Shown here piece by piece: positions 1 to 43,728 of a stretch of DNA of 43,728 nucleotides. The notes beneath the pieces are model-generated. The model had not been told where the DNA came from, made no database searches, and saw only the letters and a list, made by a program, of their open reading frames with translations. Made by a program: the position numbers and the translations under genes. Position 1 is the first letter of the stretch; each line of letters starts with the position of its first letter. The stretch comes from Oceanospirillales bacterium (GTDB lineage Bacteria; Pseudomonadota; Gammaproteobacteria; Pseudomonadales; Balneatricaceae): positions 1 through 43,728 of the forward strand of contig JAAEYW010000033.1 of NCBI GenBank assembly GCA_018223185.1. The letters are read 5' to 3'.

Positions 1-55
1 TCGTTAAGCGATTTTACTCACATAATGCGGTGTCCAAAACTACCGGTGCAGATCA
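1..55 (-). mobile_element. Left end of an IS3-family insertion sequence (partial)
   Basis: Read on the minus strand, the interrupted gene stops matching a binding-protein reading frame at a segment beginning TGATCTGCACCGGTAG and continuing TTTTGGACACC. This matches, with several mismatches, the segment at the other edge of the window (TGATCTGCCCCAGTAAAAG then TGGACACC). Terminal TG and a TGGACACC core 20 to 28 bases inside are typical of IS3-family inverted repeats. No transposase start codon is visible before the window ends, so this would be the promoter-side end, with the element extending leftward. Family assignment rests on the repeats and on the transposase tail seen at the opposite edge. 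Confidence 0.65.
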
Positions 56-669
56 GAGCCCCAGGACAGCATAATAGGAGCCCAGGCATAAGGGATCCAC
101 TCTGTGTTATCATGCGCTCGCATATCAAATGGGTATTTATAGTTTCCGGTTGCTTTCACTGCATCAAGAAACGCCATAAACTCATTTTTTGTCCATGGCT
201 GTTCCATGGTCGGATAACGAGCGCCTATTTGCTGGATAAGCATCTTGCTGGTAAACAAAGCTAAAGACACATCCAACGGACCGACAGAATAAACTGTACC
301 ATTGTAAGTTCCCTTTCCTGATGCATTAATGGACTGCAACATGCCATCATCAAGCAGTCCTTCCAGTGGACGAATAAATCCATTCCATGCAAAATCAGGT
401 ACAAGTGGTTGATCGATTTCAATCACGCAAGGAAGAAGCCCCGCCTGAGCGGCAGCCTTGATAGATAAAGTATAGGAGGCTTCAGGAATGAAGTCTGGCA
501 AGACCTGCCATTCATTCTGACTATCGTTAAACCTTTGAATGGCGGCTAAAGATGCAGTGATTTCAACATCACTGGCCTGATGTCGCCAAAGTGCTATCTG
601 CCGAGGAGCACTGTGCGAAATACCAGGCAAGCACCAGAGCAGCGTTAGCAAAATCGTCACCCATATCAT
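40..669 (-). pseudogene. Extracellular solute-binding protein (sugar type), 3' end removed by IS insertion
   Basis: The product begins with a hydrophobic signal peptide (residues 1-21, cleavage near SHSA) and resembles family 1 extracellular binding proteins of the maltose type: a start of strand and helix followed by motifs such as NGTVYSVGPLDVS and a PWTKNEFMAFLDAV segment. Such proteins are usually about 400 residues, but this frame stops after 209. The last native codons are near base 56, and the remaining residues and the stop codon at 40-42 come from the insertion sequence. A ribosome site (AGGGTGA) precedes the ATG. It lies 18 bases after the Cache-GGDEF-EAL gene and is probably cotranscribed with it. 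The protein may have fed a ligand signal to that enzyme rather than served a transporter, since no permease is visible. It is presumed non-functional here. Confidence 0.75.
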
Positions 670-687
670 AACAACTTCACCCTAATT

Positions 688-3216
688 TTATAGCTGACTA
701 ATGTGAGTATTACTGACTCTTTTCTCAGATTGATTGAAGAATTTTTCAGCCAACCGCTCTATTTCTAAAGGTTTATCCAGATAAAAACCTTGTACCAGAT
801 CACACTTATAGGTGATTAGTTTTTGCAGCTGAGAGTGTGTTTCCACACCCTCAGCAACAACAACCAGACCATACAAACGCCCAATCTCAATAATCATACG
901 AACCAGCATGTCGCTTTGATAATTGTCCAGGAACTTGCTGATAAACGAGCGATCAATCTTTATTTCGGTCAGCGGCAAACCATTTATATAACTAAGTGAG
1001 GAGTAACCTGTTCCAAAATCATCCAGAGATAAACCAAAGCCCTGCTCTCTCAATTGAGTAAGTAATGGCTGTACCGCTTCGAAACTATTAATGAAAATAT
1101 TCTCAGTAATTTCTAATGTGATTCGTTGCGGCGCAATGCCTATTTCGGCACATATCTCTATCAACCTGAGACAAAGGTCTGGCTCCATAAGTTGTATAGG
1201 TGAAATATTCACCGACAGTTTGAGTGCATCCTTTCCATTAGCAGACAGAGCGTAAATATCCTCACAGGCGCGGCGAAAAACAAACAATCCAAGATCATTA
1301 ATCAATCCTCTCTCTTCTGCTACCGCAATAAATTCATCTGGAAAAACACAACCCAAAGAGGGATGTTTCCATCTTGCCAGTACCTCAACACTAAGGATTC
1401 TTGTTTCATCACTAGCATTTGCCTGCGGTTGGTAATAAACAGACAAGCCATTATTCTTAATGGCATGCGCTAACTCACGCTCAATTTCTGCTTTTCGTTG
1501 TATCTGTTCATTAATAGCGCTGCTGTAAAAAAGGGATTGTCCCTTTTTTTCAGCTTTTGACTGATAAAGCACAGTATCCGCCTGACTGATTAAAATTTCC
1601 GGATCCAAACTATCATCAGGAAACATTGAAACGCCAACACTGCAACCAATACAGAGAGACCGGCCTTCTATCTCAAAGGGAATAGACAACGCTTCATGGA
1701 TAAGCGCTACTTTATTCTTAGCCTCGGTTACATCTTTAAGGTTTGAATAGCAAAACATAAACTCATCGCCACCAAACCTGGAGAGGCTGCCATTGCTGCC
1801 CGTCAATAACTCAAACTTTCGGCTAATCACTTCCAGCAGTTGATCGCCGACCTGATGCCCGTAGAGATCGTTCACATTTTTGAAGTTATCCAGGTCCACA
1901 AACATTACCGCTAACTTATTGTTAGCTGAATGACTCAATTTAATACCTTTTTTTATCTCCTCTAACATAAGAAAATGATTAGGCAGATTAGTTAAGGCAT
2001 CATGCAATGCCATATATTCCATTTTATTTTTTGTATCATTGAGTTCGTTAAAATCTTCCTCCATTTTCCTTTTAAACATTTCGAAACGCCTGGCAATCAA
2101 ATGCCCTACGTACCAGGAGCAACCAGTAAGTAACAACATTGAAACGATAGAAAGAGAGATCAACTGGTTTAAGCTTTGTTGATTGGAACTGTCAAGTGCC
2201 TCCTCTTTTTTCTGTAAACGCCTTTCAAAACTCTGAGTACTGAATCCGGTACCAATAATCCAGTCCCACTCTTTTATTTCCTTAAAATAACTAACCTGCT
2301 CTAGCGCGACGTCGCCACTTAATGTCAGTGGCTTAGACGAGCGAACATAACCACTTCCGTTACGAATCTGATCCATAATTTTTTGAAAAAATTCGCTCCC
2401 CAGCGGTTTACCAACCTCCATGTTTAATCCTACAAAATCATCTCGATGATGAGCTAACAGTGTTCCTTTTTTATCTAATACGAAGAAGTAACCACCTTCT
2501 CCATACTCATACCCTGAAAACCAGTTAAGCAGACCCTCTTTGACACTTTCTTCAAAGTCAGCGAAGTATTCACCCGTTCCAATCGACCAGCCAAACGGTT
2601 CAAATCGCTTAATAAAACCAATTTTTTCAAACTCTGAACTTCCGGCCTGTCCTGGCTTTTTAAAGCGCCAGTTTAAATATCCCTCACTTTTGTCGTTCGT
2701 TATATCCAGCATTTTACGGAAGGTTAAATTTCCACTGTCGTCATGGATATCTAAATTGATCTTTCCCTCAATGTAAGGGTTAGCAGCATTCAAAATGGTT
2801 GTTCCATCGCTATCCAGAATAAAAAAGTAACCTCTTCCACCAAAAAATCGAATCGGTCTGAGTGCTTCAGTAATAAGCTTTCCCACTTCAGCTTTTGGTT
2901 TATCTATATTCTGTGCAAAAATGTAATTCGCGATACCATAAGCTTCATAGACACGCTGTTTTGCGCTCTCTCTCAGGTCGTTCTCTATTTTGTGTTTTTG
3001 CAGAATGATGTGTTTATATACTTGAGAGACCTCAGAAAGAATCATCTCTTTCTGCTGGAAGATAAGTTCTTCACGAAGGTTTGTGATGCTCTGATCGGCT
3101 TGAGCGCGCTTATCCTGTATCGCAATCAGGTTAACCGCCAGAGCAAATACTGACACGATCACAACGGGCGCATAGCGGATCAAATTTAGTAGCTGTTTAT
3201 TTTCAAGTGCCGTCAT
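688..3216 (-). CDS. Cache-domain GGDEF-EAL protein (c-di-GMP cyclase/phosphodiesterase)
   Basis: This 842-residue inner-membrane sensor has an N-terminal transmembrane helix (about 13-33), a periplasmic region with two Cache-like repeats (YFFILDSDG and YFFVLDKKG) up to about 345, a second helix near 355-375, then GGDEF (about 405-565) and EAL (about 580-825) domains. The cyclase signature GGDEF is intact near residue 480, while the upstream RxxD inhibitory site is not evident. The EAL signature reads EVLARW, keeping the metal-binding glutamate, and [10 protein letters not shown], the ExT motif (LEITEN) and QGFYL are present. Both activities are therefore possible. The start is an ATG preceded by AAGG. 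It is followed 18 bases later by the truncated binding-protein gene, which suggests the two acted together in ligand sensing. Confidence 0.92.
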   Translation of the reverse strand: MTALENKQLLNLIRYAPVVIVSVFALAVNLIAIQDKRAQADQSITNLREELIFQQKEMILSEVSQVYKHIILQKHKIENDLRESAKQRVYEAYGIANYIFAQNIDKPKAEVGKLITEALRPIRFFGGRGYFFILDSDGTTILNAANPYIEGKINLDIHDDSGNLTFRKMLDITNDKSEGYLNWRFKKPGQAGSSEFEKIGFIKRFEPFGWSIGTGEYFADFEESVKEGLLNWFSGYEYGEGGYFFVLDKKGTLLAHHRDDFVGLNMEVGKPLGSEFFQKIMDQIRNGSGYVRSSKPLTLSGDVALEQVSYFKEIKEWDWIIGTGFSTQSFERRLQKKEEALDSSNQQSLNQLISLSIVSMLLLTGCSWYVGHLIARRFEMFKRKMEEDFNELNDTKNKMEYMALHDALTNLPNHFLMLEEIKKGIKLSHSANNKLAVMFVDLDNFKNVNDLYGHQVGDQLLEVISRKFELLTGSNGSLSRFGGDEFMFCYSNLKDVTEAKNKVALIHEALSIPFEIEGRSLCIGCSVGVSMFPDDSLDPEILISQADTVLYQSKAEKKGQSLFYSSAINEQIQRKAEIERELAHAIKNNGLSVYYQPQANASDETRILSVEVLARWKHPSLGCVFPDEFIAVAEERGLINDLGLFVFRRACEDIYALSANGKDALKLSVNISPIQLMEPDLCLRLIEICAEIGIAPQRITLEITENIFINSFEAVQPLLTQLREQGFGLSLDDFGTGYSSLSYINGLPLTEIKIDRSFISKFLDNYQSDMLVRMIIEIGRLYGLVVVAEGVETHSQLQKLITYKCDLVQGFYLDKPLEIERLAEKFFNQSEKRVSNTHISQL

Positions 3217-3594
3217 TGAGCCTTACCTACTCTGATATCCGATGTCACTGCCGAGGTCCCTGCTAATGCCCACTAATGCCTGCTACTGAAAAATCGAATT
3301 GATTTCATACAGTATAGACATAAGTCCTCAAGAAATTCTTTGCATATTAAAATTGCAAAGTATTGACAAAGCGTACACAACCAAACTTCACGTAATCATA
3401 TAATTCTATTGTAGATATATTGATCCTGGTCACTTTCACCAGACAATCTGATTCAGGTTTATCTGAGATAACATTCAATCCCTGGTAATAACACACTGAA
3501 GATAAGCATGTGAGCACTCTCTTATTGAATAAATTCGTTATCAATGAGTTAGCAACAACTGTTAAAGTGATCAGCATCTGACAAGGAGACATCT
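3217..3594. other. Divergent intergenic region
   Basis: This 378-base gap separates the minus-strand GGDEF-EAL gene from the plus-strand TSUP gene and should carry both promoters. A perfect TATAAT lies at 3399-3404 on the plus strand, but a TTGACA at 3363-3368 is about 30 bases away, too far to be its partner. A short direct repeat (CTAATGCC, twice within 20 bases) lies near 3262-3281. A weak minus-strand open frame at 3347-3592 has no family resemblance and is not called as a gene. I see nothing else definite. Confidence 0.4.
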
Positions 3595-4347
3595 ATGGAG
3601 CTGGACCTGACACTCATTCTGCTATTCGTTCTGACCGGCCTTGGAGCAGGTATAATTGATGCGATAGCTGGAGGTGGTGGAATGATTACTCTGCCGGTGC
3701 TGCTGGCATCAGGAATGAGCCCGGTCGAGGCGCTGGCGACCAATAAGCTTCAGGGAAGTTTTGGCACATTCGCAGCCTCAGTCTACTTTATTCGTAAAAG
3801 GCTGGTCGACCTGACTCAGATGAAACTGATGATTCTCTGTACCTTCATCGGTGCGGTGTCAGGCACTGTGATTGTGCAACAGCTGGACACAACGCTACTG
3901 GCATCAGTTATGCCGCTTCTGCTGGTAGCCATTGCACTGTACTTCATGTTTTCAAAGCGGATTGGTGATCTGGACCGTGACCGGAAAATCAGTAACCCTC
4001 TGTTTGCCTTCCTGTTTACAACAGCAATCGGGTTTTATGATGGTTTTTTCGGGCCGGGAACAGGAACGTTCTTTGCGCTCGCGTTTGTATCACTGCTCGG
4101 CTTCAGCATGTCACGGGCAACCGCCCATACTAAGATACTGAACTTTACCTCCAATCTGGCTTCGCTGATTTTCTTCGCGCTGGGAGGCAATATACTCTGG
4201 CTGGCGGGATTTATTATGGCGACCGGACAACTGATCGGGGGCCAGATAGGTGCACACATGGTGGTTAATCAGGGCTCTCGCCTGATCAGACCGCTGGTGG
4301 TGGTTGTAACGCTGATAATGTCTGTCAAACTACTTCTGGATCAATAG
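3595..4347 (+). CDS. TSUP family (TauE/SafE-like) membrane permease
   Basis: The 250-residue product is almost entirely hydrophobic, with about eight transmembrane segments in two halves. Characteristic features are the early glycine-rich segment GLGAGIIDAIAGGGGMI followed by LPVLLASGMSPVEALATNKLQG, and the second-half repeat FYDGFFGPGTGTFF, both hallmarks of the sulfite exporter TauE/SafE (TSUP) family. Members export or import sulfite, sulfoacetate, thiosulfate or other small anions, and the substrate cannot be deduced here. A strong ribosome site (AAGGAG) lies seven bases before the ATG. It stands alone on the plus strand, convergent with the chemoreceptor gene. Confidence 0.9.
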   Translation: MELDLTLILLFVLTGLGAGIIDAIAGGGGMITLPVLLASGMSPVEALATNKLQGSFGTFAASVYFIRKRLVDLTQMKLMILCTFIGAVSGTVIVQQLDTTLLASVMPLLLVAIALYFMFSKRIGDLDRDRKISNPLFAFLFTTAIGFYDGFFGPGTGTFFALAFVSLLGFSMSRATAHTKILNFTSNLASLIFFALGGNILWLAGFIMATGQLIGGQIGAHMVVNQGSRLIRPLVVVVTLIMSVKLLLDQ

Positions 4348-4408
4348 CAGTACTGCCGGAATAAGTGACAAAGTCAGCTACATGACGAGGCTTAACTGAG
4401 AATCACCC

Positions 4409-4445
4409 AGCTCTGTGAATCAGACTAATACTGGTTCACAGAGCT
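4409..4445. terminator. Hairpin between convergent genes
   Basis: AGCTCTGTGAA (4409-4419) and TTCACAGAGCT (4435-4445) form a perfect 11-base stem with a 15-base loop, placed between the ends of the convergent TSUP and chemoreceptor genes. Position and symmetry suit a bidirectional terminator, but neither strand shows a good T-tract, so the role is inferred. Confidence 0.4.
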
Positions 4446-4471
4446 TTGCGAGCAGACCTCAATAAGAATAC

Positions 4472-6472
4472 TTAAGAGATTTTGAAAGAGTTAGAAAGTG
4501 TTTGTAGCTGACTGGCCAATCGAGCCTGCTCATCTGCGGCGGTGGCGATCTGATTACCTCCTTCAATCCCCTGATTTGCGAGTTCATTAATACTTCTGAC
4601 GTTATTGGCCAGATCGCTTGTCACGGATACCTGTTCTTCTGCAGCAGTTGCAATTTGCAGGCACATAGTATTAATTAAATTTATCTCCTGCTGAATTTCA
4701 ATCAGCTTCTTTTCCATCATATTGGTTTGTCCAACGGTCTTCTCTGCATCCTCTGCACATTTTTCAATGGTATTCGAAACCGCGCCTGCGCTCGTCTGAA
4801 AGTTGCCCACAATTCTTTCGATATCCGCTGTAGAACTCTGCGTCCGTTGAGCCAGTGTTCTGACTTCATCTGCAACGACAGCAAAGCCACGTCCCTGTTC
4901 GCCTGCTCTCGCGGCTTCGATTGCAGCATTTAACGCCAGCAGGTTTGTTTGCTCCGCGACACTTTTTATAACATCGACAATCGCAGAGATTTCATTACTA
5001 TCCTCTTTCAGACGGGTGACCGACTGGTTAGCCTGACCCATGTCATCTGCCAGTTGATTCATGTAACCCACAGTCTCAGTCACAATATTAACGCCATCGG
5101 AGGTTAGATTGGTTACATGACTGGCCGCTTCAGAAGTTGTCATGGTATTCGTTGCAACTTCCTGAGCGGTCGCTGACATTTCCTCAGTCGCTGAAGCCAC
5201 CAGAGTGGTCTCATCACGCTGACGCTCCAGTCCCTGCAGGTTACGATCTACCGTTGTTGATGTTTCTTCTGCAGCTGCAGCCAACTGAACACTGCCTCGG
5301 TCTATCTCGCCGATTGCCGTTTTAAATGTTGCCAGCATGTCATTAAAATGTCCGGCACCAATACCCAGCTCATCCTGCGTTATAATTTCGACACCTGCAG
5401 TCAGGTTTTTGGTCTGTTGTACCTCGTCCATAGCACCAACAAGCGAGTTTAGCTGCCCGGTTAGCAGGCGAATAATCGATATGGCTAATAATACCGCTAA
5501 GATAATGATCACCAGAGTCACGGCACTCACGAATAGAATCGAGTTATTCGCAGATGTTTTCTGCTGAGAAGTCAGCATTAACAGATCCGCTGATAACTTA
5601 TCTTCCACTATTTTTAACTGATTAATCCGCGCTGTTGCCTGCTTGAACCAATCAATTGCATTAACATTAAATCCACCGCTTAATGCGTGATTAAACGCGA
5701 TCTCCCGCATCCGCTCTACGTCACGAACGGCAGCATGATCCATAGACTGAGTGTAGAACTGTCTCGGCTCAGGTAATGAAAATTTAGTAAAATTATCAAG
5801 ATAGGCCGATTGCTCAGTGACCAGCTGAATAAAGCGCTGGTACATCCCCGGAGCAAACTGATCGGCGCTAAACGTGTTACTTAACACCGCCCGTTCAATA
5901 CCGGCGCGTTCTTTGGCCTGCAAAAAGTTGTAATATGCTGATAACTTAGTTGCCAGCAATGCATTCCCAGCCAGATGAGCCACCCGATAACTGACAGACA
6001 AAAGTAAACTGTTCAGGTGGGTGTAAAAACCCAGCGCATCCTTGAGCGGAATTTCCTGACGGTCAACCTGACGGCGAATTTCATCCAGTCGACTCATTTG
6101 TGCAGAGATATCCTGCAATATTCCACTCACCTCATCACTTTCCAGTTGAAGTAAGGTTTTTTGAAGGAAATCTATCCGCGACTGAGCCACTCTGGAAGTA
6201 CTCTGCCGCTGCTGAGCAAGAAAGTCTTTAAATTCAGCACCTTTAGACCCGATAAAGCCTGCTGTCGCGCCCCGCTCCTTTTGCAACTCATGAACTAAAA
6301 GACTGTTTTCAGCAGTAATTTCAACCAGAATTCCGATATTTTCTGCATTCTGACTTTGCTTGAAGCCCTGAAAAATATCCAGACCGGAAAACACAATCAG
6401 GCCCAGGAAAGAGGGCAATACCAGCAATAGAATTTTGTGCCTGAACATTAATCGCTTTAAAAAATATAACAT
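4472..6472 (-). CDS. Methyl-accepting chemotaxis protein with NIT sensor domain
   Basis: The 666-residue product has a first transmembrane helix (about 9-30), a periplasmic helical domain, a second helix (about 313-335), HAMP (about 336-390) and a long cytoplasmic methyl-accepting coiled coil. The periplasmic part carries [16 protein letters not shown] and the later [17 protein letters not shown], which match the NIT domain associated with nitrate/nitrite sensing. The signalling tip [20 protein letters not shown] is fully conserved, so it should couple to CheW/CheA at the cell pole. No C-terminal CheR-binding pentapeptide is visible. A start at 6472 is chosen over one eight codons upstream because AAAGGAG lies directly before it. 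It is monocistronic and bounded by hairpins. Confidence 0.92.
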
Positions 6473-6496
6473 CGTCACTCCTTTAAACTCACACAT

Positions 6497-6540
6497 GCTA
6501 TTGCAACAGGTCTACTCTCTTCGGAGAGGTCGCCAATAGC
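6497..6540 (-). promoter_or_regulatory. Nested hairpin in the chemoreceptor 5' leader
   Basis: An outer inverted repeat GCTATTG (6497-6503) and CAATAGC (6534-6540) encloses an inner perfect stem CTCTC (6515-6519) and GAGAG (6524-6528) around a four-base loop. On the plus strand the inner loop reads C-TTCG-G. On the minus strand, the strand that would be transcribed into the chemoreceptor mRNA, the loop is CGAA. The structure ends about a dozen bases before the ribosome site and could influence translation or mRNA stability. Function is inferred. Confidence 0.35.
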
Positions 6541-6707
6541 TCCTGATCGCGATATAACGCTACTTCAAACTCGAATTTTAATCACAGCATATTAGCCAAT
6601 GTGATCTCTGGAGGAAATACTCCAAAAGTGATAACCGCCAAAATAGAATCTGATATTTTATACTTTTGTCCAACGGGGAACTGCTGTATTGATAACTGAA
6701 ACCCGAT

Positions 6708-6722
6708 TCACTTTTAAAGTGA
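6708..6722. promoter_or_regulatory. Perfect palindrome, possible operator
   Basis: TCACTTTTAAAGTGA is a 15-base perfect palindrome (seven-base arms around one base). It lies between the formaldehyde-operon terminator and the upstream region of the chemoreceptor gene, where a dimeric regulator could bind. There is no further evidence for a role. Confidence 0.25.
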
Positions 6723-6752
6723 CATAATCAACCTCGCGGGATAAATACAAAT

Positions 6753-6776
6753 AAAAAAAGGGCTCATAAAGAGCCC
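6753..6776 (-). terminator. Rho-independent terminator of the frmA-fghA operon
   Basis: On the minus strand GGGCTC, a five-base loop and GAGCCC are followed directly by seven T residues. The hairpin lies 34 bases after the fghA stop codon, in the correct orientation to end the formaldehyde operon transcript. Confidence 0.92.
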
Positions 6777-6810
6777 CAAAACATACCTCAACAAACACAT
6801 CTTATCGTTA

Positions 6811-7653
6811 TCAGTCAGCAACCAGATAACGATGGTGAAACTTAAGCTGTGCTTCAATAAAACTGGCAATGAAGTAATAGCTGTGATCATAACCCTCATG
6901 CTGTTCAAGTTGCAGCGGGTAAGCGGATTCTGCCGCAGCAGATAGCAGTTTTTCCGGCTGTAACTGCTCTGCCAGAAAGTCATCCGCCATTCCCTGATCA
7001 ACACGGGTTGGCAGGTGCACAGGGTTATTGCGCAACAGCACCGTTGTATCATACTGCTGCCAGCTGTTCTCATCCGCGCCAAGGTAGGCGGTGAAAGCTT
7101 TACGCCCCCAGGGACAGTTGACAGGATTGCTGATCGGACTGAACGCAGAAACTGAGGTATAACGCCCTGGATTACGCAGACTGATCATCAGCGCTCCATG
7201 CCCGCCCATTGAGTGCCCGGCGATTGCACGCTTCTCTGATACAGGAAAAGTAGCCTCTATCAGAGTTGGCAGCTCCTCAACGACGTAATCATACATCCGG
7301 TAATGCTCTTTCCAGGGCTTTTCAGTCGCATTGACATAGAAACCGGCTCCCTGACCCAGATCATAACCATCATCGTTCGCAACATTCTCACCACGAGGGC
7401 TGGTATCCGGTGCCACAATGACGATACCCAGCTCTGCCGCTACCCGCTGTGCTCCGGCTTTCTGCATGAAATTCTCATCGGTGCAGGTTAATCCGGATAA
7501 CCAGTACAGCACAGGCAACTTCTCACCACTCTGCGCCTGCGGCGGCAGATAGATGGCAAAACGCATGGTCACACCAAGAGCCGATGACTTATGGTTATAC
7601 TGTTTATGCCATCCGCCAAAGCTCTTCGTCTGGCTTACAAGTTCAAGACTCAT
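6811..7653 (-). CDS. fghA: S-formylglutathione hydrolase
   Basis: This 280-residue serine esterase hydrolyses S-formylglutathione to formate and glutathione, the second step of glutathione-dependent formaldehyde oxidation in the cytoplasm. The start [19 protein letters not shown] and the segment [20 protein letters not shown] are diagnostic of the family. The nucleophile serine lies in [10 protein letters not shown], with a candidate aspartate near DQGMADDFL and histidine in EGYDHSYYF. The usual family length is about 280. The start at 7653 is preferred over a longer upstream frame because the longer version adds 33 residues with no family match, while GAGG precedes the chosen ATG. It follows frmA by 55 bases and ends at a strong terminator. 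Confidence 0.96.
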
Positions 7654-7708
7654 AGATGCTTTCCTCAAGGGCTGTCGTCTCTGTGACGACAGCCGTTGTA
7701 GCTGACGG

Positions 7709-8899
<1,191 letters not shown>

Positions 8900-8907
8900 T
8901 TAATGAA

Positions 8908-8931
8908 AACAAGATAATCTATCTGTTTGTT
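8908..8931. promoter_or_regulatory. Candidate LysR-type operator between frmA and the regulator
   Basis: A perfect inverted repeat AGATA (8912-8916), ATC, TATCT (8920-8924) is flanked by AACA on the left and TGTT on the right with one extra base, and TTAA occurs on both outer sides. Interrupted dyads of this kind between divergent genes are typical LysR-type binding sites. The regulator gene starts 25 bases to the right, so it could both repress itself and control frmA-fghA. Confidence 0.4.
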
Positions 8932-8956
8932 AATATACTTTTACGAGAATGTAACA

Positions 8957-9826
8957 ATGAATCGCTGGGAAGGGGTTTCTGAACTGATTGCTGTCACAGA
9001 AACAACAAGCTTTACTGCCGCCGCGAAGCGTCTTGGCATATCTACGGCTCAGGTCAGTCGTCAGATCAGCGCGCTGGAAAACCGTTTGGGGACAAAATTG
9101 TTCTATCGCACCACCCGGAAGGTTACCGCAACGGAGGCGGGCGAAACCTATTATCAATACTGTCGGCAGCTACTGAACGGTCTGGAAGAAGCGGAACGGG
9201 CGGTGAATAATCTTCAGAACACCCCCCGGGGGAAACTCAGGATTACCGCTCCGGCCACTTATGGCGAACAAAAAATCGCCCCTTTAATCAACGACTTTAT
9301 CAGCCTCTACCCGGAACTGGAGGTACAGTGTCATCTGACCAATCAGACCATCGACCTGGTGGCATCCGGGTATGATCTGGCCATCCGTCTGGGTAAGCTG
9401 GAAGATTCCAGTATGATCGCGCGGCAGCTCATCTCTCGGAAGCTCTATGTCTGTGCATCGCCTGCGTATCTGACTACCCATGGTGAACCCCATGTGCTGA
9501 ATGAACTGAGTCACCATAACTGTCTGCTCGGCACGCTGGAGTACTGGCGTTTTCTTGAGCATGGACAGGAACGTAACATCAGAGTGAGTGGAAATCTGCA
9601 CTGCAACAGCGGTCAGGCACTGTTGGATGCGGCATTGAAAGGGATAGGGATCGTACAACTGCCCGACTACTATGTCGAACCTTGCCTGGAAAGCGGTGCG
9701 CTGATTTCGTTATTACAAAACTATCAACAATCGAGCGAAGGGGTATGGGCAATCTACCCCCATAATCGTCATCTGTCCTCTAAGGTTCGTATGCTGGTTG
9801 ATCATCTGGCAGAACACCTGAGATAG
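8957..9826 (+). CDS. LysR-family transcriptional regulator, likely of frmA-fghA
   Basis: The 289-residue product has an N-terminal winged helix-turn-helix (MNRWEGVSELIAVTETTSFT, then AAAKRLGISTAQVSRQISALE) and the usual LysR effector-binding domain (from about residue 88). The segment RTTRKVTATEAGETYY matches the linker-helix region. It is transcribed divergently from the formaldehyde operon with a short intergenic region carrying a dyad, so it probably controls that operon, perhaps responding to formaldehyde or its glutathione adduct; this is inferred from position. The start at 8957 is preferred over one ten codons upstream because homologues begin at this motif and GAGAA lies before it. 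Confidence 0.92.
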   Translation: MNRWEGVSELIAVTETTSFTAAAKRLGISTAQVSRQISALENRLGTKLFYRTTRKVTATEAGETYYQYCRQLLNGLEEAERAVNNLQNTPRGKLRITAPATYGEQKIAPLINDFISLYPELEVQCHLTNQTIDLVASGYDLAIRLGKLEDSSMIARQLISRKLYVCASPAYLTTHGEPHVLNELSHHNCLLGTLEYWRFLEHGQERNIRVSGNLHCNSGQALLDAALKGIGIVQLPDYYVEPCLESGALISLLQNYQQSSEGVWAIYPHNRHLSSKVRMLVDHLAEHLR

Positions 9827-9874
9827 GTGTCTGCCCAATGCAGCAAGAAAATAATTTCACAGAATCGCATCTGA

Positions 9875-10267
9875 TTACAGCCGGTTACCCGTCAGAAACT
9901 GCCGATAACGGATGACTTTCTGCTGCTGTCCCTGATCGTCTGTTCGGTATTTATAGTAACGATCACCCACCTGATAAACCCCTCTGCAACTTTCTGCTTT
10001 ATGGTCCATCTGCAGACAGATCTCGTTGTCTTTTATTCTCCATTTCCCCTTACGCGTCTCCCAATACCGCTCCTGCTTCACCTGGCCATTAGCTGCATAA
10101 TAAGTAAAGCTGGTCGAACCATTTATCAGGTTATAGGATTCTACGGTTCGATCGGTAAACAGATGCTGCAACTCGTCCGCTTTTAGCTGAGTGCTTTCAT
10201 CCTTAACCTGACACCCTGAGATAGCGACTATCAGCGCCCCCATCAGTAAAATTTTTCTCTTAATCAT
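9875..10267 (-). CDS. Small lipoprotein, unknown function
   Basis: The 130-residue product has a lipoprotein signal peptide with lipobox ISGC (lipidated cysteine at 19). The mature part has an alternating strand pattern: NLINGSTSFTYYAANGQVKQERYW, spanning about residues 47-70, then a GKWRIKDNEICLQM segment with two later cysteines. This resembles small periplasmic beta-rich domains of the DUF995 type, though that is an impression only. Residue 20 is not aspartate, so outer-membrane sorting is expected. It is the last gene of an eight-gene operon, overlapping the hydrolase gene by four bases (ATGA). Confidence 0.8.
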   Translation of the reverse strand: MIKRKILLMGALIVAISGCQVKDESTQLKADELQHLFTDRTVESYNLINGSTSFTYYAANGQVKQERYWETRKGKWRIKDNEICLQMDHKAESCRGVYQVGDRYYKYRTDDQGQQQKVIRYRQFLTGNRL

Positions 10268-11073
10268 TCGCCTCTCTCACTTTGTAACAGGAACTGCAGA
10301 ACCTGCTCTGCCATCCGTCCCTGTTGCATATTGTTATAAAAGTTGTGACCCTGCCCCGCCAGCATTTTAAACTGAACGGGCCGATACGATTTTTCTAACT
10401 GTAAACGCCTGATAGCCTCCACCCAGTTAACAGCCCGTTGGATACGGTTATCCCCCTGCTGTTGATCAAGATTCACCGACCGTCTCAGGCTACTGTCCCG
10501 CAGATTATCCTGATCACCCACGGTGACCAGCATTGGAATCCGGAGCATCTTATCCAGCTGCACCCGGTCCAGTGCAACGGTTCGGGCGAGACCCCGGGGA
10601 TATTTAACCTGATCATCCGGAAAGCTGTACCAACCCGCACTTCCCAGTGCCATAGCAGCGACCTGCTGCGGATGATGCAAGGCATAGCGATGCGCAAACT
10701 GCGCACCACCAGAATAGCCGGCAAGCATAATTTTCAGGTAGGGCTGCCCATGCATACAGCGCCACAATGCCAGAAAGCTGTTAAGTGCTATATCGGCTCT
10801 GGGCTGACCCGAGCCGGAACAGAGCTGCTGATAACGAGGGAATTTTTGTGAGCTGAACTTTGGCACCACCAGCCAGCATCCCATCTCATCAGCCAGCGGC
10901 CGATAACACTCGATCTGCTCTTCAACATCCCGGGATATGCCATGTACAGCAACCAGCACACGCTTCATATTGCGTACTTTACGCGGTTGATACAGCCATA
11001 AAGGCAACCCGGAAATTGCCGGGAAGATAACCCGCTTCGCCTCTCCTGGAGATGGCAGTAACTCATTTACCAT
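10264..11073 (-). CDS. Alpha/beta hydrolase
   Basis: This 269-residue protein shows the alpha/beta hydrolase fold: oxyanion-region VAVHGISRD, nucleophile elbow GYSGGAQFAHRYALHHP, acid in VTVGDQDNLRD and catalytic histidine in GQGHNFYNN. The closest resemblance is to depolymerase or dienelactone-hydrolase-like enzymes. There is no signal peptide, so it should be cytoplasmic. The substrate is unknown, and an ester or thioester linked to the neighbouring transporter is possible. It overlaps the ABC transporter gene by 11 bases and the lipoprotein gene by four, which implies coupled translation. Confidence 0.85.
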   Translation of the reverse strand: MVNELLPSPGEAKRVIFPAISGLPLWLYQPRKVRNMKRVLVAVHGISRDVEEQIECYRPLADEMGCWLVVPKFSSQKFPRYQQLCSGSGQPRADIALNSFLALWRCMHGQPYLKIMLAGYSGGAQFAHRYALHHPQQVAAMALGSAGWYSFPDDQVKYPRGLARTVALDRVQLDKMLRIPMLVTVGDQDNLRDSSLRRSVNLDQQQGDNRIQRAVNWVEAIRRLQLEKSYRPVQFKMLAGQGHNFYNNMQQGRMAEQVLQFLLQSERGE

Positions 11074-12703
11074 TTAAATACTGCCCCATTACTATCACGT
11101 TATTGTTGTTTACCGGTGTGGCGTCAGGCTCGCCAGATAACGCCCAGCGCTGGGGACAGATCTCATCCGCCCCGTTGAAATCAGCGCAGAGCACGATAGC
11201 ACCCTGAAACGTGCTGGAAAGACTGCGGAGAACCTGCTGCACATCAGAGCTATGATGTGCGACATCCTCATCCAGCAGAAGCAGTGAGGGCTTTCGTAAT
11301 AATGCCCGGGCCAGCATGATCCGGTAAATCAGAGAGGCCGACAGGTTTGCCCCTCCCTCTTCAAGACCAGACTGTAACCCTTGCGCCAACTCCTGCGGAT
11401 TATCCAGGCGACACACTGCAGACACCGCCTGAAGATCTTCATCACTCAGTTTGCGGGCACCATACAGAAGATTCTTTTTCAGGGTTCCCCTTAGCAACGG
11501 CAGAGATGAACTGACAAGGCATAGATGCTGACTGATCACCCGGCTCCGGTAACTCTTTATATTTTTATCACCGAGCAAAATACGGCCACCACTGATCCGG
11601 GTGAGCCCGGCAATGGCTGACAACAAGGTGCTCTTGCCGCTACCCGACCCACCACAGAGAAGAATCCGGCTATTGGCATGAATAGTAAAAGACTGAGGCG
11701 CCAGACGGTTAGCGCAACACACCTCCTGCAGTTCAACCTTAAATACTCCGGCAACCCTGCTCCGTCGCCCTTCTCTGAATGAATCACGACTCAGAAACTG
11801 GACCAGCTTTTTCTCTGCGACTTTTTTCAACGTCCAGAATTCATAAAGCCGGGTCAATCGCCGCAACTGCCCCAGAAGATACAGGGCTGCGGTCATCAAC
11901 ACCGCCATATACTGAGCGCTGATAATATTTTGCTGCTGCAAATGTAGCCCTGTACCGATCAGAGACAACATCGCAAATAATAAGATAGCTTCATTCATCC
12001 CCCGCATCAGCGCGGAAGTACGGGCTTTACGGATCTGACTTTGCATTAACCGGTTCGACTGCCGGAGAAAACGCCGTGTCTCTTTCCCTGGCTGGTTATA
12101 GGCACGAATTAAAGGCAGCTGACGCAGCTTTTCGGTCACATTGCGTATCATCTCCCCCCGGCGGCGGCGCAATTGCTCTGATTGTACAAACAGATACCGT
12201 CCCAGCAGATAGTTGCCCGCGACTGCGACCAGCAAAGGAACCAGCAGAGCGACCACCAGCAGATAGTGCAATTGCAACAGAGCCAGCAGAGACACCGTAA
12301 ACCAGAGTCCAATCACAATCAGCGGCGCCATTCCCTGAACAATCCAGTTACGAATAGAGGTCATATCCCCCGTCAGTCTCAGCAATGTGCCGCCTTTGTC
12401 TGCAACACGGAAATCCTCAGGCGACAGATGTTGCGATTTTTCAAACACCCGGTGTCTTAACTGGAAAATATAACGCTGCGCCAGCAGTTCTGCATAAAAC
12501 CGCTCGATATATCGTCCTGCAGCCAGCAACATTATCACCACAGCCCCCAGTCCCCAGGCAACCGACGACGGCTGATCAGTGCCTTCTACAACATGGCGCC
12601 CCCAACCGATCAGTAAGATCAGGCAGACTGATTGCAGGACACCAGTCGCAGCAAGCAGCAACAGCTGCTGCCAGCGTTTCTCAGCCAGAATGGGCGGTAG
12701 CAT
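11063..12703 (-). CDS. Half-size ABC transporter (TMD-NBD fusion) with degenerate ATPase motifs
   Basis: The 546-residue protein has a six-helix transmembrane domain (about 1-300) followed by a nucleotide-binding domain, laid out like CydC-type exporters. Walker A is intact (CGGSGSGKSTLL, about 350) and Walker B keeps the catalytic glutamate (LLLLDED). The Q-loop glutamine is replaced (CLVSSS), the signature reads NLSASL instead of LSGGQ, the D-loop is AHHSSD, and the switch histidine is missing (VLCADFN). A homodimer would therefore have poor ATPase sites. The start at 12703 is chosen because GGGG precedes it and MLPPILAEKRW matches the usual CydC-like beginning; a GTG at 12742 is the alternative. 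It overlaps both neighbours in the operon. Confidence 0.88.
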   Translation of the reverse strand: MLPPILAEKRWQQLLLLAATGVLQSVCLILLIGWGRHVVEGTDQPSSVAWGLGAVVIMLLAAGRYIERFYAELLAQRYIFQLRHRVFEKSQHLSPEDFRVADKGGTLLRLTGDMTSIRNWIVQGMAPLIVIGLWFTVSLLALLQLHYLLVVALLVPLLVAVAGNYLLGRYLFVQSEQLRRRRGEMIRNVTEKLRQLPLIRAYNQPGKETRRFLRQSNRLMQSQIRKARTSALMRGMNEAILLFAMLSLIGTGLHLQQQNIISAQYMAVLMTAALYLLGQLRRLTRLYEFWTLKKVAEKKLVQFLSRDSFREGRRSRVAGVFKVELQEVCCANRLAPQSFTIHANSRILLCGGSGSGKSTLLSAIAGLTRISGGRILLGDKNIKSYRSRVISQHLCLVSSSLPLLRGTLKKNLLYGARKLSDEDLQAVSAVCRLDNPQELAQGLQSGLEEGGANLSASLIYRIMLARALLRKPSLLLLDEDVAHHSSDVQQVLRSLSSTFQGAIVLCADFNGADEICPQRWALSGEPDATPVNNNNVIVMGQYLNGK

Positions 12704-13742
12704 ACTTATCAGCCCCAAACAGACTGCCCAGAATATAATCACGGGTGTTGTTCCGGTGAAAATCGTTCAGATCAAGTATGGGTAATCCAAGACTGGCCCG
12801 GGCTTCATCACAGCTTAATGGTGAACGGGAAATGAGTCCGCCAACCCCCAGAACACTGATGCCTGCATGCAGCACCGTCTGAGCGGTCATAGTGGCGGCG
12901 ATAGCCCCATCGGCAGCAACCAGAGCAGCACTTATCTCGCTAATAAACTGGTTACTCTCCAGCAGCGCCCGGTTTTCCGGCTGCAGAATCCCATCCGCCA
13001 CCTCGACAATAAGAATGTCAGCCCCCTGTTGTACCGCATCAGCTTTAAACTGCTGCAATATAGAGATCAGCTGTGCCGGCTTCATGCCCACCGTAGAGGG
13101 GTAACCGGCATCAAGAAAATCAACCACCCTGTCCGCGCCCGCATCAAGCATGCGCCAATAATCGGGACCTGCACCGGTGCCGGTCAGTTTCGTAGCAGAA
13201 ATACGGTAACCCACCTGCCGTAATCCATTAGCAGCGGCACAGGCCAGTGTTGTTTTCCCACTATTCATATCACTTCCCATCACGAGCAGGGTCGGTAACT
13301 TCTGCAGAGAAACGGGACTGACTTTCAGCGTATTGAGGGGCGCAAACTGACTCAGATTGAGGGTTTTACCCGTGCTGTCACAGAGCAATCCGAGCGCGGT
13401 AATTTCAGTCGCACCTTTTACGCCGGCATGTCGCTGTATTACCTCGGCGGCGATACCGCCAGCCGCAACCAGGTGACATGCTCCCAGCTGATCCGGCACC
13501 TGTGCGTGAAACTGTCCGGTAGCGTACCGATCAGCTGCCGCGACAATAATCTCATCCCCCGGATAAAGGTGCTCCCTTCGGCCAAAGGTATTTTCCAACC
13601 GGGTATGGTGCCGAATGCGATCAACCCGGGCCAGCATAAGATCACCTGAGCGGGGTTTTCCCTGTCCCAGTTTAGTTGCGACAGAGAGGTCTGCATTCCG
13701 GGTAATATAGCTGTGTTTAGCTTGAGCAATTCGTTTCTGCAT
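12681..13742 (-). CDS. P-loop NTPase of unknown function
   Basis: The 353-residue product has an N-terminal region of about 140 residues (with PRSGDLMLARVDRIRHH and YPGDEIIVAAADRYA) and a C-terminal P-loop domain with GSDMNSGKTTLACAAANGL near residue 185. The second half contains ADILIVEVADGILQPENRAL, a Walker B-like strand. The fold looks like the SIMIBI class (dethiobiotin synthetase or CobQ-like), enzymes that activate carboxylates with ATP, but I cannot assign a reaction. The start ATG at 13742 has AGGTGA upstream; a GTG three codons earlier overlaps the previous stop. It is part of the eight-gene operon. Confidence 0.75.
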   Translation of the reverse strand: MQKRIAQAKHSYITRNADLSVATKLGQGKPRSGDLMLARVDRIRHHTRLENTFGRREHLYPGDEIIVAAADRYATGQFHAQVPDQLGACHLVAAGGIAAEVIQRHAGVKGATEITALGLLCDSTGKTLNLSQFAPLNTLKVSPVSLQKLPTLLVMGSDMNSGKTTLACAAANGLRQVGYRISATKLTGTGAGPDYWRMLDAGADRVVDFLDAGYPSTVGMKPAQLISILQQFKADAVQQGADILIVEVADGILQPENRALLESNQFISEISAALVAADGAIAATMTAQTVLHAGISVLGVGGLISRSPLSCDEARASLGLPILDLNDFHRNNTRDYILGSLFGADKYATAHSG

Positions 13743-13747
13743 CACAT

Positions 13748-14392
13748 TCACCTGGAGGTAATGTTGTAGACAGTGCGGGCAATTCGCTTCGCAGTGGCAC
13801 GTTCCGGCGGGAGAATTCGTTCGACTTCGACCTGCCGCGTTCTGCCATAACGATCAGTCTTTACCTGTTTCATGACCAGCTTCAGTTCCGGTGAATATGA
13901 CAACACAAGTTGTTCCCGGACTTTTTCAAGGAAGCGTTTATCGACAACCACCCGCATACAGCTGTATTCATGGGTTTTCAGTTGCTGCGTTTTACTCAGA
14001 GAGAAATTTCCGCTTCCATCATAGCTGCAACGCCATAATCGTGTTGTAGTACCCTTCTGCAAATCCCTGCGAGTCAGATCAAACCGAACAGATTCACGGT
14101 CACTGAAGGGCTTTAGCTCTACCTCACCTAAATCAGGCACAAACTGATCATAACCGCCAGGCTGTTCACTGAAGCGCCGGTATTCCAGCACTGGGAAATA
14201 TGGCAGATAGGAGCGTTTATACTGGCGTTTACGCTGGTCTTCCCAAAGACTCCACTCTTTAGTCGCTGACAACAGTTTCTCTACACCACCATCGGAGTAG
14301 ACTACAACACTACCCGGTTTTATTTCAGCCATGCTAATAGCTGGAACAAAAACCAGAAGTGCGGCCATTCTAGCTATATGCTTCTGTCTCAT
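13748..14392 (-). CDS. Secreted protein of unknown function
   Basis: The 214-residue product starts with a Sec signal peptide ending near SMAE (about residue 22). The mature part is basic and rich in arginine and tyrosine and has two cysteines in RLWRCSYDG and EYSCMRVVVD that may pair in the periplasm. I recognise no family. The start at 14392 is selected over one 16 codons upstream because GGGGAG precedes it six bases away and the signal peptide then begins normally. It overlaps the sensor kinase gene by 23 bases, so it is probably controlled by that kinase's regulator and could be a periplasmic partner of the kinase or transporter. Confidence 0.75.
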   Translation of the reverse strand: MRQKHIARMAALLVFVPAISMAEIKPGSVVVYSDGGVEKLLSATKEWSLWEDQRKRQYKRSYLPYFPVLEYRRFSEQPGGYDQFVPDLGEVELKPFSDRESVRFDLTRRDLQKGTTTRLWRCSYDGSGNFSLSKTQQLKTHEYSCMRVVVDKRFLEKVREQLVLSYSPELKLVMKQVKTDRYGRTRQVEVERILPPERATAKRIARTVYNITSR

Positions 14393-15749
14393 CGTTTCTC
14401 CCCTCTTCAATGGATTCTTTTCCGGACTGAGGTATATCAATAATCACTTCCAGACCTCCGGATCTGGCGGCATGCAAGCACATATGACCACCATAACTAT
14501 TCACCACAGACTGACAGATCGACAGCCCCAGACCATAATTACTATCCCCCTGTTCATCGACACGGGTTCCTCTTAAACACATAGTGTCAATTTTATCCGG
14601 GGGGATACCCGGGCCATCATCACTGACGATAATGGTCCAGTCTCCGTGACTCTCTCTGATACTTAACTGCACTCTGGAGCGGGCATAACGCCAGGCGTTG
14701 TCGAGCAGATTACCCACCAGCTCCAACATATCATCGCGATCAAACGGAACGGCAAACTCCGGAACCTGCTGAACCAGCTCTATCGGGTCATCACGGTTAC
14801 GCTGGCGGTTTAATAACTGAACCAGATAGGGCAGTTCTTCCCGGGGATTAAATAACTCACCCGGATTAGGTGACCCTGCAATTTTTGCGCGCCGTAACTC
14901 TCCTTCAATACGACGCTGGAGCTGAGTATAAATCTGTTTCAGGCTCTCTCGATTATCTTCAACTTCGGTCGCCTGAGACAGTATTTGCAGATGCTGCAAA
15001 GGGAGTTTCAGTTCATGAGCCAGGTTACCGGTCGCTGTTCTGGAACGGCTCAGCTGTTTGCCAGAACGATCAACCAGACGTTCAATGGCATCAGCCAGCG
15101 GCTTAATCTCCTCCGGAATGCCCTTCGGTAGATTGACAGCCCCACTGAGTTTCCCTCTGACCAGAGCGTTTTGCAGAGGCTTCAGGCTGGCAAAGCCCCA
15201 ATGCAATATACTGCGCTGCAACAATATAATTAACAGGGTCAGGGCGACTAAAACAGACAACAGGTAATACTCATATTCTTTCTGGCGGGCAATAAAAGCA
15301 CTGATATCCTCTGCCACCCAGATGGTTACATCCTGGTTATGTTTACGAACACCCTGTTGCCATATTTGCCAGTGTTCATCACCCGGACCGCCAGTCTGTG
15401 ATTGAACCTGACGACCCGGGGGAAGCAGGTCAACACCGGGTTTTATATCCCACAGGCTGCGGGAGCGAAGCTCTCCGCCCTCCCAGCGAACAATGTAATA
15501 ATGGCCTGATCGAACCCGGTTAAAAATCTCAGAGACCTTGTTTTCATTAATCTTCCAGCGTCCGTCAGACCATTGCAGTGCCGTGATGATATTTCCAACA
15601 TCATTTTCCAGCCTTGAGCCAATATACTCACTGGTAATACGATTGATCCCCGTATGCATCAACAACAACAGCAGCACAAAAGCCGGGACGATCAACAGAA
15701 TAAGTCCCCGTCGGATCTTCCGCTCCAGCGATGGCCTCACTTTGCTCAT
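14370..15749 (-). CDS. Sensor histidine kinase (PhoQ/QseC-like)
   Basis: This 459-residue inner-membrane kinase has transmembrane helices at about 15-34 and 163-182 enclosing a periplasmic sensor of roughly 125 residues, then a HAMP-like linker, a phosphoacceptor helix with GNLAHELKLPLQHLQ (histidine near 245) and a catalytic domain with NLLDNAWRYA, SDDGPGIPPDKID and NYGLGLSICQSVV. The periplasmic part (DVGNIITALQWSDGRW) resembles PhoQ/CarS-type sensors. It overlaps the response-regulator gene by four bases (ATGA). The stimulus is unknown, though the PepSY protein at the operon head may modulate it. Confidence 0.92.
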   Translation of the reverse strand: MSKVRPSLERKIRRGLILLIVPAFVLLLLLMHTGINRITSEYIGSRLENDVGNIITALQWSDGRWKINENKVSEIFNRVRSGHYYIVRWEGGELRSRSLWDIKPGVDLLPPGRQVQSQTGGPGDEHWQIWQQGVRKHNQDVTIWVAEDISAFIARQKEYEYYLLSVLVALTLLIILLQRSILHWGFASLKPLQNALVRGKLSGAVNLPKGIPEEIKPLADAIERLVDRSGKQLSRSRTATGNLAHELKLPLQHLQILSQATEVEDNRESLKQIYTQLQRRIEGELRRAKIAGSPNPGELFNPREELPYLVQLLNRQRNRDDPIELVQQVPEFAVPFDRDDMLELVGNLLDNAWRYARSRVQLSIRESHGDWTIIVSDDGPGIPPDKIDTMCLRGTRVDEQGDSNYGLGLSICQSVVNSYGGHMCLHAARSGGLEVIIDIPQSGKESIEEGRNDETEAYS

Positions 15750-16420
15750 GAGTCACACCTCTCTGCCTGCAGGCAGTATCCCTGCCCTCTGCGCGTTTTA
15801 ATAAACGCTTTACCAAACCGCTGGCGTAATCGATTGATATAGACTTCGATAACATTGCTATCGCGTATCTGTTCCTCTTCATAGACATGTTCAGAGAGGA
15901 CTGTTTTACTCACTAAACGGCCCGGATTCATCAACAGATAGCGGAGCAGGCGAAACTCTATACCGGTTAACTGAAATTCATCGCCTGCCTGACTGCGGGC
16001 GATTTGGGTGTCCAGATTTAGCGTGACCCCAGCGTACTCCAGTTGCTGTGAAGTCTGACCATAACGCCTGCGAACCAGCGCTTCCAGACGCGCCATCAGC
16101 TCTTCCATAAAGAAAGGTTTACCCAGATAGTCATCGGCACCCGCTTTCAGACCATCCACCCGTTCCTGCCAGCTATCCCGGGCTGTCAGTATCAGAACCG
16201 GAGTATCAATCTGCTCTGCACGCATCTCCCTCAGCACCTCCAGCCCCGGTTTTTGTGGCAGGCCAAGATCGAGAATAATCACATCAAAACTGATTTCCCG
16301 GATAAGAAAAGCGCCATCAACACCATCAGCTGAAGTATCAACAACATACCCATTTTTTTGCAGCTGGTTACGAAGTTCCTCCACCAGTCTGACATCATCT
16401 TCTATCACCAGAACTCGCAT
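15746..16420 (-). CDS. OmpR/QseB-type response regulator
   Basis: The 224-residue protein has a receiver domain (acidic pocket VIEDDVRL, phosphoacceptor aspartate in VIILDLGLPQ near residue 51, threonine in LTARDSW, lysine in GKPFFMEEL) and a C-terminal winged-helix DNA-binding domain (GIEFRLLRYLLMNPGRLVS, ending SNVIEVYINRLRQRF). It should accept phosphate from the adjoining kinase. A direct repeat of the PmrA/QseB kind lies upstream of the operon, which fits autoregulation. The spacing is five bases from the PepSY gene and an ATGA overlap to the kinase. Confidence 0.95.
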   Translation of the reverse strand: MRVLVIEDDVRLVEELRNQLQKNGYVVDTSADGVDGAFLIREISFDVIILDLGLPQKPGLEVLREMRAEQIDTPVLILTARDSWQERVDGLKAGADDYLGKPFFMEELMARLEALVRRRYGQTSQQLEYAGVTLNLDTQIARSQAGDEFQLTGIEFRLLRYLLMNPGRLVSKTVLSEHVYEEEQIRDSNVIEVYINRLRQRFGKAFIKTRRGQGYCLQAERCDS

Positions 16421-16425
16421 AAGGA

Positions 16426-16740
16426 TTACTCTCCGAAGGATTCCTGTAACAGCTTACCGGTCACTGCATCAAACTCGTACACACTGACGTGACCATCCGC
16501 ATGAAGCACTTCGACCTCATAGGTGAAATCGTCATCATTCTGCTCAAGTTCAAGATCCAGCATACGCCCCCGGGTGAGCACCAGATGCAGTGACAACAAC
16601 TGATCAAAAGAGACAATCCGGCCCGTTGAAACCAGTTCAGCTGCATAATCCGGATCAACCATGTCCTGCGGGTCAGCGTAAACAACGCAGACACGTAGAA
16701 ATAGGATAAATGCAAAGACTGCTTTAAGGAGGTATGACAT
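16426..16740 (-). CDS. PepSY-like periplasmic protein
   Basis: The 104-residue product has a signal peptide (cleavage near VYAD) and a mature region of about 80 residues in which YEVEVLHADGHVSVYEFDAVTGKLL is the hallmark of a PepSY repeat, split here as YEVEVLHADGHVSVYEFDAV plus TGKLL. Small PepSY proteins commonly head two-component operons and may modulate the kinase in the periplasm. The ATG at 16740 is preferred to a TTG seven codons upstream. The gene opens an operon of eight genes running to 9875, with a PmrA/QseB-like box 48 bases before it. Confidence 0.8.
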   Translation of the reverse strand: MSYLLKAVFAFILFLRVCVVYADPQDMVDPDYAAELVSTGRIVSFDQLLSLHLVLTRGRMLDLELEQNDDDFTYEVEVLHADGHVSVYEFDAVTGKLLQESFGE

Positions 16741-16787
16741 ATCTGTCTTATGCTTTCTCAAGTTAACCCATAGTTTAGACGGGCTAA

Positions 16788-16804
16788 CTTAAATGAAACT
16801 TAAA
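16788..16804 (-). promoter_or_regulatory. PmrA/QseB-like direct-repeat box upstream of the PepSY operon
   Basis: On the minus strand the sequence is TTTAAG-TTTCA-TTTAAG, two identical hexamers with a five-base spacer, an 11-base period as in PmrA and QseB binding sites. It lies about 48 bases before the PepSY start codon, near the expected -35 position, and the operon encodes a regulator of that subfamily. Autoregulation is the inference. Confidence 0.6.
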
Positions 16805-16956
16805 AAAGAATAAATACAGGTATTTAAAGGGAAAACAATAAGAAAAACACGCTGGGGCAATAGCACCGTTGACAGTAAAACAGATATTCATCGGACAGCA
16901 GAGGTTTCCGTAAGAATCTGTTTGCACCCGACTGTGTTAAGAGCTGCGCGCAAACA

Positions 16957-19176
16957 TTAGTCAGAATTGATGTCAGTCGGGAGAGGTATAAAGCCGCCAT
17001 TGGTGCCAAGCAGTTCAGCCAGGTCTTCAGCGGTAAGCGGCCGGCTAAACAAAAAGCCCTGCACCTCTTCACAGGCATGCTGCTGCAGGAATTTAAGCTG
17101 AGACACCTCTTCAACCCCCTCTGCGGTAACACTCAGTCCAAGATTATGGGCAACAGCAATAATCGCCTGAGTCACTGAAGCATCGCCCGGGTCTGTCGTC
17201 ACATGGGTGATAAATGAGCGATCCACCTTCAATCGATCGATAGGAAAACGTTTCAGATAACTGAGACTGGAATAGCCGGTGCCGAAGTCATCAATCGCAA
17301 GCTGTACACCCAAAGCCTTTAAGCGATGCAGGGTTTCTACCGACCCTTCAACATCATCCATCAACATATTTTCGGTGATTTCGAGTTCCAGACAATCAAC
17401 TGGCAACCCTGTATCGAGCAACACCTGATCAACCAGCTTTTCAAGATTTTGCCTGGCAAACTGACGCACCGAAAGGTTAACCGCAACCCTGATTTTCGGC
17501 AATCCCTGAAGCTGCCACTGTCGTGTTTGCCGACACGCCTCTCTCATTACCCATTCACCGATGGGTGCAATCAATCCGGTTTCTTCTGCTATCGGAATAA
17601 ATTCAACCGGCGAAACAAAACCCAGCTGGCGACTGTTCCAGCGCAGCAACGCCTCAACACCGACTATTTTGCCACTACTCATCGCTACCTGGGGCTGATA
17701 ATTCAGCGACAGCTCATTCGTGGCAATCGCATGACGCAGATGGCTTTCCAGCTCCAGCCTGCGTTTGGCAACGACATTCATCGACTTAACGAACAGCTCA
17801 TAACCATTTTTGCCCGCATGCTTAACATAATACATAGCCGCATCAACGTTTTTCATCAGGCTGTCTACATCTTCACCATGATGAGGAAAAATAGCGATCC
17901 CGATACTGGGTGTGATAACCACTTCATGGCCGGCAAGATCAATCGACAGACCGATAGACTCAAGAATCCGGCGGGCAACATTCTCAGCATCCCGGATCTG
18001 ATTGATTTCAGGCAACAGAACAGTGAACTCATCACCACCGAACCGGGCCACCAGCGGAGGCGGACTGCCCTCAGTGAACACAGTCAGGTCAGCGTCAGTA
18101 GAATTCAGCAGGCCCTGATCTGAAACCCGATCAGCCGTGCGGACACTGTCCGTCAACCGTCGCGCCACTTCCTTCAATAACAGATCGCCTATACCGTGAC
18201 CAAATGTATCGTTAATCCGCTTAAAATTATCCAGATCAAGAAATAGCACAGCCCCCAGGCACCCTTTGCGCTCCGCCTGATCGATTGCCAACTGCACCCG
18301 GTCACAGAATACACTCCGGTTTGAAAGGCCTGTCAGGCTATCAAACCGTGCCAGTTTCAACACCTGATCCTGAGCCTGCTTCAGTTCAGAAACATCCAGC
18401 ATAGTTCCGGCAATAATTGTTGTATTGCCCTGCTCATCACAAAAGACCTCAGCCTGATGCTGAACACTCTTAACACTCTGACCCGGCAGGCTGATACTGT
18501 GATTGATCCCAGACATAAAACCGGAGTAGCGGCAGTTCAGCAGTTGTTCAAGCCAGTGCCGCATCTGCGGCCTTTCATTCGCGGGGACACAACGCAGAAA
18601 GGTTCGAATACCGGCATGAGTAAGTCCACGCTTACTTCCCAGTAGCTGATAAAACTGATCAGACCAGTATACTTCGCCACTATTCCGATGCCACTCCCAG
18701 TTCCCCAGCCGGGCAATACGCTGAGCATTCCCCAGGCGCGCTTCACTCTTTTGCAACTGGCGCAACTGTTCAGTGGTATTGCTGGCGCGGATCATATAAT
18801 TCAGACGGTGCCCCAGAACTTTCCAGTTAAAGGGTTTGGAAACAAAATCGGTGGCCCCGGCGGCATAAGCCTCACGAACAGAGTCAATATCATCCTGGCC
18901 AGTTGCCATCAGGATCGGCACCAGCTTTCCGCAGGGCATACTGCGCAACTGACGGCAGACATCAAAGCCATTCAATCCCGGCATCTCGACATCCATCAGA
19001 ACAATATCTGGCTGCGAGTCCTGAAAGTCCTGAAGCGCAACCACGCCATTATCCGCCAACAGTACTTCGAAACCTTCCTGTTCAAGGGAGTGACTGGCCA
19101 GAATCCGGGCTGTGAGATCATCATCAACTACCAGCACCCGGTAGGCCGAAGGTTTGTTATCCACCTCACCCCTCAT
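16957..19176 (-). CDS. Receiver-PAS-GGDEF-EAL response regulator (c-di-GMP output protein)
   Basis: The 739-residue cytoplasmic protein has a CheY-like receiver (phosphoacceptor in [16 protein letters not shown], near residue 60), a PAS-like domain (about 155-270), GGDEF (signature near 377) and EAL (EALLRW near 506, then [10 protein letters not shown]). Both output signatures are complete. The RxxD inhibitory motif (RTAD) is present but is separated from GGDEF by an inserted segment of about 24 residues ([14 protein letters not shown] onward). It overlaps the hybrid kinase gene upstream and is its likely phosphorylation target through the Hpt domain. The start is ATG at 19176, with GTG two codons earlier as alternative. 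It is the last gene of the seven-gene locus. Confidence 0.93.
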
Positions 19177-22021
19177 GTTCACTCTCTGTGTTCCTGATGG
19201 TCATTAATATTTGCCGGGCTCTTTGATACTCAGCTTCAATCTCTGTCAATAATGCGGCTGCCTGTTCCAGCACCCCGTCCCGGCCAATTTGTTCTAACGC
19301 TTTACAGAGCTCTGCCAGAGTCATCGCTCCAAGATTATAACTACTTGATTTAAAACTATGGGCTGCAACCCTGAGCGTTTGTGCATCCTGCTCTGATATC
19401 GCCCGTCTCAGGCGCTTAAGATCGTCAGGTGATTTCTCAAGGTAGGCATCAATAATCTTTCGCAGAAACGCACCATTGGCATCCATTTCAATCAGTTGCG
19501 ATATAACATTCTCGTCTATAACCTCTTTATCCAGGTGGAATTTCTTATCGCCCGGGCTCTCCTCGTTGTCCCTGAAGTCCGGCATGAAACCACTGCCGCC
19601 AGCCCCCTCCAGCGACAGCCAGTGTCTGAGAACATGCGTGATCTGCTTTTTATCAAACGGTTTCGCCAGATAATCATCCATACCCGCTTGCAGACATCGC
19701 TGTCGGTCATCAGCCATCGCATTCGCGGTCAACGCGATTATGGGCAAATGAGGCCTCTGCTCTGCCTGCTCGCGTTTGCGGATCTCGGCGGTCGCCTGAT
19801 AACCATCCATCTCCGGCATCTGACAGTCCATCAACACAAGCTGATAGTCTTTCTCACTGATCATTTTCAATGCCTGCACACCATTTGCTGCAAGGTCGAC
19901 CCTGACTCCCAACCCTTTGAGCGCCTGAAGTGCATATTCCTGATTAACAGGATGATCTTCCACCAACAGGATATATCCCTCAATGGTGACCGCCTCTGAT
20001 GACGACTTAAAGTCTGTTATTTCTGATTCGGATTGTTCATCGGTTTTTGCCAATGTCAGACTAAACCAGAATGTCGTCCCCTGGTTCTGCTCACTGGAAA
20101 AATCAATCAACCCACCCATCATCTCGATCAACTGACGCGAGATTGCCAGCCCAAGTCCCGTTCCACCATAATTTCGGGTAGTCGTATTATCCGCCTGAGC
20201 AAAGGATTCAAAAATAACACTCTGATGTTCAGGCGATATCCCCACGCCGGTATCCGCCACACGAATCTGAAAGGACAGGCTTTGCGCAGTCTCTTCAAAC
20301 AGAACTGCAGTCACATCTATTGAGCCTTCACGGGTAAATTTAATCGCATTACCGATCAGATTGGTCAGTACCTGTCGCAGCCGTACAGGATCCCCCCGAA
20401 CAACGGTATTCAGTTCAACGGGGAGATTACAGGTCAGCTTCAACCCTTTCTTTTGCGCCTGCAGCTTAAAGATTGAAACCTGGGTCTGAATTAACTCAGC
20501 CAGATTCAGCGGCCGGTAATCCAGTTGTAACTTACCCGCTTCTATTTTCGAGAAATCCAGAATATCGTTGATGATATCCAGCAAACCTTCCCCGGAATAT
20601 CGAATCATCTGCATAAACCGACGCTGCTCATTGCTCAGATGGGTATCCAGAACCAGATCCGTCATACCCAGCACACCATTCATCGGTGTACGAATTTCAT
20701 GGCTCATGGTAGCCAGAAATTCACTCTTTGCTTTACTGGCACTGATTGCGATCTCTTTCTCTTTATGCACCTGCTGTATGGTGGATCTGATCGCCTTCTC
20801 CATAAACAGGAATGACTCGGCAAGACGACCTATCTCATCCGGTTTATTCCGGGCGAGATTAAGAATTTTCTGACTCTGTTCACCGGGTCGGATAAAGTCC
20901 TGATCAGGCAGTGATTTTGCATAAGATGCCAGTATATTAAGGGGTGTAGCCATTCGGTAGACAAGAATAAATGCGGCACTGATACTGGCCAGAAATATCA
21001 GCCCGATAATCAGACTTTGCTGGGCTACCACCGCCCGGCCAGGGGCTGCAATTTCAGACACCGGCACAACCACAGCGGAGTACCAGTCGAACGCTTTAAA
21101 GTAGCTGAAAAAGACCTGTACCTCCCGTCCGCCGGTAAATGCACTATAGTGACTGACAGAATTTTCACCCCGTTGATAGGCCGTGATAATTTGATCCAGA
21201 ACACCTGCTTTATTCCAGTCCAGGTCATCCGTTGTAATCGTTTCACTCAGGCGCTGCCGCGGAGGCTCTATAAGTATCTTACGGTCACCACTAAACAGAA
21301 TGGCATAGCCCGTTTCTGCCACCTGGAGTTTATTGAAAGTCAGACGCAGAGCATCAACAATGCGGCTCATTTGCTTCTGACTTTCTTCCTCGACATCAGC
21401 AAAACTGACAATAATCCCCATGGTCCACCCCCAGTTTGCCAAGGGGAGAAAGTAGCCCATATAGCGCCCCCCTTCGGGTTCGCCAGGCTTATGCCAGAAA
21501 AAGATTCCGCTATCCCCCTCTGACTTTAGCTGGTCAAAACGCATCGCCTGATGTAGCTGTCGCCCCTTAAGATCCCGCAGGCCTGCGATTGAAGTATTGG
21601 TAAGCTTCGAGTCGGTCGAGCCAACGATAATCCCATCCGGACCAAAGAGGATCAGATCACCATTATTAAAATCGACATCCGAAAGCCATTGACTGGCGAT
21701 CTCTTTCGCGGCCTCTTCAGAGAGCAGCCCTTTTGCCGATACTGCTGCGTAGCTATCAAGAACGGTTTGTCCAAGACGAGTGAGCTGGCGCATATCGGCT
21801 TTAATTTTAGTGAGAATATCCACCTTTTCACTGATCAGCTGTTCATAGCCGGCACGGATATTCAGATCAGCCAGCTGCAGCACGTTGCGGGCAGATTTCT
21901 GCTCAGCGACTTGCATCGCCTGCCCCACATCCCGCTGGGTGAAATACATCACGCCGGCTGCAGTACAGATCAGTACAGCCATAATCAGGGCGATAATTTT
22001 AAACTTGAAACTGGACAACAT
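19166..22021 (-). CDS. Hybrid sensor histidine kinase with Cache, HAMP, receiver and Hpt domains
   Basis: This 951-residue inner-membrane kinase has a first helix (about 8-28), a large periplasmic Cache-type sensor to about 330, a second helix, HAMP, a phosphoacceptor domain ([16 protein letters not shown], histidine near 438), an ATPase domain ([29 protein letters not shown]), a receiver (aspartate in [13 protein letters not shown] near 731) and a C-terminal Hpt ([14 protein letters not shown], histidine near 886). It can run a full His-Asp-His relay, with the downstream receiver-GGDEF-EAL protein as probable acceptor. It starts nine bases after the second binding-protein gene, which suggests those proteins present ligand to its periplasmic domain. 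Confidence 0.94.
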
Positions 22022-22030
22022 ACTCAGTAC

Positions 22031-23188
22031 TCAGGGTTGTTCTATCTGCCAAAAAAGCTGATCCGCTGCAGCCAAAAGCTCAGCGTTCAGGTAAAGTCCT
22101 ATCTGCTCTGCCGTTTTCAGATTAAGGGTAATTCTGTTTGCCTCAGCAGAGTGGTTCGCTAATGACGCGGGCACTGCACCCTTAAAAATACCTATGGCTA
22201 CATCTGCCAGCATCTGCCCCTCTTCGGGAAATCCTCGTGCCTGTGAAAGGCTCATCAGATATCCCTGTTTCACTTCATTCTGCCCATACTGTGAAAAGGT
22301 CGGTATACGGTGCTGGTTGGCAATATCTACCAACACTGGAATCGTGTCGCTGTTAACCCCTCCCTGAACAGTTACATAAACTGCATCAACTTGAGTTACA
22401 AGCTCACGGAAACAGTTAACCACTGATTGATTGGCCAGCGACTGATCGGCCACATCACTCTTGGTAAAGCAACTGACTACCTTAAAATTCCGCTCTTTTG
22501 CTAACCGTTGAATCGTATCAACAGACGCGTAACTGCGACCTTCAAAGCTGTCTTCATAAGCAACCCCCAGCGTTTTAAACCGGATCAGGTCATGAAACAA
22601 TGCGATCTGCCGTTCATAACGCAATGGATCTTCAGTGACATAGATATGCTGATAAGCGTTCCCCGGATCCCGGATCAGGCCTATACTGCGGGGATCACTA
22701 ACAGAGATCACCATGGTCGAAACAGCATGACGATCAACCGCCATATCGACTCCGGCCCAAGTTCCCATCGCGAGCAGTAAATCAACCTCATTTTCCTGAT
22801 TTAACCGGCTTATTGCCCGCTCACGCAGCACCGTTCGATAATTACGGTCCCAGCCTGCGCTGTAAAAACCATCTGGCAGAAATTCGAGATAATCGCTGTG
22901 TACATTAACAGCTAACCAGCTCCACAGTTCCCTTGCTGTATTAAGCTGCTCCGGAATAATAACCGGACTAATCCAACCCTGCTCTATGAGCCCTTCCACG
23001 GTGACTCTGAGGTAATGAGAATAATCAATGTATTCTCCTCCCTGATAGTACGCTAAACGCCATTTCTGGCCCTGATTCAGCACAGGCAAGCTATCTGACT
23101 CAGCCGCCTGAAGCGTCCCACCCGACAACAGTAATAAAAAACCTACCAGCCATGCCTGTAGTCTCTTCTTCCCCGATTTTATTAACAT
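22031..23188 (-). CDS. Periplasmic binding protein, ABC_sub_bind-like (second tandem copy)
   Basis: The 385-residue product has a signal peptide (to about residue 29, QAAE) and a fold typical of ABC_sub_bind (PF04392) proteins: a DLLLAMGTWAGVDMA strand-helix segment, SVSDPRSIGLI, a hinge TLGVAYEDSFEGRSYASV, then VYVTVQGGVNSD, IPTFSQYGQNEVKQG and a C-terminal NLKTAEQIGLYL helix. It is clearly paralogous to the gene just upstream (for example GGEYIDYSHYL against GGEYVDYQKIL). No permease or ATPase gene is nearby. It lies 29 bases after its paralogue and nine before the hybrid kinase, so a ligand-sensing role is inferred. Confidence 0.88.
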   Translation of the reverse strand: MLIKSGKKRLQAWLVGFLLLLSGGTLQAAESDSLPVLNQGQKWRLAYYQGGEYIDYSHYLRVTVEGLIEQGWISPVIIPEQLNTARELWSWLAVNVHSDYLEFLPDGFYSAGWDRNYRTVLRERAISRLNQENEVDLLLAMGTWAGVDMAVDRHAVSTMVISVSDPRSIGLIRDPGNAYQHIYVTEDPLRYERQIALFHDLIRFKTLGVAYEDSFEGRSYASVDTIQRLAKERNFKVVSCFTKSDVADQSLANQSVVNCFRELVTQVDAVYVTVQGGVNSDTIPVLVDIANQHRIPTFSQYGQNEVKQGYLMSLSQARGFPEEGQMLADVAIGIFKGAVPASLANHSAEANRITLNLKTAEQIGLYLNAELLAAADQLFWQIEQP

Positions 23189-23217
23189 AGCCCGCCGTTA
23201 TATTCCTTATTCTGGCT

Positions 23218-24378
23218 TTATTCTGAAGGGATATTCCTGTAAACCTCATCCGCAGCGCCCAACAGCAGCAAAGGCGGATTAAAACCAACAATCTCAGCCG
23301 TTTTCAAATTCACAGCCATGCGTGGAGGTTCTTCAAAAAACTGAGTTAGCTGATTAGGCAATGCACCATTAAATACTTTGGCAAATGTGGAAGCATGAAA
23401 TTCACCAATATAGCGAAAACCTGCCTGGGATAAACTCAGTAGAAACCCTTTTTTAACCTCGTCCGATCCAGACTGTGAAAACGTGGGCACCCGGTTTTCA
23501 TTGGAAATTTTTACCAATTGGGCAATGCTATGACCATTCACACCGCCCTGAGCAGTCACATAAATAGCATCTACCTTCGGTGCAAGAGTACGGAAACAAT
23601 CAGCCACACTGACTTCAGCTATAGTAATATCACTGATATCACTTTGAGTGTGGCAGCTAACAATCGCGAATCCCCGCTCATGGCTCAGTCTTTCGATGAC
23701 CGGAAGCGCTGCGTAGCTTCGGCCATTATCGGTATCTTCATAGGCAATCCCGAGTTTCTTGAAATTGACAATATCGTGAAATACCCGAACCTGGCGCTCA
23801 TGGCGGTTTGGATCTACCGCTGCGTGAATATGATCATATCCTGAATCTTCAACACTCTTAATAATACCTGCCGACAATGGGTCCGTAGCGGACAGGACCA
23901 TTGTCGGGGTATGGTGACGATCATTCGAAAACGCTTTCCCTGCGGAGGTCCCCATCGCAATCATCAGATCAATATCACCTTTACGATTTAATCGGTTAAT
24001 GATTTTTTCGACCATCTGGCCACGCACACCTTCATTCCAATGCGCTGAATAGTGTGCATCATTAACAAATTCGATGTAGTCGCTGTGAATGCCATTCTGA
24101 AGCCAGTGCCAAAGCTGATCAGTCTGCTCCCCTTCCTGATCTGGAATTTCAACCTTTTCAATCCAGCCCAGCTGCATTAACCCTTTTATGGTTTCTATGA
24201 GAATTTTCTGATAGTCAACATACTCCCCACCCTCAAAGTATCCGACTCGCCATCGCTGATCGCCATTCATTGCAGGCTTTGTTGAAAAGATAGCCTTATC
24301 TGCTGGCACACCTGCTTGCACCACCGACACGGTGAAACCGGTTAAGAGTACCAGGACCAGACTTCTCATAAAACGCAT
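23218..24378 (-). CDS. Periplasmic binding protein, ABC_sub_bind-like (first tandem copy)
   Basis: The 386-residue product has a signal peptide ending near VQAG. It matches its downstream paralogue along the whole length, with DLMIAMGTSAGKAFS, SATDPLSAGIIKS, LGIAYEDTDNGRSYAAL, IYVTAQGGVNGHS and the C-terminal NLKTAEIVGF helix. Members of this family bind small molecules such as amino acids. The start at 24378 is certain in practice: AAAGGAGGG lies just before it, whereas the longer frame (22 codons) lacks a ribosome site. An 85-base gap to the preceding gene could hold an extra promoter, and contains a TACACTTGTTT motif related to a recurring palindrome. The strong ribosome site suggests high expression. 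Confidence 0.9.
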   Translation of the reverse strand: MRFMRSLVLVLLTGFTVSVVQAGVPADKAIFSTKPAMNGDQRWRVGYFEGGEYVDYQKILIETIKGLMQLGWIEKVEIPDQEGEQTDQLWHWLQNGIHSDYIEFVNDAHYSAHWNEGVRGQMVEKIINRLNRKGDIDLMIAMGTSAGKAFSNDRHHTPTMVLSATDPLSAGIIKSVEDSGYDHIHAAVDPNRHERQVRVFHDIVNFKKLGIAYEDTDNGRSYAALPVIERLSHERGFAIVSCHTQSDISDITIAEVSVADCFRTLAPKVDAIYVTAQGGVNGHSIAQLVKISNENRVPTFSQSGSDEVKKGFLLSLSQAGFRYIGEFHASTFAKVFNGALPNQLTQFFEEPPRMAVNLKTAEIVGFNPPLLLLGAADEVYRNIPSE

Positions 24379-24463
24379 AGTCCCTCCTTTTATCAGCATA
24401 AGCACTTCAACCTCTTTTATACACTTGTTTGAAACGAATCGCATGCCATAAAGACACCAAAAT

Positions 24464-26035
24464 TCAACTCAGTTTCCTCAAAACAACTTTACCTGAGAGA
24501 GACTCTCTCAGATCCAAAGAAAGAGAAGACAACCACTCACTCTCCAACTGTTCCCGTGCTACTACGTCAGGAATAGTTTCAGCTAACGATGCAAAATGTG
24601 CGTCAAAAACGCTGATTTTGGAAATATGATTCAATTCAGCAAGAGAAACTGAACCGCTTGCCAACATCTCCAGAGGGCCAGCAGGGAGTAATTTCGCCCC
24701 TTGCTCTAGCATTATCGTCTGCATGCCTGAAAGATAACCGTTAGTAATACAGCCCGTCACTGCAGAAGCTCTCTGAAACTCTTTTGCCTGCCGCAACAGA
24801 TCTGATATCCCCTCCTGCATCATAGGAAGATATTCCGCCTGATAATATCCACCTAAACAGGTCACTCCCCGAGCCAGCGCAATGACCAGATAACAACTGA
24901 AAATTGAAGGCAGCAGCAAGCCCTCACTTATCGCTTCAGACAACGCATCAGCCTCCAGGCTATAACGATACTCGGTTCCGGTATCATCACAGCCACAGAG
25001 CATCATCTTCCCTTCACACTCAGTCAGCATCAGCGGGATTCTGCACAAGCGACGATCCACGCCCCAGAAACAAAAAGTACCGCATCCAGACGCTTGAATC
25101 TGTGCAATGTCCCGTCTGTTATCCCAACGTTTCTCCAACAATCTCTGATCCCAACACCCGGGCACCTTATCCAGCCTCTGGTATAACTGGCCAATCATTT
25201 GGTCATTAAACAATAGAGAAGCAAGGCTGCTCGAACTTTCTAAGTCTTTGAGCAATAAGCCTTCTGACAGTTTTTCAAGCTCAATCGTTATTAAGTCTGG
25301 CATCTTAACAAAGGGACAAAACAATCGGCTCCAGATACGCTGATTTAAGATCACAGACTGTGCAGAATAACTTTGTTGTGTCTGAACATCCTCAGCCAGA
25401 TAGTCCTCATCAATTAATAAATTTAAAGCAGCCTTAAGCGACGAATTAATTTGCGCCTCGCCCTTAATTCTCTTCTGCACGGACTTTAATGTTTCAACCC
25501 CCAAGCCTTTTACACGGGCAACAAGTTGCCGGCGAAGTTTACTGGCAAAAAAAGGCAGTTTTAGTGGCCATGTACCGCCGTTACTACTATCGGCACCATA
25601 TAATAGTGCTCCGCGGGGATAAGTGAGATTATTTAAAGGGATATTCGCACAGGAAAATACCGGGATCGTAGTAACGCCTTCCACCTGCCGTTTAGCCAGC
25701 CCAAATAGCAGGCTGCCCTGAACTGACTGGGCGAAAAAATCAACGCCATGATGGTTGGTGGTCAGGGCAACCGGGTGCCGGAGAAAATCGGTTGCGGCCC
25801 TGTCTGCCATCTGTTCACCCAGCAAGGGAGCTAAATATTCGTACATCACCTCAGCAATGTCCGAGCGTGGCTGATAGCTCTGCTGACTGATCTGACAAAT
25901 CTGCTGAAGATATTCGGATACACTGCAATCCCCGGCTGACTGCAACACTTTATCAACAACAGGAACCTGACAACGCACAGCGTTAAGTAACTGATCAGCC
26001 ACCCCTGATTCTTTGCACTTTACCGGGTTATTCAT
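24464..26035 (-). CDS. Unrecognised 523-residue protein of the epimerase-exporter locus
   Basis: I do not recognise a family. There is no signal peptide or membrane helix, so it should be cytoplasmic. Distinctive segments are LTTNHHGVDFFAQSVQGSLL (91-110), VFSCANIPLNNLTYPRGALLYG (about 126-147, quoted here only by its ends, VFSCAN and YPRGALLYG), SNGGTWPLKLPFF and a cysteine-containing CGTFCFWGVDRRLCRIP followed by LCGCDDTGTEYRY. The paired histidines and the well-ordered aromatic and glycine motifs look like an enzyme active site; the four cysteines could bind metal. The gene overlaps the MFS transporter stop by eight bases and precedes the binding proteins, so it belongs with biosynthesis or turnover of the transported compound. 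The start at 26035 is preferred to one 21 codons upstream, which would overlap the MFS gene by 71 bases. Confidence 0.8.
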   Translation of the reverse strand: MNNPVKCKESGVADQLLNAVRCQVPVVDKVLQSAGDCSVSEYLQQICQISQQSYQPRSDIAEVMYEYLAPLLGEQMADRAATDFLRHPVALTTNHHGVDFFAQSVQGSLLFGLAKRQVEGVTTIPVFSCANIPLNNLTYPRGALLYGADSSNGGTWPLKLPFFASKLRRQLVARVKGLGVETLKSVQKRIKGEAQINSSLKAALNLLIDEDYLAEDVQTQQSYSAQSVILNQRIWSRLFCPFVKMPDLITIELEKLSEGLLLKDLESSSSLASLLFNDQMIGQLYQRLDKVPGCWDQRLLEKRWDNRRDIAQIQASGCGTFCFWGVDRRLCRIPLMLTECEGKMMLCGCDDTGTEYRYSLEADALSEAISEGLLLPSIFSCYLVIALARGVTCLGGYYQAEYLPMMQEGISDLLRQAKEFQRASAVTGCITNGYLSGMQTIMLEQGAKLLPAGPLEMLASGSVSLAELNHISKISVFDAHFASLAETIPDVVAREQLESEWLSSLSLDLRESLSGKVVLRKLS

Positions 26036-27695
26036 TAGAAACGACCTTAACGTGTGAAGTGACTCTGACACCCCGTGGTGACCAGGTGAGCAGGGCAAAC
26101 AGCATCGCCGTGATAAGATAGGCTAGACCAAACAACATAACCCCCGACTCAATATCAGTCATGGTAATAATCCCGGCAAAGAGCACAGGCCCCAGCATCT
26201 GTCCGATCCGGCTACTTGAGCGGAAAATCCCCATCGATTTACCTTCTCCATACTGAGCGGTTACCGGTTGTTTCAAAACAAAAGCACTCTGTGCGGAAAG
26301 TACCAGGCAGTTAGAAAGCCCCAGCAACAGAATTGCCAGAGTAACGGCCATGACACCGTCCAACAGACTGAAGACGAGAAAAGCGAGACCGCCAAGCGTA
26401 CAACCGAGAATTATCGGTGCCCGCTTAGTCTCGCTCAGATCAGCAAAGCGACCGATGGCCGGTCCAAACAGAGCCAGAATCACACCAAACAGCATTAACA
26501 CCTGCCCAATGGACGCATCATTAACTCCTGACCGGTTGAGATAGAGCGGGCTGAAATAGTTTAGAAACCCCACCACGGCAATGGACGCAGGCATACTGCT
26601 AAAGAGCACTGCCGCCAGCACCTGCCGGTCACCCAGAAACTGCATAAACGAGCCTTTTTGCTGCGGCTTCACAGTGTTAGCTGGCTCCGCTTCTGCAGCT
26701 TCGGATGGCACTGGAGTCTGCCTCAGAATAATCAGGCCGTAAACCACAACACTGAACACAATAAAGGCGCCTGACAAAAATACCGGGCCATAACCAAACT
26801 GCTCGGCAAGTACGGCTCCGGTTGCCGCTCCACATATGCTGCCTGAATACAGCCCGGCAAACAGATGAGCCAGTCCTCTGGACTTATTGCTATTATCGGT
26901 ATGTCTGATGACATAACTCTGAGACGCTAACAGAGTCAATCCATAACCAAATCCCAGCACCCCGCGGGAAAGAATAAACTGCACCGCATCCGGTGCCAGC
27001 CAGGAATAGAGACATCCCCCCCCTGTCAGCGCCAGTCCGGTATAAAAGGGAGGCTTCCATCCGCTTTTGTCTAACCAGACACCACATATCAGGATAGCCA
27101 CGCCCACACAGAGAAACTCAACCGATATTGGCAAGCCGATTAACAGGTCAGGACTAAAACCGTTAAAGCTCCGGGGCAGTGCTTCCATATGCAGCGGAAT
27201 AAACGCCATCGACAGATCAATCCCAAAGAGGAATAGAAAGATGGCCGGACGCATCTGCTTATAACACTCAGAGCCGGGCTGTTTTATACGGCAGCGACTC
27301 TGCTGTAACACAGCCAGCTCCAGCGACACCAGAAACGTGATTAAGATAACGGTGGCCAGATCAAACAGATTCAGGAGTCCATTACCAAACCAGAAATGCT
27401 GCAGACTAAATAACACAAGAGCGATGCTGCTCAACCCCATCATCACCTGACTGAGGTGTTTACCACTTAAAGCCTCTCTTCGGCGACCATACCCCAAAAC
27501 GACAAGCAGCAATAACGCTGTCATAAAAGCCGCGGAGCCCCCCCAACGCAGTATCTCACTCAACAGGATATCGAAGCCCGCCCGTTGATAGGCAGCAAAC
27601 AGCAGTAAAGCAGCCAGCAGAAGAATTGAGCAGAGTTGCCCCACGCCCCACAGAAACACACCGGGCTGTTGTCTGCAGGCTGTTTTTACGTTCAT
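26028..27695 (-). CDS. MFS transporter with an extra N-terminal membrane region
   Basis: The 555-residue protein has a C-terminal major facilitator domain (about 150-545) with 12 predicted helices, including the family loop LDKSGWKPPFY after helix 2 and GRFADLSETKRAPI after helix 8. About 150 residues with four hydrophobic segments precede it (AFMTALLLLVVLGYGRRR, VILITFLVSLELAV), which standard MFS exporters lack. A drug- or metabolite-efflux role is plausible, with the direction inferred from the family type. The start overlaps the epimerase gene by four bases (ATGA), with AAGG upstream, and the stop overlaps the following unknown gene. It is the natural candidate exporter for whatever the locus makes. 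Confidence 0.88.
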   Translation of the reverse strand: MNVKTACRQQPGVFLWGVGQLCSILLLAALLLFAAYQRAGFDILLSEILRWGGSAAFMTALLLLVVLGYGRRREALSGKHLSQVMMGLSSIALVLFSLQHFWFGNGLLNLFDLATVILITFLVSLELAVLQQSRCRIKQPGSECYKQMRPAIFLFLFGIDLSMAFIPLHMEALPRSFNGFSPDLLIGLPISVEFLCVGVAILICGVWLDKSGWKPPFYTGLALTGGGCLYSWLAPDAVQFILSRGVLGFGYGLTLLASQSYVIRHTDNSNKSRGLAHLFAGLYSGSICGAATGAVLAEQFGYGPVFLSGAFIVFSVVVYGLIILRQTPVPSEAAEAEPANTVKPQQKGSFMQFLGDRQVLAAVLFSSMPASIAVVGFLNYFSPLYLNRSGVNDASIGQVLMLFGVILALFGPAIGRFADLSETKRAPIILGCTLGGLAFLVFSLLDGVMAVTLAILLLGLSNCLVLSAQSAFVLKQPVTAQYGEGKSMGIFRSSSRIGQMLGPVLFAGIITMTDIESGVMLFGLAYLITAMLFALLTWSPRGVRVTSHVKVVSNE

Positions 27696-28846
27696 GTCGC
27701 CAGCCTTGCAACAAGCCCGACACTTTCATCCCGCGTAGCAGAGAGTTTCTCAACCACCGGATGGTTCACAGGCAATAACCGGTAAACGCCATCAAATAAC
27801 ATCACCGGTATACTCTCCAGCGACCAGCCGCTATCAGCGCGATGAATTCGAATCCGTGCCTGGTTATCATGCCAGCGGCAACGGTGAGGTAAAATATCAA
27901 TTGTATCCGGAGTTAACTGGCTGATCTGACTATAAATATACGCCACAGCCAGAGCGCCGGTACCGCACGCAAGGGTTTCACGGTTTATCCCTCGTTCAAA
28001 ACATCGGTTCTCAATAACCCCAACGCCTTTCTGTCGTGCCAGATTGACATTAATACCCGCGGGAAACATCGCTTTATAGTGATTATTAAAATACTGCCCG
28101 ATATGCTCTACCAGCCAGGTGCCAAAACTTTCACGGCGATCTTTGACCACGCCCGATTCAGAAGTGCCAAAAATACAATCAGCAAGCTCAGGAATAGAAA
28201 AATCGGTGTCTGGAAATATCACCAGATGGGGCTCTCCGGTAAACACCAGATGCGCCTTAATCTTTAATAGAGTTGAGTTGCTGAAACTCCGCAAGTCTCC
28301 TGCACGAAACCCGATTGTGATCTGCGGGTAATAGTCGATAGTCGGGGTAAAAGGGGATGAGTGCTCTGGAACAGCCAGTTCAACCGGGGTGCGCCGGGGA
28401 TGACCCAGATTTACCCAACCTCCCTGCTGATCGTTACCTGCACCGATCTGTATGGTTTTGGGTGTCTGCAGTGGTATTTCTGTCATGATCGACGCGGATG
28501 ATACGCCATGCTCATTGAAAAGATGGCTGGCAACACACATTAGTCCATTGCCACAGCAGAGCGCTTCTTCGCCATCCGGTTCAAACATGCGAAACAGATA
28601 TTCGGCCTGATCAGCATTCGGCAGACTACGCCAGTACCCCCTTGATGCGGCAATCGACTCCAGTATTTCAGGGCTGCAACGCTGAATCACCAATAAGTTA
28701 TCGCAGCCAATACCGAAGCTGGTATTCGTCGCCTGAAAGGCAAACCGGGACATCTCCGCTTCGGTCAGCAGAGAACGCTCTGTTGCATCAACAATAACAA
28801 AGTTATTTCCGCACGATGTGTACTTCACAAACGGAACTAAGTTCAT
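27692..28846 (-). CDS. Diaminopimelate-epimerase-like (DapF fold) isomerase
   Basis: The 384-residue product matches the DapF fold: YTSCGNNFVIVD at the start, the first catalytic cysteine in CCGNGLMC (Cys98), GEPHLVIF, and the second catalytic cysteine in LACGTGALA (Cys294). Both thiols needed for two-base, PLP-independent epimerisation are thus present. It is about 110 residues longer than housekeeping DapF, with extra sequence around 56-86 and a C-terminal tail. Relatives in metallophore clusters (CntK) racemise histidine, so a non-diaminopimelate amino acid substrate is likely. It is the first gene of the seven-gene locus, overlapping the MFS gene. GGAA lies seven bases before the ATG. Confidence 0.9.
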   Translation of the reverse strand: MNLVPFVKYTSCGNNFVIVDATERSLLTEAEMSRFAFQATNTSFGIGCDNLLVIQRCSPEILESIAASRGYWRSLPNADQAEYLFRMFEPDGEEALCCGNGLMCVASHLFNEHGVSSASIMTEIPLQTPKTIQIGAGNDQQGGWVNLGHPRRTPVELAVPEHSSPFTPTIDYYPQITIGFRAGDLRSFSNSTLLKIKAHLVFTGEPHLVIFPDTDFSIPELADCIFGTSESGVVKDRRESFGTWLVEHIGQYFNNHYKAMFPAGINVNLARQKGVGVIENRCFERGINRETLACGTGALAVAYIYSQISQLTPDTIDILPHRCRWHDNQARIRIHRADSGWSLESIPVMLFDGVYRLLPVNHPVVEKLSATRDESVGLVARLAT

Positions 28847-29093
28847 AACAGGTTTCCGATGGTATTGGTTAGGTATTTCAAATCCACGACCAGCCTGGAT
28901 TACAGCCTGTGAAACACCCTGACCATTCCTCTGCAGAAAACGAAGATCACTACCTTACAGCAAGAGTCTTACCAGGGTTAATTCTCAAATAATAGAAACC
29001 GAACAAATGTTTAAATTATTAATGTGAGCAGCAATCTATCACTTGCTCATATAACAAATCAAATCATGGATTACCCATAACGGGCTGAAATGT
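28847..29093. other. Upstream region of the epimerase-exporter-sensor locus
   Basis: These 247 bases lie between the GGDEF gene stop and the epimerase start and should carry the promoter of the seven-gene locus. A palindrome GAACA-AA-TGTTT with a following A lies at 29001-29013, similar to sites found upstream of two other loci in the window. No gene and no clear terminator was seen. Confidence 0.4.
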
Positions 29094-30929
29094 TTAGCTG
29101 ACGACTTTATTCCGACCGGCTAATTTAGCCTGATACAGCTTTTCATCAGCACAACGAAGCACCTCATCAAAGCCACTATCCTCTGACCAGATAACCACTC
29201 CTGCACTGAATGTCAGCTGCACAACAGCACCATCCTCCAGCTCTATCTGACTCTGCCGCAGAGATGACAGTAATGTATCCACCAGCCGGTGCGCTGTGGA
29301 CAGATCCGTATCGGGCAGTAACAGTACAAACTCCTCCCCCCCGATACGACTAAACAGGTCAGTTTTACGCAACATCCCCTGCATAATACGGGTAAACTCT
29401 TTGAGTGCCCAATCGCCAGCAGCATGACCATGCCGGTCATTAATATCCTTAAAACGATCCAGATCAATCATTGCTATCGCAATTGTGGTGGTTAGCCGTT
29501 GAGCCCGGTGGCGCTCTTTTATCGCTTCCTCAATCAACGCCCGACGGTTCATAAGTCCGGTCAGCGCATCTTCCCGGGCCAACCGGATAAGTTCCTCTTC
29601 ACTGCGCTGCAATGTATTAGTCATACGATTAAAAGCACTGGCCAACTGTCCTATTTCATCAGCGGAACTAACTTCAGCCTTAACAGAAAGGTCTCCTGCC
29701 TCAACCTGATCTATCGATTGTTTCAGTCTGGCCACGGGCGCGACAATATTTTGCGCCAGCATATAAACAAGAACAAACAACAAACACATGCTGACTATCA
29801 GCCAGGCTGAAGCTTCCAGCAGCAATTTTTTGCCGCCTTCACGCCAGCCACTGTCAGCAATGAATACCAGTAGGGAGAACGAGGAAAACTGATCAATATA
29901 GTCCTGATACTCTGCGACAGATACATTCAGAGCGGTAGCACTCATCTGTGCTATCACTTTATTGAGCACCTGGTCATCGGCAACGGGCGCAGATGCCAGA
30001 AAACCATCAAACTGATGACTGAACTTACCCGCTGGCGGCAATGACAGACTAAAATTTTTCAACGCTACGGTATTCAGATAGCGATAATCGGATTCAACGC
30101 GCAGAGGATTAGTTCTCAACAGCACAACGTCAGCAGCATTTATGCCCCTGTCCGCCAGACTCTGGCGCAGATCATTGAGAATCTCATCAATCTGAGTCCG
30201 GTCCAGAAAAGCGGTAACATAGCCTTTCAAATGCCCGGCACAGGTGATCAGAGGCTGGGTAAAAAGAAACGTGTCACGTTCGGATGACAGCCCCATAAGC
30301 ACAGCTTCCCGCTTCCCGGCATAATCTATATGTACCGGAGGGCGCGCTATCTGTGATGCCAGACTGAATATTCTGTTTTGCAAATGGAAGTAACTGGCAG
30401 AGTCTGCCTCACCTTTTCGCTCCATGCTCAACGCTTGCATAAACAGTGCGTTCTTTTGCTGCTGCAGTTCTGGCAGATCATTCTGCCAGCGTTTAAATAA
30501 TGCTTCGATATGCTTGAAGCGCCAGACATCAAATAGCTGGCTATTTTGAAGTATTCGGGTCGAATCTGCCTGAGACTGAGTCACTCTGGCAACCTGACTA
30601 GCCTCCACCTTTCCCATCTCATCGGCAATCACCAGTGCAGAAAACCCCTGACTCTGCTGCAAGGCATTACGTACCGACAACATAAAATTACTGGCACTAT
30701 CAATGGCATCGCAATTATTAATGCTTCCCCCCAGAAGCACGAATTCACTGACCCTCAAACTGAGAAAATCGTTCAGTCGCTGAGCACCCGAGGTCGACAC
30801 CAGAGAGCCAATATTACCAACCTGTTCAGCTGTAGCATCCAGCTGCACCTGATAATAGCTCCAGGTAAAGCCCATCACAGGCAGTGCAACCGGAAACATC
30901 CAGAGCAGAATTTTGGTCAGCAGGTTCAT
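29094..30929 (-). CDS. HAMP-GGDEF diguanylate cyclase
   Basis: The 611-residue inner-membrane protein has a helix near 4-24, a long mainly helical periplasmic sensor (to about 360), a second helix (ASAWLIVSMCLLFVLVYML), a HAMP domain (about 385-435, VAPVARLKQSIDQVEAGDLS) and a C-terminal GGDEF domain with GGEEF near 528. The inhibitory RxxD (RKTD) lies in the usual place just before it, so product feedback is expected. There is no EAL domain. Mono-cistronic: 164 bases from the epimerase locus upstream region and 271 from the ABC permease gene. The ATG at 30929 is chosen over a TTG eight codons upstream. Confidence 0.93.
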   Translation of the reverse strand: MNLLTKILLWMFPVALPVMGFTWSYYQVQLDATAEQVGNIGSLVSTSGAQRLNDFLSLRVSEFVLLGGSINNCDAIDSASNFMLSVRNALQQSQGFSALVIADEMGKVEASQVARVTQSQADSTRILQNSQLFDVWRFKHIEALFKRWQNDLPELQQQKNALFMQALSMERKGEADSASYFHLQNRIFSLASQIARPPVHIDYAGKREAVLMGLSSERDTFLFTQPLITCAGHLKGYVTAFLDRTQIDEILNDLRQSLADRGINAADVVLLRTNPLRVESDYRYLNTVALKNFSLSLPPAGKFSHQFDGFLASAPVADDQVLNKVIAQMSATALNVSVAEYQDYIDQFSSFSLLVFIADSGWREGGKKLLLEASAWLIVSMCLLFVLVYMLAQNIVAPVARLKQSIDQVEAGDLSVKAEVSSADEIGQLASAFNRMTNTLQRSEEELIRLAREDALTGLMNRRALIEEAIKERHRAQRLTTTIAIAMIDLDRFKDINDRHGHAAGDWALKEFTRIMQGMLRKTDLFSRIGGEEFVLLLPDTDLSTAHRLVDTLLSSLRQSQIELEDGAVVQLTFSAGVVIWSEDSGFDEVLRCADEKLYQAKLAGRNKVVS

Positions 30930-31114
30930 TTGTAACAACCCGACAAGCAACACATTGAAGACAGCAACGCCCGGAGATATTCTGTCAAACAGCTCTCAGG
31001 CATAACCGCACGCCCGTAAATTAATTGCCCCTCAGCCCCGCTGTCTGAGACATTTGACCGATGCTCTGTCATTACTCGCACAATAGTTCGCTCAGCTTTT
31101 AGTTAACAGTGCTA

Positions 31115-31133
31115 CCTGTCGGTTATCGGCAGG
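31115..31133. terminator. Hairpin downstream of the phosphonate/selenate-type transporter
   Basis: CCTGTCG, a five-base loop (GTTAT) and CGGCAGG form a seven-base stem (one G-T pair) 68 bases after the permease gene stop on the minus strand. No T-tract follows on that strand, so a terminator role is tentative. Confidence 0.3.
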
Positions 31134-31200
31134 CCTGTCTTTCAGAATAGCGGTTGCTGAGGTTTGTGCAGCCTTAGTCCAGCATAATCAGATGTAAAAC

Positions 31201-32682
31201 TCAGATATGACGCTGAATCCGGCGAGCCAGGAGATCAACCAGGATGTTCATCATCGCAGCGACCAGAATCAGCAACAGGGCAACATCAAAACGGATCTCC
31301 TGAATCGCGCTATCGACAAAAAAACCGATGGTATGAATACCCAAAATTCCCAGAATAGCGGTCTCCCGCATGATCACTTCCCAGCGATAAAGCATAAAGG
31401 ATAGGAACGCCGGATAACTGCGGGGCAATAACTCATAGAAATAGCGGTCAAGTTGTCTTTCGGGTGCATCAGGTCTTAATTGTATCTCATTGCTATTACG
31501 CCCCGTCAGATATCCGATCAGGGCGCCATTGTGAATCGCCAGTGCGATCACGGCAGGGAGCATTGAGGGCCCCAGAAGCTGCAACAGAATATAAGCCAGC
31601 AAATACTCGGGAGTAGAGCGGGCAATAACAAGAAAAACATGTCCGGGAAACCGTCCGGCAACGCCAAAGCAATAACGATTTATCAGCGGAAAAAACAGCA
31701 GCGCAAACAAACCGGTCACGACCAGTGCAATCTGTGACAACAACAGCGTATTCCAGACTCCGGGCAGCGCCTGATCAATAACAATAGTACCCGCCCAGTC
31801 GGCCAGAGATTGCCAGTTTGCCTCACCACTACGCAGAGGAGCAGGCACTATATCCTCAGAAAAAAACCGCCCGACATTGCCCCAGATGATCGGCAGGCCC
31901 GTCCCCATAAAAAAGGGCGCGCCCAGCAAAAACAGAGGCAGGGTCCAGCGTCTGAGCCACACTTTCTTCGTCGCAATTAAAAGATAAAACAGGATCATCA
32001 GCCCCGCAACCTCAGGGTAATAACCTTGAGAAAAGGAGGATTCGAGATAGTAGCCGAGGGTTGGCAGCCCGACAAAACCCAGAATTGCGCTACTGCGAAT
32101 ACCACATTCAAGACGATAGGAGGTATAGCTGACCAGATGAGGCCAGGCCTGCGGTAACCGGGTGTAGAGAATAGCACTGAAAAAGCCACTGCCGGCAGGC
32201 AGTGCATATTCTGGATGCTTCGGAACCTGCCCAAGAATCTCAGCATACATACGGGCAAATATACCTGAGTACGGAACCGCAATAGCCAGCAGTCCGGTTA
32301 ACGGATGAAGACCAAAAAACTGCAAAAAAATCAACGCCCAGAACAGCTCATGGATCGAGCGTGTCAGAGCACAGATTGCGCGAATAAAGGTATGGTGAAA
32401 AGCCAGAGCCAGCAGAAAACCACAGACAACGGCCAGCGCCACACCGGCGAAAGCAAAAGCCAGTGTGGCCAGCAAAGCTTCGAAGATCAGGCCGGAGTCC
32501 ATCAGCTGTGGAGAGATAACCCCCTGCAGCAGTCGTCCCATCTCACTCCAGGGGTCCAGACTGGAAATTTCCAGATCAGCAAATGGCAGACAGATCAGTG
32601 CAATCAGCAGAAACCACAGGCTGGTCCGCACACCACCGGGCCAGCGATAGCGTGGCAAAGACAGTATTTTAGTAGAACTCAT
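31201..32682 (-). CDS. ABC transporter permease, two fused PhnE-like modules
   Basis: The 493-residue membrane protein contains two tandem permease modules of the binding-protein-dependent type, each with about six helices. The coupling-helix regions are readable in both halves (AGSGFFSAILYTRLPQAWPH, and ELLPRSYPAFLSFMLYRWE), as are repeated RSIHELFWALIF and ARSTPEYLLAYIL segments typical of PhnE. A single polypeptide therefore supplies the whole channel, as in the putative selenate-type branch of phosphonate importers. It overlaps the ATPase gene by 14 bases. Substrate identity is not proven by the sequence. Confidence 0.9.
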   Translation of the reverse strand: MSSTKILSLPRYRWPGGVRTSLWFLLIALICLPFADLEISSLDPWSEMGRLLQGVISPQLMDSGLIFEALLATLAFAFAGVALAVVCGFLLALAFHHTFIRAICALTRSIHELFWALIFLQFFGLHPLTGLLAIAVPYSGIFARMYAEILGQVPKHPEYALPAGSGFFSAILYTRLPQAWPHLVSYTSYRLECGIRSSAILGFVGLPTLGYYLESSFSQGYYPEVAGLMILFYLLIATKKVWLRRWTLPLFLLGAPFFMGTGLPIIWGNVGRFFSEDIVPAPLRSGEANWQSLADWAGTIVIDQALPGVWNTLLLSQIALVVTGLFALLFFPLINRYCFGVAGRFPGHVFLVIARSTPEYLLAYILLQLLGPSMLPAVIALAIHNGALIGYLTGRNSNEIQLRPDAPERQLDRYFYELLPRSYPAFLSFMLYRWEVIMRETAILGILGIHTIGFFVDSAIQEIRFDVALLLILVAAMMNILVDLLARRIQRHI

Positions 32683-33319
32683 TCAGGGTACTTACTGTCA
32701 GCCTTTCCGCCCGTTCATCAAGGACAAGCTTACCATCCTGAATGGCTATAATCCGCTGACCATAGCGCAATGCCCGGTCAACATCATGCAGTGTAATGAC
32801 GGCGGTAATAAAATTCTGTCCAAGTAGTGACATCACCCGGTCAGCTTCCGGGCCATCTAAGGCAGACACCGGCTCATCAGCCAGTAACACTGAAGATTGC
32901 TGATAAAGAGCCCGGGCAACCGCAACACGCTGCTGCTGACCACCGGACAGATCCGCCACTGCAGAGAAACACTTATCGCTTAACCCTAACCGTTCAAGCA
33001 AAGGTAATATTTCAGCCACCCGGGCTGGAGTGGGCCATACCAGGTTTCGTATATTGTGAAACACAGTATGGCGGGACAGGCATCCCATATAGACATTATG
33101 AAATACGCTCAGACTCTCGACCAGCCCTAACCCCTGGGGGATCAGGGCGCATTCGTTGCGGTTTTCGGTATAGATGTGATTCAACAGGGTCGACTTACCA
33201 CACCCGCTTTTACCCAGCAGAATAAGATGCTCGCCAGTCCTGATATCCAGACTGACAGGTTCCAGAACCCGCTGAGCACCGTATCCCAGCGAGTCACTCT
33301 GTATCGCAAGAGCAGTCAT
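32669..33319 (-). CDS. ABC transporter ATP-binding protein, PhnC-like
   Basis: The 216-residue ATPase has intact Walker A (GKSGCGKST), signature (LSGGQQQRVAVARAL), Walker B (VLLADEPVSALDG) and switch histidine (TLHDVDRAL). It would energise import by the adjacent fused permease. The Q-loop (ALIPQGLGLVESLSVFHNVY, with glutamine) is of the PhnC kind. Its start codon shares one base with the stop of the binding-protein gene, so the three genes are translationally coupled. Confidence 0.94.
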   Translation of the reverse strand: MTALAIQSDSLGYGAQRVLEPVSLDIRTGEHLILLGKSGCGKSTLLNHIYTENRNECALIPQGLGLVESLSVFHNVYMGCLSRHTVFHNIRNLVWPTPARVAEILPLLERLGLSDKCFSAVADLSGGQQQRVAVARALYQQSSVLLADEPVSALDGPEADRVMSLLGQNFITAVITLHDVDRALRYGQRIIAIQDGKLVLDERAERLTVSTLNEFY

Positions 33320-34176
33320 TAATCCAGCAAACCCACCTGCTTCGCAACCTTACGAACAGGCTCAAAGTCTTGATTCGAAGCAGGAATGAAGCCGGAACGA
33401 GGGAAGCTGTTCAGCAGTTCAGGATCTTTCATTCCCAGCAAAGCCTTTTCAAGCCGGGCAGTAAAGCCTTCGCCAAAAGCGGCATCAAGATCACCACGAA
33501 CGGTCCACTGATAATCAGGATAGGTAGGTGTTTCCCAGATAACCTGTACCTTGGAAGTGTCCACTTTTCCCTCTGCCACAGCCGTTTCCCAGACTTTATA
33601 GTTCAGAGCACCCACCTGATAGGCTCCGGACTCAACCAACGCAATCGTACGGGAGTGGTTACCACTGAAACCGACCCGGCTAAACAGCTCATCAGGGCTG
33701 ATGCCAAACTGTTCCCGCAGGTTATATTCAGGCATCAGACGTCCGGAGGTAGACCCTTTTGAACCGAAGGTAAATGTCAGCCCTCGCAGAGACTCTGGCA
33801 GGTGATCAGCAGGGCTGAGGCCTGCGCTTGTATTGGCAATAAAGAACGACTTGAATACAGGGTCTTCAACACCCTGAGCCACAGCGCGGGACCCGGGTAC
33901 CAGCTCTCTGGCTTGCACACCGGAGAGACCACCAAACCAGGCAAGCTGCACCTGATTGTTTCTGAACGCGGTAATTGAAGCCGCATAGGATTTAACCGGA
34001 ATAAACCGCACCTCAGTATCCAACTCCTGCTGCAGATAATCGGCTACCTTCTGAAACCGTTGCTTCAGCTGGGTTTCATCCTGATCAGGAATCGCCGTAA
34101 ACACGAATGCCGGGGTTGCATTAACAGCACCCGTCAACAACATTAACAACACACCACGAAGTAATATTTTAAGCAT
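33319..34176 (-). CDS. PhnD-like periplasmic binding protein (phosphonate or putative selenate type)
   Basis: The 285-residue protein has a signal peptide (to about residue 20, NATP) and the PhnD-like body: FTAIPDQDETQLKQRFQKVA, VRFIPVKSYAASITAFRNNQ, LAWFGGLSGVQARELVPGS and GVEDPVFKSFFIAN. The IPDQDE and WFGGLSGVQAR wording is what I recall from the family annotated as putative selenate ABC transporter binding proteins, rather than phosphonate ones; this comes from memory and was not searched. The start at 34176 is chosen because AGGA sits six bases before it. It is the first gene of a three-gene importer operon, divergent from a binding-domain GGDEF protein. Confidence 0.88.
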   Translation of the reverse strand: MLKILLRGVLLMLLTGAVNATPAFVFTAIPDQDETQLKQRFQKVADYLQQELDTEVRFIPVKSYAASITAFRNNQVQLAWFGGLSGVQARELVPGSRAVAQGVEDPVFKSFFIANTSAGLSPADHLPESLRGLTFTFGSKGSTSGRLMPEYNLREQFGISPDELFSRVGFSGNHSRTIALVESGAYQVGALNYKVWETAVAEGKVDTSKVQVIWETPTYPDYQWTVRGDLDAAFGEGFTARLEKALLGMKDPELLNSFPRSGFIPASNQDFEPVRKVAKQVGLLD

Positions 34177-34497
34177 TTTCATTCCTGAATAACCGGTAAA
34201 ATTTCGGTGGCTATTTTCGCACAATCCCCCATATAAATGCAGCTTGTTTAGGCTGAACAACTCAAAAAGCCAGCCGTAAATGCAAACACTTGTTTAATAA
34301 ACTTTGCACTCACAACTGAAAAACAATAACTGACTCCACATACTGACAGCGCAGTCACCAAAATGCGACAACCGTTCATGCAGGATATTCATTTATTGAT
34401 TAGAATTAAGATGACTTAAGTTGCTACCTTCCTTCGCATATATCGGGGTACCAGGCTCAGTCACAGCGTTGATTACGACCTAAGCCGGACATACAAG
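34177..34497. other. Divergent intergenic region between the importer operon and the dual-binding-domain GGDEF gene
   Basis: This 321-base gap should hold two promoters. A palindrome AAACA-CT-TGTTT followed by A lies at 34284-34296, the same type as sites upstream of the epimerase locus and of the TonB-receptor cluster. The plus-strand start at 34498 has only a poor ribosome site (GGAC). No RNA gene or riboswitch was recognised. Confidence 0.4.
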
Positions 34498-36852
34498 ATG
34501 CTGCATAACACCTTAAAGCTTTTATTGATTCTGCTGTGCACAGTGCTGGCAACACCGGGTTATAGCTCCCAAAGCAATAGCATAAAGCATACCCGCACAG
34601 AGAATCTGACACCTGTCAGTCTGCAGCTTATCTGGAAACATCAGTTTCAGTTTGCCGGATACTACATGGCTAAACAGAAAGGGCTTTACCGCAGGGCGGG
34701 TATCGATCTTTCAATTCATGAATTTGAAAAAAATGAAGACCCGGTTGCAACAGTGCTTAACGGCGAACGGGATTTTGCTTTAGGCCGTTCAACTATCCTG
34801 GCTCAACGTATTAATGGAGCAAAAATTGTTGCCCTGTTGGCAACCTTTCAGAACTCGCCACTGATGTTACTGACCACCGAAAAGTCTGGAATTACAAAAC
34901 CTGCCGACCTTCAGGGTAAACGGATTATGATGACTCCGGATGCAGAAAAGCAGGTTGAACTGTTGGCAATGCTGCGTCAGTCGGGTATCACTGACTCAGA
35001 TTTCGAGCGTCAGGATCATAGCTTTAATATCAACGACCTGATCGAAGGTAAAACAGATGCTATGGCATCTTACATATCCAATGAACCCTTCCATCTAAAG
35101 GAAAAAGGGATTGGGTACACCATGATCCGGCCGGAAAAGTTTGGTTTCAGCATGTACTCTGATCTGTTGTTCACGTCAGAAGCGCTGCTGCACGAGAAGC
35201 CTGAACTGGTTGAAGCGTTTCGGCAGGCAACCATTGAGGGCTGGCGCTACGCCTTCAGCCATATTGAGGAAACCGCGGATCTTATCATCGCACAATACAA
35301 CAGTCAGAACCGTTCAAAAGCAGCACTGATATTTGAAGGTGAACAGTTGGCTGCACTGGCTTTTGATAAGGAGGGCAGATTCGGATCAATAGAACCAGAA
35401 AAACTGAGAGTGATCTCCCAGCTTTATCTGCTCTTTAATTTAATCCCGTCTGATTACAAAATTGAAAACTTTATCTATCACCCCGAAGATCAGGCCCGGC
35501 TATCCTTTAACGAGAGGGAGAAACAGTTTCTGGCAACTAAACCGACCCTCAAAGTGTGTGGCGATCCGCTCTGGGAGCCATACAGCCAGCTGAAATTCAA
35601 CCGTTACGAAGGGGTAATCCCTGACTATCTTCAGTTGATAAGCCAACGAACCGGACTCCAGTTTGAAACCGTCACTTCCCAGGTATGGAGCCAGTCCATT
35701 GCTGCCATGAAAGCAGCAAAGTGCGATTTGATCGCAGGAGCGATGCAGACACCGAGCCGGGCGAAATTTATGCAATTCTCCCGCCCCTACCTGAGTATGC
35801 CTGCGGTGCTGGCGGTCAGATCAGAGACTCCGGCAGATATGCCTCTGAATGAGATGTTCAGGCGATCGGTAGCCATCATCGAAGAATCAGCCTTTATTGA
35901 GATTATTCGCGGGCGAATTCCCGATGCCAATATAGTGCCGGTTGCATCAATCATGGATGGCCTTAAACGGGTTCAGAGCGGGGAGGTATTCGCCTTACTG
36001 AATGCCCCTGACGGAATCAGCTCGGCCATCAGCCAACTCCACCTGTCCGGGATTAAAGTTATAGACCAGGTACGGGATTCCTGGGACATCAGTGTCGCGG
36101 TCAACCGCACTTATCAAGACACCCCCTTGCTGGATATCATCAACAAAGCAATAAACTCAATTACCCCGGAAGAGAGTGACACGATTCGCAACCGGTGGAT
36201 CAGGATAACCTTTGAACATGAGACAGATTACGCCCTGATATGGCAGATTTTGACCATCATAGGCGCCCTGCTCATGTTTCTTATTTACCGCTACAGGCTG
36301 ATTCATATTCACAACCAGCAACTCAGAGAGATGGCCAGGCATGACCCGCTAACCTGCCTCTATAACCGACGGATGCTGACTGAATCACTCACTGATAGCA
36401 GCGAACTTGCCAAACGCTATAAACGTCCATTTTCTATCATTTTCTTTGATCTGGACGACTTTAAGACGATTAATGACCAGTTTGGACACAATGAGGGAGA
36501 CCGGGTACTAAAAGAGATCGCCGAGATTTTACACAGCAGCTGTCGCCTGAGTGATCATTATGGCCGCTGGGGAGGAGAAGAATTCCTTATCGTTCTACCC
36601 GAGTCAAATCTGAAAGAGGCCCTGGCAAGTGCTGAAAAGTTACGCAAGGCGATACAAGAACACGATTTCAAGCTTTCTCCCACAGCGCAGATCACTGGTA
36701 GCTTTGGTGTCGCACAGTATGAACCGGGGGAATCGATTAACAACATCGTTGCCCGGTCTGACAAGGCTTTGTACCGGGCTAAGTCTTCAGGTAAAAACCG
36801 GGTGTGCAAAGATATCTGCAACAAAAAAAGCACTCCAGCAGAACTACGCTGA
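34498..36852 (+). CDS. Dual periplasmic-binding-domain GGDEF protein (diguanylate cyclase)
   Basis: The 784-residue protein has a signal peptide (about 1-24) and an NMT1/THI5-like binding domain (about 35-270, with QLIWKHQFQFAGYYMAKQKG). A second SBP_bac_3-type domain follows (about 340-575, with TLKVCGDPLWEPY and GVIPDYLQLISQRTGL), then one transmembrane helix (IWQILTIIGALLMFLIY) and a GGDEF domain. GGEEF lies near 690, with RxxD (RLSD) in place before it. Both binding domains would face the periplasm, so two ligands may set one cyclase. It is divergent from the PhnCDE-like importer, a neighbour that may share its ligand. Confidence 0.93.
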   Translation: MLHNTLKLLLILLCTVLATPGYSSQSNSIKHTRTENLTPVSLQLIWKHQFQFAGYYMAKQKGLYRRAGIDLSIHEFEKNEDPVATVLNGERDFALGRSTILAQRINGAKIVALLATFQNSPLMLLTTEKSGITKPADLQGKRIMMTPDAEKQVELLAMLRQSGITDSDFERQDHSFNINDLIEGKTDAMASYISNEPFHLKEKGIGYTMIRPEKFGFSMYSDLLFTSEALLHEKPELVEAFRQATIEGWRYAFSHIEETADLIIAQYNSQNRSKAALIFEGEQLAALAFDKEGRFGSIEPEKLRVISQLYLLFNLIPSDYKIENFIYHPEDQARLSFNEREKQFLATKPTLKVCGDPLWEPYSQLKFNRYEGVIPDYLQLISQRTGLQFETVTSQVWSQSIAAMKAAKCDLIAGAMQTPSRAKFMQFSRPYLSMPAVLAVRSETPADMPLNEMFRRSVAIIEESAFIEIIRGRIPDANIVPVASIMDGLKRVQSGEVFALLNAPDGISSAISQLHLSGIKVIDQVRDSWDISVAVNRTYQDTPLLDIINKAINSITPEESDTIRNRWIRITFEHETDYALIWQILTIIGALLMFLIYRYRLIHIHNQQLREMARHDPLTCLYNRRMLTESLTDSSELAKRYKRPFSIIFFDLDDFKTINDQFGHNEGDRVLKEIAEILHSSCRLSDHYGRWGGEEFLIVLPESNLKEALASAEKLRKAIQEHDFKLSPTAQITGSFGVAQYEPGESINNIVARSDKALYRAKSSGKNRVCKDICNKKSTPAELR

Positions 36853-36906
36853 AACAATTAATTACACTTCCCACAATAGCCTTCAAACAGGCTAAACGGT
36901 AAACTC

Positions 36907-36929
36907 ACTCCTTGCTCAAGCAAAGGAGT
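36907..36929 (+). promoter_or_regulatory. Hairpin enclosing the ribosome site of the LysE gene
   Basis: ACTCCTTGC (36907-36915) pairs with GCAAAGGAGT (36920-36929) across a four-base loop, with one bulged base. The right arm contains the AAGGAG ribosome-binding sequence of the gene starting at 36935. In the folded mRNA the ribosome site would be hidden, so translation may be conditional; the structure could also end the previous transcript, but no T-tract follows. Confidence 0.5.
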
Positions 36930-36934
36930 CTGTC

Positions 36935-37549
36935 ATGTCTTTCGAAAGCGCCATCACCTTTTTTATCGCCATATTTATATTTGGCATAACACCGGGTCCC
37001 GGGGTGTTTTCCATTCTGGCCAAAGCGATGGTAGAAGGCCCGCGACGCTGTTTTATGCTGGCATTGGGAATGACCTTCAGCGATATTATTTACCTGACGC
37101 TTGCCTGCCTCGGACTAGCCACCATTGCCGAACACTGGAGCGGGCTTTTCACACTCATCAAATGGATTGGCGCTGCGTATCTGCTTTGGCTGGGTTTTAA
37201 AATTTTCACCAGTAAACCCAGTCTGAAAGACTCCACCACCCTGATTGCCAGACGGTCATCTCTGGAGTTTATACAGGGCTTTCTCATCTCAGCCTCTAAC
37301 CCGAAAGTAATTCTGTTTTATATCGCCTTTCTGCCAACATTTATGGATCTGTCTTCACTCGACAGCAGGGATATTGCCCTGGCGGCAGGCCTGACGCTGA
37401 TGGCCCTGATGTTAGGACTGATGCTAATCGCCTACTGTGCACACTGGGCGAGCAAACGATTACAATCACCAACCGCAATGCAACGGCTGAATCAGTGTGC
37501 CGGAGGAATTATGATGGGTGCCGGCGTTTATCTGGTCTCACGCAGTTAA
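36935..37549 (+). CDS. LysE/RhtB-family amino acid exporter
   Basis: The 204-residue membrane protein has about six helices and the family start FGITPGPGVFSILAKAMVEGP, here from FGITPGPGVFS to AMVEGPRR. Other LysE features are the GAAYLLWLGFKIF helix and the FIQGFLISASNPKVILFYI segment with the conserved NPK. Members export basic or neutral amino acids such as lysine, threonine or homoserine lactone. The substrate is not predictable. AGGAG lies before the start but inside a hairpin. It is followed by rlmG after 44 bases. Confidence 0.93.
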   Translation: MSFESAITFFIAIFIFGITPGPGVFSILAKAMVEGPRRCFMLALGMTFSDIIYLTLACLGLATIAEHWSGLFTLIKWIGAAYLLWLGFKIFTSKPSLKDSTTLIARRSSLEFIQGFLISASNPKVILFYIAFLPTFMDLSSLDSRDIALAAGLTLMALMLGLMLIAYCAHWASKRLQSPTAMQRLNQCAGGIMMGAGVYLVSRS

Positions 37550-37593
37550 TTCATTATAATCATCTGCCTACTTCTTCAGATTACAGGATGACG

Positions 37594-38733
37594 ATGGAAA
37601 CCCTTGCAGTCCCACAGGGCAATTTTGAACTGTCCCGCTATCCAGCCCGACAGCAGGAAACCCTGCGCGCCTGGGATGCAGCAGATGAATATCTGTTGAA
37701 CTATCTGCATGATGAACAGTTGCTGCACACCAACTGTCGCATCCTGATTCTGAACGACAGTTTCGGCACACTAGCCTGCGCGCTCTCTGATTACCACACG
37801 GTTTCTGTCAGTGACTCATTTATTGCCCGGCAAGGGATGCAGCTGAACCTCAGTCAGAATCAGCTCGACCCGGACTCGGTTGAGTTCAGACACTCGCTGA
37901 TGGATTACGGTGAGTCAGGAGAAGCTTACGACCTGGTGATATTAAAGGTCACCAAAAGTCTGGGGCAACTGGAAGATCAGTTGCATCGCATCCGTCCCTA
38001 TCTGAATCAGAAAAGTCAGATCATCGGCACGGGAATGGTTAAGGGGATTCACACGTCAACCCTGCAGTTATTTGAAACAATTATAGGTCAGACTCAAACA
38101 TCACTGGCCCGGAAAAAAGCCAGGCTGATATTTTCCCGGTTCGACCCGACACTTAGCCCGCCTGAAAATAGCTACCCAAGATCATACGCACTGGAAAACA
38201 CTGCATATCAGATTCTCAACCATGCCAACGTATTCTCCCGGGAAAAACTGGATATAGGCACCCGCTTTCTGATCGAAAACCTCCCCACTGATAACCGCTT
38301 TCAGCAGATAGTCGACCTTGGCTGCGGTAATGGCATTGTTGGCCTGGTGGCTGCAGCAGCAAATCCAGAGGCAACTATTCACTTTGTTGATGAGTCGTAC
38401 ATGGCTGTAGCGTCCGCTGAAATCAACTTTAACAGAGCTTTTCCTGAACGCAGCGCCCAATTTAAGGTTACTGACTGCTTAAACGGGATAACACTGGACA
38501 GCTGTGACCTGATACTCAACAACCCCCCTTTTCATCAACAGAGTACCATCGGTGATTTTATCGCCTGGCAGATGTTCACCGAATCGAAGGCTGTGCTTAA
38601 ACAGGGCGGAGAGCTCTGGGTTATCGGCAACCGCCATCTTAACTACCATGCTAAATTGAAAAGACTTTTCGGCAACTGCTCGACTGTCGCCAGTAATAAC
38701 AAATTTGTCATTCTGAAAACTGTCAAACGATAA
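37594..38733 (+). CDS. rlmG: 23S rRNA (guanine(1835)-N2)-methyltransferase
   Basis: The 379-residue protein has the RlmG layout: an N-terminal degenerate methyltransferase-like domain (ARQQETLRAWDAADEYLL, LILNDSFGTLACAL) and a C-terminal catalytic Rossmann domain with the SAM-binding motif VDLGCGNGIVGL and the active-site motif LNNPPFHQ. It methylates G1835 (E. coli numbering) of 23S rRNA. The E. coli protein has about the same length. The ATG at 37594 is preferred because AGG lies at the right distance; an ATG two codons earlier is directly adjacent to it and unlikely. A housekeeping gene in a window of signalling genes. Confidence 0.95.
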   Translation: METLAVPQGNFELSRYPARQQETLRAWDAADEYLLNYLHDEQLLHTNCRILILNDSFGTLACALSDYHTVSVSDSFIARQGMQLNLSQNQLDPDSVEFRHSLMDYGESGEAYDLVILKVTKSLGQLEDQLHRIRPYLNQKSQIIGTGMVKGIHTSTLQLFETIIGQTQTSLARKKARLIFSRFDPTLSPPENSYPRSYALENTAYQILNHANVFSREKLDIGTRFLIENLPTDNRFQQIVDLGCGNGIVGLVAAAANPEATIHFVDESYMAVASAEINFNRAFPERSAQFKVTDCLNGITLDSCDLILNNPPFHQQSTIGDFIAWQMFTESKAVLKQGGELWVIGNRHLNYHAKLKRLFGNCSTVASNNKFVILKTVKR

Positions 38734-38988
38734 ACAGCCAGCCAGTACTGCAGCTCTGGAAAGCGTTAAATAGTCATTCTCTCAAGTGACATCAGCACAA
38801 CAATGTTGCAGACACAGTGACCGAGACACACTTATTTTAAAACAAATGTTTACTTTTTCTTAAAGCATTGGTCTGAATCTGAATCGACCGGTATGACGAT
38901 ATCAGGTATATTCATTACCCTTATTTTCCCTGATCTCTTCTGGCCATTTGTTTATCGGGAACAGATAAACATGACGTAGGTTCTGAGT
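38734..38988. other. Upstream region of the TonB-receptor cluster
   Basis: This region holds a palindrome AAACA-AA-TGTTT followed by A (38840-38852), and an eight-base inverted repeat TGTTTATC (38949-38956) and GATAAACA (38964-38971) 18 bases before the small open frame. These could be operators for the receptor cluster. No B12, TPP or other riboswitch core was recognised. Confidence 0.4.
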
Positions 38989-39075
38989 ATGCAATGGATA
39001 ATCGAACACAACGGTTTTATTATCGAAGCAATATTGATGGGTGTTATTGTTATTTGGGTTGGTACACGGATCTGA
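38989..39075 (+). CDS. Possible 28-residue single-pass membrane peptide
   Basis: ATG to TGA encodes a 28-residue peptide (MQWIIEHNGFIIEAILMG at its start, ending WVGTRI) with one hydrophobic stretch of about 16 residues and no other domain. AGG precedes the ATG but is weak and far (about 11 bases). It ends 31 bases before the receptor ATG. It could be a small regulatory membrane peptide or a leader for translation of the receptor, or a chance frame. Confidence 0.3.
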   Translation: MQWIIEHNGFIIEAILMGVIVIWVGTRI

Positions 39076-39106
39076 TCAAACCTAATTGCAGGTTAAAACC
39101 AAAACC

Positions 39107-41227
39107 ATGTCATTTGTAAATATTCGCAGGCTAATAAACAACCTGTCTGTGGCTTTCATTTTATGCCCGCTTGCTTCATTCTGCGCCGCACAGAACGCGC
39201 TATCTGAACTTGATTACCTGAACGACCTTCCGGTTACCTTTTCAGCAACACGGCTGCCACAAACACTCAGCGAAGCCCCTGCGTCTATCACTATCATTGA
39301 CCGACGTATGATTGAAGCGTCCAGTGCTACTACTATCCCAGAGCTTTTCAGGCTGGTACCCGGGATGCAATCCTACCATATCGCTACCAATGCTTCGGCG
39401 GTTGCCTATCATGGGATGAGTGATAAGTTCCCACCCAGGATGGAAGTTATGATCAACGGACGGTCCGTATACCTTCCGCTCTTCTCTGCCGTTAGTTGGG
39501 AAACCCTACCGATAACCATCGCAGATATTGAACGTGTCGAAATCATCAGAGGAACAAATACTGTAACCCAGGGTTCTAATGCGTTTCTGGGGGCGATCAA
39601 TATTATTACCCACTCGCCGCTGAGTGAAAGAACAAGCTTTGTTCGCTATACGCAGGGTGAATTCAATACCCGTAACATTCAGGCAGAACACAATCAAAAG
39701 ACATCCTATGGGCATTACCGGGTTTCTGGCGGGCTATTAGGAAATGATGGATACACCTTCCCATACGATGCACAAGACCCATATTTTAAACGTTATTTTA
39801 GTTTCGAAAGCACAATATCTCCTACTCTGCTCGACACGATCTCTATTGATTTAGGGTACTCGGAAGGCTATAGCTCCGTCGGCGATGTCAAGCCCGCTCC
39901 TGACTGGAATTTCAAACGCCGTGAATTTGAAACCAACTATCAACGCCTGAACTGGTCACACTCTCTGAACGGTTCAAACGAATTAAAGGTCAGCTACGCA
40001 CATTCAGTCAACGATCTCAGTGCCCGCTTATTAACTGCAGCAGAGGCCGCAAAACTAACAGGCCTGCCCACCAGCATCGCGCAGGAGTTTCTTGATACTA
40101 ATGCGCCTTTTTTGATCACGGGTGAAACAGGAAATATAGAACAGCATGACTTCGAAATAACGTTGAAACAACATCCGGCTTTCGACTCACAAATCGTATC
40201 CGGGATAGCCTTCCGGGCCGAAAGCGCGAAGAGTCGACAGTTACTGGGCACAAATGAATGGGTAAAAAAAGAAAGTACCCGTTTGTTTACCAACTGGGAA
40301 TACTCTGGATTTACAAACTGGACCCTTAATACAGGGGCACTGCTGGAGCATGCAACGGATAGCGCCACGCGGGTATCTCCACGTATCGCAGCGAACTATC
40401 AACTTTCTGCACAAAGTACGCTTAGAAGCTCTGTCAGCCGTGCTTATCGAATGCCCTCACTGCTGGAAGCCAACTTTGAAAATATAATTTATGTCCCAGC
40501 CCCCTACACCTCACTTTTTGGTGATGTTTATGACTATGACTTCCTTGCCAATGATAACCTCTCTCCAGAGAAACTTGATTCGATTGATCTGGGATTGATG
40601 CTCAGTTGGCCGGCCCTGCATTCGCAACTGGATACCCGTATTTTTTACGAGCAGATAGAAGATGGCATAACTACCAGCTATCAATTACTCGATGCCAGTA
40701 TGATTAACTCAGCACCGAAGGATCCACATGGGGTATACCGTAGCTATATGAACCGGGCTCAGTGGAGTAATAAAGGAGTAGAGTTTCAATATAAATATCA
40801 GTCTGAAGGAATCTTCAAACCTCTGCTTATTGTGAATTATGGTTATATAGACAGCAATGGTTACAGAAACGATGGCAATCAGAACGGAAGCTCTACTGAT
40901 GTTTTTGATAGATTAGAAACCCGTAACCCTATGCACACAGCTTCTCTGCTGGCCAGTATTACGCTACCTGACAGCCTTCAGTTAAGCCTGAGCCACTATT
41001 ATCTCAGCTCTGTTCGATGGCAGGAAGCTGTAAAGGATAGCGACCCTCCCAATTCACCTTATCACCGGACTGATCTTAAAATTTCCAAGGCATTCAGACT
41101 CTCTCCTCAGAATGAGCTGAGTATTGCCCTGATTGTCCAGAACTTACTGGATAAACCGTATTCTGAGTTTTATGCTGAAAATATGTTTGAACAACGAACC
41201 TACTTACAAGCCCAGCTAAGTTTCTGA
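39107..41227 (+). CDS. TonB-dependent outer-membrane receptor
   Basis: The 706-residue protein has a signal peptide (to about residue 30, FCAAQ), a plug domain (PVTFSATRLPQTLSEAPA, then VMINGRSVYLPL, VEIIRGTNTVTQGSNAFLGAINI, quoted as the VEIIRGTN and FLGAINIIT motifs), and a long beta barrel ending in phenylalanine (YLQAQLSF). It would take up a ligand through the outer membrane using TonB. The ligand is unknown. It is followed after 19 bases by a binding-protein gene, then a kinase, so the receptor, binding protein and kinase probably form one sensing module. The ATG at 39107 is preferred over a TTG seven codons upstream. Confidence 0.92.
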   Translation: MSFVNIRRLINNLSVAFILCPLASFCAAQNALSELDYLNDLPVTFSATRLPQTLSEAPASITIIDRRMIEASSATTIPELFRLVPGMQSYHIATNASAVAYHGMSDKFPPRMEVMINGRSVYLPLFSAVSWETLPITIADIERVEIIRGTNTVTQGSNAFLGAINIITHSPLSERTSFVRYTQGEFNTRNIQAEHNQKTSYGHYRVSGGLLGNDGYTFPYDAQDPYFKRYFSFESTISPTLLDTISIDLGYSEGYSSVGDVKPAPDWNFKRREFETNYQRLNWSHSLNGSNELKVSYAHSVNDLSARLLTAAEAAKLTGLPTSIAQEFLDTNAPFLITGETGNIEQHDFEITLKQHPAFDSQIVSGIAFRAESAKSRQLLGTNEWVKKESTRLFTNWEYSGFTNWTLNTGALLEHATDSATRVSPRIAANYQLSAQSTLRSSVSRAYRMPSLLEANFENIIYVPAPYTSLFGDVYDYDFLANDNLSPEKLDSIDLGLMLSWPALHSQLDTRIFYEQIEDGITTSYQLLDASMINSAPKDPHGVYRSYMNRAQWSNKGVEFQYKYQSEGIFKPLLIVNYGYIDSNGYRNDGNQNGSSTDVFDRLETRNPMHTASLLASITLPDSLQLSLSHYYLSSVRWQEAVKDSDPPNSPYHRTDLKISKAFRLSPQNELSIALIVQNLLDKPYSEFYAENMFEQRTYLQAQLSF

Positions 41228-41246
41228 CTTTCTGACAAAACGGATT

Positions 41247-42209
41247 ATGCCAAAAACTACACAGGAAGTAGTCGCAAAAGCCTCTTATAACTATCAGATC
41301 ATCTGTTTACTGATAGCTCTTTTGCTTGCCTCCTGTAATGTAAAAGCCGCTGATTCGCTATTGCTACTCAGCAGTGACAACCCAGCCTACGAGAGTGTTG
41401 CCTCTAAAATAATCAGTCAGGGGCCCACAATCCGTATGGACACCACCTATACAGATCACCTGACGGGTAATGCCAGCGCCCACCTCGCAGCATACCGGCT
41501 GCTCATTACTGTAGGCAGTCAGGCCACTGAGTTTGCAATGCAATTCGCTCAGCAGAACAGCACAATCGTCAGCACCTTTATACCCCGTCAGCGCTTCCTT
41601 GAGTTATCGGAAAAATACTCCCGTGAACTAAAACAAAAAAAAATCAGCACGACAGCAATCTTTCTGGATCAACCACTACAACGTCAGCTTAAGCTGGCGA
41701 CAGAGATAAAACCGGAATTGAAAAGGCTGGGGTTCACCCTTGGACCTGGCTCGCAGTACATATTGCCTGAGCTGAAAGAGGCCGCTGCAGCAATGAAACT
41801 CAGCCTCAATTATCAGACCCTGACTCTAGAGGACAACCCTATACAGCGTATTCAGCCAATAATGGAGAATTCGGACCTGTTTCTCGTTATTCCGGATCAA
41901 AGCACCTTAAACAAGACCACGGCTAAATGGCTTTTATATATGTCTCTGCGAAACCGGGTCCCCTTGCTGGCCTTCTCAGAAAACTATGTCAAAGCCGGAG
42001 CCGTCGCCGCCTGTATCACCACCCCGGAGGATATCGGTCGTTACACCGCTGAACAGTTGCACCTGATTGTCGGAGGATTTTTACCGTCTCCCTCTTTTAG
42101 CCCCTACTTTAAAGTGATCACTAATCCGCGAATCGCAAGACAATTAAACCTGACAATGAAAACCGCTGAACAGCTCCAGCAACAGATTCTGGAGGCAGAA
42201 ACCCAGTGA
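41247..42209 (+). CDS. Periplasmic binding protein, ABC_sub_bind-like, possible lipoprotein
   Basis: The 320-residue product has a hydrophobic N-terminus with a lipobox-like LASC (Cys30), alternatively cleaved by signal peptidase I after VKA. The body is of the ABC_sub_bind type, with LLITVGSQATEFAMQFAQ, ELKRLGFTLGPGSQYILPEL, RVPLLAFSENYVKAGAVAAC and the C-terminal KTAEQLQQQI helix shared with the tandem pair at 22031-24378. No permease gene is present. It lies between the TonB receptor and the kinase, whose GTG start overlaps its stop, so it likely passes ligand information to the kinase. Confidence 0.88.
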   Translation: MPKTTQEVVAKASYNYQIICLLIALLLASCNVKAADSLLLLSSDNPAYESVASKIISQGPTIRMDTTYTDHLTGNASAHLAAYRLLITVGSQATEFAMQFAQQNSTIVSTFIPRQRFLELSEKYSRELKQKKISTTAIFLDQPLQRQLKLATEIKPELKRLGFTLGPGSQYILPELKEAAAAMKLSLNYQTLTLEDNPIQRIQPIMENSDLFLVIPDQSTLNKTTAKWLLYMSLRNRVPLLAFSENYVKAGAVAACITTPEDIGRYTAEQLHLIVGGFLPSPSFSPYFKVITNPRIARQLNLTMKTAEQLQQQILEAETQ

Positions 42210-43673
42210 TAAAGAACAGGAAAAACCGGTACGGAATTCGTCAACAGGTATTACTGATAGCCCTGATTCCCCTGGTTGTGATGACCCTGATATTAGCAGG
42301 ATATTTTGTCTCAACCCGGATAGCCGACAATAAATCAGCCCTCATTGAACGGGGTGAAACTATGTCCCGACTGCTAGCCCAGGCTTCAGAATTTGGTCTG
42401 ATATCAGAAATGACCCACCAGTTATCAGCCCTCAGTCAGGGGCCTATACAGGAAGCGGATGTCGCCGATGTGATCTTTATCAATCGGGACAAAAGAGTGC
42501 TTTATCGTTCCGACCATTTCAAACTAATACCCGATCTTAAACCACAGCCCAGCCACCAGACAGACGATGCTGTCTGGCTGTTCACCACGCCAGTCACCAC
42601 TCAGGGAATTATTGTTGGCGATTCTCCTGAGACAGGCTCTGCCCAGATTGAGCGGGAGCTGCTGGGCTGGGTTGTGGTCGCTATGTCGACAGCACCAATG
42701 CACAACCGTGAAAACCAGATCATCACCAATAGCCTGCTGATTCTGCTGGGAGGGCTGATTGGCACATTTATTATCGCTGCGCGATTCGCTGAAACCCTGA
42801 CAAAGCCGATAATAAACCTGACCGGCGTTGTCAAAAGACTTGAAGAGGGACACCTGGACGCCAGGGTTGATACTCAGTCTTATGCAGAGCTGGGCTCTCT
42901 GGAAAAAGGGGTAAACCTTCTCGGTGAGCAGGTTCAGAGTTCCAATCAGATTCTTGAGAGTCAGGTGGAAAAAGCGACTGAACGGTTACGAAAAACCCTG
43001 CATCACCTTAAGAAGCAGAATATTGCCCTCCAGAGAGCACGCCAGCGAGCAGATCAGGCCAATATAGCGAAGGATCAGTTTCTCGCGCGTATGAGTCATG
43101 AGCTCAGGACACCTCTGACATCGGTACTTGGTTTCACCAATATGCTCAGACAAACAGACCTTAGCTTTGAACAACAAGAACATTGCCGGATTATCAACCA
43201 AACATCGACAATGCTGTTATCGCTGATCGATGACATACTGGATTTTGCCAAATTACAATCCGATGCAATAAAACTTGAACGTATACAGTTCAATCCTGAA
43301 CAGGTAATTTTCGAAGCACTGGAGATGCAGTCCCAAAGCGCTGCAGCGAAAGGGCTGGAGCTGGCCTATCAGGTCGATGAAAGCGCCTACTCTGATGTTT
43401 TAGGAGACCCAACCAGGCTGCGCCAGATCGCAACCAACCTGATCAGCAATGCAATAAAATTCACTGACAAAGGTCAGATTCTGGTCATACTCAGAACCCG
43501 GAAGGAGGAGCATGGTCAGAAGCAACTGCAACTTTGCGTTAAAGATACAGGCATAGGAATTTCTGAAGAACAGCAGACACTCCTCTTCAATGCTTTTGCA
43601 CAAGCCGATTCATCAATAACACGCCGGTTTGGCGGTAGTGGACTGGGACTTGTCATCGTACAGAAACTCGTAC
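42206..43673 (+). pseudogene. BarA-like sensor histidine kinase, 3' part removed by IS insertion
   Basis: A reading frame starting with GTG (overlapping the previous stop as GTGA) runs open to the window end; 489 native codons are visible. The protein has helices near 14-35 and 176-195, a periplasmic domain of about 140 residues, HAMP, a coiled coil, a phosphoacceptor domain (MSHELRTPLTSVLGF, histidine near 297) and an ATPase domain (NLISNAIKF near 411, KDTGIGIS, FGGSGLGLVIV). The frame leaves the kinase family directly after VIVQKLV, where the insertion-sequence end begins, so the ATPase end and any receiver domain are lost here. Without the insertion it would be the sensor of the receptor cluster. 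Confidence 0.85.
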
Positions 43674-43728
43674 TGATCTGCCCCAGTAAAAGTGGACACC
43701 TGATTAAGCTACATTTTTCAGTTCAAAC
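43674..43728 (-). mobile_element. Right end of an IS3-family insertion sequence (partial)
   Basis: The segment begins TGATCTGCCCCAGTAAAAG and continues TGGACACC, an imperfect match to the left-edge repeat. On the minus strand the last codons of a transposase finish directly inside it, so this is the element's right end, with the body lying outside the window. Insertion has split the sensor kinase gene. The copies at the two window edges have the same orientation. Confidence 0.8.
43704..43728 (-). CDS. IS3-family transposase, C-terminal tail only
   Basis: On the minus strand the last residues read FELKNVA followed by TAA at 43704-43706. This closely matches the end of many IS3-family OrfB transposases (Q-F-E-x-K-x-x-A then stop, close to the right inverted repeat). 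Only seven complete codons are in the window, so the identification rests on this tail and its position 31 bases from the element end. Confidence 0.7.

Follow-up and report, generated by a model that had tools for sequence, protein, structure and literature searches.

In Vibrio, the autoinducer-2 receptor LuxP–LuxQ combines a periplasmic binding protein with a hybrid kinase and a phosphorelay. In the NspS–MbaA norspermidine system of Vibrio cholerae, MbaA is a direct GGDEF-EAL membrane receptor. On the side of biosynthesis, the O-ureido-serine racemase of PDB entry 7vdy presumably serves a natural-product pathway. The locus described here, found in a window of 43,728 nt (the whole stretch of DNA analysed), brings together elements of these kinds, and no description of its gene set was found among the titles and abstract openings of the open-licence PMC literature. 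We consider it slightly better than an even bet that this locus is a self-made signal system with c-di-GMP as output, in which a candidate synthase and a candidate receptor vary together on a conserved chassis, in the manner of quorum-sensing pherotypes.

A conserved unit of seven genes

All seven genes lie on the minus strand. A DapF-superfamily epimerase or racemase of 384 aa (EPI, 27692..28846) overlaps by 4 bases (27692-27695) an MFS transporter of 555 aa (26028..27695), which in turn overlaps by 8 bases an enzyme-like protein of 523 aa and unrecognised family (UNK, 24464..26035, start at 26035). After the largest gap, of 85 bases, comes a periplasmic binding protein of the ABC_sub_bind type (SBP1, 23218..24378, start at 24378), followed 29 bases on by a second ABC_sub_bind protein (SBP2, 22031..23188) and, after 9 bases more, by a dCache_2 hybrid histidine kinase with receiver and Hpt domains (HK, 19166..22021). 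The latter overlaps by 11 bases the gene of a receiver-PAS-GGDEF-EAL protein (16957..19176, start at 19176). These spacings use the starts of an earlier, sequence-only reading, taken from ORF translations, and its layout of seven genes in one direction is exact to the base.

Among 116 genomes of the family, EPI (E<=1e-20) and UNK (E<=0.001) occur in the same 14, with none discordant, and the gene order is conserved in 10 of the 14 family loci. The set also recurs, in changed order, in other Gammaproteobacteria and in Desulfobacterota. Because it recurs across genera and phyla, the seven genes form a conserved unit, more than a chance arrangement. The search for the same order in other genomes, which the sequence-only reading had proposed, thus found it conserved beyond this strain, and the objection that it might be confined to one strain does not apply. 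Some loci belong to named strains with collection numbers, e.g., Amphritea atlantica DSM 18887. No further neighbour recurred in at least 3 of 22 loci (E 1e-6, >60 bits), a count in which several loci are short and the longest-ORF choice gave a wrong frame in L015 and L047. Two nearby candidates were set aside: phosphonate-type ABC genes (31201-34260), which adjoin the set in no loci but those of the genus, and a GGDEF gene (29094-30953), which is missing in L019, L020, L022, and L024.

The composition of the set varies. Two congener loci (L064 and L065) keep only SBP1, the kinase and the GGDEF-EAL gene at the site; these listener-only loci group in the HK tree with the producer locus L024 (support 100/100), and SBP2 is absent from all three. 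Four genomes of the genus (G005, G006, G015, and G016) carry an SBP1-like gene at another site and have neither EPI nor UNK. In L028 (genome G074) and L044, EPI and UNK are present with no MFS gene between them, and G074 gave no MFS match at E<=1e-30. N. vulgaris has the order SBP-MFS-UNK, with no EPI found. Outside Amphritea and the Actinobacteria, 9 of 20 loci had no match to the sensor end of the kinase; for some of these (L042, L043, and L050) several kb of flanking sequence were available.

The encoded proteins

EPI belongs to the DapF superfamily (Pfam DAP_epimerase, PF01678, 3.9e-18, 66.1 bits vs a cutoff of 34.7) and has two catalytic-type cysteines, in CGNG at 98 and ACGTG at 293. It is not assigned to DapF itself, as its TIGR00652 score falls under the cutoff (111.9 vs 114.65 bits); a separate DapF in the same genome, at G000:C26, scores 314.4. 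Where this DapF reads FNADGS and GNPH in the alignment, EPI reads FEPDGE and GEPH. In the transporter, the MFS_1 match (4.3e-33) begins at residue 152, which leaves about 150 aa ahead of the domain; in relatives, the start of the MFS part can lie as far in as residue 590 or so of the longest ORF. EPI and MFS are also found fused, in one ORF of 1212 aa.

UNK had been called unrecognised in the sequence-only reading and indeed has no Pfam match at E<=0.1. Its alignment, which comprises the window and 28 of 34 loci (of the other six, L033, L048, L051, L057, L058, and L059, most were fragments), has 30 invariant columns among 29 sequences. Foldseek, run with the confident AF2 model (pLDDT 93.3, pTM 0.92), matched nothing in the PDB or a viral library at E<=0.001; a search of viral contigs for UNK also found none. 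The idea, arrived at by eye, of a BshC cysteine ligase (PF10079) was rejected: the profile has no match in UNK's own genome, with matches in 3 of 14 controls, and Foldseek gave none at E<=0.001. Similarly, the idea of a siderophore synthetase was dropped: at E<=0.1, UNK matched no model of Pfam or NCBIfam, and its one NCBIfam hit, at 0.18, is at chance level.

In two Streptomyces loci (L016 and L053), UNK adjoins an MFS gene, with an EPI homologue nearby. L016 has near UNK a gene annotated as an amidinotransferase, itself with no Pfam match, and L053 an ATP-grasp of the L-amino-acid-ligase type. ORFs in high-GC loci were chosen by GC3, as a choice by length is unreliable there. By the type of their genes, these loci would be clusters of biosynthetic type, and the UNK family may mark unexplored Streptomyces clusters.

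Both binding proteins match ABC_sub_bind (1.3e-14 for SBP1, 5e-16 for SBP2), and the SBP1 N-terminus looks by eye like a signal peptide. The only NCBIfam binding-protein model matched is TrpX, below its cutoff. The CmpB-type permease PF06541 had no match in the 99.4% complete genome (of 14 controls, Lactococcus lactis alone was positive); the binding proteins therefore have no matching ABC importer of this type. The kinase has the Pfam order dCache_2-HisKA-HATPase-REC-Hpt and the motifs expected for activity (SHEIRTP, DCQMP, and AHSFKS); against the LuxQ_Vibrio NCBIfam model it scores 343.7 bits for a cutoff of 1200, and is thus not a LuxQ equivalog. The last protein reads REC-PAS_3-GGDEF-EAL, with PAS_3 under its own cutoff, and its GGDEF and EALL motifs are intact, as expected for activity.

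Joint divergence of UNK and SBP1

Trees were built from the window, ten Amphritea loci, L026 and L060, where the gene was present (G010, locus L021, was omitted as a fragment). In those of EPI, MFS, SBP2, the kinase and the GGDEF-EAL protein, the window joins its sister, L018; SBP2 thus evolves with the kinase backbone. In contrast, the window does not join its sister in the UNK and SBP1 trees (AU p 3.6e-5 for UNK, 0.029 for SBP1, and 4.9e-5 for both joined). A second species pair, L017/L022, behaves likewise (4.2e-4, 0.049, and 9.4e-5, respectively). The joined trees have ten rows, without L024, L026, and L060, and the tested clades were chosen after the identities had been seen. The SBP1 values are marginal when taken alone, and for SBP1 a constraint that keeps the window together with the whole of its expected clade was not rejected (p 0.196).

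DNA identity to L018, in 300-base blocks, is 60-77% in UNK, 51% at the UNK-SBP1 junction and 72-76% in SBP1, vs 80-91% outside UNK, SBP1, and SBP2. SBP1 is polymorphic up to about residue 320 and conserved over 321-400 (numbered from the 408-aa ORF starting at 24444). From DNA identity, 40-residue protein bins and tree discordance, the divergent stretch runs at about 23480..25680 on the minus strand, approximately from residue 120 of UNK to residue 320 of SBP1. The trees support the view that UNK and SBP1 belong to one polymorphic block that has been exchanged and would vary as one on a chassis of EPI, MFS, SBP2, kinase and output. This is the genomic pattern of pherotypes, in which candidate genes for production and reception diverge and are swapped jointly against a conserved backbone, as seen at the sequence level in two species pairs, with post hoc clades and SBP1 alone marginal.

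Over 55 locus pairs, the partial rank correlation of UNK and SBP1, given HK and GGDEF-EAL, is 0.63. That of MFS and SBP1 is higher (0.69), even though the window's MFS lies outside the exchange, which speaks against self-signalling. In addition, UNK and SBP1 are adjacent, and a single recombination tract could move both without functional coupling.

Competing readings and known systems

In the self-signalling reading, EPI and UNK would make a small molecule, probably derived from an amino acid, which the MFS transporter would export. The molecule would bind SBP1, and loaded SBP1 would act on the kinase through its dCache sensor, while SBP2 may provide a second or modulating input. Phosphate would then travel a His-Asp-His-Asp route, which the domain order displays, ending at the GGDEF-EAL protein's receiver, and set c-di-GMP. 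If UNK sets the variant made and SBP1 the variant heard, their joint variation and exchange are to be expected. The sequence-only reading had cast the locus as make, export, detect and respond. This stands in part, as linkage in two phyla, co-occurrence of EPI and UNK in the 116 genomes, the listener-only loci and the joint exchange of UNK and SBP1 all lend it independent support; the ligand (putatively a D-amino acid), the direction of transport and signalling itself are predictions. Self-signalling is further favoured by the EPI–MFS fusion, the Streptomyces loci, the UNK-SBP1 correlation and the missing PF06541 permease; the loci without MFS or EPI, and those with no match to the kinase sensor end, count against it. 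The self-made extracellular signal that quorum sensing calls for is predicted here from linkage, co-occurrence and exchange. Conserved linkage of a candidate signal gene to a receptor gene, with listeners such as L064 and L065, would be a quorum-sensing trait if UNK makes the signal. More tentatively, and in our judgement rather doubtfully, the locus could stand for a new class of communication, in which a new-fold UNK and a DapF-like racemase make related molecules, each heard by a co-inherited SBP1 variant by way of one common kinase and c-di-GMP output; each sister species would then have a dialect of its own, and some species would only listen.

The main rival, which we regard as unlikely, is the sensing and use of a nutrient: a compound from outside would be taken in by MFS and converted by EPI and UNK, and the binding proteins and kinase would report it to c-di-GMP, with UNK and SBP1 co-varying as both fit the local compound. 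Racemases can serve catabolism, nutrient sensing by binding proteins is common, and the direction of MFS transport is itself predicted; the SBP1-like genes in the four genomes with neither enzyme also fit this account. However, UNK in Streptomyces sits beside biosynthetic-type genes, the listener loci retain sensing without the enzymes, and no other gene family recurs beside the set in 3 or more of the 22 loci compared.

Decidedly improbable, in our view, are two neighbouring units without common logic, an EPI-MFS-UNK operon and a sensory one, with the UNK-SBP1 exchange as a neutral recombination tract. The listener loci show that the modules can separate, and in the five Actinobacterial loci nothing was found to match the window's SBPs or kinase; yet both modules are kept together, in differing orders, in two phyla, and the divergence covers the same two genes in two species pairs. 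Least probable is a metallophore or siderophore of the staphylopine or opine type, with a chelator made by EPI and UNK, exported by MFS and sensed in loaded form by the binding proteins and kinase: a DapF-like racemase with an MFS exporter resembles the staphylopine set as outlined in the literature, and MFS weakly matches the FslB rhizoferrin exporter of NCBIfam (26.7 bits vs a cutoff of 600), but the seven have no IucA/IucC, nicotianamine-synthase-like or opine-dehydrogenase match in Pfam or NCBIfam, and the alternative, raised by the sequence-only reading, loses further ground as no TonB receptor, ABC permease or other uptake family recurs beside the set in 3 or more of the 22 loci.

Self-signalling, if true, would add a further class to the signalling systems of Gram-negatives, one with a new synthase family, a tie to c-di-GMP through a single operon, and a synthase-receptor polymorphism like that of Gram-positive peptide systems. 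The UNK family, which spans three phyla and for which neither a Pfam match nor a solved relative turned up, would thereby gain a function. As some loci are in named, collection-numbered strains, the hypothesis can be tested directly.

Among known systems, O-ureido-serine racemase shares the DapF superfamily with EPI, a likeness that concerns EPI alone and its residues 259-332 only (E 1.3e-06). The pairing of such a racemase with an MFS transporter recalls CntK/CntE of the staphylopine cluster, from which the locus differs in the two enzymes missing among its seven genes. Like LuxP–LuxQ, it has a periplasmic binding protein, a hybrid kinase and a phosphorelay; unlike it, the locus has two ABC_sub_bind proteins, an Hpt within the kinase and an output through GGDEF-EAL, and its operon includes candidate genes for synthesis and transport. 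As in NspS–MbaA, a periplasmic binding protein would set c-di-GMP, but here a kinase and a receiver are interposed and candidate synthesis genes are linked. Finally, like the ComQXPA pherotypes of Bacillus, the locus links polymorphic signal-making (here candidate) and receptor genes; unlike that Gram-positive peptide system, it would rely on a candidate small-molecule enzyme and a periplasmic binding protein, and its kinase follows the species phylogeny.

The seven genes and their proteins

The seven genes lie at 16957..28846 on the minus strand, and the layout claimed by the sequence-only reading, with overlaps of 4, 8 and 11 bases and gaps of 9, 29 and 85, is borne out by the ORF positions. 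The claimed identities likewise match the Pfam domains of each protein: DAP_epimerase in the epimerase (EPI), MFS_1 in the transporter (MFS), ABC_sub_bind in each of two tandem binding proteins (SBP1 and SBP2), dCache_2-HisKA-HATPase-REC-Hpt in the hybrid kinase (HK), and REC-PAS-GGDEF-EAL in the last protein (GGDEF-EAL), whose PAS_3 scored below the cutoff. Pfam gave no domain for the 523-residue protein (UNK), whose closest named relatives are from Amphritea (Gammaproteobacteria). Motifs of catalytic type are unbroken in EPI, HK and GGDEF-EAL. A hairpin of ten pairs at the 3' end of UNK (24491-24513, minus strand) is, by consensus match only, a possible attenuator ahead of SBP1.

EPI scores 111.9 bits, narrowly below the DapF cutoff (114.65), and a separate DapF in the same genome scores 314.4. 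In their alignment, FNADGS and GNPH of DapF become FEPDGE and GEPH in EPI; among seven distant EPIs, GEPH is constant and the position of FEPDGE slightly variable. The replaced asparagines contact diaminopimelate in DapF, so EPI likely acts on a different substrate.

An alignment of 29 UNK sequences has 30 invariant columns, including T90, H93, Q224, N229, E252, D262, R387, C391 and Q397. AlphaFold2 models UNK with high confidence (pLDDT 93.3, pTM 0.92). Foldseek returned no match at E ≤ 0.001 from either library searched, the lowest E-values being 0.66 for 350,542 PDB chains and 0.088 for BFVD; a UNK profile gave one match among PDB sequences (E 0.13). The predicted fold would thus be new relative to the PDB and BFVD libraries.

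The genome has no match to the PF06541 permease, so the SBPs lack a cognate importer of that type; they are probably sensory. Relatives of MFS in other taxa carry up to ~590 residues ahead of the MFS domain (longest ORF, in L015, a Nitratidesulfovibrio plasmid locus), with membrane and periplasmic segments by eye and one weak sCache_3_2 match (E 0.11). Elsewhere on the plus strand of the window are a TonB-dependent receptor gene with a third ABC_sub_bind protein next downstream (39086-42209) and a single protein with NMT1, SBP_bac_3 and GGDEF domains (34498-36852).

Occurrence within and beyond the family

Among 116 family genomes, UNK (E ≤ 0.001) and EPI (E ≤ 1e-20) occur in the identical 14, never singly. 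Close-type MFS (E below 1e-140) accompanies them in 13, the exception being G074; 12 more distant MFS matches (25-30% identity) fall in other genomes (10) or are additional hits in G054 and G105 (one each). Of the 14 loci, the window included, 10 have the complete set in the window order; L024 lacks SBP2, L028 lacks MFS, the last protein of L026 matches over residues 15-313 only, and L021 is interrupted by a contig end.

SBP1-type proteins (E ≤ 1e-40) are found in 20 of the 116 genomes, including all 17 of the genus. In the candidate listener loci of G008 and G013 (L064, L065), ABC genes are followed by SBP1-HK-GGDEF/EAL, with EPI, MFS, UNK and SBP2 absent from the site; these genomes have one SBP1 match each and no EPI, UNK or MFS match. 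Their kinases cluster (100/100) with that of L024, which carries EPI-MFS-UNK. G005, G006, G015 and G016 have a single SBP1-like gene at a different site, with only distant MFS and no EPI or UNK. A separate trio adjoins T6SS-like genes (named by eye) at L071:8533-12463, L072:7153-11157 and L073:8047-12042; it comprises a membrane-protein-like ORF (261-279 residues), an MFS with a long N-terminus (713-720 residues; distantly related to that of the window) and a binding protein that Pfam assigns to ABC_sub_bind in L071.

Two peptide patterns, run against 84,980 species genomes, located at least 34 UNK loci, which record titles place in Gammaproteobacteria (18), Desulfobacterota-type bacteria (11, two of them from one isolate) and Actinobacteria (5). 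Twenty of these loci lie outside Amphritea and Actinobacteria. Of the twenty, 17 have EPI, the other three being truncated upstream at contig ends; 17 have MFS, with two cut and L044 showing none between its EPI and UNK genes; and 16 have an SBP, the remaining four stopping at UNK or the kinase or shortly beyond. A kinase match reaching the sensor end occurs in 11, the rest having none or kinase-domain pieces only; because L042, L043 and L050 lack it despite several kb of flank, the kinase does not always adjoin the set. Gene order varies, being for example GGDEF/EAL-HK-EPI-MFS-UNK-SBP-SBP in L048, L049 and L058, and EPI+MFS-UNK-HK-SBP-SBP in L054, where one 1212-residue ORF of a metagenome-assembled genome joins EPI and MFS. 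In L058 (Olavius algarvensis Gamma 3 symbiont), HK and UNK are fragmented (1412-6276 and 10049-11585), broken or mis-sequenced. No additional protein family shared by at least three of 22 loci was seen.

Locus L016, on a plasmid of Streptomyces, groups an EPI homologue (30%), an MFS by annotation and UNK (29-30%); for the genes that accompany them, annotations or matches give TauD-type, cupin, methyltransferase, SDR, amidinotransferase, zinc dehydrogenase, ATP-grasp and FemAB-like. In a chromosomal record of another Streptomyces (L053), Pfam identifies the gene preceding UNK as an MFS, and the ATP-grasp belongs to the L-amino-acid-ligase type. An EPI profile search of L015, L016, L053, L056 and L061-L063 found EPI in L016 and L053 only, and Nitratidesulfovibrio vulgaris plasmids group an SBP, a long MFS and UNK without EPI. 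Such neighbourhoods suggest that UNK is an enzyme of small-molecule biosynthesis. On the DP4 plasmid pDVUL01 (L015), the MFS has 988 residues and a CesT-type chaperone is annotated nearby.

The exchanged UNK-SBP1 block

Against its sister locus L018, the window shows protein identities of 86% (EPI), 88% (MFS), 64% (UNK), 78% (SBP1), 81% (SBP2), 92% (HK) and 94% (GGDEF-EAL). In 300-base blocks, DNA identity drops to 60-62% along a 900-base stretch of UNK and to 51% where UNK meets SBP1; it is 73-91% in SBP2 and 80-91% outside UNK, SBP1 and SBP2. Similarly, L017 and L022 share 60-73% in UNK, 71-87% in SBP1 and 78-95% elsewhere, except 71% in the final non-coding block. By protein bins, the window's block extends from about residue 120 of UNK to about residue 320 of SBP1; SBP1 residues 321-400 are at least 92% alike in all six comparisons.

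Trees (LG+G4) of the backbone genes join the window to L018 (bootstrap/SH-aLRT: EPI 75/65, MFS 90/94, SBP2 69/68, HK 100/99, GGDEF-EAL 100/99). UNK and SBP1 place it with L017, within L017/L020/L022 (83/87 and 71/68). With AU p-values that are exploratory, given the LG+G4 model and clades chosen after identities were seen, the window-L018 constraint is rejected by UNK (3.6e-5), SBP1 (0.029) and both joined (4.9e-5), and the joined five-gene backbone rejects the window with L017 (1.5e-96) or with the L017/L020/L022 clade (3.1e-5). L017 and L022, sisters by backbone, are rejected as such by UNK (4.2e-4), SBP1 (0.049) and both joined (9.4e-5). Holding the window with the wider clade is rejected by UNK (0.023), borderline when joined (0.049) and not rejected by SBP1 alone (0.196).

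A proposed self-made signal and an alternative

A catabolic system sensing an outside compound is a possible reading, because MFS may import rather than export and because adjacent genes can be exchanged jointly without functional coupling. On the latter point, partial rank correlations of gene distances, with HK and GGDEF-EAL distances fixed (55 non-independent pairs from 11 Amphritea loci), are 0.69 for MFS-SBP1, 0.63 for UNK-SBP1, 0.46 for MFS-UNK, -0.29 for EPI-UNK, -0.06 for EPI-MFS and -0.07 for EPI-SBP1; over 45 pairs, likewise non-independent, SBP2 gives 0.32 with EPI, 0.21 with UNK, 0.15 with MFS and 0.03 with SBP1. SBP2 adjoins SBP1 and yet does not co-vary with it, which speaks against adjacency as the entire cause of UNK-SBP1 co-variation. 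The MFS-SBP1 correlation, being the highest, speaks against UNK-SBP1 as the sole linked pair.

If the signal is self-made, the locus enzymes would synthesize a small molecule, the product would be exported and then bound, and a phosphorelay would carry the response to c-di-GMP as output. Among the papers listed by our searches, none describes this gene set in its title or abstract opening. Gene content, co-occurrence, motifs and tree discordance are direct observations, and the pattern they form is consistent with a self-made signal in which a conserved chassis carries a matched pair of synthase and receptor.
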